From Mya arenaria (Eukaryota > Mollusca > Bivalvia > Myida > Myidae): 64,000 bases of DNA. The notes beneath the pieces are model-generated. The model was not told the DNA's origin and searched no databases. It worked only from the letters and a program-made list of their open reading frames with translations. Shown one piece after another: positions 1 through 64,000 of the stretch. Both the position numbers and the translations under genes were made by a program. Numbering within the stretch: position 1 is the stretch's first letter; the number at the start of each line of letters is the position of its first letter. Location of the stretch: contig NC_069136.1 in NCBI RefSeq assembly GCF_026914265.1, positions 17,847,228-17,911,227 of the forward strand. The letters run 5' to 3'.

Positions 1-1222
1 GTCCTGACTTTGAGGTAGGGACACGGGTCTTGCACGCGACACGTCGTCTTGGTATGTGGAACACATTTGGCAAGTTATTTTAAAATCTGTCCATACAAGG
101 GAAAGTTACAGCCTGGACACGACAACCTATACTCTATGTCCTTATATGCAGCACTCCATTGTAAATAAGCACTAAGTGTGACCTTGACCTTTGAGGTAGG
201 GACACGGGTCTTGCACGCGACACGTCGTCTTGGTATGTGGAACACATTTGGCAAGTTATTTTAAAATCTGTCCATACAAGGGAAAGTTACAGCCTGGACA
301 CGACAACCTATACTCTATGTCCTTATATGCAGCACTCCATTGTAAATAAGCACTAAGTGTGACCTTGACCTTTGAGGTAGGGACACGGGTCTTGCACGCG
401 ACACGTTGTCTTGGTATGTGGAACACATGTGGCAAGTTATTTAAATATCTGTCCATACAAGAGAAAGTTACAGCCCGGACACGACAACCTATACTCTATG
501 TCCTTATATGCAGCACTCCATTGTGAATAAACACTAAGTGTGACTTTGACCTTTGAGGTAGGGACACGGGTTTTGCACGCGACACGTCGTCTTGGTATGT
601 GGAACACATTTGGCAAGTTATTTTAAAATCTGTCAATACAAAGGAAAGTTACAGCCAGGACACGACAACCTATACTCTATGTCCTTATATGCAGCACTCC
701 ATTGTGAATAAACACTAAGTGTGACCTTGGCCTTTGAGGTAGGGACACGGGTCTTGCAGGCGACACGTCGTCTTGGTATGTGGAACACATGTGGCAAGTT
801 ATTTTAAAATCTGTCCATACAAGGGAAAGTTACAGCCCGGACACGACAACCTATACTATGTCCTTGTATGCAGCACTCCATTGTGAATAAACACTAAGTG
901 TGATCTTGACCTTTGAGGTAGGGACACGGGTCTTGCACGCGACACGTCGTCTTGGTATGTGGTACACATGTGGCAAGTTATTTTAAAATCTGTCCATACA
1001 AGAGAAAGTTACAGCAGCACTCCATTGTGAATAAACACTAAGTGTGACCTTGACCTTTGAGGTAGGGACACGAGTCTTGCACACCACATGTCGTCTTGGT
1101 ATGTGGAACACATGTGGCAAGTTATTTTAAAATCTGTCCATACAAGGGAAAGTTACATAGACGGACGGACGGACAGACAGACGGACGGTGCGATTTTAAT
1201 ATGCCCACCTTCGGGGGCATAA
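1..1222. repeat. 181-bp tandem array with ACGG tract and terminal hairpin (Helitron-like/pearl-like element, truncated by window edge)
   Basis: Seven head-to-tail copies are visible. The landmark gaggtaggg recurs near 12, 193, 374, 555, 736, 915 and 1059, so the period is 181 bp, with a shortened sixth unit. The array is followed by an (ACGG)n-type tract at about 1158-1190 and then a hairpin at 1201-1220 (ATGCCC...GGGCAT). A core tandem array, a microsatellite and a 3' hairpin in this order match the organisation described for bivalve pearl/CvA and Helentron-type non-autonomous elements. The family assignment is inference; the tandem structure is seen directly. The 5' end lies outside the window. 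Confidence 0.8.
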
Positions 1223-1224
1223 AA

Positions 1225-1750
1225 ATTAAAGATTTAGAATAATTTATTTATAAATGCTATTCGTATGATAGGTAGCATTTTATGAACTAGTAGCATTCAA
1301 TGTATATTGTAGTATGATAAGTATAAAAAATTAAAGATTTAGAATAATTAATTTATTTATAAATGTTTTTCGTATGATAGGTAGCATTTTATGAACTAGT
1401 AGCATTCAATGTATATTATGGTATGATAAGTATAATGTATCACTTAATGTGTATTAATGGAACATGATATATCTGTAAGATAAGTAGCACTTTATGTCTA
1501 GAAATAGAACATGATATATTTTTATGATAAGTAGCACATTATGTCAATTCAACTGAACGTAAAATATCTGTATGAAAAGTAGCATTGAATATCTATTATG
1601 TATCATAAATATAATGCATCAATGGAACATGATATATCGATATGATCAGTAGCCCTTAATGAGTATTGATAGAAATATTATATCTGTATGATTAGTAGCA
1701 CTTAATGTATCTTTGTGAGAGGTAGCATTTAATGTATATGTGGACAGTGA
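1225..1750. repeat. AT-rich degenerate minisatellite
   Basis: Two near-identical copies of about 105 bp lie side by side at roughly 1225-1323 and 1326-1436. Both contain attaaagatttagaat and gataggtagcattttatg. Further degenerate units of the form tatgataagtagca continue to about 1750. No gene is seen. Confidence 0.65.
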
Positions 1751-1909
1751 TGGGTCTGTAAAATTAAACTCTGAACACAGACTGTAAGTTTCACATACTT
1801 TTACAGAACCAGAGTTTTTGTTAATATAACAATTATTTTCATTTATTTTCTCGCCTTATTTTGCAAAAAAAAATTAAACTTAATGAAATGATTTAAATGA
1901 CAGCACCGC

Positions 1910-2335
1910 AGAACAAATGCCAAAGGCTCATCCAATTTGTTTTCGAAAAGGGGCACAACTGGACAATTATTGAAGTCAAGAGTTATGGGCCTTGCTTTAT
2001 GTCTCTGGCAACATGTGTACCAAATTTCATGTGATTTTTAAGTTATGGCTGAGATTTTTGCCTTCCGGCTTTGTTTCGTTCAGTCTATTTATATTAATGA
2101 TAAATTGATATATATGACTGTCAGAGGTTTTTGCCATTTATTTTGGTCAGAAAGGGGCATTAATCTACAGATATTACAGTCAGAAATCATGTGGGTATTT
2201 TCACTGGCGGCATGTGTACCATGTTTCATTTGAACTGTTTTTGAGTTAAAGACAAGGTTCAAGTTTTGCTTGAAGCTGACAATGACCTCAAAGCTATCAC
2301 AATACAATGACTATTTCTTTGAAGAAAAGACAAGC
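1910..2335. repeat. Copy of a dispersed bivalve-type repeat
   Basis: The stretch holds the phrases ggcaacatgtgtaccaa and tttcatgtgatttt, and ends in caaagctatcacaatac. Related fragments are seen at about 5640-5770, 7425-7640 and 58,780-58,970. I take it as a degenerate non-autonomous element and see no coding content. The remaining gap to the RHBDD1 stop (2336-2874) is AT-rich. It probably holds that gene's 3' UTR, with a possible minus-strand ATTAAA signal near 2583. Confidence 0.55.
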
Positions 2336-2874
2336 ATCAGTATCACTCAAAAGTCTAATTTTAATATAAATCTACAGCTTTTTTGTGTCCATTTTGGCAA
2401 GCCATTTGTAAGATAAGTCTCTTCAAATTGGACAGGCCCAACTTTCAGTCTTAGTTTGACCATTTTAAATCAACAGATTGCATTATATTAAAAAAACATG
2501 TATTCAATTGGCCTAACATGAAAAACTTAAGTGTCAGTTCCAAGGTCCATAAATACATATATTTGCCAATCGTTTTAAATATTTAATAATTAAGGGGAAA
2601 AAGCTTGGTTTTACAGTATGTATAACACACAATAATAATGGGATTCAAACAAAGATTCACATATTAATTAATATGTTTCACAAAGCAGTTTCACAAAGCA
2701 ACATAGACTTCCTTTGCAACATGTTTCAGTTTACATGTTAACAAATTCTTGAAGCCTTTGCCATTGGCAATTCATGGCAATTAAGTCAATTATCACAGCT
2801 GTTGTCATAGACACAAATTCCTTTCTCCTGGCACCAAATACTGTCTGGCTGTTCGAGACTTGATCTCAGATTTA

Positions 2875-5580
2875 TCAGGTGTATCTGTCTGCCCGACGTC
2901 TTCGTAAGTCATCCAAGTCTGGATACAACCTCTCCTCACCATTTGGTCCTGAAATCAAAGAGAGGCATAGAATGCTGGAGTCTGGTTCAATCAAGATCTT
3001 ATTCGTCAGTTGTAATTCTCTTAAGAGTTATTACAATTTCTTTACATCAAATATTAAAACATATTGGTAGTACGGACCATACTCAGAAAAGTGTACTGCC
3101 CATTAAGTGAGTTAAAGCTGCACTCTCACAGATTTACCATTTTTACTTTTTATTTTTTGTCTTGGAAGAGCTAATTTTTGCATACATATCTGCAAACCAT
3201 TGATATAAGACTGCTGACAAAAAATCAGATCGTAGATTTTCATATTTCCGTTCGAAAATTAATGTTATATGGTCTAAACCGTTACTAACGGTTTAAGAAA
3301 AATGCATAAAAGATTAATGTTTGAACTGAAATATAAAAATCTGCGATCTAAGTTTTTGTCAGGAGTCTTATTTAACTGGTTTCCATGATTTTCGCAAAAA
3401 TTGGCTCGTTCCAAGACAAAAAATTAAAAAGTTGTCAACATGTTCAATCTGTGAGAGTGCAGCTTTAAAGTTCAGAAAAATAAGAAAGCAAATTGCTTCT
3501 TAAAAGTAAATTTATAGCTACTGTGTTACTTATTAATTTGCGTGCTCATATGGGTTACAAACAGATACATTATTCAAATAATTATTCCACATTAAAATTG
3601 TATTTAATTATTGTGTGTTCTTAATGTCGGTAAAGACTTAAATAAAAAGATGTTGATACTGCCTTGTTCAAGAATCATTGTAGTATTTATTAAAATCGGT
3701 CGATATGTACATCAGTATTATTTGTTTGTCAAATGAAAGAGAGATAATAAAATTTGTTTGCACACACATACACACAGAAAACTAGAAATGCTATTATGAA
3801 ATATTGCGATTATGTTTCAACCAAAATGTAGGACATAAATATCATACTAGGATCCTCGGAGTGTATGAAACATACCACTTGCATATTTTCATGTATTTTT
3901 CAATATTTAAGTTTAAGTTGGATTTCCTCTTTTTTATAGTATATCTAGTATGTGTTTCTGTAATTGTATATCTTTTTATGTTAATTCTTATGAACCGGTA
4001 CTTAAAAGTACAATAACTCCGATGCAGAGAATAAACATATTCATTAGGCATAATTTGACTTATTCAAGAACCAACAGTAGCTGTACATGTGTATCAATAA
4101 AACATGCTTATCGGTTTGTCATGTACTTTGTCATGTACTTAATAAAAGAAAGTTGCTAATCTGTGGCACATGTCCGCTGTATAATGACAGACATAAATGT
4201 TTATTGGCTTTAAAGTGTTCAGCACATTTTTAAAGGCAATGTTTAAACTCACTAAAATTTTCTTGCTGACTCTGCCGTGTGGCCCGTCTGATCTGCTCTT
4301 CTTCACTCAGTCCACCTGTATAATCCTCATACATTCTCTCTGATCCACGGCCTGCAGTAAAACAAAGCCAAATGCATGATGGAACTCTCAAAAAAGGCCG
4401 GCAGACTGTCAATTTATAAAATCCAACCAAGTAAAGAAGGATTTGGACCAGACAAAACATGACTGATGGATGTAATGATGAACATGATTCCTATATAGCT
4501 CCCACTTTACTTCATGAAGCAGGGTATAATAATGTTTTCATACACTATCAATCAATGGCTAAGCATTGAATTTACTTTGATGTCCATGCCACTTATAAAT
4601 TATTATTCCCTGGTAGAAATTATAACCTTTGCTAAGATTTAAATACACCTAGCATTTAACATGACATATAAATTATAATTACAATGAATTATATGAATTA
4701 CAAACAATTTCATGAGAATAATGATTGACAATTCTACCATTAAACAAGAACCAATCAATAGCCATTCTCTTTAATACACACCTAAGCACAATGCAATACA
4801 TTTCGATAGAGGTAAATACTACATTGTGATTAAACCCTTTTTATTTTATTTAGATTGAGAGAGCTATCACTCAATATTAACAAGAGCAGCACAGATGAAT
4901 TCTAATGCCTGTATGTTTTTTTCAGCCAATCATGGGAATAATTCGAAAGCAGAGTTCTCCACAATACACACACATATAAAGTTAAAAGATTGTCTCCCTG
5001 TCAAGAGTTCTGGACCACGCTACACATGGGCTCTGGGTACATGATTGTACTTAGTTTCATTTAGAAAAGTTGAAGCATTTTTTAGTAATGGCCTAGTTTT
5101 TTACCCAACATGCACCAATTTGAAACTCATTAAAGCAAAATTCCAACCCCAAGTTTCAGACTGACTGTTGCAGCTAGATGAGAGCAAAATAAGGAGATTC
5201 AAAAGCTTGCCTGTTTCTTTTTGTAAAACGATGAACATAACTAGATGTTCAATGAATGGGCTTATAAAATTAATAAATATTATAAGTCATAGTTATAGGA
5301 CTATTTACACTTGAGCTTATGCACCAGTCCATTGTAACCACAGCCCCCCCAGGTCCGGAGAATAGCAGGGAGTTTGACTTTCAGTCCAGCCAAGCCTGTG
5401 TAAAATTCACCCCCTACGGGAACAAACTGTTGGTCAAATCCCTGCTCCCCAGGGACCTTAGGTAAAACCCATTCTCCGCTATATTTGGCGCAAAGACAAA
5501 ACCACCGCATTCACCCGGCACCGTTGGGCCACCTGGAAGGTAAAAACACGGCCCATTTCCCGGGCTATCCCTGGTATACC

Positions 5581-5622
<42 letters not shown>

Positions 5623-8600
5623 TGGTTACAATTGACTGTGGCATTACCATGACTGGTAACATGTGTTCAAAGTTTGATACAAGAGGACTTTGATTTATGG
5701 CCAAGGTTAAATGGCTAGTATTCCGTCGCCAAAGACAACAATGAAGACAAAACTATGCTGATCATTTGAATAGACTAGCTTATCAAGAGAGACACAATGC
5801 AAATGTACTTGTCTGCTGTTTTTTTCCGGTGTCAACCAAGTGATGAGGAAAACACCGACAACACACCAAGGCTTTAACAATACTTGACAAAAAAAGAACA
5901 CAAAGCTTAAAAACAAACGATGATAATGCACAGAAGGCATCTACATGTAGATTAATATCAATACTCAACATAAACATCATGACTGGGTGCTAAAAATGTT
6001 ACAAAAAATATAATGGACATACCTGTTGTATAACCCCGACCAGTTGGCTGTCTGTTTGTTGTACCTTGAGTATATGTATAAGATGGCTCTGAAACATGAA
6101 AAACAAGATTTCACAGATAGTGAAGATCCAGACTGGTTTCATGACACATCTCATTCAGAGCATACTGTATTGAAACTTATACTTGATAAGTTGCTTAACA
6201 AAGGATTATTGTTCAGAACTTAGTTCAAGTTGGCAATGTTATTAGCATCATCAGTGTTAACTTGTAAAATTGATGATGTGCTAATATATTTAAATAGAAC
6301 AAGCAGTATCAATGTAATTTTCAGAGTAGAAAATTCAGAAAGCTTTAACAATGATTACATTAACAACATCATCACTTTTAACATAGTTTTCACCAGAAGG
6401 CCCATGGTTATTAAAGTTCTGTATAAAATGCAAATATATTTAGATAACGACAAAGCAGAGAAAATGCTGAATAAGCATTATCCAAAAAGATGGAAGAATG
6501 AGGCTTTGGAAAATTTCATTAATTTTCAACAAGTAAAAAAATGTTGAGCTTGTGATGAAAGCTCCATTTTGAGAGGCCTTATAAGAAAGTTCCCATGGTA
6601 ACCTAAAACCCCATCGTTGAGAGGCGGACTCCTAAACCATTAGACCCCTTTACCCCGTAACAACACAAAAATTTAATAATATTTATTACTGGCAACACTG
6701 TTGAAAATCGACCATTAGTGAAAACGATAATCTATTTTAAACTTAGGAAATAAATAAGTTAATCCAGTTCCCAGAATAAGACAAATTGAGTTTCCACTAA
6801 TTATTTTTAATTCATTATGTGTCCATTTCAAATTATTTGCCTATTCTGCTTTTTCTTATGCATTTTGTTACTCGTCTATTCTTAAAACATATGCTTTTTC
6901 TATGATATTAATTGTGTACTTATCTCAACTCAGACAGTGTGGGTTCAAACCCATCATGGAATTTTCTCATGGCCTCTCAAAATGGATGTCCCCAGAACTG
7001 ACTGTAAACAGTTCTCTTTAATATTGAGGCGAAATAATTTAGTATAAACTAAGACTACAACATTTATATTTACCTGGTGACATAAAACCATCCATGATCA
7101 TCTTCAAAGGACCTTTAATGTACAAAACTCCAACCAAAATCCCAGCCAAGTGACCTAAAACAGCAATATAAAACTGATAGAAAGTATGTGGATACTTACT
7201 TCTTATGTTTGAAATATTAAAATGAATCTAAAGATGCTCTTTTCATACGGCTCCTGATCCAAATCGCTGCATTCAACATATAAGGCAAGTCTTTGCCAGT
7301 AGTAAATATAATAATTTAATAATGTGTTTGCCAAACTTGTCCTAAATCCTACATTTAGACAAGCCGGCTGTTAAAAATTTAAAAGAGCTTCACAACGAGA
7401 ATATGAACACTGTTTTTATTCCAATTGAACAAGGGGCAAAACTCAACAATAGTAAAGCCTGAGTTATGTACCTTGCTACACGTGCTCATTTTCTCCTGCA
7501 ACATGTGTTCAAAGTTTCATACAAATATTTTGAACATAATTGAGTTCTGATCAATTTTAAAGGGTCTTCATGACAACAGGAGGTTGAGGACAACAAAATC
7601 AAGGTTATGACAAATCTTGATCTATTTCCTAGAAAAACAGATTATCAAAAGCAAGATTTTGGATAGAAATGTGAACATGGCTATGACAAAATCTTGACCC
7701 TTTTCCTTAAAATAGATATAAGAACTAAAAATGCAAGAATGAGGACTTGCTGGAAAAAATTCTAATAAATTCTATAAAAAATGTTAACTGCTATCGTTAC
7801 CTGTAAATGAGGCATTGGGGTAGATGATCTGTATAAGCCCTAGTTCGAGCCAGTAGATGTAGCGGGATGGCACGGGTATAAATCCCAGGGCGTAGTGGAG
7901 CCCGCGGGGCGAGTAGTGAACGGTCAGAACCTTCAAGGCAAATATCACACCTGCACAGGGAAGAAATTAAGTGAAGATGTTTCACAAATTGTAACTATAT
8001 ACATTAAATCAGAGAGTAGTCATTATGAAATAAAGAGCTTGAAAAATCTAAAAAAAAAATCATTTTGATGAAGGTACTATCTTAAATCGACAGTGCCTAT
8101 GTAATACTAGTATTATATTGTATTTCAAATATTATTTTTATTCAATTTCAACATTTGAGTCTTTAAAGCATTGTTTTGGAAACAGTTACGACCATGGCGT
8201 GCCAAAAAAGAAACTTTTAAAATAATTTTTAAAGTACAGCTACAATTAACTTTTTACATCCTATTTAGGCACATATATACATGTATATATTATAAAAATG
8301 AAAATTGTTTGCTTCAGTGTAAAATCGCAATATATTTCACTTCGTGTACACCAAAAGTTAACAAAACCCTTCAACTAAATAATTAAGTTTCTTAAGTAAA
8401 GCTAAGAATAAGTTTAATTTTTCTGACATGTCAGGGTAGGACTTGCAACTTTTTCTACAAAAGCAAGGTTTACTTTTTCTACAAAAGCAAGGTTTAAAAG
8501 AAAACATTATTACAGGGTGTACTTCATTTTTACAATTTTTTAAAATGAAACTTAAACAATAGCTGCACCACTCATAAAATATACCTTTTGGTGCTCACTC

Positions 8601-11600
8601 GATAAAATATATGTTTTTACACTGAAGCAAACAGTAATCCTTTATAAATTCAAATTACCTGAGAATCCTACTGCACATGTAAGATTGTAGGAATAATCAT
8701 CAAACACAGTGGCCATCAGCCAGTTGAGAGCCACTAACAGGCCGCTGGATAGAAATGTGAACACAGCCAACATGTAGGCAAAGTAAGGACTCCGGAACTT
8801 CCTCTCCAGCATGCTGCCTGAAACAAGACAATTTAGAGTGAAATCACACCACTGGAGAGAAACGTGAACACAGCCAGCAGGTAGGCAAAGTAAGGACTCC
8901 GGAACTTTCTCTCCAGCATGCTGCCTGAAACAAGACAATTTAGAGTGAATTAACACCACTGGAGAGAAATGTGAACACAGCCAACATGTAGGCAAAGTAC
9001 GGACTCCGGAACTTCCTCTCCAGCATGCTGCCTGAAACAAGACAATTTAGAGTGAATTAACACCACTGGAGAGAAACGTGAACACAGCCAGCAGGTAGGC
9101 AAAGTAAGGACTCCGGAACTTTCTCTCTAGCATGCTGCCTGAAACAAGACAATTTAGAGTGAATTAACACCACTAGAGAGAAATGTGAACACAGCCAGCA
9201 GGTAGGCAAAGTAAGGACTCCGGAACTTTCTCTCTAGCATGCTGCCTGAAACAAGACAATTTAGAGTGAAATCACACCACTGGAGAGAAACGCGAACACA
9301 GCCAGCAGGTAGGCAAAGTAAGGACTCCGGAACTTTCTCTCTACCATGCTGCCTGAAACAAGACAATTTAGAGTGAAATCACACCACTAGAGAGAAATGT
9401 GAACACAGCCAGCAGGTAGGCAAAGTAAGGACTCCGGAACTTTCTCTCTAGCATGCTGCCTGAAACAAGACAATTTAGAGTGAATTAACACCACTGGAGA
9501 GAAACGTGAACACAGCCAGCAGGTAGGCAAAGTAAGGACTCCGGAACTTTCTCTCTAGCATGCTGCCTGAAACAAGACAATTTAGAGTGAAATCACACCA
9601 CTAGAGAGAAATGTGAACACAGCCAGCAGGTAGGCAAAGTAAGGACTCCGGAACTTTCTCTCTAGCATGCTGCCTGAAACAAGACAATTTAGAGTGACAT
9701 CACACCACTGGAGAGAAAAGTTACATGGCCAGCAGGTAGGCAAGGTTAGGACTCCGGAACTTTCTCTCTAGCATGCTGCCTGAAACAAGATAATTTAGAG
9801 TGACATCACACCACTGCAGAGAAATGTGAACATGGCCAGCAGGTAGGCAAGGTAAGGAAACCTTCTCTCTAGCATGCTGCCTGAAATAACTAGACCATTG
9901 AATTAGAATCAACACTCCAGTAGAGAGAAAAACAGGAACACAGTCAGGGATGTTGAACAAGAATCCTTAGGAGAAATTTTAAACAGTGCAGTATTCAGGA
10001 GATTTAACAGCTGCAAATTGTTAAAACTGAAGAACAGCCGGGGGTCTGTATGAGTATGAGTGATTCATGCCCAAAAGCAGGGTGAAGTGGCTAAGACCCC
10101 TTTAAAAATAATTCATGTTCATTTCAAGGTACTGCTGACTGTTTTTGATGCAAATGTACCAGCAAAAAACTTTTTAAAACAACCGTACAATGGTCAGCAG
10201 TTAAAAGCTTTCAATCCTAATTTTTGGATATCTCCTGAAATTAACAACCCCCAAGTATTACTTTAAATCTCTCTTTGAAGTTACGAAATAATTCCTATAA
10301 TGAAATGGCCATCAGGTTATATAATAAACCATGTATATGTCTCTTACATATTGCCTGAAACAGAATTTTAAGCTACAAACAGAACTAGAATAGCAGTGAA
10401 GTAATAAAGAGGCGCACACCCACATATATAGTGTAGCAGTCAACAAGCCTGTTTTTGAAAAGGTTTCTCAGCATTAGATTCCTCTTCTGTCATATTCATC
10501 TGCTACATATAATGATTATATCTTCCTGAAATTTGCAACAAACCTGATGATTTTAGTGCTTTTTAAAGAACACTATGAATAATTGCACAGAAGTAAAAAT
10601 CATTAAATGTTCAATTTAAAATCTTTGTTTTACAGTGTCACTAACCTCACATTATCCTTGTTAACCAGTCATGGTGTTGCAAAACGGTTCCAGTTTTTGA
10701 CTAATAATTCTACTCAAGTAACCAATTATCAATAGTACATTCAGTTTTTGCCAATACCTTAAATGTAGTTTTTATCTTATTCAATAACTTGTAATCCTTA
10801 ACAATGCTTATAAATATTATGAGTATGTTTAAAGTTATAAGGTGTTGTTATTGCTTTCCACCATACTGTAAAAGATTAAACCTGAACACTTCCGAATGTA
10901 TAAATAAATGAACTCAAAATAGAAAATTGGGGAAAAAAACAAGTTTCTGGTTGATTCTATGATCGAGTATAACCAAATACAATTGTTGTTGATTTCAGGC
11001 CCAACCATTTAATTTTCGATTATCGGAATCTCACTAACCAGACATGGTTAAGTGTTACCTTTCCAGAGAAGAGAGACCATGTTGAAGTACAGGTGCATGT
11101 CGCTGGCGTGTACAAGCGTTCCCAGGAGAAGGCGGCTCCACTGTCGCTGGCTAACCACCAGGTGTGTGCTGATACACACATCACGTACTGACCCAAACCA
11201 TCGGTCAAGGTCACCAAAGCCCAGGAATATCGCAACCTGACCTTACATAAAGAACAGAATAGGGTTATCTAATTACTTACAAACAAATCAGGAAGATGGT
11301 TAATAAATTTCACATCATCAGTTACATAGGACATCTCTTAAAAGTACTTGATTCAGCCGTTATCATTTTACAGGTATAATCTAGTCGAAATAATGGGCAC
11401 AGCAGTCAAAATAAACACAAGCCCTGCACTGGTAAAATGCTTCCCCGGCTTGCTTAAATTCCATGTTTCACCAGGGCTTGATGAAATTGTTTTTACTAAA
11501 CACTAGTGCTTGTTCATTCAAAATCCTAAATTCAATGACTGCTCGGGTTCAATTTCATCCTGCAGCTTGTGCCTTCAAATCCAATAAGATACTATTTATA

Positions 11601-11759
11601 ATGTTAATGTTTATACATGTACATCTTTAGTCATAGTAACCAACCTATAATAGATATAAGTGTAACTGGTGGGATTTTGTCAAATCCGAAGTTCATCATC
11701 TGCATACCAAGCAGAAGAATTCCAAAGTTTTGCCCTCTTCTACGTCCTCCTCTAAACAT
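2875..11759 (-). CDS. RHBDD1: Rhomboid-related intramembrane serine protease RHBDL4 (eight coding exons)
   Basis: Coding exons on the minus strand are 11645-11759, 11059-11241, 8659-8817, 7801-7950, 7074-7154, 6023-6088, 4253-4351 and 2875-2948. All have GT-AG borders and every junction is in phase 1. The sum is 927 nt or 308 residues, against about 315 in human. Recognisable segments are the N-terminal NIPPVTL-like helix (DKIPPVTLISI), SDMHLYFNMVSLLWKG, the catalytic serine in CAVGFSG (about Ser152) and the catalytic histidine in GHLAGILVG (about His204). The C-terminal tail has a ubiquitin-interacting motif (EEEQIRRATRQSQQE) and ends in DDLRRRRADRYT, which fits the p97/VCP-binding motif. 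RHBDL4 is known as an ER protease that cleaves ubiquitinated membrane proteins for ERAD. The start was chosen at MFRGGRRRGQN, just inside a good splice acceptor. The gene appears intact. Confidence 0.93.
3116..3464. mobile_element. TTAA-flanked foldback MITE, copy 1
   Basis: The ends are inverted repeats beginning AGCTGCACTCTCACAG, flanked by TTAA at 3112-3115 and 3465-3468. Both halves are complementary over much of their length, so the element is close to a full foldback. Related copies lie at 45,561-45,843 and 49,368-49,967. TTAA target duplication is typical of piggyBac and Kolobok groups; the superfamily is not proven. It sits in the last intron of RHBDD1. Confidence 0.8.
4352..6022. other. 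RHBDD1 intron 6, no further exon seen
   Basis: AT-rich intronic DNA. Apart from the Harbinger-like MITE at 5320-5643 and a short dispersed-repeat fragment after it (about 5640-5770), I see no conserved coding or RNA feature. Confidence 0.6.
5320..5643. mobile_element. Harbinger-like MITE, copy 1, with 38-bp poly-G tract
   Basis: The imperfect terminal inverted repeats are TGCACCAGTCCATTGTAACC at the left and the complement of GGTTACAATTGACTGTGGCA at the right. They are flanked by the 3-bp direct repeat TTA (5317-5319 and 5644-5646). A run of 38 G lies at 5583-5620. A second copy at 46,531-46,850 has TAA duplications. TWA target duplications are typical of PIF/Harbinger elements. The proline-rich open frames read through it are artefacts of the G tract. 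Confidence 0.8.
6089..7073. other. RHBDD1 intron 5
   Basis: AT-rich intron. A plus-strand frame of 105 codons at 6230-6547 has no recognisable motif or codon signal and is treated as chance. Confidence 0.5.
7425..7640. repeat. Fragment of the dispersed repeat also seen at 1,910
   Basis: It shares the cctgcaacatgtgttcaaag and tttcatacaaatattttgaa phrases with the copies at 1,910 and 58,780. It lies in RHBDD1 intron 4. Confidence 0.45.
8750..9895. repeat. 107-bp minisatellite derived from RHBDD1 exon 3 and its splice acceptor
   Basis: About ten units follow one another. The acceptor landmark gcctgaaa recurs at 8816, 8923, 9030, 9137, 9244, 9351, 9458, 9565, 9672, 9778 and 9879, so the period is 107 bp, falling to 106 and 101 in the last units. 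On the minus strand each unit holds a pyrimidine-rich 3' splice site ending TTTCAG, followed by the first part of exon 3 (reading SMLERKFRSPYFAYLLAVF). Only the copy at 8659-8817 continues into the complete exon with the catalytic serine. The array lies in intron 2, upstream of the true exon in transcription order, and presents about ten decoy acceptors. Confidence 0.92.
9896..11058. other. Remainder of RHBDD1 intron 2
   Basis: AT-rich sequence with no recognised gene, RNA or repeat beyond short low-complexity runs. Confidence 0.5.
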
Positions 11760-12065
11760 TGTGGGTTTCTGAAACAGATCCATGAGTCTGGTAATATACA
11801 TGTGTGTATATGAATTGATCCAGATCAAATAAGACCTGGCCCAATCTTCTCGAAACATCTTACGTCCGTTATATCAAGATCAAGCTCAACACACTATTTG
11901 TGATTTCAGGGCTTTTTCTGCTCAGTTTGGGAAATTTTGCGTCGTGAATATGCCGAAATTGGGAAATTTGACAGTTTAAAGAAAAAGCTGTCTAGTCTCC
12001 TGCAAATGAGGAAATGATTTAATATTAGTTAATTTTCCCTTTTAACGATTCACAATGGCTGAAAT

Positions 12066-12141
12066 ATCATTCCTTGGGGTGTATTCCGGGGGGGTGGGGT
12101 GGGGGGGGGGGGGGGGGCAATGGTTAAAATTGATTGGTGCA
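12066..12141. mobile_element. Degraded terminal fragment of the Harbinger-like MITE with poly-G run
   Basis: A G-rich run is followed by GGTTAAAATTGATTGGTGCA. This resembles the right end of the elements at 5320-5643 and 46,531-46,850. No matching left end is seen. Confidence 0.5.
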
Positions 12142-13346
12142 AAAGGTAGCCTAAAATAATAGATGTGTTATACGGGATTCTTCCAATCCCTACCGTCTAA
12201 ACAGGTTTGTGCAAAAAACGGGGGTGTTTGAAAAATATTGAAATTGTATTAAGTGAAGTAATTTATGGTTGAAATTGATATTTAAGGTTTATATTCATAT
12301 TTTACCATGTAAGTGAAAAGTTATTTTGCAAAGAAACAAGCATTTAATGCATTAAAACACATTGTTTACCTTACCAATAAAATGAAAGTTGACTGACACA
12401 GACAACAATTATGTCAAGCGGAACAACTTGATCTATTATCGTCATAACTCGGCCACCTCCGACAAGCTTTGAAATAGACCTTGTAAACACAATCGTTACA
12501 ACTCAGCCATGGCCGAAATGTTCCGATTGTGATAAAATTGTGCCTTGAAGCCTTGCAGGTGCCCATCAGGTATATATTGTTATGTTCTGACAGAATGAAA
12601 TGAAGAAAAACCCGTCAAACTTATAATTATTATCATATTCTTTGGATATTAATTTTATTTTTTGTGTACAGAACTAATATAAAATAACATTATCTGGTAA
12701 TATTTCTTGTTTTTATGATATTTTATAGACGCAATATGCTTTAACCCAGTATCCTGATCAGAATAACTACCGGCTTTTCGTACAAAACAATTTGTACGTG
12801 AACAATTTACCATATATCAAAAATCGTAAAATAAATCCATCAATATACAATTATTTGGACTAGTGCAGAAGGTAAAAATTATTAATGACGTGTTTTTTTG
12901 CCCCTTTTTTAAATTAAACACAGTATCTTTCACAGGAACAATTCTTTTGATAATTATTAATCATTTTCAAATATTAAAACGACTGTATAAATTGTGGTAC
13001 ATCATGTTTTGGAGTAAGATTGCAACTTTAACCAGAAAACAGTAAATAATCAAAGTTTTAACAATATCTGTACAATACCTGTTAATGGTAATAAAGACAG
13101 ACAAATAGTCCACACAGATTAAACAAATATTAACCAGGAAACAAAGACTTATGAAAATGCAGTTTCGATTTATAACGACAATATTTTTACAGTCAAAACC
13201 GTTCAATTCTACCAGTGTACGAATCACAAGCTCGAATGAAAATGGTACGAAACTGCTTATAAAAATTAGTCTTATTGAAAAGGCAACTAAGGTAAAAGAT
13301 AGTCATTCTCGCCATAAAGGATACATAACAGTTCAAGTAAAATTAC

Positions 13347-13440
13347 CTTTGTTGACTGTCAGTCCCTGTGAAATGAATTGCAGTAGTATGACTGCGAAAT
13401 CAATGTTTATTTACATGTGACGTCACCGGAAGTACACGTG
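13347..13440 (-). promoter_or_regulatory. RHBDD1 promoter and 5' UTR exon (inferred)
   Basis: A palindromic CRE, TGACGTCA, lies at 13418-13425 and is immediately followed by an ETS core, CCGGAAGT, at 13426-13433. On the minus strand a splice donor (AAAG/GTAATT) ends at 13347, and an acceptor (TTTCAG) ends at 11769, nine bases before the RHBDD1 start codon. The simplest reading is a short non-coding first exon spliced to 11645-11768. The motifs are seen; promoter activity is inferred. Confidence 0.5.
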
Positions 13441-14136
13441 TTATTTACAGGTTATATTAAACTAATATTTTGAAAAGTCCTACTTCTTGTGTTTTTCGTG
13501 TCGTCTCGATACATCTAAAAAAGTTTAAATTCCAGTCTGTTTTCATTATGAAATTCAATAAAATGCACTAAAGTAGCCATAACTGGTTAGCGAGTCTTCT
13601 ACATCACTTGAAAATATATTGCTGTACTCCCAATTTAATGTAGAAAGCCGCGACAACTTGATCTTCGAGTTTCTTACCTATTCAATGACCACAAATTGTA
13701 CCGTACAACCTACTTTATTTATAACAATATACTTTTTTGCACTTCAAATTTTCCAAAACAATTGAAAATAATAATAATAAGAAGTACATTTTCACGTGCC
13801 AATATTCGATCAGCGATGGCGATTCAGCTGTACTAGCGATCGACACCCTAATTTGCGCCTTCTCTAGATAACGCCTAATTAATACTGGATCCGGCGCGTC
13901 CAGGAAGCCCTTTCCACAAAATCCGAAGAACAAGTGCTAATCAAATTGCGTCTGCGACACTGTCATGAAAGGGTCATCATTTTGACATCAGTTCACGGTT
14001 TGTTTTTGAACTTTGTTTGTGTGTGTGTGTTTGTTTTTCATTTTTTATGATTTTTTTGGAGGAGGGGGGGGGGGGGGGGGGTGAAGGTGTCACATTCCCG
14101 TGGCATGATGTGCATTGGGTCCCGAGTATACGACTT
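13441..14136. other. Spacer between divergent RHBDD1 and ZNFX1
   Basis: Non-coding spacer with a short GT run (about 14,018-14,030) and a poly-G tract (about 14,064-14,081). A minus-strand open frame at 13,715-13,933 has no recognisable motif. Confidence 0.5.
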
Positions 14137-14529
14137 CAGGGGCGTAGCCAGGCTTTGCTGAATGTTACGCACGAAAGGGGGCGGGTGTGGGAGGGGTAAT
14201 ATCCATCTAGCCGGTTTGGGGTTCGAGTGGCCTCCCCAGGGGAAAATGGGAAATGGAACTACCTTGTTGAGCTCTGAGGTGTATTTAACGGGATTTATAG
14301 GTTCGAGGCCGCCGACTTTGTAGTTATCGAATGATTGCTTTACTAGTTTAGGCTCAGTAAGCTATCTACCTCAGAGAAGCAATGCTTACTTTAGCTGATC
14401 TTCCTTTTATTTTGGTATCATTTTAGCTTAGCCCTCGTCATTGATGCCATTTTTGGCCATATTTATTTTTTCATTTTTCAAATTGATGTTACGTACAGGC
14501 GTAAATGCGTATCGCTGGCTACGCCCCTG
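14137..14529. mobile_element. MITE with CAGGGGCG termini and 5-bp target duplication
   Basis: The left end reads CAGGGGCGTAGCCAG and the right end CTGGCTACGCCCCTG, a perfect 15-bp inverted repeat. The element is flanked by GACTT on both sides (14132-14136 and 14530-14534). CAGGG-type ends are usual in hAT-like elements, but the duplication here is 5 bp, not 8. Non-autonomous, no coding content. Confidence 0.82.
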
Positions 14530-14868
14530 GACTTGAATAGAATAAATTTTCACGGAGTCCGGATTTTTGTTCAACCCTGAAAGACTTATACATTGTAACC
14601 TTCTCATTATTCGCTATTTTATATTTAACAGGCTTAAAACGTTTAAATAATGATGACGCCACACAAAAGTTTCTTAATTTTCAAAATACATGGAAAACCA
14701 GCTCCGTATAGTTTTTCGAAATCCTTGTTTTCATTGGCTTTAGCACCATATTATCATAATTGTATGACGTAATTGCAGTAAGGAAAACCGTACTTTCGTT
14801 TTCGCATTTTCTGAAAAAGGTCGACTTGGCAATAGCCTATTGATAAAGTAACATGAACCTTCGCTGAA

Positions 14869-17690
14869 ATGGCGGATGGATTTGGTAGAGATGAGAATTA
14901 TAGGTGAGTTAAATTATTTCTATCATTTATATTAATATGTATGTCTACAGTACATGGCTAATTATATTCTTCCGGTATTTGCTGTAACACGTATGAGTAC
15001 TAGAATATAAAAAGTAAACGACCCAAACCAAGGTCGTATCTTGATGTAAGCCAGCGAGATATAAATAATGATCATGGATATTGTATCAATAATGTATAAG
15101 ACAATTCAAATGATCAATCAATCTATAAAACCATGGTGTGCGTGTGATAGCGAAAATACAACTTTTCATGCAATGAATCCAAACGAGTTTTTAAAAATAT
15201 TTCAACGTACATAAAAATTACGTGTGATTCATTCAACTATTTATAGCTCAATCTATAAACGAATACTTGAGTGTTATCAATACACATATTCAATTATCTT
15301 CCTATATTTTAGGTTGTTGACTAGCGTAAGATATCATTTGATATGGTGCAAATCTATGTGGACTGTTAATATCGTTGTCGTCAGCGGTTACCAAGGGCGT
15401 ATCGGAAGCATTTTCAATTTTACGCCTGTATACCTTAACTAAGAAGCGAGGTGTCGATTGGGTTGGTTCGCACCCCACTCTGACAAACCAAAATGTTTTT
15501 GTATAGTACTTGAATTGTATTTTTTTTTCAATTTCGATATCATAGAGTAAAATAAAGCTTTAAAAAGTTTTTCCAGATGCATTGTCGGGAAAACTTTATT
15601 TAATCCCAATAACATGAGCGAGTCGCTTTAAACAAGTTAAGCGATACATGTAAATACGACCCATTAGTCTTCAATCCGTATTGCTGATTTTCAGATTGAA
15701 GCACCCCCATTTCGGAGGAATCAAATAGATTTGTTCGTCCGGGCGTACTGGAGTATGCCGAAGTACGCCCTTAATAAAATTGGTCAATTCTGTTTACTTA
15801 CATTTGAGATCGTCTGGCCTTTTCTTTAATTACATATTTTCCCAAGCCGTTGGTTTATCTTCAGGCCACGGCGTCCAATACGAGCTGGATTGCCTCTCCG
15901 ACGGAATGACGACGGCGGCGATGCGTGGGATGACGAAGCTGACCTAGAGAGACGCGTGGGAGGGGGACGAGGCGGAGGTGGACGGGGCGGGGGGAGAGGT
16001 CAAGGCCGTGGCCGGGGCCGCGGTGGAGGGGCGCCCCGCAGACAACAACTTGACAAGAGGTTCCTGGACAGGCTGGCGGGCCGGGAGCCGGCGGATATAC
16101 TTCAAACAATTTCTAACCCACAGACGGAACTTAGAGACACCCTGGCTCGCAGTGCCACCGACGACACTTTGATCCCCCTATTGTTGAGGGTTCTTGCAAA
16201 GGCGTTCACGTGTAACTCGCAACCGGAGTGCCTTAACAGGGTCCTCATTATCATCAAAGAGGCAAAATTCTTCGACACAGGTAATACAACACCTCACGCC
16301 TAGTATGATATCATATGTTCTCCTAGCCAGTGGTTTTATTTGGAATTATTTTAACCGCCTTTGTCTTGAAAATTGGGAAACAAATTTACTTTGGGAAAAA
16401 ACAGGCCAAAACAGCTAATATAATGGCAAATATACATGTTCTACTTTTTATTCATACACAAAGCAGTGAAAGCCACACACCCCAAAAACATTAAGAACAA
16501 GTTATTTAATTTTATTTTAAATCATGGTATGATCGTTGACATTATGGTTTACAGTTTCATATTTTCAGTGGTGTCCTACTTTATGGACATGCAGGGCGAG
16601 GAAAGGCCGCACAAACAGCAGGAGTTCCGACGGCCGCTTCGGGACATGGTCACCGTCATGTCGGAGTTCGCTGAGAAAAACCCGTCATCTATTACGGAGA
16701 TTGTAGGTACGAACAATCAGCATACGTGTAGTTATCACGTATGTTTACTTCATAGATCGCCAAGGTGCCTCCATTTCATTGTAACCGAACCACGTTTGCA
16801 AGTTAATATAACTTCCTCAAAACAAACGAATATTGTGTACATATATATTTGAGCGTTTGTTGTCTTTAAGGGCTTCACACTGTGCTGCAAATGGTCATAG
16901 ATGGATTGCGCGCTACTACTGGCGTCATTGATGACGACATTCTAGAAAACTTCCGGTTACTGACAGAAACAAAGGAGAAAATTCTGCGAAAACGGACCGC
17001 TAAAAAGTGCGACTCTTTCCATATTCAGCTTTGTGATACATGTTACAGTTACTGCCCCCACACCCACAGTAATTGAAGTTATAAACGATTCTTTTAGCAC
17101 CAGTGTATAATAAATTTCAATCATGCGGGTAACTGGTGACTTACTATTTCGTGCCATATTGGCAATGCCAACGTTCAATAACTAGCGTGCAGTAAAAGAG
17201 AATATCACGCCTCCAACTTAAATGACGAAAAGTCTGGTCCAGGACCGGTCACGTGGTGACCCCATATTTTTCCATATTGGGTCACCAAATTTATATGTAC
17301 CAAAATGGCGTCTAATTTCCGATTCGGATGAATAAATGAAACATGTAAACATGTTGTCGACGTGATATATACGTTACGGGGTTAGTAGATAACCCGATAT
17401 GGGATATACGGGGCGCAGGAAACCATATTCGGGTTCGAGCTTCGTACTAACCCCGTAACTTATAATATCGTTGATATTAATGCGCATGCAAGTTACAGAA
17501 CTGCTCAATTACCCTTCCGATATAGGAGTTATTGTACAGACGAAAACAAAAGTAAACATGTTCTAACAGGGAACACGAGCGTGTAGACCCCTTTTTCCAT
17601 TCTCTTTGTAAAAATATATATATATGATGTTCATGCTTTTACCAAAACGACATCGGAGTTCAGTACTATCTGTGCAATATTTATTTTGCC

Positions 17691-17730
<40 letters not shown>

Positions 17731-20700
17731 TGAAATCTACAAATCAATGTGTTGTCACTGCAGGCGGACGGTGACAGAGGAGCGGCAGCGGCAGATAGAG
17801 GATACGGGTGAGGAACCACCAAACGACTTCCGCGAAATTGAGATATTTCCCCAGACCGCCGATATGCAGGTAACCCTGGGAAAACAAGCGTGTAAAATGT
17901 AGTTACACGATTTAGCGTTTACAATTGTTCATATATACTAATTAATTCTGGCTTAATTTTGCCGACGAAAGCTATTAGCTTATAGAATTACACACGAGTC
18001 TGTTTCATTATAAGTTAGAAACCAATATTGGTGTCTTTTTTGAGAGGCCATAAGATAAACAACAAACACTAACAAACACTAATTATTTTTTCTCAGATTT
18101 ATTCATATGCCTTTTTGATTTGGATCTCTTTCTTGCTTATTTGATTTTTTTTTCTGTCAATTCTTTAATTCAATTCATCAATTAAAGAAACGTGTTTTCA
18201 TTAAGTATTTTTTTTTCACGAAGACTATGAGTACGCCTCTAGTATTAAACTGTTTAATAAGCGAAGTAGCAAACTTGTTTCCGCATTTATAAGCGTTGCC
18301 GGGCTATCCGGTTAGAACAGCACTGACTTGCATGGATAGCACACTCGCTCTTCACAAAGGCGAAAAGGGTTTGATTTCCCACCCAGGCGTATGTGAGTTT
18401 TGTTTGTGGTCAACAAGCTGGCAAATTGGGTTTTCCCTGGGTTATCCGGTTTCCCCGTCCCCACAAAAGAGACCTCACATTATTCCACAATCGTAACATC
18501 GTGCCAAAACGAGGTTGACTTTGCATAAGTTAATATAACTTTCTTCAAATCTTTGTATAATAAATGTATTGTTTGAACTACGTCCGTTTCCTATGCATGA
18601 TCATTCATATTTCAACTGAAACCGTAACTCTGCAAGCAATCTTTAAAATCTTGGCTTAAAATGTTGTCTTACATGCTCTTAAGACGTTTGCTGATGACCT
18701 CAATTATCTAACACTTCACTGAACCTCTGACACAAAGAGGTACTTTCTTATAACATATTATTTTTTTCAGAAGATAAATCGATTTTCAAAATTGTGTTTA
18801 AGAAAGCCTTCACATTTACTAATTTGCGGGTGGTGGGGCCACATATACTCAGAGTGCCAGGGGCCAATTGTGAAAGACTGGATAACTAACCAAAGAATTA
18901 ACCGGTTTTATACAAAAGGCTACTGATGTTCTAGGAATTATTTCCTCAACAGTAAAAACAATACATAATGTATATTGTAGATATTTTAAAGCTGTCCATT
19001 TTGACTTTTTCCAAGAAGGTATTTTCACATTCTGTCAGGGTTGAAATGAAACTTGTAAAGTTGTTTGAGAACTTATTGAAACCAAATACTTGTAATGTGG
19101 GACTTATTTGCAACTAAGTTAAACCGAAACTTACTATTCACTTCTATCATTTAAGTATCCACAACTGCATCACCATCGTGGACTTTTTCTTCTTTTCTCA
19201 TCTGACAGGATGACGATGATCGATATTTGCGAGCCAACAAAGTACGTGGTCGGTACCGCGACGTAGACCACTATCTTGATGTCCAATTCCGATTACTCCG
19301 AGAGGACTTCATCGCCCCATTACGTGAAGGGGTAAGCGAGTATATCCAAGCCATGAACGAGAGGGGTAGACAGAGGAAGGGTAAGCGCAATGTGACGATC
19401 TATCACAATGTCAGTATTATCTCCCCTGAATGTGGAGACAACGGTTTATGTCACGTGATTCGATTTGACGTCAGCAGAATGGGTCACGTGCGTTGGCAGT
19501 CTTCGAAGCGCCTGATTTTTGGATCTCTGCTTAGCTTGTCATCCGACAACTTCAGGACGTTCGTCTTTGCAACGGTGATGAATCGAGACCCGAAATCGCT
19601 TGTCAAAGGAATTGTCACTGTTCGCTTTGAATGCAAACAAGCAGAAACTAGAGCTTTGTTTGGACAATTGTTTACAATGGCAGAGACCACAGCTTACTTC
19701 GAATCATACAAACATGTTTTGAAAGGTTTGCAGAACATGCGAGAAACGGAGTTGCCATTTCAAAGATACATTGTTGAATGTGAACGCCATGTGCAGCCAC
19801 CTGCTTATCTTCGGAGGCGAGAAAACACATGCTTTGATCTTCGCCCTCTGGTTGATGAAGGAATCATTCTGAAAGACAACAGCCAGTTGGAAAACATACT
19901 TGCTGATGGCGACGAAGACGAGGAGCCAATCACATACACGTTCAGTGAGCATTCACAAGAAGCTGAAGATGTGAAAGTTCTTGATAGAAACAGTTGGCCA
20001 CCAGCTGATCTCCTTCACCTGGACGAGTCTCAGTTTAAAGCCATCCATACAGCCTTGACACAGGAATTTGTGATCACACAGGGGCCACCCGGAACTGGCA
20101 AGACCTATATTGGCCTCAAGATTGTGAAGGCTCTTCTGCACAATAAAGATGCCTGGACTCGGAATCCTGACACTGGTTTGAAAGACAATAGACCCATGTT
20201 GATTGTATGTTACACAAACCACGCGCTTGATCAGTTTCTCGAAGGCATTATTTCATTTTACAAAGGAGACGTTGTTCGAGTGGGTTCCAGAAGCAACAGC
20301 GAAGTGCTCAAGCCTTACAACCTCCACAACTTTCGACAGAGATTTCGACATGAGAAAAAAATCCCAGTTCAGATTTTCAAAGGACGCCGTGAGGCCAAGT
20401 ATGAAATGGACTCTGTTACCACACAAATAAGGCAAGTCAGTGCGCAGCTCCAGATTTCCACAACCAACATTATGAACGAAGATTTCTTGCGGCCATACAT
20501 GGGAGAAGACCATTATCATTTACTGACAATAGGATTTGAAATGATCCTTCAGGTTTATCCCGAAGCAAGACAAGTCTTTCGACAAGGCCATTCTATCATT
20601 GTCGAATGGCTAGGAATTGGCAATCTCGCACCAATTGTAGAAATGGAGGCTAATGTTGCAGCAGGGGATATGGTCTTTGACAATAATTTCGAGGACGGAA

Positions 20701-23700
20701 ATGACCTGATTGAAGCTGAAGATGAGCTTGATGCTATTCAAGCGCAGCGACAATTGGATGATAGAGATGAAGACGATGAAGGTGAAGACGGTGATGATGA
20801 AATCGATAGAATGATAAACGAGTTTAGGGATTCTGCCCTTACTGGTAAAAATTTGGTTGAACTTAAAGTGAAGGTTGCTGCAACAGCGCATCAGAAATCA
20901 GTTGCACTGGATGTAAATGCCCTCGATGAAAAGCCACAGAACACACAAGAAGGTGAATGGAAGACCCAGAAGAAAGAGAGAAAGAAACAAAAGAGAAAAC
21001 TGCAGATGAATCTGTCAAAAAACGAAGTCATGTCAGAAGAGGACCTTGCTGCTGTCACGGACATTTGGCATATTTCCACAGAGGACAAATGGAAACTGTA
21101 CAGACTTTGGATCAAGAAGTATCAAGACCACCAGCTTGAGAAAATTAAGGAGAAAGAAGAAGAGTTTGATGCTGCAGCTGCAAGGTATAAAGAGGCACTC
21201 ATGCAGGAAGACAAGGAGATTATGCGACACTCAACAATTATAGGTATGACCACAACTGGAGCAGCTAGATATCAGCTAGTCTTACAGGAAATTCGATCTC
21301 GAATCGTTGTTGTTGAAGAAGCCGCGGAAGTTCTAGAAGCGCACATCATTACAACACTGAGCAGAGGCTGTGAACACTTGATCTTGATTGGTGACCACAA
21401 ACAGCTAAAACCAAACCCGACAGTTTACAAATTGGCAACAGAATATAAACTGGACGTCTCTTTATTCGAACGCATGATTAACAATGGAATTCAATGTGAC
21501 TGCCTGGAGCTTCAGCACCGAATGCGACCAGAGATTGCAGAACTGATAAAGCCCATTTATAAAAACTTGCGGAACCATAGTGATGTCCAAAACTACGAAC
21601 CGATCAGGGGAGTGGCTTCAAACATGTTCTTCATCACTCACAGCGAGCATGAAGCTAATGATGAAGATTTGAGAAGTCATTCAAACGTTCACGAAGCTGA
21701 ATATATAGTTGAGCTTTGTAGGTACTTGATCAAGCAGGGATACGAAGCACAACAGATCACTGTTCTTACTCTGTATTCCGGTCAGCTGTTTTGCCTCAAA
21801 GGTCTTATGCCTAAAAGCGAATTTGAAGGTGTCAAACTCACAGTTGTTGACAACTACCAGGGCGAGGAGAACGATATCGTTCTCTTATCACTAGTAAGAA
21901 GCAACAATGATGACTCAATCGGTTTTCTTAAGACGGACAACAGGGTCTGTGTTGCTCTTTCAAGGGCAAAGAAGGGCTTCTATGTCATTGGCAACTTCGA
22001 ATTGCTACAAAGACGATCAAAACTGTGGAGTGAAATCGTAATTGACATGAAACAGAAAAAGAGATTTGGAGAAGGCCTTTTACTGCAGTGTCAAAATCAT
22101 CCTGATGAAAAACCATTAGAAGCAAAAATTGCTCGCGACTTTGCTAAAGCTCCCGAGGGAGGATGCAATAAACGATGCGGGCAGCGGCTTGACTGTGGAC
22201 ATCTTTGTGAACGATTCTGTCATCCTCTTGATCAGGATCATAAGGGAGAAACAAGCAGATGTAGAAAACGTTGCAATAAGATTATATGCGGCAACAAACA
22301 CAAGTGCCCACTACGATGTGGCCAGAAGTGTGAGTCTTGTAAAGAGGAAGTGGAGAAAATAATACCAAGATGTGGGCACGTTCAGAAAGTGCAATGTTCT
22401 ATCCCTCCAGCCGACTTCACGTGTCTAAAAGCTTGTCAATCTATATTGCCTTGTGGACATAAATGCCAGTCGAAGTGCGGCATGGCGCATACACAGGACT
22501 GCGGGATAAAAGTCGAGAAGACATGGCCATGCGGCCATAAAGCGCAGATAAAATGTCACCAGGAAGATACAGCCATTTGCCCTGCTGCATGTGATGGAGC
22601 TTTGAGCTGTGACCACCGATGTCGAGGAACATGTGGGCAGTGCTTTCAAGGCAGATTGCACGTTCCATGTCAGAATGAGTGTATGAGAATTTTGGTATGC
22701 GGACATGAATGCCAGGACAGATGTAGCCAATGCCCACCCTGTAAAAGACCTTGTGAGAACCAATGCCAACATAGTAAATGCCCTCGGAGATGTGGCGAAT
22801 TATGTGCACCGTGTAGAGAACCATGTACATGGAGATGTGAACACTATAAATGTACGAACATCTGCAGTGAGCCATGCGATCGCCCTCCGTGTGACAAAGC
22901 ATGCAGGAAACGACTAGCCTGTGGTCACCCCTGCATTGGGCTATGTGGGGAACCATGCCCGACGGACTGTAGGGTTTGCGATAAGCAGAAAGTTACCGAA
23001 ATTTTTTTCGGAGATGAAGACGAAGAAGACGCTAGGTTTGTTTTACTTCAAGACTGTAGAATGCGTTGTATTTTCGAAGTGAATGGGATGGATACATACA
23101 TGGAAACAAAAGTCGATGAAAAGGGAGAAATAAAACTGAAGGATTGTCCAAAATGCCGCACTCCGATAAGAAGAACAGTTCGGTACAGGTCGACCATCAA
23201 TCAAACACTAACGGATATTGAACAAGTTAAAAGTCGTGTCCTTGTAAATAAAACAAGATTGCGAAAGCTAAGAGAAGACATAAGGCAAACGTTGGAGGAG
23301 ATTGAAGACGAGCGAAATAAATTGATTTTAAGGAGAAGAATGGAAAAAGCTTACGACGAGCAAGCAGAAAATGCATTGGCCGCTCTTTTGAATCAGTCGC
23401 GCTTTTTGTCACAAATTGGCAAGCAAAAGTCAAACTGGGCGAAACTGAAAGGACTGGCTTACAAAGGCGAACGAGAGAAGGCTTTCCTACACATAGGACG
23501 GGTGGTGGACTGGATAATGTCAGAACGATCGCTTATGACTGCACAGGAGACGGAAGATGCAGAACTAGAGTTTGATCGTTTACGGGCGCAGTTGAAACTT
23601 CTGATGTTTCAAATGCGTGCAAATGAAAAACGTATTCAGTTAGATAATACATTGAAAGCAAAGATTCGTGACGCCGAAAAGACCTTAAACGGAACCGACA

Positions 23701-24336
23701 AATTTAAAGGTGATGTAAAGGCCAAAGTTGAGGACTGTTTAAGGGCTTTACAGAACATAATACCAACAACAGAGCTTGGGATTTCAGAAGAAGAGAGGAT
23801 AATGATTGTAAAAGCAATGGAGCTCCAAAAAGGACACTGGTTTAAATGTCGAAAAGGTATGGAAATATCATTTTAAAACTAACACTGATATAACTTGGAA
23901 TTGTTATTAATAGAGTATGCTGATTAAATTCGAAATATTGCACATTTTATTAAATGAATTTCAACGTACCATTGGTATTTCAAAATAGCTTGTTAGATTC
24001 TCTAATGTACTTGTAAATGTCGTGTCTTACTCCAAGTACACTAATGGTCACATAAATGTTGACTGCATTAAGCATTATTTTTAACATTCATGAAGGTAAC
24101 CAAGTTATAACGGTTGAAATAATAACCGTGGTTTTGTAGGTCACGTGTATGCCATAGGTGACTGTGGGGGCGCTACGATGGAGAGTCGCTGTCCCGAGTG
24201 TAATTCCCGGATAGGTGGTGCCGACCATCGCCTTCGGGCGGACAACGTTCTGGCGACGGAAATGGATGGGGCCGACCACGCTGCCTGGTCTGAACAAGCC
24301 AATATGGTGAACTATGGGTTTGATGCCAGATTTTAA
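14869..24336 (+). CDS. ZNFX1: NFX1-type zinc finger helicase ZNFX1, complete seven-exon gene
   Basis: Exons: 14869-14903, 15865-16280, 16569-16706, 16871-17006, 17764-17869, 19209-23856, 24140-24336. They add to 5,676 nt, 1,891 residues; human ZNFX1 is about 1,918. Order: short N terminus; RG-rich stretch (about 43-67); helical armadillo-like region (about 75-275); SF1/UPF1-like helicase with Walker A GPPGTGKT (569-576), EEAA box (980-983), GDHKQLKP, QHRMRPEIA and VALSRAKKG; cysteine-rich NFX1 fingers (about 1260-1535); coiled coil; and a C-terminal RZ finger (HWFKCRKG, then HVYAIGDCGG and CPECNSRIGG) split by the last intron. An acidic and then lysine-rich insert lies between Walker A and EEAA. 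Known role in other animals: antiviral dsRNA sensing and small-RNA granule function; RZ fingers carry ubiquitin-ligase chemistry in RNF213. The exon 4 donor GTGCGA was chosen because it is the only one that gives a phase joining exon 5. Confidence 0.95.
15386..15775. mobile_element. Possible foldback element in ZNFX1 intron 1
   Basis: The ends share AAGGGCGTA in inverted orientation (near 15386 and 15775), each followed by further GC-rich partly matching sequence. An internal stretch around 15,520-15,600 (caatttcgatatcat, gggaaaactt) resembles one near 44,295-44,380. No clear target duplication was found, so this is tentative. Confidence 0.35.
17240..17465. repeat. Two strong inverted repeats in ZNFX1 intron 4
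   Basis: GGTGACCC...GGGTCACC forms a hairpin of about 32 nt near 17255-17286. Shortly after, GTTACGGGGTTAGTA and TACTAACCCCGTAAC form a perfect 15-bp inverted repeat with a loop of about 55 nt (about 17374-17460). Inside the loop, CCCGATATGGG and CCATATTCGGG extend the pairing. It may be a small foldback transposon; no target duplication was identified. Confidence 0.55.
17694..17728. repeat. (CA)n microsatellite
   Basis: A pure CA dinucleotide run lies in ZNFX1 intron 4, a short distance upstream of the exon 5 acceptor at 17763. Confidence 0.9.
17870..19208. other. ZNFX1 intron 5
   Basis: An AT-rich intron holding the SINE at about 18,290-18,540. No other feature is recognised. Confidence 0.6.
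18290..18540 (+). mobile_element. tRNA-derived SINE, degenerate copy
   Basis: A tRNA-like head (ctatccggttagaacagc, then a box-B-like gggtttgatttcccaccc) is followed by the body phrases gtatgtgagttttgtttgtg, ggttttccctgggttatccg and atcgtgccaaaacgag. Similar bodies are seen near 26,300, 54,730, 60,455 and 62,745. This is the pattern of the V-domain/Meta-type SINEs of bivalves; the exact family is not verified. Confidence 0.6.
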
Positions 24337-26260
24337 GATGTTCTGGATAAAGTGAAATATTTGGTTTATGAAAGCGTTTACTCGCTGAACCTTAAGAGGC
24401 AGTACTTCGAATGTTTTGAACGATACGATAAATATTGAATGGCTGCTTTTAAAGAAAAGTATAAATGAGTGTATACGAATACATGTTTGTATGTACATTA
24501 TACATACATGTACTGCTTTTATGGTGTTTTTTTTTACATTTGATTATGAATCATATTTTATGTGTAATATATTTAATGTACTAAAATGCCATAGTTACAT
24601 GCACATGTTAAATGACTGAAATATTGTGCTTGATATGTGTACATCCCGTTTTAGCTTCTAATATCTGCCTTTTACATGTTAAAGACCTTTCCGTTACCCT
24701 ATTTGTTGTTATTTTATTTGTCTAGGAAAAATGTAGAACATTTGTATGCAATTGAACTATAACATAGACATTACATAACACATGCGAAGTTATGGCATTA
24801 TGTTCGTTTAAATTATCTTAGTTGGCTTTAATATATATACATATTTTTATTAATGAAAATTGCTGTATTAGGGTTGTCTTTAAATAGGGATTAAATAAAT
24901 TATTTAAATACTGATTGAATTGAAAATTCAAAAATAATTACTACATCAGTATTTACCATGATCCTTTTTTCAGGAAAATTTGAAAATGTCATGGCTGAAC
25001 ATACAAAATTAAAACTTTGTTTAGACAGTTGAAAAAGAGTTATTTTATTTGTATATTTATAACTAATTAATACGGTTTATATAATTGATATGATTAATAT
25101 AATATTTAACATTGAAATGATATTCATCAATAATGAAATATATGTTTACTTATCTATTTTACACAACATTAAATTGGATGATAGCAAGACAAACCAATGA
25201 TTTTTTTTCTGCTAGGTAATGAATGCGTTAATTATCTTATTAAATTGAATAAATTGTAAAGTATGATATATTAGAAATGTTATCAGTGTACGTAAACATA
25301 TATGTATAATTCATTGTAAGCAGTAAACGGTTCTTTTGATGGTAGATACCTATCATTTGGGTATATTTTGTTTTGATTTCGCGGATTTTGTTCGGTTTCT
25401 AATTTGATTGGACAGTTAGTTAAGTCATTTTAATAAAATTTATCGAGTAAAATTATTTCAATATTCGGAAATATTTGGTTAATTGTTGTTTTTTAGTGTA
25501 ACGCATGTTTTAAGTATATGCTTTATTTTATGCCTGTTTATAATGCATTGTTTAATATAAAAAATGCAGATCCATATATTGAAACTGTAATCTGTTGCGC
25601 GATCTTATTTGTTTGATTCTTTTCTCCCTAAGAAATCTGCACATGTATACTGACTTTCTGTATTGTGCACATAATAGAGATTTTGCGAATTTTGTCTAGT
25701 TTTTAATCTCATTAATAATGTTTTAATAACATCTTTTTAAATCATTTTGATTACAATTAGCAAGTAACTATTTTCAGTATATAGAAATATTCAGTTAATT
25801 ACGGTTATTTTTTTCAGTCAATGACATGCTTTATTTGTATGCTTATTTTATGCCTGTTTATAATGACTTTATTGTTTTTTGTTGTTGTTCTTTAAAAGTT
25901 GGAGATATATATACCTGTACTGAAACTTTTATTTATCTTTATTTGTTTGATTTTTTTCTCCCAATAAAACTATATGTACATGCATACTTATATTGTGAGC
26001 GCAATGTTATTATCATTTGTCCACTAGGATGAGAGAGGTTTTCAAGTGGACAAGATGCCCGCCTGACAAGAGTTCGTTTTGACCTTAGCGCGGTCACTTA
26101 GTCGATGTAGTTCGTTTAAATCAGATATTTGACTTCAACATGATTAATCCGATTGTTCCAAACATTAATATGAACTAAATACCATAAAAACTTCACGTCG
26201 GTTGATTTCCATCATTTAGATATTGTGTACAGTTTGTGTTAAGTAAGTTTGATACAGATT
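24337..26260. repeat. 3' flank of ZNFX1, duplicated downstream of the second copy
   Basis: No gene is seen. The stretch aligns by eye with 37,905-39,890; for example, gcgtttactcgctgaacctt, ctgccttttacatgttaaag and gttggagatatata appear in the same order in both. The duplication therefore extends about 2 kb past the stop codon. Possible polyadenylation signals (AATAAA) occur near 24,893. Confidence 0.7.
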
Positions 26261-27010
26261 CATCAGAATGAAGCAAACCATGGTATAGATAATAGCCCAA
26301 CATCCAACCATGGTGATAAAATGGTCTACGTTTGCTTTCGTTTCGTTGACGGTTTTTAATAATAATGTTCGATCCCCGGCCTGGGCGCATGTGAGTTTGG
26401 TTTGTAATCACCAGCCGAAAGAGTTGGTTGCCTCTGGACATTCCGATTTCGCCATAAAACACAAGACCACATTCTCGCGTAACATCGTGCCAACACGAGT
26501 GATTAATATAATGTTGTTATAAATATTTTTCGCAATCGTAGTAAAATAAGTTTAAACTAAAAACAATGTAAACAGAATAGTGTCTCTCTGGCCTTGTAAG
26601 AATGCCCTTGGATTAGAAAAGCAGAAACATAATGACCTGAAACACGTGTACTTCTAGAAGTTTAGCAGAAGAAATCGCATCACGGCAATTAATCATTTCA
26701 AGGTCTTTTAGACATTGACTTGAAAAAATACGTCCTCCGCTATAAACCATGTATGTGACCTTAATTCGTGATCATGCTATTAATTTTAAAGTGAAAAAGA
26801 TGCCTACCTGTCGAAAGTAAAAGTTTTGACCTCAGCTGGGTTACCTGGATGATGGATGTAGATCGTTTAGATCCGATATTTGACTTTAACGTGCTGTATC
26901 CGATTGTGGCAAACATAAGTATGAACTAAATATACTAAATAAACTTAACGTCGGTTAATTGCATCGTTTAGACAGTGTATACAACTTGCGTTAAGTAATT
27001 TTGATACCTT
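26030..27010. repeat. Two divergent copies of a ~220-bp block
   Basis: Copies lie at about 26,030-26,255 and 26,790-27,010. They share the order gatgcc...cgcctg or acctgt, a tagttcgtttaaat-like phrase, gatatttgact, a gtatgaactaaata-like phrase and an acgtcggtt phrase. A third relative lies at about 39,655-39,890. The SINE at 26,300-26,520 lies between the first two. Confidence 0.5.
26300..26520 (+). mobile_element. tRNA-derived SINE, degenerate copy
   Basis: It contains a canonical box B (gttcgatccccggcc), then ggcgcatgtgagtttgg, ctctggacattccgattt and catcgtgccaacacgag. The box A region is decayed. Confidence 0.6.
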
Positions 27011-27109
27011 TTCACCTGCTCTTACTGTGGCATATTAATGGCATAAAATAATCTCATCGCGTTCTCGAATTGCTTCGTGTTAACCACCTAATTTTCGCGA
27101 TAATTATCT

Positions 27110-27530
27110 AGCTATCTAGATAATTCTCGTGACTCTTTTTAAGTAAGATGAATATCAAAAAGCCTAAAAACAGGCTTGAAATTGCCCAGATCTGCCACCT
27201 AATACCCTTTTAAACTATACAAAACTAACAGGTTAAGTAGTAATGGTTTGCGAATTCAGCTTTAAAATAACATATAGCTGGTTAACAAGATAAGATTCGT
27301 GTTACCACTTATCTATAGATACACTATTGGCTTCTAGCAGTAACTGGTTTTCTAGTTATGGTTTGCGAATTTCACTTAAAAGGTGACATAATAACTGGTT
27401 AACTAGATAAAATTACCTTACGGGTTATCTATAAATGTATTTATACAACTAGTTATCTACTTATGATTTGCGAGTTTCACTTAGTAAACGGTAACATGAC
27501 TTCTATCTAGTTAACTTCGGAAAACCTCGG
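27110..27530. repeat. Degenerate ~120-bp tandem repeat
   Basis: Three units each contain a form of atggtttgcgaatttcactt followed by taactggttaactagataa and a ttatctataaat phrase. There is no coding content. The rest of 27,530-28,900 is unassigned intergenic DNA. Confidence 0.5.
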
Positions 27531-29026
27531 TCAATTTCCATCACAACCTCGGATGTATGCTGGTACATCAGTAGAAGTAGTTTATGGAATTTCAAATAAA
27601 AGTATTTATTAACTGTACTGTTTTACCGCGTATCTTATATTAATAAGTTTATATTGATTGCCAGTGAAGTGTTTAAACAAATACTCAATGAATATTCCTA
27701 AGAGTAGAGTCAAGGTTTAACTTCTGAATTAAAATTACTACGCGATCTACTTTCAGCGTAGTTAAATGCAAAGCTTTCTGACATTGTAAACTGTCTAAAT
27801 ATAGGTCAGACACCACTAAGTACATTTCCTATATACTATTTCGTCAATTGACCAATTTGCATGCAATACAACACTGATTTCTGGTGTTTCTCGGCCCCAA
27901 ACCGTATAGGGGGTGAAAGCTCCACTTGTGTACTAAACAAAAGTCTGAGTCAATGGTCTGAGATGGTATAACCTTGATTTAATTCACTGTCATATTTTAG
28001 TTTAAAGAAATATGGCATGCTACAATGAGTCTACACTTCCAAACTGGTGTAATTTGCCCTACATCCGAGGTTGTTTTTTGTTGGTAAATGGCTGGTGTGT
28101 TCCTTATGTATCCTACAAGAGGATTGAATCCGTAACCCTGATATTGCAGCTTTAAACGTAGCATGAACAATATATCAATCGGCTAAATCGACGTTCTGTA
28201 GCTATATTGGATTGTAGTCCGTTGTAATTTCTGCAAAGACATAAAAATGCCAACGCCTGTCTGCTTATCCCCCCATGCATAGAAGGTGAATAACTCGACA
28301 ACCATAACAGTAAAAGTAATGTACCTTGTTATGAATGTGCGTAATGTTTTTAGCAACAACAACATGTGCTACAAGTTAGTTTTTTTCATTTAGATTAATT
28401 ATTGAGGTATGACGACGCCGACAACATCGCCAAAGCAATTTCAATAGCCTGGTTTTATTTCGTTGAAAATGTAAACCAGCTTAAGACAGTTATCATTCTT
28501 TTTACCTATTTTATGTTTGACATAATTATGATGCGGCTAACATTTTCCTATTTTTAAATGTAGATTACCATACAGAACCATCGACATGCGTATCCGATCC
28601 ATCGTCCCAAATTGCGCCATCCTAAGTGCTACATTAGATCCGGTCTTTTCGCGCTTCCTCCCACAGGAACCGAAAAAGAAGTTCCATGAAGTTATGAAAA
28701 GTTCATATCGACAATTTTAGAGGAGGTTGTTTTTGTTTTGTTTGTTTATTTGCTGAAGTTGATGTTGCTGTAGTTTTTTGGTGGGTGTGGTGCGCTTAAA
28801 TACAGATAACAATTTAGAACATTTAGTTCCATCTTTCGCACTATAGAAAACTAGGTCTGTATCGTTTTCCGAAAATCTAAGTCATTGTCTAGTTATTGTT
28901 TTTAGAGATGACATACATGTTATAGCAGTGAGAAATAAGTACTTTCGTTTTTGAATTTTCTGTAAAAGGTCGATATGGCAATGATAAACAAATTGAAGTA
29001 AAGATCAATGAAGTATCGTGAACATC

Positions 29027-29064
29027 ATGGCGGATAGACTAGGATGTGATGAACATTATATGTG
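29027..29064 (+). CDS. Exon 1 of the ZNFX1 paralogue
   Basis: It reads MADRLGCDEHYM with a GTAAAT donor in phase 2, matching MADGFGRDENY of ZNFX1. The sequence upstream also matches the ZNFX1 5' flank (gtactttcgtttt, aaaggtcga.atggcaat). Confidence 0.75.
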
Positions 29065-29356
29065 GTAAATATAATTCAATATTAATATCAGTAAAATGTG
29101 TTATATGTCACTGTTTTATTTACTATGTCTAGTGTAAATTGTTTTATTCTTATGTTATTTGCAGTAACCTGTAAGTTTGACATGCATTAGCAGGTTCACG
29201 GAGGGGACTTATTATCGTTCTACTTTTTTGTCACCATCGAATAAAAAAGAAATAAAATGCGCTCAATTTCAACGAATCTCACATATATTGCTCGATAATT
29301 ATTGAACTTTTTTCCTTAACAAAATATTTTAAAATTCGAATTCGTTTTTTATTGTG

Positions 29357-29595
29357 AAACTGAATAATACTATGCTCGAATCACCATTGACAAGGGTTTT
29401 GTTTGCAGATAAAAATGTCAGTAAACAACAATGTTTTCATTCATTATATTCGTTATCATATATTATTCTGAAACATAATATAACTATGCACGAATCACCA
29501 AAAAACAAGGGTTTGTTTGCAGATAAAAATGCTATGTCAGTAAACAACAATGTTTTCATTCATTATATTCGATATCATATATTTATGGAAAGATC
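29357..29595. repeat. Two ~115-bp tandem copies in intron 1 of the paralogue
   Basis: Both copies carry tatgc.cgaatcacca, gtttgcagataaaaatg and aacaacaatgttttcattca. The second has small insertions. Confidence 0.75.
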
Positions 29596-29875
29596 AATTT
29601 CGTAAAGACCTCCAAATTAACAATAACCTGTACATACGGCGCGTTATCACGGGTTGAATTAACCTAGTATGATAAGGCATGACGCTTTCATACAAACTTG
29701 TTATATAGTTTTATTTTAAATGTCCGTGTCATCGAGGATTTCGGGGGACCTCTATTTTCGTCGCCGATGGTAACATTGATTATTGATATATTACATTGAT
29801 TGTTTAACCGAAACTTGACATTTAAGATCCTATCATCAATGACTTTTGGAACATATTTTCTGGTCTTATCTTTAG

Positions 29876-31645
29876 GTTACGACCTCCAATAACTAATGGA
29901 CCGCCTTTCCAACATAATGACGACGAAGACGCGTGGGATTACGAAGCAGATCGAGAGACACTAAGCCGAGGGGGTCGGGGCGGGGGAAGTGGTCAAGGCA
30001 GAACACACAGGGGAGTGATGCTCAGCCGACAGCCACTAGACAGCAGGTTTCTTAATAGACTGGCGGAACGGGAGCCAGCGGATATACTTCAAACGATTTC
30101 CGACCCGCAGACGGATCTTAGAGACACTCTGGCTCGCATCGCTACGGACAACACTATGATCGCTCTACTGTTAAGGGTTCTTGCAAAGGCGTTCACATGT
30201 CAATCGCAGCCAGAGTGCCTCAACCGGGTGCTACTTATCATCAAAGAGGCAAAGGTCTTCGACACCGGTAATGCAACACATTCAGCCTTACAGAATATGT
30301 ATTATAATCAAAACAATTTAATTACCTCGCTAATTTTATATGCACCTGTATATATAGTATATATCTACACTCTACTTGAACTGTCCCCTAAAACAGTGTT
30401 TTGTTCAACCTGATATGACGCCTTACTCTTTGTGTTATTGGTATCTGTTTATCTTAACGTCCCCCCGCACAAAAAAACAAACACATGTTTGCATGGGGCA
30501 AGACTTCGATAGAACGAAATTCAATTAGTTAGAGAAGTTATCATTCAAATTCGAAAAGAAATATCATACAAGGCATATATCTAACTATCCATGCATATTT
30601 TGCAAATTCAATTGTTTGTTTTGAAACATTTTACTTGTTTTGAACTGAATCATCGATATATTAAACTTTTGCTCGATCCGATTTCCATCTGCCATGCTGT
30701 TTAAGACAACGCTCGCTTACAACGCCGGAATTAGCCGCCTGAGTCGTCCCACTAGCGCGCAACAAGTGCGTACCAAAATTTAAACCCGGAGTCACCGACT
30801 TAACTTTTCCAACAATAAATTCCCTAGCTCTGGTAAAACTAAGCTTTTTACACTTAGAACCTGAACGACAAGCAGACCTAAACAAATACATATCTGAATC
30901 TGAATTCAAACCAGGACAATACATATGAAAAGCATTTCCATGGGGCACGCGCTATTTATGCCTTTGGCAACGTATACATTCGCGATACACGTCGATGTTA
31001 CTTTAACGCACATGAATTATCATATACATCTTTATATCTCAACTCACTGACCTCACTGTATCTAAAAATTCCTGCGTAACTAAGTAATGCAAGTGACAGA
31101 TCACGTAAAAAATTACATCAGTGTAATCTATATACATGTCACATGTTTTATAACATGATCTATTCGCAATACATCCTTTTTCACAATAGGTTTAGAGTTA
31201 TGTCGCTTTGCATATTCTAACATGCTTTTCACAATATAATTATGTTGGATCAGCCAGATCATTAATCCTGTGAAACCACCTTACAGCGTAAAATGATGCT
31301 GAAAAAACTGCATCTGATTTGCCCGAGCCTATCAAATTCGACAAAAACATTGCAACGTGATTAGATTGTGCATGACTCGTGGAAAATCCTTTAGCACCAC
31401 AAAATACTTTAAATGCTTTCAAGTAAGATGTATATTTATCTACTGTCCCGTCCGCCATTGACGCTATACTGTGTGTCTGCCCTCAGAGTGTGCCTCGTTT
31501 TCTATTTCTATTATATTATGACTCTGTGTCTTAAAGCTCTAAAATACTAAGTATGTCCTATTGTGCTTACAAATATCTATATGGTGATATGCGCTTTTCA
31601 AATCGTACGCGAAAACAAAACTTGACCGGTCAAACATCTGTAGAG

Positions 31646-31733
<88 letters not shown>

Positions 31734-32957
31734 TCAAACTGAATGTTAAATGAATGCAAATATGGATTTATGTACCTACAGTCGAGGACCAATCTAGGTT
31801 TACCAGACTTGCCGTAAGCCACGGTTAATGGGTTCACAACCCAAGGTTGTTCATGCACTTCTGATATAAAACCTTCAGCCACCAACTAGCGTATTTCTGT
31901 TTCTACAAACGCCAGGTTATCTCTTGCGGACTTATTGTTCTTTGAATGAACTTGTGGAGGAACACTCTTAAATGGAAGCTTATATCCATTTCGTACCACA
32001 TCTAGAATATATCTATCCTCGGTAATGTCTTCCAACTTGTGTATATTTACTCTAATGATATGATGCCTTACTCTTTGTGCTATTTGTAAATGTTTATACT
32101 GCTTTGTGTCATCATGGCTATGTTTGTATGCAACTGTTGACAATGAAATTTAAATGTCATTTTCGTAAACATGTTCATGATTCAGTGGTGTCCTACTTTA
32201 TGGACATGCAGGGCGAGGACAGCCCGCACGTGCGGCGCGGGTTCCAACAGCCGCTTCGGGACATGGTCACCGTCATGTCAAAATTCGTCGAGAAAAACCC
32301 GTCATCTATCACGGAGATTATAGGTACGTATCAGTAGTACCTAGGTGTCTGTTAACTGGCATTGCATACAAACTAATATATATATATATTCTGTTACATT
32401 TCGAAAACCCACATTGAAATACTTTGTTACTTGACTCCTGTCATATGTAATCAGTTATTCAGTAAACTGGAGTTTTCTTGAATTTACGTCTTCTCTCCAA
32501 CGCTTGTCATGTTTAAGAACAGGATAGGGCGAATGAGCAGATCCAGGGTTTAACATAAAAGATGGCGTGGGGAAGGTATTGGTTGTATGTTTCCTGCCAT
32601 AAACGTCGATTCTTGTAACTCGACAGACAACCTCTTATGTATTAAATAATAGGAGTGATTAATTTCTAAGCAAACTCTAGTTTTGGTATGTATGAGTGCA
32701 TGAAAACTACATACATCGCCATTATAGTGTAAGAGCTTAGCGTTTACGAGTTAACATAGCTTCCTCAAATGAAGGTACGAGCGAATATTGCTTACCTTTT
32801 TGAACGTTTGTTGTCTTTAAGGGCTTCACTCTGTACTGCAAATGGTCATAGATGGATTGCGCGAGACTACTGACGTTATTGATGACGATATACTACAAAA
32901 CTTCCGGTTACTGACAGAAACAAAGGAGGCCATTCTGCGAAAACGAACCGCTAAAAG
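29876..32957 (+). CDS. N-terminal module A (exons 2-4) of the ZNFX1 paralogue
   Basis: Three exons, at 29876-30267, 32186-32323 and 32822-32957, have open frames and GT-AG borders. They include a shorter glycine/arginine run (GGRGGGSGQGR), EREPADILQTISDPQTDLRD, LLLRVLAKAFTC, VVSYFMDMQGEDSP and RLLTETKEAILRKRTAK. These correspond to the helical region before the helicase in ZNFX1. Intron A2-A3 carries the DIRS-like fossil. Confidence 0.75.
30460..32045 (-). mobile_element. Broken DIRS-like tyrosine-recombinase retrotransposon
   Basis: On the minus strand, a reverse-transcriptase fragment (about 31,735-32,045, with NPLTVAYGKSGKPRLVLDCR) precedes tyrosine-recombinase fragments (about 30,661-31,458, with HLLRASGTT and a terminal HGRW motif). 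RT before YR is the DIRS/Ngaro order. A long TA microsatellite lies between the parts. Related host intron sequence (ccttactctttgtg) is found on both sides, near 30,410 and 32,060. The element is clearly incomplete, with several breaks, and is a fossil inside the paralogue's intron. Confidence 0.7.
31650..31731. repeat. (TA)n microsatellite
   Basis: About 40 TA repeats lie inside the DIRS-like fossil. They give spurious YIYI frames on both strands. Confidence 0.95.
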
Positions 32958-32998
32958 GTGCGACTCTTGCGACCATGTTCAGCTTTGTGATGCATTTG

Positions 32999-33076
32999 TA
33001 ACGGTCCGCTGTAGGCGGCGGATGTGCGTTCAAAGTGTAACGGTCCGCTGTAGGCGGCGGATGTGCGTTCATAATA
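32999..33076. repeat. 39-bp perfect tandem duplication
   Basis: The phrase acggtccgctgtaggcggcg starts at 33,001 and again at 33,040. It lies just inside intron 4 of module A and is unusually GC-rich for this region. Confidence 0.85.
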
Positions 33077-33685
33077 ATATTTCGTATAAAACGGAAGTAC
33101 GTTCGTAGTACGTATGTTAACTTGGTAATATGCAAATTAGCAAAGCCCGGGATCTGTGAGAATAGAGAAGTTAGTGTATATAAAAACCAGTGGACCCCTT
33201 CAAGGTCGAGCATGCTTTTCCCTGAAGGGATCTGTTGGTGTTTCATTACGCCAGAAAACTCGGCTATCTGGTGTTTATTTGGCTGGCTCGCACGTTACAC
33301 ATTTAATACCTGCTGCATCCATAACGTGAGGTTTTGAAATTATAAACAAATGTTAACTTTCAATTACGTGGGTAATGAGGGACGAAACTGGATAGCAACA
33401 TGTTGTCAGGACAACGTTCAATAACTAGCTAGCGATATAGGAGAGTACTGTTGAAATTGATCCGCATGTTAGTTACTGAACTTTTACAAATTGCGATATA
33501 GGAGTTAGTTTGTAGAAGGAAAATTAGTTATACTATTTTATTTCCAATGTCGGTGTCATTGAGGATTCCGGGTCGGTCTCTATTTCCGTCGCCGATGATT
33601 ACATTGGTTGCTTCAACCAAAACTTAACATTTAAGATCCTTTTGCCTTTTCATATATATTTTCCAAGCAATTGTCTTATCTTAAG

Positions 33686-35044
33686 GTTACGGCCTCCCCA
33701 ACAGAGTGACAACGAGGATTCGTTGGATGACAAAGCAAACCGAGAGACACGCGGCCGAGGGGGACGGGGCGGGGGAGGGGGTCAAGGACGAACCCGTAGG
33801 GAAAGGGCGCCCAGCAGACAACCACTAGACCTAGACAAAAGGTTCTTGGAGAGGCTAGCGAACAGGGAGCCGGCGGATATACTTCAAACGATTTCCAACC
33901 CGCAGACGGAGCTAAAAGACGTCCTGGACCGCATCGCCACGAACGACACTTTGATCGCTCTACTGTTAAGGGTTCTTGCAAAGGCGTTCACGTGTCAATT
34001 GAAGTCAGAGTACCTCAACCGGGTGTTAATTATCATCAAAGAGGCAAAGGTCTTCGACACAGGTAATACAACACATCCAGCCTTACAGAATATGTATTAT
34101 AATCAAAATAATGCAATTACTAAAGTCATTTTCAACGGTATGTCAACTTATTATTACTCTATCACTTATTTTATACACGCATGTATATAAAGTACATACT
34201 TGAACTGAGATCTTACTATTTAGGTAATACATCCTGGCCTTTTTTAATCAAATCATATCAAATTATATAAAGAAATTCTACACTTGACTTTAATTGTTTC
34301 TTAAATACAAACTATGTGTTTGTTCACTCTAATGATATTACGCCTTTCTCTTTGTGCTATTGGTACATGTTTATTCTGCTATATGTCGTCATGGTTATGT
34401 GTGTTTGTTAATGTCGATTAAATTAAAGAAATAGACTTTTGGAAACATGGTTATGTTTCTTATGTTTCAGTGGTTCCCTACTTTATGGACATGCAGGGCG
34501 AGGACAGGCCGCACGTGCGGCTCGGGTTCCGACAGCCGCTTCGGGACATGGTCACCGTCATGTTAAAATTCGTAGAGAAAAAAACGATTTCTATCATGGA
34601 GATTGTAGGTACGTACTAGTAATTTAGGGTTTTATCATATGCCATTGCATACAATCTTAAACAAATGTAATAGTATCACTAAGCCATTTTGAAAACCCAC
34701 ATTACAATTTGACTGGTGTCAAGTGAGTTCAGTAATTAAGTAATTTTCTTTACAAACTCTAGTTTGGTATGTGTTGATGCATGAAAACTACATACATTGC
34801 CATTATAGTGTATAGTGTAAAAGCTCAGCGTTTCCAATTTATATAGCTTACTTTAATTGATGGTATGAGCGTATTTTGCTTACCTTTTGGACGTTTGTTG
34901 TCTTTAAGGGCTTCACAAATTGCTGAAAACGGTCATAAATAGACTGCGAGAGGGTACTGACGTCATTGATGACGACATACTTCAAAACTTCCGGTTACTG
35001 ACAGAAACAAAGGAGGACATTCTGCGAAAACGAACTGCTAAATG
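33686..35044 (+). CDS. N-terminal module B (second exon 2-4 set) of the ZNFX1 paralogue
   Basis: Exons 33686-34062, 34471-34608 and 34909-35044 are open and in the same phases as module A. Landmarks are GRGGRGGGGGQGR, NREPADILQTISNPQTELKD, VVPYFMDMQGEDRP and RLLTETKEDILRKRTAK. The sequence before exon B2 matches the end of the module A intron 1 (cgtcgccgatg, acatttaagatcct), so the duplicated unit includes intron DNA. No separate exon 1 is seen for this set. Confidence 0.75.
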
Positions 35045-35597
35045 GTGCGACTTTTGCGATCATGTTCAGCTTTGCGATGCATTTAAAGCTACTTCATCAA
35101 TAACATTATTGAAATTATAAACAAATGTTTCAGCGTAAATGTTTTCAGTCAGGAGGGTTAAGGGTGACGAAATTGTTTTGTAACATATTGTCAAAGACAC
35201 TGTTTAATATCTATCGAGCGATACAGGAGAGTATCGTTGAAATTGATCCGCATGCTAGTTACTGGACTGTAATGCTAGAGTCTACTTGGCGTTACATCTC
35301 AGATATAGGATTAGTTTATAGAAGAAAAAGGCATGAGTTGGTAAAAATGGTACAACAGGTTATAGCCCCTTCCCAAATTCCCTTTGTAAATACATGTAGT
35401 TTCATAAAATGCATGCGTTTACCATCAAAGCACTTAAAGTGCTGAGCTACTTGGGAAATGGAACTTATTTCAACGACTTTTCATGTCAGATTCATAAACA
35501 ACAAACAAATATGTAACAATATGCCATAAATCAGACATGACTTAATATACCTTAACGTATCAATATAACTCCAGTTTCTTACGCTTATACATTTCAG

Positions 35598-37396
35598 CGG
35601 TAGGTTTGGGGAAGGACCTTTTCTGTCGGGTCAAAACCAACCAGAAGAAAGGCCATCAGGAGCAAATATAGCTCGCGACTTCGCAATGGATCCCGAGGGA
35701 GGATGTAATATTCGATGCAGATATAGGCTTGACTGTGGGCATGTTTGTGAACGATTCTGTCATCCTCTGGACCAGGATCATAAGAAAGAATCAAGCAGAT
35801 GTAGAAAACGTTGCAACAGGATCCTATGTGTCAACAGACACAAGTGCCCACTACGATGTGAACAGAAATGTGAGCCTTGTAAAGAGGAAATGGAGAAAAT
35901 AATACCAAGATGTGGGCACGTTCAACGAGTGTAATGTTCTATCCCTACCGCCGATTTCACATGTCAGGAGGCTTGTCAATCAATACTGTCTTGCGGACAT
36001 AAATGTCAGTCGAGGTGCGGCATGGCGCATACACAGGACTGCGGCTTAACAGTCGAAAAGATATGGCCATGCGGCCATAAAGGAAATATAAAATGTCACC
36101 AGAAAGATAAAGCTATTTGCAGTGTTGCATGTGATGGGATTTTGAGCTGTAGTCACCGATGTCGAGGGACTTGCGGGCAGTGCTTTTATGGCAGATTGCA
36201 CGTCCCATGCCGGAATGAGTGTAAGAGAACTTTGGTTTGTGGACATGAATGCCAGGACAGATGTAGTCAATGCCCACCGTGTACAAGGCCCTGCCAGAAC
36301 CAATGCCAACATAGTGACTGCCCTCGGAGATGTGGTGAATTATGTACACCGTGTAGAGAACCATGCATATGGTCGTGTGAACACTATAAATGTACGAACA
36401 TCTGCAGTGAACCATGCGACCGACCTCTTTGTGATAAACCATGCAGGAAACGACTAGCATGTGGTCATAGCTGTATTGGGCTATGTGGGGAACCATGCCC
36501 GGCGGACTGTAGGGTTTGCGACAAACAGAAGGTTACCGAGATCTTCTTCGGAGATGAAGACGAAGAAGACGCTCGATTTGTACTACTTCAAGACTGCAGA
36601 ATGCGTTGCATCTTCGAAGTGAATGGGATGGATACATACATGAAAACAAAAGTCGATGAAAAGGGAGAAATAAAACTGAAGGATTGTCCAAAATGCCGCA
36701 CTCCGATAAGAAGAACGATTCGGTATAGGTCGACCATCAATCAAACACTAACGGATATTGAACAAGTAAAAAGTCATGTCATTGCAAATAAAACAAGATT
36801 GCGAAAGCTAAGAAAGGACATAAGGCAAACTTTCGGGGAGATTGAAGACGAGCAAAATAAATTGATTTTAAGGAGAAGAATGGAAAAAGCTTACGACGAG
36901 CAAGCAGAAAACGCATTGACTGCTCTATTGAACCAGTCGCGCTTTTTGTCACAGATTGACAAGCACAAGTCCGAGTGGTCGAACCTAAAAGGACTGTCAT
37001 ACAGAGGCGAACGAAAGAAGGCTTTCTTGCTCATTGGAAGAATGGTGGATTGGATAATGTCAGAACGATCGCTTATGACAGCGCAGGAGACGGGAGATGC
37101 TAAATTGGAGTTTGATCGTTTACGGGCGCAGTTGAAACTTTTGATGTTTCAAATGCGTGCAAATGAAAAACGTATTCAGTTAGATAATACATTGAAAGCA
37201 AAGATTCGAGACGCCGAAACGACCTTAAACGGAACCTGCAAATTTAAAGGTGATGTAAAGGCCAAAGTTGAAGACTGTTTAAGGGCTTTACAGAACATAA
37301 TACCAACAACGGAGTTGGGGATTTCAGAAGAAGAGAGGATAATGATTGTAAACGCAATGGAGCTCCAAAAAGGACACTGGTTTAAATGTCCAAATG
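35598..37396 (+). pseudogene. NFX1-type zinc-finger and coiled-coil block of the ZNFX1 paralogue
   Basis: It is homologous to the last 40% of ZNFX1 exon 6, from FGEG onward, with cysteine-histidine fingers, ITEIFFGDEDEEDARFV-like and CPKCRTPIRRT segments, a coiled coil and GHWFKCPNG at the donor. One in-frame TAA at 35932-35934 interrupts an otherwise open 1.8-kb frame. Everything downstream of the stop is still well preserved, which suggests that the stop is young or that the region is used another way. Confidence 0.8.
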
Positions 37397-37707
37397 GTAT
37401 GGAAAACTCTTTTATTTTAAAACCAACACTGATATAACTTGGAATTGTTATTATTATAGTATGCTGATTAAACTTGGGATATTGCACATTTTATTAGTGA
37501 ATTCAACGTACAATTGATATTTAAAAAAAGCTTGTGAGTTTCTACAATCTACTTGTAAATGTCGTGTTTTACCCCTAGTAAAATAATGTTCACATTAATG
37601 TTGACTGTATAAACTTAGTACTATTAAGCATTATGTTTTACATGTTCAAACGTTACTAAGTCATAACGGTTAAAATAATAACTTATAATGTATATGTGGT
37701 TTTGTAG

Positions 37708-37904
37708 GTCACGTGTATGCCATAGATCAATGTGGGGGCGCTACGATGGAGAGTCGCTGTCCCGATTGTGAATCCTGGATAGGAGGTGCCAACCATCGTC
37801 TGCGAGCCGACAACGTTCTGGCGACGGAAATGGATGGGGCCGTCCACGCTGCCTGGTCTGAACAAGCCAATATGGCGAACTATGGGTTTGAAGCCATATT
37901 TTAA
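37708..37904 (+). CDS. RZ-finger terminal exon of the ZNFX1 paralogue
   Basis: It reads HVYAIDQCGGATMESRCPDC and continues with ESWIGGANHRL, ending TAA. With HWFKCPNG from the previous exon it keeps the RZ-type cysteine/histidine pattern. It corresponds to 24140-24336 of ZNFX1. Confidence 0.8.
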
Positions 37905-39890
37905 GAGGTTTACGAAAGCGTTTACTCGCTGAACCTTAAGGGGCAGTACTTCGAATGTTTTGAACAATATGATCAATATTGAATGGTTGCTTTTGAAGCA
38001 TAGTATAAATGAGTGTATACGAATGCATGTTTGTATGTACATACATGTACTGCTTTGATGTTTTTTTTTATTTTTGATTATGAATCATATTTTATTTGTA
38101 AGATATCTAATGTACCAAATGCCATAGTTACATGTATTTCCAACTGATATTCTAAAACATATAAAAGTATGCAAGGAATGTTTAATTCGAAATTAATGGA
38201 AATAATTTATTTTTTATTTTTAAAATGACTGAAATATTGTTCTAAGTATGTTGTGTACATCCCTTTTTAGCTTTTAATATCTGCCTTTTACATGTTAAAG
38301 ACCTTTCCGTTACAATGTGTTGTTATTTGTCTAGAAATAATGTTGTTCATTTGTATGCAATTGAACTATGCCATAGACATTACATAACACATGCGGAGCG
38401 GAGTTCATTTGTTACAGATGGCATTATGCTCGTTGTACTTATTGTAATTAACTTTAATAGATATAGTTATGCATATTTCTGATTATTGTAAATCGATGTA
38501 TGATGGTTGTCCTTAAATTGGGAATTAATAAATTATTTAAATTCTGGTTAAATTAAAAATTCCAAAATAATTACTACATATTAAGTATTTACAATGATCC
38601 CTTTCAGATAAGTTTGAAAATGTCATGGCTGAACATACAAAATTAAAACTTTTATAGACAGTTGAAACAGACAGGAGTTATTTAATTTGTATATTTATAT
38701 AATTAATATGGTTTATATATAATCGATATGATTAATATAATATTTAACAATTAAATGCTATTAAACAATAATGAAATATATGTTTACTTACCCGTTTTAC
38801 ACAAAATTTATTTTGATCGATAGAAGACAAACCATTGTAATTTTCTGCTAGACAATGAATGCGTAAATTAACTTATCAAATTGAATTAATTGTACAGTAT
38901 GGTATATTAATTATTTTTATCAATTTACTTAAACATATATACGTATGTATGATTTATTGTAAGCAGAAAATGATTCTTTTGGTGGTAGAATCCTATCATT
39001 AGGGTGTATTTTTGGTTTTATTTCGCGGATTTTGTTCGGTTTCTAATTTGATTAAACAGCTAGTTAAATCATTTTAATAAAAAATTATCGAGTAAACTTA
39101 TTTCAATATTCGGAAATGTTTAGTTAATTGTTTTTTGTAAGTGTAAGACATGTTTTAATTATATGCTTTATTTATGCCCGTTTATAATGCATTGTTAAGT
39201 TAAAAAAATGCATATCCATATATTAAAACTGTAATATGTTGTGCGAACATATCTGTATGATTCGATTCCCACTAAAAACTGCACATTTATACTGTTTTTG
39301 TTTATTGAGTACATACTTGAGATTTCCCGAATTTTGTCTAGTTTTTTTAAATCTCATTAATAATGTTTTAATTACAGCTTTTTAAATAATTTTAAATGCA
39401 ATTAACAAGTTACTATTTTCAGTATATAGATGTTTTCAGTTAACTACGGCTATTATCTCAGTCAATGCTTTAAATGTATGATTATTTTGATAATGACAGT
39501 AAAGTTTTTTGTTATTGTTCTTTAACAGTTGGAGATATATACATGTACTGAAACTGTGACCTATCTTAATTAGTTTGATTCTTTTCTCCCAATAAATATA
39601 ACTGCACATGTACACTTATATTTTGTATGAGCGCAAAGTTCTTTTATCCTTTGTCCCCTAGGATGAATGAAGTATTCAAGTGGAAATGATGTCCGCCTGT
39701 TAAGAGTTAAAGTTTTTACCTCGGCTGAGGCACCTTGTGGATGTAGTTCGTTTAAATCCGAATTTTTACTCCAATGTGCTGTATTTGATTAGAATGAACT
39801 AAATACGATATTAATTTTTCACGTCGTTTATTTTCATCATTTGAACTTGTGTACTTGTACTCCATAGTTGATGCGTTAAATCACTTTTAT
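37905..39890. repeat. 3' flank shared with ZNFX1 (segmental duplication)
   Basis: Non-coding, AT-rich DNA collinear with 24,337-26,260. Similarity by eye ends near 39,890. Confidence 0.65.
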
Positions 39891-40208
39891 ACGTAAAATT
39901 GAGACGCTATTGACAACAATTCATTTATCATAACATAAATATTAACTTTCCAAAATGTTGATTTAAGTTTTTCTTGGCTCCATAAAAAACAAAAAACAAG
40001 ATAAACATTTATTTTTATTTTATAAAATTCGCGATGATTCGCGATCTGAACATATCCGAAGATGTTGAAGATGTTGCGTTCACCTGAAAGTATTCGCAAT
40101 TGCAGAAAGGCAATTCGATTAAGGAATTGAAGTTAAGGTGTATTATTATATGTCTGAAACCATATATCAGAATGAAGAAACCGATTGTTTATAAAAGGGC
40201 AAGTTGAT

Positions 40209-40387
40209 ATCTTCGCCAGTAATTTTGACCATGCACACCGGCCGGATCCGGCATGCGCTTTTCAACTTTACGCGCGAACGGGAATCGGAGATATGTTTAC
40301 CTCGTGACTGGTACCCGTCAGCGCGTAGAGCCAAAAAGCGCATGCCGGGTTCGGCCCTTGTGTGTACTCAAAATTACTGGCGAAGAT
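40209..40387. mobile_element. Short foldback MITE with ~60-bp inverted ends
   Basis: The left arm starts ATCTTCGCCAGTAATTTTGA and the right arm ends with its complement. Both arms contain CGGCATGCGCTTTT. The element is nearly all arm. No convincing target duplication was found. Confidence 0.75.
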
Positions 40388-40680
40388 CTGTGAGTCGGTA
40401 TATAAACAGTTTTCTGCACAGAGTTATCAAAGAAAATTGCGAAAACGCTACTAGTTTGTGCTTGTTGAGCTTTTGCACCTTGGGGATAATTTCCATCTGA
40501 ACATGCATGCGGCGTATACAGTTGTTTTATCGAAAAATTCTTGTAGATCTGAGCTCGTTTCCATACACATGTCTCAATCCGAAATCTGCTAACCTTCATT
40601 ACTTGTGAATGATTAAGATTGTTTGACATTTCAAAATATTTAATATGTAAAAAAAATACGACTAAAAGTGGATTATTTGT

Positions 40681-43600
40681 TTTTAGCTCCACTGGCCGAA
40701 GGCCATGGAGCTTATGTCGTCACAGATTGTCCGTCGTGAGTGCGTGCGTGCGTGCGTGCGTGCGTAAACTTTTACTTTAAACGACATCTCCTCTGAAACT
40801 GATAAGCGGATTTTGACAAAACTTCACAGGAATGTTCCTTTGGTGGTCCTTTCCCAAAATTGCTCAAATGGTTCCGGTCCATTGCACAATATGGCCGCCA
40901 GAGCTAAAAATAGCAAAATCTTTAAACGACATCTCCTCTGAAACGGTTCGGCAGATTTTGATGAAACTTGACAGTAATGTTCCTTGGGTGGTCCTTTATT
41001 AAAATTGCTCAAATGGTTCTGGTCCATTGCACAATATGGCCGCCACAGCTAAAAATAGCAAAATCTTTAAACGACATCTCCTCTGAAACGGATAGGCAGA
41101 TTTTGATGAAACTTGACAGAATTGTTCCTTGGGTGGTCCTTAATCAAAATTGCTCAAATGGTTCCGGTCCGCTGCACAACATGGCTGCCAGGGCAAAAAA
41201 ATAGAAAAACCTTTAAAGAACATCTTCTCAGAAACCGATGATCAGATTTTGATGAAACTTAACAGAAATGTTCCTTGGATGGTCCTTTACCAAAATTGCT
41301 CAAATGGTTCCGGTCCATTGCACAATATGGCCGCCAGAGCTAAAAATAGCAAAATCTTTAAACGACATCTCCTCTGAAACGGTTCGGCAGATGTTGATGA
41401 AACTTGACAGTAATGTTCCTTGGGTGGTCCTTTATTAAAATTGCTCAAATGGTTCTGGTCCATTGCACAATATGGCCGCCACAGCTAAAAATAGCAAAAT
41501 CTTTAAACGACATCTCCTCTGAAACGGATAGGCAGATTTTGATGAAACTTGACAGAATTGTTCCTTGGGTGGTCCTTAACCAAAATTGCACAAATGGTTC
41601 CGGTCCGCTGCACAACATGGCTGCCAGGGCAAAAAATAGAAAAACCTTTAAAGAACATCTTCTCAGAAACCGATGATCAGATTTTGATGAAACTTAACAG
41701 AAATGTTCCTTGGATGGTCCTTTACCAAAATTGCTCAAATGGTTCCGGTCCATTGCACAATATGGCCGCCAGAGCTAAAAATAGCAAAATCTTTAAACGA
41801 CATCTCCTCTGAAACGGTTTGGCAGATTTTGATGAAACTTGACAGTAATGTTCCTTGGGTGGTCCTTTATTAAAATTGCTCAAATGGTTCTGGTCCATTG
41901 CACAATATGGCCGCCACAGCTAAAAATAGCAAAATCTTTAAACGACATCTCCTCTGAAACGGATAGGCAGATTTTGATGAAACTTGACAGAATTGTTCCT
42001 TGGGTGGTCCTTAACCAAAATTGCTCAAATGGTTCCGGTCCGCTGCACAACATGGCTGCCAGGGCAAAACAAATAGAAAAACCTTTAAAGAACATCTACT
42101 CAGAAACCGATGATCAGATTTTGATGAAACTTAACAGAAATGTTCCTTGGATGGTCCTTTACCAAATTTGCTCAAATGGTTCCGGTCCATTGCACAATAT
42201 GGCCGCCAGAGCTAAAAATAGCAAAATCTTTAAACGACATCTCCTCTGAAACGGTTCGGCAGATGTTGATGAAACTTGACAGTAATGTTCCTTGGGTGGT
42301 CCTTTATTAAAATTGCTCAAATGGTTCTGGTCCATTGCACAATATGGCCGCCACAGCTAAAAATAGCAAAATCTTTAAACGACATCTCCTCTGAAACGGA
42401 TAGGCAGATTTTGATGAAACTTGACAGAATTGTTCCTTGGGTGGTCCTTAACCAAAATTGCTCAAATGGTTCCGGTCCGCTGCACAACATGGCTGCCAGG
42501 GCAAAAAATAGAAAAACCTTTAAAGAACATCTTCTCAGAAACCGATGATCAGATTTTGATGAAACTTAACAGAAATGTTCCTTGGATGGTCCTTTACCAA
42601 AATTGCTCAAATGGTTCCGGTCCATTGCACAATATGGCCGCCAGAGCTAAAAATAGCAAAATCTTTAAACGACATCTCCTCTGAAACGGTTCGGCAGATT
42701 TTTATGAAACTTGACAGTAATGTTCCTTGGGTGGTCCTTTATTAAAATTGCTCAAATGGTTCTGGTCCATTGCACAATATGGCCGCCACAGCTAAAAATA
42801 GCAAAATCTTTAAACGACATCTCCTCTGAAACGGATAGGCAGATTTTGATGAAACTTGACAGAATTGTTCCTTGGGTGGTCCTTAACCAAAATTGCTCAA
42901 ATGGTTCCGGTCCGCTGCACAACATGGCTGCCAGGGCAAAACAAATAGAAAAACCTTTAAAGAACATCTTCTCAGAAACCGATGATCAGATTTTGATGAA
43001 ACTTAACAGAAATGTTCCTTGGATGGTCCTTTACCAAATTTGCTCAAATGGTTCCGGTCCATTGCACAATATGGCCGCCAGAGCTAAAAATAGCAAAATC
43101 TTTAAACGACATCTCCTCTGAAACGGTTCGGCAGATGTTGATGAAACTTGACAGTAATGTTCCTTGGGTGGTCCTTTATTAAAATTGCTCAAATGGTTCT
43201 GGTCCATTGCACAATATGGCCGCCACAGCTAAAAATAGCAAAATCTTTAAACGACATCTCCTCTGAAACGGATAGGCAGATTTTGATGAAACTTGACAGA
43301 ATTGTTCCTTGGGTGGTCCTTAACCAAAATTGCTCAAATGGTTCCGGTCCGCTGCACAACATGGCTGCCAGGGCAAAAAAATAGAAAAACCTTTAAAGAA
43401 CATCTTCTCAGAAACCGATGATCAGATTTTGATGAAACTTAACAGAAATGTTCCTTGGATGGTCATTAACCAAAATTTGTTAAATGGTTCCAGTCCACTG
43501 CACACCATGGCTGCCAGAGCTAAAAAATAAAAAAAAAAAACTTTATACGACTTGTCGTCGAAACCGATGACCTTTTTTCGATAAAACTTGACAGAAATGT

Positions 43601-43810
43601 TTGTTTGGTGCTCCTTTACTCAAATTGTCCAAATCATTTCGGTCCACTGCACAACATGGCAGCCAGAGCTATTAAAGTAATTTTTTTTTTAAATAACTTC
43701 TCCTCAAAAATTGATGATTGTATTTCTATGAAACTTGACGAAAATGTTCGTTAAGTGGTCTTTGCTTGAACCTTTTGGCCAGTGGAGCACAGGCACTGAT
43801 GTGCCTCTTG
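40681..43810. mobile_element. Helitron-like (pearl/Helentron-type) element with higher-order tandem core
   Basis: The left end is a near-perfect hairpin (AGCTCCACTGGCC then GGCCATGGAGCT, 40685-40712), followed by a GCGT microsatellite (about 40,739-40,766). The core is about 20 monomers of roughly 145 bp. Three monomer types, with cggcagat, taggcagat and gatcagat variants, alternate as a 435-436-bp higher-order unit repeated about six times. The last monomers are divergent. The right end has GGCCAGTGGAGC, the inverse of the left end, and a hairpin AGGCACTGATGTGCCT at 43791-43806. Family assignment is inferred from the architecture. Confidence 0.7.
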
Positions 43811-44541
43811 TTTATGTGTATCATAGAGTACTAAAACACATTTTTTTACGATTCTCAGTCCAAGAGATCACCCTAGGACCAATCGCTCGAATCAGGTTAC
43901 TGGTAGCTCGACTAGCCAAAAATGCGGTCCAAATACCAAGTAACTGTGGTTAGTTCTGGGACCAATCGTATTCCTAATAATATTTCGATTGTATTTGAGA
44001 TATGAGCAAGGCTAACATTTGTGTACGCCGCAGCCATCCAAACGATCACAATAGCTTGACTTTTCAGTAAAAGCAACAATAGACGAGCTAAAATGGTTCC
44101 CCGACCTATGATCTTTACTTGAAGGTACTCACTCATGTTTGTTATAAATATTCTTTTTTGAATGCCGTAATATGTGGCAAATCAATTGGAGTATACAACT
44201 AATTAAGATATCAAAAGCTGGATATTGACTTTACAAGCGTGGGTTTTCAATCCAATAAAACCAACATACTTCTTTATACCATAACTGTATTTGTTTCTGC
44301 AATTTCGATATCAAAGTAAACTAATGATAAAATAAGTGTTTTTAGATGATTTTCCGGGAAAACTTTTTTTTCGGGATAACTAATTCTTGGTTCAAAAACA
44401 TGGTGATCGAGTACCTTTAAAGCATGATATTGCAATCAATGAACTTTTTTCCGACATAGAATCAAGGTATACAAAATATCAGGGTACTTCCGAGAAATGC
44501 TGACGTATAGAACAAAGCTCGTTTAACTTACACAGGAACAA
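43811..44541. other. Unassigned intergenic DNA
   Basis: No gene is recognised. The stretch around 44,290-44,390 resembles part of ZNFX1 intron 1 (about 15,520-15,600), which suggests a dispersed repeat. Confidence 0.4.
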
Positions 44542-45011
44542 CAGTGTGTGTATAATAATACCACGTGATAAATTGCGTCATAAATGCTACGTCTGAAGGC
44601 ATCATTTTGCTTCGAATGAAGACTTTAAACGAAGATAACTTTCTTATTTCATCACCATTTTTAAAGAATCATAGCGCAGGCTACGCCGTTCACGGAGCCC
44701 GGCCTTCAGTCTTTTACCAGTTTGAAACACTTCGACAAACCTTTTCACAATACGGCCGTCTGAAGGAGCACTGTCAAATCATTATTTTGGAAACAGGTTT
44801 GTCCAAGTGTTTGATGAAACTAATTACCTTATCACACTCCGGTAATAAAGCGAAGGCGGGGCTCTTTAAGCGGCATAGACTGCTCTTTGTTTTGTTTAAA
44901 ATGGTATAGTAAAGGAAAAGTTATCTTTGATTTAAGTCTTCATTTTAAGCAAAATGTTGCCATCCGACATAGCATATATGACGTAATTTATCACGTGGTA
45001 CACACACACTG
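44542..45011. mobile_element. MITE with CAGTGTGTG ends and 5-bp duplication, copy A
   Basis: Inverted ends of 70 bp or more include ACGTGATAAATTGCGTCATA and its complement. The element is flanked by AACAA on both sides. Copy B lies at 53,994-54,479 with TATTC on both sides. It has no transposase; internal open frames are not meaningful. Confidence 0.8.
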
Positions 45012-45223
45012 AACAAGGCCCTCTCAGAGTTGCCCCCAGTGAAACAATTGTTCACATTAATTTAAGATGTGCAATACCTCAAGAATTATACAAAATTAAG
45101 ACCATTTTCTAGATTTATTTCAAAATTCACTTAAATCAATACACAACCAAGTATCTAACGATTCTATATTTACAAAACAGATCATCAACTAAATGAAGCA
45201 CATTCTCTACCATAACTTAATCA

Positions 45224-45401
45224 TACAGTCGAAACCCGTTGGCTCGAACTCGCTTGGCTCGAATTCCTCTTTGGCTCAACGAGATGTTAGGGCCTGATTT
45301 CTGTAAACTGAAGGTAAACATTTCAGCTTGACTTGAATTTTCCAAGGCTCGAGGTATTTTTGCTGGTCCCTTGGAGTTCGAGCCAACGGGGTTCGACTGT
45401 A
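45224..45401. mobile_element. Tc1/mariner- or pogo-type MITE, copy 1
   Basis: Inverted ends CAGTCGAAACCCGTTGGCTC and the complement of GAGCCAACGGGGTTCGACTG are flanked by TA dinucleotides. The related copy at 48,181-48,372 also has TA flanks. Confidence 0.8.
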
Positions 45402-45560
45402 AATGAACATGGAACATTTATTTCAGTGGCAAACAACACACTTATGAAGTATGTTACAACTAATACATTGAAAACTACAGCGAAAAGCCCGGTTGTCAAA
45501 CAATTTAAGTAAGAGGCAAAGAGACAGGAGAAAATGATCACTTACTCCAAATACTCTTAA

Positions 45561-45843
45561 AGCTGCACTGTCACAGATTGACCATTTTGACAACTTTTTT
45601 TTGTCTTGGAATGAGCCAATTTTTTATTTAATGTCTGGAATCGGGTGATATAAAAGACTGGTGCTCAAAGATCAGAATGCTAACGTTTTAAGAGAAATGT
45701 AAAATTCAGCAGTTTTCAAAACAATTGAGATCTGTTCTATTGTGACTTAAATAACTGATTTGAAAGCATTGGTGCCAGAATCAGCTGATTCTGAGACAAA
45801 AAAGAAGAAGTTGTCAAATCGGTCAATCTGTGAGAGTGCAGCT
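45561..45843. mobile_element. TTAA-flanked foldback MITE, copy 2
   Basis: Its ends are AGCTGCACTGTCACAG and the complement of CTGTGAGAGTGCAGCT, with TTAA at 45557-45560 and 45844-45847. It is uninterrupted, so it serves as the empty-site reference for the nested insertion in copy 3. Confidence 0.8.
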
Positions 45844-45847
45844 TTAA

Positions 45848-46530
45848 CATTAGAAACAAATTATAAAAGCATCTATCTGACTGAACACCTGATTAATGTA
45901 AAACAATTAAAGAAATATTTAAACATAGCTTCTTATAAAATTTAAAAAAAATATTTTTATTAATTTTATGAATGTAATAAACTCTAATTCAAAATCTATT
46001 TATTTTAAAATCCTATGTAACGTACATTTATGTGATCTTGAATGCCTTGTGACCCTTTTATAAAGAATTGTATCTAAAGAGTTTCATATGTAGGGAAGGA
46101 ATTCATTCAACACTGTATCGAAAATGATGTTACTCCCATGGTTTTTTAGCATCGAAAGATTACAAAATGTCATTTCACGTCCAATTTTGCTTTAAATAAA
46201 AAACAAATTCAATTCAGTACAAACAGTAGGAACTTGAGCTATAAAGCATTTTCCCCTTTCAAAGATACCAAAGGTCTACATGCATTGAAACAAAGTTTTT
46301 CGAAAGGCTCCTTAAAATGACATGCAAGACATTTTCTGTGCATTGGATACCAAATAATGTCTAAAAATTCAATATTTCAATATATAAATAATATATATTA
46401 TAATTTTGTAATAGATTATTACTTCATCCTATTACTTATGAACAAGAGGTATATAAGTATAATGTTTATCAATGTGTTTTAAGATCATTTACTGGTATTC
46501 TAACAGATCTTCATGTTCATGTATAACTAA
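45848..46530. other. Unassigned AT-rich intergenic DNA
   Basis: No gene, RNA or repeat is recognised. Confidence 0.4.
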
Positions 46531-46850
46531 TGCACGAGTCAATTGTAACCAAGATCCCCCACCAGGTCCGAGGAATAGCATGGACTTTGACTTTCGGTCC
46601 AGCAAATCTTGGGTAAAATCCCCGCCCTGCAGGGACACACTACTGGTAAAATCCTCGCCAAATGCCCCCCCCCCCCATCCCAGGGACATCTTAGGTAAGG
46701 CCCATTCCACACTATTTTCAGCGCAAACAAAACCACCACATTCACCTGGCACTGCAGTGCCCCCTGGAAGGTGAAAACACAGCCCATTTTCCCGGCTGTC
46801 CCCGGTATTCCCCAGACCTGGGGGGACAGTGGTTACAATTGACTGATGCA
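46531..46850. mobile_element. Harbinger-like MITE, copy 2
   Basis: Ends TGCACGAGTCAATTGTAACC and the complement of GGTTACAATTGACTGATGCA are flanked by TAA at 46528-46530 and 46851-46853. The interior shares GGAATAGCA.GGA and cccggctgtcccggtatt-type phrases with copy 1 at 5320-5643. Confidence 0.82.
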
Positions 46851-46853
46851 TAA

Positions 46854-48180
46854 TCATAACATACAATTTAGTAATGTAAAGAAAAGTAAAATAGTTTGAC
46901 CTACAACAATAATCACAGAAATAGCATTTCAAATGTAAAATTAATCATTGAACATACTTTAAGCAAGTATATGGACATCTAATCAACAATCTGCTGACTC
47001 AATATGCTGACTTATATACTAGTATCTCTTTGTAAGTTTGTCTAATGGCTTACTGAAAGAAAGGCACAATCAACGATTGCCAAAATGTGTTTAATTACCA
47101 AAATGTTAAATGAAACTTCTAAAAGTGGTATTAGATGGTATCTTAAACTCTATGTTTTTCTTTTATAGAAATCTATCATTTAACATGAAAATTACATAAT
47201 TAATTGCAAGGTTTATATGTTAACAAGGTCAAGAACGATCAAAGTGAAAGAGCAATCATAAATTACACTATGTAAATGTTTAAAAAAGTAACAAAACAAA
47301 ACGGTCCCTGAAAATTGCCATGTATACTCAGGGTCTAAAAATGTACCCTTCTTTGCTGTAGCCGATACCGGACTACTTCCCCAAATGGCCAGAATCTGTA
47401 TTTTTTTCTCAAAATAGGCCCTGAAATTCCCCATTTAAAACAAAATAAAAAAGTACTTATATATATATTATATAATAAGAAGCTCATGATTCATTATATG
47501 ATGTCTCTGTGTGATATATTTACTGTTTAATTGATTTTTACTCCATTAATTTTGTTCCCAATATGTTTGAAAAAGTATTCTGAGAATTTGTTTCCCCCCA
47601 AAAAGCGCTAATATGTCTTCCCCATAACCAGTAAAAAGGTCCCGATACTTAAAACAAAGAAACCAGGACTGAAAATTTTAAATGTAAACAAAGAAAAATT
47701 GACAATGAATGTAGTGTGAAGTACTTTTAAAGTTTGTTTTAGAACTTGACATTCATTGTATACACATAAGGCAGGCAATAATATGTACAGATGCAACTAC
47801 ACTTCTGTACATGTTCTAGATTAATTCTTGAAAAAGCGACCACGTAGTCACTTCGGAAAAATGAGCGCAATATATATATGTATATATATATGTATATGTT
47901 GCAAATAGTTTCTGTTAATATCTTGGATGATCATATAAATTTTTGGAAAGTTGGGGTTCAAAATGTGTTTTGATGGTTTCTGAATCTGGAAAGACTAGAA
48001 AAAAACTTCAGCCATTTTTCTACAGATTTCGGACTTAGATTTCAGTGCAGAACTTTTTGTAGTTGCATTTTATCTAACTCAGTGCTCCAGTTAGCCCTAA
48101 ATAGCAGAGTAAGCATCCAGCTTCCTTATACTACACCCTACAGTGCCCTCATTTTTGACAGAGTAAAATTTAAAAAAAAG
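46854..48180. other. Unassigned AT-rich intergenic DNA
   Basis: It contains a short ATAT run near 47,870-47,900. No gene is recognised. Confidence 0.4.
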
Positions 48181-48372
48181 TACAGTCAAACCCCGTTGGC
48201 TCGAATTTGCTTGGCTTGAATTCCTCTTTGGCTCGAACTGGATGTATTATAAAAGGACTGATTTCTTTATGTATACTAAATATAAAAAAAAAAATTGCTT
48301 GGCTTGAATTTTTTGAGGCTCGATGTATTTTTGCTGGGCCCTGAGAGTTCGAGCCAAGAGGGTTCGAATGTA
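48181..48372. mobile_element. Tc1/mariner- or pogo-type MITE, copy 2
   Basis: The left end CAGTCAAACCCCGTTGGCTC follows TA; the right end GAGCCAAGAGGGTTCGAATG precedes TA. It is more diverged than the copy at 45,224-45,401. Confidence 0.75.
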
Positions 48373-49367
48373 TAAAAATAATTAATATACAGGGTTTTGA
48401 CATTAAAGTAAAGATAATAGCTAAGGTATTCTTAACAAACTATAGTTATTGAAACTAGATACAAGACTTACTCAATAAGATTTAAACATTGGCCCTTGCA
48501 CTTAGTGCCCTATTAAGGCTCATTCAATGTGCATAAAAATGCCGTATCTGACCTATCATATATACATATATATATATAACAATGAGGAACATATTAAAAT
48601 TATTGTTACCTACATGTAGTGTACAGATGGAAATAAAACATTTTATGATTTTTGATAAAAAAAAACCTATGGTAACAGCCTTATGTAATATATTAGTCTG
48701 GTATAAAAAGAATCCAATTGATTTTACTATTGTTGATTTAGTATTTTTCCAAGAAAAACAAAACAAATACATCATGTGGCTTAAAGATGCACTCTTACTC
48801 CCAAATAAGATTTACAACAATTAATACAATTGTTTTAACAAACCAAAAAGAATGAATAAATGTCAAAAACAATGGTTCTTATGAAGGATACAGAGTTTAA
48901 TTTGAAAGAAAGGTGCAGAAAACATGGTATTTCTACCTTATCAGATGATAGTAGATCACAGTAAATCTTTTATCTCTCACCAATCATTTAATATTTTTCA
49001 TGTTGTCTGCTATTAAATACACGGTTATAGTCTTGTTATCCATAATTAGTATTTTCCATAAATGAATTATTTAATAAGCTGTTAAAGGTTTATCACTCAA
49101 AAATTTATGTTTGTTATACATGTGTATGTATTCATTTTGAATAAGAGTGTCTCTTTAAAAAACAATCCACCAGAAAAAACATTTGGAAAATGAAAAAAAA
49201 AAAGATTTATTTATAGTATCTTTAACCATCTTCTCAAAAAAAAAACAGATTTCGAGAACTCTGTAAATATTGTGTTCTGAAAACAAGCCAGAAGTGGTTT
49301 TCAGAAGGAGGTTTTGATCCTCTGTACTTGTTGTTGATTAGTTTAAAAAAAAGGGAATGAAGCTATA
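48373..49367. other. Unassigned AT-rich intergenic DNA
   Basis: Several A/T homopolymer runs are present. No gene is recognised. Confidence 0.4.
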
Positions 49368-49967
49368 AGCTGCACTCTCACAGATTGACTGTTATGACAA
49401 CTTTTTTTTATTTTTTGTCTAGCAATGAGCCAAATTTTGCATAAATTTCTTGAAACTAATGATACAAGACTGCTGACAAAAGATCAGATTGAGTTTTTCA
49501 TATTCACATTCAAAAATTGATGTTTAAAAAGGTCAAAGAGTTACTTAAGCTTTAAAAAAAATAAAACTTTTGGCAGTTGTCCAAACAATTGAGATCAGGC
49601 CCCAATTTCTCAAAACTTCTTAAGCTTAACAGGCTTAAGTCGCTTATTTCAATTAGCCAAAATACATACTAATAATGCATTTCGATAAATGAAAAATGGT
49701 TTCTTCTAACTAGCGTCCAGATTTTTCTTATATAATTTCAAAAAAATCTTAAAGAAGTAAATACAACGCACATTATGGAACAACAAAAACAGTGAGTTTA
49801 GCTTAAACTTGTAATAAGGGACTTAAGAAGTTTCGAGAAATTTGGGGCCTGTTCTATTGTGAGTTATCCTAAAATGTATGACTGTATTGAAGGCATAATG
49901 ATACCAAAACAGCTGATTCTGAGATAAAAACAAAATGTCAAAACTGTCAATCTATGAGAGTGCTGCT
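49368..49967. mobile_element. TTAA-type foldback MITE, copy 3, carrying a nested MITE
   Basis: The ends AGCTGCACTCTCACAG and CTATGAGAGTGCTGCT match copies 1 and 2. The right flank is TTAA and the left flank has decayed. The interior is split at about 49,596-49,850 by a second inverted-repeat element. Confidence 0.75.
49596..49850. mobile_element. Nested MITE with AGGCCCCAATTTCTC ends
   Basis: Inverted ends AGGCCCCAATTTCTC (then AAAACTTCTTAAG) and CTTAAGAAGTTTCGAGAAAT (then TTGGGGCCT) bound it. The uninterrupted relative at 45,561 reads gagatctgttctattg across the site, which shows the insertion point directly. Confidence 0.75.
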
Positions 49968-51128
49968 TTAATTCACCAATTGAAAAAAAAACAATGGAAA
50001 AATGTAAAAAGGGAAGTTAGTGACTGGACATCTAGAACAAAATGTTTGAGTTCTTGAAATATGACATTTTTAAATATTTCCCATTCTTTTAATTTCTTAA
50101 GTATAACAATGAATTTGTTTCATTATATACATATCATAAGCAACAATTGTTTAAAAAGCAGTTAGATCCTTTTTATACCAGACTTATAAAAATAGATACC
50201 AGGGATTCATAATTCAATTATTTACGCTTTCGTAGAAAAACATGCCATTTTGTATGAGCATGTTATGTCATTTCAAAAATAATGTTGTTGAAATTGTGTC
50301 CCAGCCCTGAGTGCCCTGACGTTTGATTTGGAACTGAGAGCAGGTTTAAGTTTAAAAATATCTAAGTGACATTTTCACAGTTTGAAACAGTGAAATACAA
50401 TATCAAAAATTATTTCACTGACAAATCTCTACAAACCACCGGAAAGCATATATAATAATATATTATGAATTATTTTAATTTTTAAACTACAGTACTTAAA
50501 AATGTTTCTCATAGAAGGTTAAATATACATACATGTATGTAAATATGAAAAAGAAATCAGGAGTCTATGCATAAAATTTAGTGTTTTGTGAAGTTATTTG
50601 AGTTAGTTAAAAAAGTGCAAATCCAAGAATTTCTTTACTGAAAATTAAGTCCAAAATTCATTTTAAGCTTTACAGCATTTTCAAGCATAATAAAATCATC
50701 AGATAGTATTCTAAGTCCTAACTTTCTGTCTAGTTTTGATATGTTTCAAGAGTATAGGTGGAAAATAGTAATTATTTTCAGAGGTATTATGCCGCTTTTC
50801 AAGAAGTGATTGAGGACATTTTTATATTATACCTTTCCATGAAACTTCAACATTTTTTTCAAAACATCCAAGTTATTTTCCAGAATAACTGAAGACAGGT
50901 ATCAAACTTTCTGTTATACAATTGTGATAACTTGACATGATATACATGTAATATCTTCTATTGAGGTTCTAGTGTCCCGTCATGATATTGGGTGTCCTTA
51001 GGGGTAATGTTTATATTTGTTTTTATGAAAAAAATATAAACTCAAAAAATGAATATTTAAAAACAAATGTTAGCACAAACAGATATAATCTATAATTAAC
51101 TAACAATATTTTAATGATGATTGGATGT
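49968..51128. other. Region downstream of MSL2, probably 3' UTR and intergenic
   Basis: AT-rich, with no gene recognised. Part of it is likely to be the MSL2 3' UTR. Confidence 0.4.
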
Positions 51129-52193
51129 TCACATATTTAAACATAGAGATTCTGCAGTACTTCTGGTTCCCGATCGAAGCACTGCAGAACTACATGATGT
51201 GCTTGGTTGAAAATCTGGTCCTTTCTTTGGATTTCTACAACCTCTGCATTTGCATGTTCTTAAGCAAGGGAGCTTCATACTGTAACAAGGACATCTCTGC
51301 CCAATGCATGTCAACTGATTGTTATTTCCTGTTTTTCCACAGTTACACACACTGAGGGGTTTCAGTTCTGGCGGCTGCAGTTCAATTTTTACTTTTTTCA
51401 CTGAGGGTTCATCATCATCAATTTGATCTAATTCCTCGGGTCCATTCTTAGATTTTAAAACACCGTAAGCTGAAGTATTCTTTTTTCTTTTCTGTTTGCC
51501 TTTTTGTGCTTTTTTGTTTAACACTTTATTCAGTGAACCCTGTTTTCTTTGCTGCTTAGCTTTGTGAATCAGTTTTACACTTTGTCTGACTTTCTTTTTA
51601 CTTCTAGCACGTTTGTGGTATGTGAACATCGGTATGTCTTCCCTGTCATCATTCGCAGATGTATCATTAGTTGCTTTAGTGATTTCCTTATCATCAGAGA
51701 TCAAAGTTGAATGTTCGGCAGATGTAGAAGGTTCAGGATGCAATGAAATTTCAGTTGTTGATGGTGCACATTGATCAAGCAAGTTAATTCCTTCTAACAG
51801 TATTGACTGCAAATTGTTTGTCTCACCATTCATGTTCACACTGCAAATTGCCTCACCTAGAGGGGAATTATGAATGTAAGTACACAGTTTTTTGAAGCAG
51901 GAGAGTAACACTTTCAGTAGAGGATTTGGGACAAATAACCAATGATCCTTACACCAGCTGCACGAAGGTTTTAGTCGCATTTTGCCACCAACACAATTCT
52001 TACATACGAAATGCTTGCAAACGTTATGGTTTGGACCCATAGGCTCGTATAGAACGTTAAAGCATACATAACAACCAAGCGATTGTCTTAAACACGGAAG
52101 CAGACTTCGTAATTCGCTCCATGACTCCGGAACTGACGGGTCAGCACGCATGACAATGCGGCAGATCGATGTATAAAAGTCGAGGGCATGCAT
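51129..52193 (-). CDS. MSL2: MSL2-like E3 ubiquitin ligase (RING and CXC domains), intronless
   Basis: A single 354-residue frame. Residues 41-81 form a C3HC4 RING (C41, C44, C59, H61, C64, C67, C78, C81). The surrounding phrases LLPCLRQSLGC and KPSCSWCKD match MSL2, where SCSWCKD is diagnostic. A lysine/arginine-rich stretch follows (about 195-245). Residues 283-320 are the CXC domain (CNCGKTG, LTCIGQRCPCYS, CKCRGCRN), which binds DNA in other MSL2 proteins. MSL2 is a subunit of the MSL H4K16 acetylation complex and ubiquitinates histone H2B; in mammals it also maintains biallelic expression. The protein is much shorter than human MSL2 (about 577 residues), mainly in the low-complexity linker. 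The start was chosen as the first ATG ahead of the conserved helix. The absence of introns could reflect retroposition or simply family structure. Confidence 0.9.
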   Translation of the reverse strand: MHALDFYTSICRIVMRADPSVPESWSELRSLLPCLRQSLGCYVCFNVLYEPMGPNHNVCKHFVCKNCVGGKMRLKPSCSWCKDHWLFVPNPLLKVLLSCFKKLCTYIHNSPLGEAICSVNMNGETNNLQSILLEGINLLDQCAPSTTEISLHPEPSTSAEHSTLISDDKEITKATNDTSANDDREDIPMFTYHKRARSKKKVRQSVKLIHKAKQQRKQGSLNKVLNKKAQKGKQKRKKNTSAYGVLKSKNGPEELDQIDDDEPSVKKVKIELQPPELKPLSVCNCGKTGNNNQLTCIGQRCPCYSMKLPCLRTCKCRGCRNPKKGPDFQPSTSCSSAVLRSGTRSTAESLCLNM

Positions 52194-52294
52194 TTCAATT
52201 ATTAACGAACGATTTCGTTATTATAATTGTTAAAATTTTGTAAAAAAACTGTCTAAAATTTTGCAAAAATCTACAGAGTATGCGTAAATACAAC

Positions 52295-52302
52295 TGACGT
52301 CA
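52295..52302. promoter_or_regulatory. Palindromic CRE upstream of MSL2
   Basis: TGACGTCA lies about 100 bp upstream of the MSL2 start codon. The motif is seen; its use as a promoter element is inferred. Confidence 0.4.
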
Positions 52303-53450
52303 TCATTTTTTGTGCACTTATACAAATATTTTCCGTTGAAAAGTCTGCCAACGGTCACACCACACTATAATTATGCCTTAGTAATAAACGAACTACACGC
52401 AGCGTTATTTCCCTTTCTGTTCCGAAGCTAGAAATATCGAGGGCTCAGCGCAATACTGTTGTTACTCCATTTTTCAAAATTGTTCAGGAGAAGTGTTGGA
52501 TATATTTGAACATAACAATGCTGTACTGTATGTTAATTTCAAACCCAAAAAATATTATCATTAAACATTGAACACAAATTTAAAAGATGAATTTGATGAA
52601 AATTTGACTTACTACAGTTTGCACCGCAAAAGTCAGATTTCATCAGAATATATATTTATGCAACATTCTCGTAACTTGACCTACGCCAGTTTTCCACCTG
52701 ATATTATTTCAATTTGAGAAAATATATTTATGCTACATTGTACGTAGCACTTTTTGTCTTTGACATTATCAATGAGAAATATGGTTTATAACCGAACAGA
52801 TAATGAACAACATTTTTATTTGATAATTGTTACAACCACGTAGTGCCTCACTTTTGAAATTGCTCATAATTCGAGTTGAATAGAGGTCTAACTTAACACT
52901 TATATAATGGAAAAGGGCTCCGGGCGAAAGTATATTTGGTCAGTAAGTAAAGTGCGAGTGAGAAGACATGAATGAATGTTAAGTTTTTCTTAAACAATTC
53001 GGAAAATGTACCAATGATTAGTAAGTTATATTTTTGTTACAGTTTTGCTTTTTATAAATGAAGTCATTTTATATTAAATAATGAAAGGTGAGTTAAGGCA
53101 ATTTTTGGTGGCTAAAAAACTTTAGAGCATTTTTTGTAACTTGAAGTACTTTTGAATGTCATGCAAACCCTTTATGAACCTCTATTTGTTATGTTTATTG
53201 CAATATTTTGATTGTTATTGTGTATATGACTTATGTGTATTCATTATTGCGTTTAGATTATTGACCAAAAGTTAATATCAACATAATTCAAGAGAAGTAT
53301 TTATATGAACAACTACATAATTCTCGATTCTACCACGGACCTACATGTATACTATAGACCATAAAAGTGATTCAACAAACTATTTAAAATTTTGAACAAT
53401 GCTTTGGTGTTCATTGGTAAAATCAGTTAAGTTGGCTATTGAATAATTTC
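52303..53450. other. Unassigned intergenic DNA upstream of MSL2
   Basis: AT-rich, with no gene recognised on either strand. Confidence 0.4.
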
Positions 53451-53451
53451 T

Positions 53452-53700
53452 TAAAGGGACAATACACCAGATTGGCAACAAAAAAGTCTTTTCTGTAACG
53501 AACCTCAGGGCAATTATTTAATAAAATGTTTTAATCTTTGATATCATAATTGTAAAAAAATAAATACCAAAATGTAAAAAAAATCGGGTCGGAGACCGGG
53601 TTCGAGCCGGTGTCGCCAAAATTGTAATCTAGTGTTGTATCATGGTCATTGTGCTACGAAGGCTTACCCTAAAATGGAATATTGAAGCTATATACCTAAC
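53452..53700. repeat. Possible dispersed element with tRNA-like box B
   Basis: It starts with aaagggacaatacaccagat. About 140 bp further on is a perfect box-B-type phrase, gggttcgagcc (near 53,600). No matching box A or cloverleaf was found, so it is not called a tRNA. It may be a tRNA-derived repeat. Confidence 0.35.
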
Positions 53701-53993
53701 TTGGTAATATCACGTGATAACATCGACTAGCCAATCACGCATAAGGAATGAATTCTACTAGGCATACCTAGTAAATTTTTTAATGGAAAAATACGAAAAA
53801 ACTGCGAACAAAAAAATTAAATAAAAACTACGTGGTACTTGAGTTAGTAAGTTGCAATGCATTGAACACATCGATACTAAGTTTATGTCAGTTTTCGACA
53901 ATTTTCTTTTTCCCCGCTATTTCATCGTACTGAGTGCAGCCCCTTGAACTTAAAAAGTTTTTTCCAAAGATTGGACAAGACTCCATATTATTC

Positions 53994-54479
53994 CAGTGTG
54001 TGTATACCACGTGATAAATTGCGTCATAAATGCTATGTCGGAGGGCAATATTTTGCTTCGAATGAAGACTTCAAACAAAGATAACATCACTATTTCTTCA
54101 CCATTTTAGAAGAACCATATAGCGTAGTCTACGCCTCTTACGGAGCCCCCGCCTTCGGTCTTTACCAGAGGTCTATTGAGATTTTAGTTTCTTAAAACAC
54201 TTCGAAACACCTTTCCACAATACGGCCGTCTGACGGATCGCTGTCAACGCACTACTTGGGAAATCTGTCTGTCGAAGTGTTTGATAAACTAATCACCTTA
54301 TCAAACTTGGTAATAAAACGAAGGCGGGGTTCTCTAAGCGGCATAGACTGCACTTTGTTTTATTTAAAATGGTGTAGTAAAAGAATAGTTATCTTTTATT
54401 TAAGTCTTCATTTTAAGCAAAATGTTGCCTTCCGACGTAGCATATATGACGTAACTTATCACATGATATGCACAAACTG
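53994..54479. mobile_element. MITE with CAGTGTGTG ends and 5-bp duplication, copy B
   Basis: The left end CAGTGTGTGTATACCACGTG and a diverged right complement end at 54,479, flanked by TATTC on both sides. It is collinear with copy A at 44,542-45,011 through most of its length. Confidence 0.8.
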
Positions 54480-54727
54480 TATTCTATGACCTGAGTCTGA
54501 GTTTGAGAGTCGAGACATAAACTTACTTCCTATTTTCATTCTGTTTTTAAAAAGGTTATTACTTAAGTAATATTGGTAAACATTAGTGTATCAGTTCTAC
54601 AATAAGGCTCGTAAAATTTGTACAAACTAATCATGGATATTTTGAAACTGTTAAGAAATCGGTTTTCTGAGACTGAGTCTGACGACCGACATTGAGTAAT
54701 TGAATATATATAAACTTACAGGAACAA

Positions 54728-54815
54728 GTACATTTTGTGAGATTGGCTAGTTGTCAACAAGGCAGACAAGTGGTTTTTCTCCGGGTACTCCGGTTTCCTA
54801 CATTACAATTTAAAA
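54728..54815 (+). mobile_element. 3' fragment of a tRNA-derived SINE
   Basis: It contains aaggcagacaagtggttttt and ccgggtactccggtttcc, which match the body of the SINEs at 26,300 and 62,745. The tRNA head is missing. Confidence 0.5.
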
Positions 54816-55039
54816 TAAACCTGTTTTAGAGGCAGGAAGGACACTAAATGAGAAAAAAAACATGCTATTGGCACCGGATGTTCAAACTCAAATTATTAAA
54901 AAAAAACACAAATCTTATGATTCCACATTTAAATATACAATGCAAAAAATGTCATATTTTGAAAATTTGTTTTTTCATAAATATGCACTTTGTACTGTGT
55001 ACATATGTTCACTATACTCAGTGCAAAGTGCATATTAAT

Positions 55040-55096
55040 GTGTGTGTGTGTGTGTGTGCGTGTGCGTGTGCGTGTGCGTGTGTGTGTGTGTGTGTT
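55040..55096. repeat. (GT)n / (GTGC)n microsatellite
   Basis: A GT run is interrupted in the middle by GCGTGT units. No gene is seen in 54,816-55,946. Confidence 0.95.
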
Positions 55097-55946
55097 TAAT
55101 AGCTTTTCAAAAGTTTGCAATCGTACTTATTAGTTTGGCATTATAAGATATCTTTTAACGATTGTTTTTATTGAAGATTGAAAGTCTGTTGCCAGTGAAA
55201 CACACAGACACTTTAAACAGACTATACATGCATCACAATAGCTTTATCAATATATGATGGATGGGATGATCGCCCTGAAAAGCTAATGCGGGCTCCTATA
55301 AGACTTTCACGTTTATTTGCCATTTTGGTAAATATTTGGACAAATGTGAGGTTTCAAGAGCGCTCAAAAACCAGTGGGCCCATGCTTCGATAACCTCCAA
55401 AAGGCGGTTACACCTAATATATTTCGACACAAATAGTAGATTGGTTGTGTAAATTGCTTTTCTGTGTAATCATGTGTCTTTCATTTAGGGCAAAAAATAA
55501 TTTGTTTCAGGTTTCATATTCCCCGAAAAAAAGATAAGAAGGTCGGAAAGTCTTCTTTTTCATTTTCTTTTCTTTGTTAATTAAGCATATTTTTCTGTTA
55601 ACAAAAACTATATATTTGAAAGGATGTATCTTTTTCCCCATTCAAAACAGATTACACTTTTCTAATTGAATCCTTCGTAACAAATAACAGAAAACGACTT
55701 TGAGTGTCTGCATACCGAATTATGCCCCATTTTAAGTTTCTGCGTTCCCAAAAGCCTAATTTATAAATCATTAATTGTGTGCGTTATTTCTTCCATCTAT
55801 ATCGAGTAATTATCGTTTTGTATTGGTGTGAAGTGAGGACACAACAAATTGGAACTTAGTTTTTTTATTATTACACAGCAGATGCCATATAATGTGTGCA
55901 AAACATTCACTTTTTATTCCAGTTGTGGAAATACAGCAGACATGCA

Positions 55947-58900
55947 TCAGCCTAAAATTAAAATATAACGAACGGTTCAACAAAAAGAGTGATAAATAAT
56001 TCCACGGAAATTGATTGTTATAACATTCAAGTAAATTGGAGATTTTAATGACATGAAACATTAAATATATTGTAAAGCCGAAGCACTTATTTTTTTTCTT
56101 TATTCAATACCCGGCCATTGATTTCGAATTGCTCCAGAACAGACGGACTGTATAAATCATTTAAATACTTTGCACCTACCGATGATGACCCCGAGCGAAT
56201 GTCTCGTGCAGTTGTGGTTACAGAAGTCTCCGGCACAGCATGACTTGCAGACAGGGACAGAGCGGCGGGAATCCTCCATATCAAGCACCCCGCACTGGAA
56301 CGGCGATAGAAAATATCAACCAGTGCTCATAAATTATGAGTTCCGACTGGGTATATCTTCCACGTCAAAACAGTTGAAAGTTCAAAATAAAATATATAGT
56401 CCTCATTCGTGTTTTTTATTATGTAAAACGCATTCAATTAAAATCTCTTTTTAATGTAAGATAGAGGATTTGACAGCGGGGATATCCATCAGAAGTTAAT
56501 CCACGCATTCTATCGATGCAGTGGAATGCATGATAGGCAGCGTTTAGCATATACGTACTGGTTGACATTCGATTGTTTATATAGCGGTTTGTGGTGACCT
56601 ATCTCGGCAAATTAATGTTTGTTAAATGTGCCACATAGGTACTTCATTAAAACAAACCTAAACGTACAATTGACGTCAGCTTTACTTGTATCCATGAATT
56701 TTTTGAACACATACCCCATGTGTCTATGCTATGCTTGGTTGATCTATGCAGAGTCTAGCGTGAAATTGCAAGTCCCTGATCTTGTGATTTTCAATAAGTT
56801 CCAATTTGGTATTTTCTTTGATACCGAATGCAATTTTGTTTTTTCAAATTTAATTTACGGTCAACCGACTCGAGACTGAACTATGTTTAATGAACATTGA
56901 AATAATCAATACGATAAAGAACTACTTACAGAAATATCCACACATCCCATCTTGAAATGAGATAATCCGACCCAGTCATACTCCTCAATACCACATATCT
57001 GAAGAGGACGGTGTTATTATCAAATGCGCATACATGCATTTTTACTTAATGAGGAATTACTTTCTTTGATCTACAAACATGTGCTCTTAATGAGGCATTT
57101 CTGTGTCTAAACTAGAAAAAGTGCACTAAATGAACCTTTTCTTTTCTTGAACTCAAAACTGTGCACCAAATGAGTTATTCTGTATCTAGCCAAGAAATAT
57201 GTGTCTGAAATGATACACATGGAGGCACTTATGTGTTTGACCCGGCGAATTGTGCACTTATTGAGGAATTAACGTGTCTGATCGCTTGATAAACTTCTCT
57301 TTTGATCCTACCTGATCCTTGTGACATGGTTGCACGGTGTTACATTTCCCCGTGGTCTGCACGTGACCGCAGTCGAAACACACTGGTCCCCGGTCCTCAC
57401 GAAGAAATAGTTCTGAAACAATGGAAACCAAACATTTCGAACCAATGAACTCCGACTAATATGGAAACTTCACTACGTGTAGTTTTTTAAATGCTTGAAT
57501 TTAGTGGAAAGCAGGTGTCTTTATGGTTAAACTTGAATGACTAATCAATGTCAGATTCGCCTTCCAAGATCATGAAAGGGTTCTTTTATTGCGCTCTAAC
57601 CGAATCCTGTCGCCTTAAAACAGGTCACATCCGTCTTAAGTTTGATTACATCCAATCAGATATATTTATCAAATCTCCCAATTGTTTTATATTCCACTGA
57701 TGGTATTGTTTGATATTTTGAAATACTCCTTAGGTTTGTCTGAACCTTGCGGTTTACGGCTTTGGGTTCGGATCGCACTATGAGACGTATCTCACTGTCT
57801 TTTCGAATCGACACTGGTAGTGGATTCTACCTAGAAAACGGCATTATCATATGTAAGCTATCAGCTTTCGTCTCAGATGACCATATAAACAAATTTGTCA
57901 ACACTAAACTAACCTTGTGCTCCACATCCGTGGCTATTGCAGAAGTTTACAACACAGCACTGAGTGCAGTGTCCGTCAGTTGAGTTGTTGTGGGCGCTCG
58001 AACACACCTGAGGCGGATATAAAAATACAAGTATAAATCAAGCACTGAAAGTGAAAATGTCTAAATGATATTAAAAAGAAGGACCTAGAGCCTTTTTAGA
58101 TTCTTCTCATATAATGTCCCCTATTGCAAAAGAAAGAATTCAGTTTGATTCTCCATTTTAAAATTGAAAAGTTTATTATAAATATACTAAATTTTGCAAT
58201 GCAGTTTTGATATTTCGTACACATATCACTAGGAAGCCACGCATTACATAGTATTCGAACGTTGATCTACATGCAGATGTAAAAGATAAGTTGTTCAATC
58301 TCTCTATGCTTTATTGACATTTCATTTTTATCGTTCATTCCAACTAATTAATTCAAGCAAACTCGCTTCATTTGTTTTTAGAATATAAATTTCAGAATGC
58401 AGAAAATCGGAGTTTTAATGTTTAGGGACTTTGTAGATATAAGATAATTAATTTTTTTTCATGACATTCTCATACACCAGAGCGGTGATGCTTTGCGTAC
58501 GTATTCATCATTGTCAAACGCCTGATGAATGAAATTGATTCAGAGATGCTGAAAAATGCAGTTCGAACTAGTAAATATAACATATGAAATAAGAATCAGT
58601 ACCGTGGAATCAGCACAACCGGATTTGAATCTGTTTTGACTGTGTTGTATCATACAGGACTGAAAAAAATAAATGCACACACAAATATTCTCATTGTCAT
58701 AACTTTCTTCACAACTGTTGTAAAATATATAATATTTAAACTATCGCTCACAAGTATGTTGTGTTTTCTCCAAGCGAACAAGGTACACACCTCGTAAATT
58801 ATGAACACCAGTGTTATGTTTCTTGCTATGCATGGCATGTGCGTTTCATCTCTGGCAACATTTGTACCAAGTTTCAACTGAATATCTTGAAACCATATGT

Positions 58901-61900
58901 GGGCGAGGTTAAAGTTTTTGCATGTAGGAGATACACCGACACCAAGGCTATGACATGACCGTGAGTTGTATTTCTTCGATAGCTAAAAACGTAATTTTGA
59001 ATAATAGTTCACGCAGGGCCTGTTAAGGCGGTCGTACTAAACCTTTTTAGGATTGTTGGGATAAGAGTGAGGTTTGTGCACGTAAACTGGTATAAACACC
59101 TATTTTACTGACCGTTCCAAGGCGGTACCTAACAATCCTTGATAAAAATACCTAGTTTTTGTGTATACATTTGTAGTATATATGCAATGTGCTGTTTGTG
59201 GGGTTTGTGCTGTTGTTCCATGTTTCTTGTTTGTGATTTTTTGTGTTCTATGTCTTTGGCGTTTACCCAGTGCCATTAAACGAAGTTTATGTTTAAACTT
59301 TTAGCTACTGTGTTTGTTTCTGTAGTTTTTCACACAAGTATTTAACTCAAACAAGCTTATTTTAATTGCAATAGAAAAGGCATAATGTATCGTTATTTCC
59401 CTATTTTACTATATATTTGTGCACAAACAATTTGAAAAAAATGAAGGGATTTGGCGAATCCATTTACATGTACTTTTAGGGTGAACTAACGTTTATTAGG
59501 CGTTAACAGTAGACCGATTCTTATACTGGAGCCCGAGTTTGAAAAATTGTCTGAAAAACTAAACAACCTGCCCAGAAGCACACTGTTTCACGGTGTCGCA
59601 AAGTCCTGGGTGCGACATGTCCGCGCACGAGTAACACATAACGCTGCTCGATATCACTGTTTGGGAAGAATATTCAAATTTTATTTTTCAACCTCTCCGG
59701 AATAATTTTAGTAGCGAATTATAACCAAATAATATATATTGTTAAGGGCATAAAAGCAGGGTTGGAATCTCACGTTCACCAAATGAATGGCGAAAATGTA
59801 TTTATTGTCTATAACGAATGTTGCATAAATAAAAAAAAGTCATATACATCCAAGATTATCCAAATTTTCTCTTAGCTAGACCAATCTGTACATTTTTACA
59901 CTAGTGTTATACTCATGCCACCTGTTTGACAGTTAACGCCTGTAAAACCCGGATGACAGATGCACGTGTACACGTTTACGTGGTCTGTGCACGTGCCACC
60001 ATGAAGACAGGGATTCGACTGACACTCGTTTATGTCTGAAAATCGGTCACGTTCATAAAAAAGTCAATGTATTAAACAACAATACCTGTTTGGCAGACGC
60101 TCCCGGCGTAACCCGGGAGACAGATGCACGAGAACTCGTTTAAACCGCCAATACACGTGCCTGCATTAAGACAAGGATTGGATGCACAGTCTTCAACCTC
60201 TGTAAAACAAAGACAGCATCCTAAATTTCAGATCTAATCTTTATTTGCAAGAAGGTGACATTTTTAATAAATATTTCTTTGATTGAATTTAGCAAAACAA
60301 GCTGGGCTTAACATTTACAGCTATAATTCTATAATACCAGCAGACCAGTCAAACAAAAAACATAGTTCTGGCCTATAAGGCGACTAAATGTCAATACAAA
60401 ATAAGTTAAGTGATCCCAAATTCACATTAACTCCGCAATTGCTGAATATTGGTGTAGTTCGGTCCGGTTAGCGCATTGGTTATGACACTTGTTTTTCACT
60501 AAGGAATCCAAGTTCGTTTACCGGCCTGGGTAAATGTGAGTTTGGTTGGGTATTCCCCCAAGGCGGACAAATGGGTTTTATCCGAGCACAATGGTTCCAC
60601 CAACATAAAAGGCCACACTCTTGCACAACACCTTGCCAACAAGACTGTTTAACTCTATTTAGTATTACTTTTTAAAAATGTAAATTGTAAAACAAAAAAA
60701 AACTAAGTAGAGTTTTAAAAGCCAGACTCCATGAAATCAGCACTTAAAGAAATTAAAATTTTGACAACACCTATTATTATTTTGTTCATCAGTGTTCTGG
60801 TACATTACCATGATATTCGCCAGAGCTTACGGTAAAACCCCTTACTATTCTCGCAGCGCTGCCCGCTGTAGCCCATGGAACAGACGCACGTATACCCCTT
60901 CACACCGCTAACACACCGGGAACCATGAAGACACGGCCTCGCCTCACACCAATCCGTCTCTGGGGGTAGGCATAGTGATATCAGAGTAACCACAGTTATT
61001 GATGTGGTATCCGTGTCATTCAAGTAATGCATTGTTGGTACTTCAGACATAGAATGCAGTATGCAATCAAGTAAGATGGTTTTGATGTTCGATATGCAAA
61101 TGTAAGGTTATCTGTCCTGGTATATTTGTTTTGTCTCTTTCCAATGTCTTTTTGCCGTAAAACGCTTTGATGTACTTCAGATTTTATTGCCTCAATAAAA
61201 TCCCTGTAGTGATTTTTGTATTGACACTGATACCTTTTGACATATTTCACCTTAATTGTACAATTATATAAATTTTAAACTTGTATACATATGATACTCA
61301 ACTTACCAAATTTGAAGCCGGCTGGATATCCGTAACTTGCGGTGGAGTCAGATATATTTAGTTTTCCAATTCCAAAACAGATGACGCCAAACTTAACAGC
61401 TGGGTTGGAGTGTTTAATGGTGTGGTAGCCACTGTTCATGTCAATCGTCAATACCGAATAATTGCTGAACGGACTTGGCACCGTCTCACTAAGGCGTTTT
61501 GGGGGATTAAGAATGCCATCTAATATAAGCCCGCTAATGTCGAGTGTAGGAATGATCACTGAGATGTAATGCGACTGTTGGGCGTATATGGTTGGCAGAA
61601 CAAACACGTACTCATTGAGATACTGGTTAACTGCTGGAATCCATGTCATGTAGCCCTGTTCGCCTTTTATTTGTACGACATTAAACTTCTCAGACCCAGT
61701 TACAACTACAGCGTGACTCTCGACCCTCGAGTCTAACACATTCGCCCGGCTAAACGCATGGCAGTTGGTTTGATTCCCAACATAGTGATGACAAATCGTT
61801 GATGTCCTACTAGTATTTGTGGAATCAGAAAGAACACGGGCAATGAACCTTTCCTGGGAATATATGCTTGGAACAATGACAGCCGACGATCCTTTTGACG

Positions 61901-62518
61901 ATGGGACAAGACTCGTTATATGATGATCACATCCGCCACTCACGTAGTGTATATTGGGACTATAGGAACAGCCAAGACCGCTAATAACTGCTACTGGCTT
62001 ATTCGAGTATACAACTGTCCCAGTAAGATCTGACCCGCTGACTTCCTGATAAACATCGTACCGGTTCAATGATTTGTGTGTCCACGTCCCTTTTGCAGAC
62101 GTGACATTAACTTGAGTTAAATCCACAGTAGCCACAACGAGGAAGACGGCGTCAAACATATTTGGGGAATTGCTGGCCACTATATACTTGTTTCCAAGTA
62201 CATTCAGTGGCAAAGCGGTGTACGTGTCAGCGCTTGTCCCAGGCTCATGCCAGTTTGTTACATACACACCAATATCCACATCACTAAGTAAATGTATGCC
62301 AGCTCCTTTTCTTACTCCGCTTCCTAATAATACGAGACTTTTACCAAATTCTATGCTACGAGTTCTGTTAAATGTGTACGATGTGTTGATGCCGAGGTAA
62401 CTGTTGTACACCCACAGAGTACCTGAAGTATTGGATGCGATGTCCACAAACAGCCTATATGACACATCGTTGTTAAAATGCTCTGCGAACCCTACATAAA
62501 ACTGCTTCCCGTAGGAAC
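55947..62518 (-). CDS. IgGFc-binding / EGF / Ly6-like mosaic extracellular protein (5' end missing)
   Basis: Eleven minus-strand exons join in phase: 61307-62518, 60846-60959, 60086-60199, 59922-60035, 59568-59656, 58603-58659, 57914-58007, 57312-57412, 56930-56998, 56180-56294 and 55947-55951 (stop). About 694 residues are visible. Exon 1 here is an IgGFc-binding domain ([34 protein letters not shown]) with many N-glycosylation sites. Next come three EGF domains of one 114-bp exon each; the third starts [10 protein letters not shown], a calcium-binding type. Two Ly6/uPAR-like domains follow, each built from three exons (CYSC...CCVVNFCN and CFDC...CCAGDFCN). The protein ends [12 protein letters not shown]. 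It should be extracellular; a mucus, adhesion or immune role is inferred from FCGBP-like proteins. The first exon starts in phase 1, so a signal-peptide exon must lie upstream. The tiny last exon is less certain. Confidence 0.82.
57047..57295. repeat. Degenerate ~40-50-bp minisatellite in an intron of the mosaic gene
   Basis: Units share the pattern gtgcac, then ttaatgaggaatt or a relative, then a ctgtgtct phrase. About five units are visible, all diverged. Confidence 0.55.
58780..58970. repeat. Fragment of the dispersed repeat seen at 1,910
   Basis: It has tctggcaacatttgtaccaa, gtttcaactgaatatcttga and accgacaccaaggctatgac in the order typical of this family. It lies in an intron of the mosaic gene. 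Confidence 0.5.
59015..59310. other. Intron segment with possible repeat content
   Basis: The segment has short internal echoes (ggcggtcgtactaaaccttt and ggcggtacctaacaatcctt). It may be an interspersed repeat, but no second copy is present in the window. Confidence 0.3.
60455..60660 (+). mobile_element. tRNA-derived SINE
   Basis: It has a box-A-like ggttagcgcattggttatga, a box-B-like agttcgtttaccggcc, then gtaaatgtgagtttggttgg, ggcggacaaatgggttttat and a caacaccttgccaacaag tail. It sits in the intron between the first and second EGF exons of the mosaic gene. Confidence 0.65.
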
Positions 62519-62744
62519 CTAAAATAAAGATTTTCATATCAATTTTTCATTCAATCCATACTTTATTTTCTCAACTTGAGGTGTTTTGTTGCTGTATATA
62601 ATTTTATGAAGTCATTTATCTGATAAGTCTTGATGACAATACATTTACAATACATGCGACTTGATTTTGGTCTTAGCTATTGTTTTTATATCCCGTTTAT
62701 TCAAGTTATGCGTCTGTGACCTGTTTTAATACAGGTTAAAGGTT
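62519..62744. other. Intron upstream of the IgGFc-binding exon
   Basis: AT-rich, with no signal-peptide exon recognised on the minus strand here or up to the window end. Confidence 0.4.
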
Positions 62745-62940
62745 GTCCGGTTAGTGCAGTGGTTAGCGCACTCAGTTTTTACTTAGGCGCCCCGTTTTGA
62801 TTCCAGCGTGGGCGCATGTAAACTTAGTTCGTGGTCACCAAGCCGGACAAGAGAGTTTTTTTTCCTGGTAACCCGATTTCACCAACAATACAAGACTACA
62901 GTTCTATTATTTCCTGGCGTCTTTCGGTTATTCGCGCAAA
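62745..62940 (+). mobile_element. tRNA-derived SINE
   Basis: The box A region gtccggttagtgcagtggtt continues with agcgcactc. A box-B-like tttgattccagcgtgg follows, then ggcgcatgtaaacttagttc, caccaagccggacaagag and a cctggtaacccgatttc body. It is the best-preserved tRNA head of the five SINE copies. Confidence 0.7.
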
Positions 62941-63251
62941 CTACATTTCATTAAAAATAATGTAACACCATGTATCGCATAGATTCTGCCTGTTACTTTA
63001 CGGGTGTACTCGAGCAGTCTTAAGCAGCGTAAGTTTTGCGACTAAGAACTCATATTGAAAAAAGGCCTTCGGATGTATTTTATCAATAATCATATGAGCA
63101 TTATTATACCTTACAGGGATTTTTAACAGCAGCTCTGCACTGTTCTAATTTTCTTATCTACAATTCTTGGAAGCGTTATTGTACATAGCATGGATTTCAA
63201 ACAGCAGTTCTGCACTGCACTTAATCCTTCATACCTAGTATAGTTAATAAA

Positions 63252-63314
63252 ATGGCACCCTGGACTTTGATGCTTGTTGTCAGCTTAACTTTGGCTAGTA
63301 AAGAGGTTGCTTAA
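63252..63314 (+). other. Possible first exon with signal peptide, plus strand
   Basis: An ATG opens MAPWTLMLVVSLTLASKEVA and a stop. The hydrophobic stretch looks like a signal peptide, and a possible donor (CTA/GTAAAG) falls directly after it. With no second exon in view this could be chance. Confidence 0.2.
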
Positions 63315-63433
63315 GTCCACGTGCACGTTTTAGTGTCAACTACCTTGTAAGTGCTACGGTATCGAGGTATATCTACTTTGTTCACATTTAAAACGTTTAG
63401 TGGATATCTAAGACACATTTTATGTGTGAGCTG

Positions 63434-63475
63434 TTCAATTCAATTCAATTTAATTCAATTCAATATCTTTATTTC
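63434..63475 (-). repeat. (TTGAA)n run with AATAAAG, likely retrotransposon 3' tail
   Basis: On the minus strand AAATAAAGATATTGAATTGA begins an ATTGA-type pentamer run. A polyadenylation signal followed by short tandem tails is usual for LINE or SINE 3' ends. No coding part is seen. The rest of 62,941-64,000 has no recognised gene. Confidence 0.4.
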
Positions 63476-64000
63476 GTTCGTAAAGGAGATATGCAACATA
63501 TATGTACAAACTTGTTCAGATCAATAGATAACTCTTCACGTGAAACGTGTATGAATAATAATATGATTTCGCAAAATACTTTTAACATCAACTACAACTG
63601 TACTTGTACGAGTAGATACACGTACATGTACAAGTAGTGTTTCACAATCTCTCCATTGTTTAGGAGTACTATTAGTGCCTACATTTAAGTCAGTGTTAGA
63701 TATATTTGATTTGTCAACAAAACAAATTCAATCCCTTCATTTAAAGCATTCCGAACAGCCTTATGCTTTAAGCAGTGTTAATATTCCTTATTATTATTAT
63801 TATTAAGTATAAACCAATTATTTTATTTTCGTTTATTCTTAAATTGATTCACTCATTTAGGATACCAGTTTTTATCTGTAGATAAAACCGTTAAGAAATT
63901 AGTCGGAATATGGGGCTTATTTTCCCTTTTACCTATGAAATGAAGTTGCAAAAAAGGTCAATGCCGAAGTAACCGATGCATGTCTTCAGGCTTTAGACCT

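Follow-up and report, generated by a model that had tools for sequence, protein, structure and literature searches.

Among the ZNFX1-like sequences of the bivalve Mya arenaria is a copy (B; 29027-37904, forward strand) that lacks the helicase but keeps every splice phase. Does such a copy encode a working protein or only decay? The window, that is, the whole 64,000-nucleotide stretch of DNA that was analysed, corresponds to C15:17847228-17911227, and the assembly searched comprises 1,216,080,610 bases in 18 contigs. An initial annotation had offered two possibilities, a decoy or regulator that binds the partners of full-length ZNFX1 without unwinding RNA and a young pseudogene or shortened product. 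On the comparisons described below, B is best explained as an unprocessed ZNFX1 duplicate whose helicase was deleted before B and a second copy, B', split, with separate decay in each thereafter (probability about 0.83). In all likelihood it is a young pseudogene of the ordinary kind, and a working decoy made from B today appears unlikely.

The main reference is an intact neighbouring copy in the same window, which was rebuilt as a spliced model of seven exons, 5676 nt and 1891 aa with no internal stop:

14869..24336, forward strand: A, intact ZNFX1, parent-type copy
14869-14903, 15865-16280, 16569-16706 and 16871-17006, forward strand: A exons 1-4
17764-17869, 19209-23856 and 24140-24336, forward strand: A exons 5-7

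Exon 6 of A carries the ZNFX1 domain (PF25396) and the AAA_11/AAA_12 SF1 helicase in Pfam. The frame of A', the counterpart of A that accompanies B', is also open (1890 aa). Pfam has no match at 0.001 to the N-terminal modules of either A or B, and its NF-X1 model matches neither copy; the finger block that they share is presumably of the NFX1 type.

B consists of nine exon-like blocks that sum to 3351 nt, a multiple of three as first reported, all in phase and with AG/GT dinucleotides at all eight junctions:

29027..29064, forward strand: B exon 1 with ATG, phase 0 to 2, absent from B'
29876..30267, forward strand: B exon 2a, phase 2 to 1
32186..32323, forward strand: B exon 3a, from the spliced model
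32822..32957, forward strand: B exon 4a, phase 2 at its end
33686..34062, forward strand: B exon 2b, opening the second E2-E4 unit, from homology and the spliced model
34471..34608, forward strand: B exon 3b, from the spliced model
34909..35044, forward strand: B exon 4b, phase 2 at its end
35045..35597, forward strand: B intron with homology to A intron 4, reaching the deletion junction; last clear match 35344-35424 to 17565-17644
35598..37396, forward strand: B zinc-finger block; 35602 corresponds to A 22062, a codon boundary within A exon 6
35932..35934, forward strand: in-frame TAA of B, codon 564; CAA in A, A' and B'
37708..37904, forward strand: B last exon, remainder of the RZ finger and the natural stop (PF20173, E 1.1e-22)

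The reported absence of exon 5 and of the SF1 helicase core is borne out: B has no counterpart of A exon 5 or of the first 2853 nt of A exon 6, and the ZNFX1 domain and the AAA_11/AAA_12 core are both missing. The parental introns are retained. B and A share 86.7% DNA identity across 2.57 kb that run from the zinc-finger block through the last exon into the 3' flank. This homology is far beyond chance, and by it the finger block is kept in B, with 60/61 Cys retained. The single in-frame stop before the natural one is likewise where it had been placed. It interrupts the full-length frame at codon 564, 5' of the RZ-type finger (PF20173, E 1.1e-22), through a plain C-to-T change, and it is derived in B because A, A' and B' all have CAA at this position.

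The observation that all splice phases are kept holds as a description, but its meaning changes once the origin of the junctions is considered. Six of the eight B junctions are inherited. The E2-E4 unit opens and closes in phase 2 and occurs twice in B (416+138+136 nt in A; 392+138+136 and 377+138+136 nt in B; all multiples of 3), so that its doubling costs no frame. The sole new junction joins exon 4b to 35598; here exon 4b ends in phase 2 and an AG is present, in agreement with the acceptor described earlier. A intron 4 is matched by parts of B 35061-35424. In the alignment the new acceptor coincides with the acceptor before exon 5 in A and A', and that acceptor takes the same phase. The new site may be that former exon-5 acceptor, an assignment that has to be read with the poor alignment of the last 170 intron bases. 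Its score is 2.6 (-0.7 to 4.1 when exon classes were left out of training), within the range of 0.4-9.5 for 13 native acceptors held out by exon class, and the site is thus usable; elsewhere in the window, sites scoring at least 2.6 occur at 5.4 per kb on the forward strand. The weakness of the acceptor was accordingly rejected as an argument against splicing. An earlier native range of 8.2-15.3 had come from sites in the acceptor training set itself. Preserved phases were also rejected as a sign of function, being mostly inherited. If B is merely a pseudogene, a general caution follows: kept splice phases and a single stop are no evidence of function where whole units of exons have been duplicated.

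A second collinear copy of most of the window lies ~435 kb upstream and carries A' and B'. For four probes of the duplicated stretch, the partners are spaced 0.43-0.44 Mb apart. The probe at 17.763 Mb pairs forwards and the probe at 17.825 Mb pairs backwards; the duplicated units therefore lie end to end. The upstream copy has the look of either a retained second haplotype or a tandem duplicate. The Mya arenaria reference is described, in the excerpted text of the assembly report, as 17 scaffolds and 1.22 Gb from a highly heterozygous animal, assembled via FALCON-Unzip and purge_haplotigs (PMC10663159). An end-to-end duplicated stretch in such a genome is a setting in which the helicase loss or the TAA might be suspected to be an assembly error. 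This is scarcely credible, as the same deletion junction is found at two places that differ by several percent and the TAA is a plain C-to-T change; for the helicase loss, the identical junction in B and B' led to rejection of an assembly error.

B' has the same helicase deletion as B, the same junction and the same doubled E2-E4 unit. Since they are common to both copies, the E2-E4 doubling and the helicase deletion predate the B/B' split. The lesions that break the frames are different. B' has no counterpart of window positions 28975-29062 and hence no exon 1, and its zinc-finger block, 598 codons long, has 16-bp and 1-bp deletions, which amount to two frameshifts, and two stops, a TAA at codon 222 and a TGA at codon 230 (numbering from 0). 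At the TAA of B it reads CAA, so the lesions of the two copies are separate. Exon 1 aside, every B' junction retains its splice dinucleotides, as do the eight of B, a point against the pseudogene reading. In both copies stops or frameshifts precede most fingers and the RZ finger, and in neither does the frame stay open across the zinc fingers, which argues against the decoy or regulator originally proposed.

A comparison of dN/dS with the intact gene had been suggested as a refuting test, with a value near one along the whole block counting against a product. Pairwise values for the zinc-finger block are 0.079 for A-A', 0.207 for A-B and 0.468 for B-B'. The A-B value (0.21) is indeed not near one, but the test is misleading because this pair includes the constrained A lineage and the earlier history of B. 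It was set aside as a verdict on account of these mixed lineages, and branch estimates were used instead. For the A/A' tips a four-taxon codon model gives a maximum-likelihood omega of 0.094, compared with 0.527 for the B/B' tips and 0.261 for the internal branch. The internal branch mixes time before and after the deletion as well as both lineages; dating the helicase deletion on it would take another species. Equal omega for the A and B tips is rejected (2dlnL 29.5, internal branch free). Parsimony counts of synonymous and nonsynonymous tip changes, from which 24 conflicting sites and every codon containing a gap or a stop were removed, point the same way (22/43 for B+B' vs 64/20 for A+A', p 3e-7). 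Selection on B and B' is relaxed relative to the intact gene.

Divergence between B and B' over 32389-40053, a stretch that leaves out exons 1, 2a and 3a, is 4.8% in exons (133/2766) and 3.7% in noncoding sequence (177/4840). The RZ exon and its preceding intron are outliers at 11-14%; with both removed, the values are 4.3% and 3.0%. Between A and A', exon 6 differs by 3.8% and the preceding intron by 22% (210 aligned bases). The two zinc-finger blocks of B and B' contain three premature stops, and the simulated neutral mean for 65 substitutions is ~3. Taken with the different lesions of B' and the tip dN/dS (~0.5 vs 0.09), an exon divergence no lower than that of noncoding sequence favours the pseudogene alternative of the initial annotation. 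The amino-acid differences between A and B on the internal branch point the same way: of the nine among 25 that could be assigned to a side with three paralogues, whose matches are ~51% identical to A, eight lie on the B side and one on the A side (p 0.04), leaving 16/25 unassigned.

Some signals nevertheless point away from pure neutrality. For the B/B' tips, omega = 1 is weakly rejected (2dlnL 6.6, p ~0.01; 2dlnL 4.5, p ~0.03 when 64 codons of suspected conversion are removed). A binomial test of neutrality gives p 0.015 at kappa 1 and 0.04-0.13 at kappa 1.6-3, values that are confounded by conversion and by a functional past. A and A' have 61 cysteines in common, of which 60 are present in B and 56 in B'; the losses in B', three by substitution and two within its deletion, speak for decay. 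The only cysteine missing in B is missing in B' too, so that none was lost on the tip leading to B itself, and all 57 of the cysteines common also to three paralogues are kept in B (57/57). Neutral simulation with 40 substitutions loses ~3 cysteines, and zero in 3% of runs. B-B' indels number 2 in 2766 exon positions vs 19 in 4840 noncoding ones (p 0.011); against introns alone, with the 3' flank left out, the deficit is not significant (2 vs 7 in 2723, p 0.11).

These signals could mean that a helicase-less ZNFX1 paralogue, made of two N-terminal helical modules, NFX1 fingers and an RZ finger, was for a while following the deletion a real protein under selection that served as a regulator or decoy of full ZNFX1, and is only now being lost or stays intact in other haplotypes. 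Omega below 1 at the B/B' tips and 0.26 on the internal branch, the exon indel deficit against all noncoding sequence, the cysteines kept in B and N-terminal exons free of stops in both copies are all what such a history would leave. Yet both B and B' are broken, the internal branch pools both lineages and the periods either side of the deletion, and the same signals can be obtained from gene conversion. A cluster of A-like sites in B' (alignment columns 585-770) is suspected to reflect conversion from A-type sequence, a process that can mimic constraint. Moreover, excerpts of a grouper study report that poly(I:C) was bound only by the ZNFX1 mutant with the P-loop NTPase part (PMC12585102), and a review describes ZNFX1, in its excerpted text, as an RNA-activated, ATP-dependent ubiquitin ligase in which recognition of long ssRNA is followed by ubiquitination (PMC13270118); on these partial accounts the parts kept in B would be without the activating part. 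A selected helicase-less protein is thus considered unlikely. The fuller version, in which a past helicase-less regulator had doubled N-terminal modules and open haplotypes may still segregate as a polymorphic antiviral regulator, is slightly less likely again. The constraint signals are read here as a functional past, part of which may postdate the helicase loss, combined with gene conversion from A-type copies.

The six N-terminal exons (2a-4b) contain no stops in B or B', and in B the frame is open until the TAA. It is conceivable that the TAA is a proper end and that B yields a useful shortened protein of 563 residues, made of the doubled N-terminal modules and part of the first fingers. 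This is very improbable: B' has neither exon 1 nor the TAA, with the last junction 1.46 kb further on, such a stop would expose a transcript to nonsense-mediated decay (NMD), and the N-terminal B-B' differences are relaxed (39 nonsynonymous to 20 synonymous).

Under the preferred reading of B as a decaying duplicate, it would have arisen as an intron-containing copy of a ZNFX1 gene inside a tandem cluster. The exon 2-4 unit was presumably doubled through unequal exchange or internal duplication. A deletion equivalent to ~4.3 kb of A (roughly 17764-22061) would then have taken out exon 5, the intron that follows it and the half of exon 6 that encodes the helicase. Intron 4 would thereby have been fused to the zinc-finger block, with the breakpoint probably at, or next to, what had been the exon-5 acceptor. 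Most constraint would have been lost afterwards, with B decaying by the CAA-to-TAA change and B' by loss of exon 1, the 16-bp and 1-bp deletions and the two other stops. Any B transcript would be predicted to undergo NMD, since ~1.46 kb separate the TAA from the last exon junction downstream. If B is merely a pseudogene, it is a routine case of birth-and-death turnover in an antiviral gene family that has expanded; if the helicase-less form is or was functional, it would be a natural test of ZNFX1 parts acting without the helicase.

The family is large in this assembly. Searches found at least 13 loci that match both the helicase and the zinc fingers, as well as at least three further weak helicase matches without a zinc-finger match; B and B' are the only two of 15 loci found that match the zinc-finger block but not the helicase. 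For comparison, three potential ZNFX1 genes are mentioned for Aplysia in the excerpted text of one study (PMC9334734). Among the listed titles and abstract openings of papers on ZNFX1 in bivalves and molluscs, and on its helicase, zinc fingers, paralogues, duplication and pseudogenes, none mentions a helicase-less clam copy. B resembles ZNFX1, as represented by A and metazoan orthologues, in exon order, phases, NFX1-finger block and RZ finger, whereas it differs in the absence of exon 5, the ZNFX1 domain and the SF1 helicase, in its doubled E2-E4 unit and in its internal stop. With unprocessed pseudogenes, B shares retained introns, and B and B' share stops or frameshifts and adjoining paralogues. 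One example is the ZNFX1-like locus at C15:38.006-38.012 Mb, one of the 13, which carries internal stops; decay is thus not unique to B. Unlike B and B', this copy retains helicase matches.

Substitution differences between the window and the second copy, a collinear version of most of it about 435 kb upstream that is either the other haplotype or a tandem duplicate, amount to 0.5% at 50186-62850 and 1.5% at 43808-50197. Unlike this region (43808-62850), the 14.9-31.4 kb stretch diverges far more: the interval at 29.1-31.4 kb is only 86-87% identical between the two. In the intact ZNFX1 gene, 210 bases of intron differ by 22% between window and second copy, and the zinc-finger block gives a dS of 0.23 for the same comparison. 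If the two copies are alleles, the ZNFX1 locus would be a hyperdivergent haplotype, which would suggest that balancing selection acts on this antiviral gene. This possible hyperdivergence may be of greater interest than the helicase-less duplicate itself.

Two more ZNFX1-like loci are situated on the same contig (G000:C15), at 37.48 and 38.09 Mb (spacing 611 kb); they have identical match scores and equally long frames (2165 aa). The pair is a further sign that this contig carries retained haplotypes or has undergone recent duplication. On a smaller scale, two nearly identical 137-aa frames lie 872 bp apart at window 41836-43121, the result of a recent local duplication. A tandem repeat with a period of ~107 bp occupies 8735-9947 and is also found in the second copy.

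In the helicase-less duplicate, the intron following exon 2a (29876-30267) contains a long AT dinucleotide run (~31.65-31.73 kb) and a minus-strand retroelement-like fragment (~31.8-32.1 kb; L008 1259-1573), the latter recognized by visual inspection of the ORFs listed for the second copy.

Other genes in the window are as follows.

51132-52217, minus strand: MSL2-like gene, with MSL2 RING (PF16685) and CXC (PF16682) domains in a single open frame
61278-62546, minus strand: IgGFc-binding domain protein (PF17517)

An EGF-like stretch, recognized by eye, accompanies the IgGFc-binding domain protein at 60805-61107.
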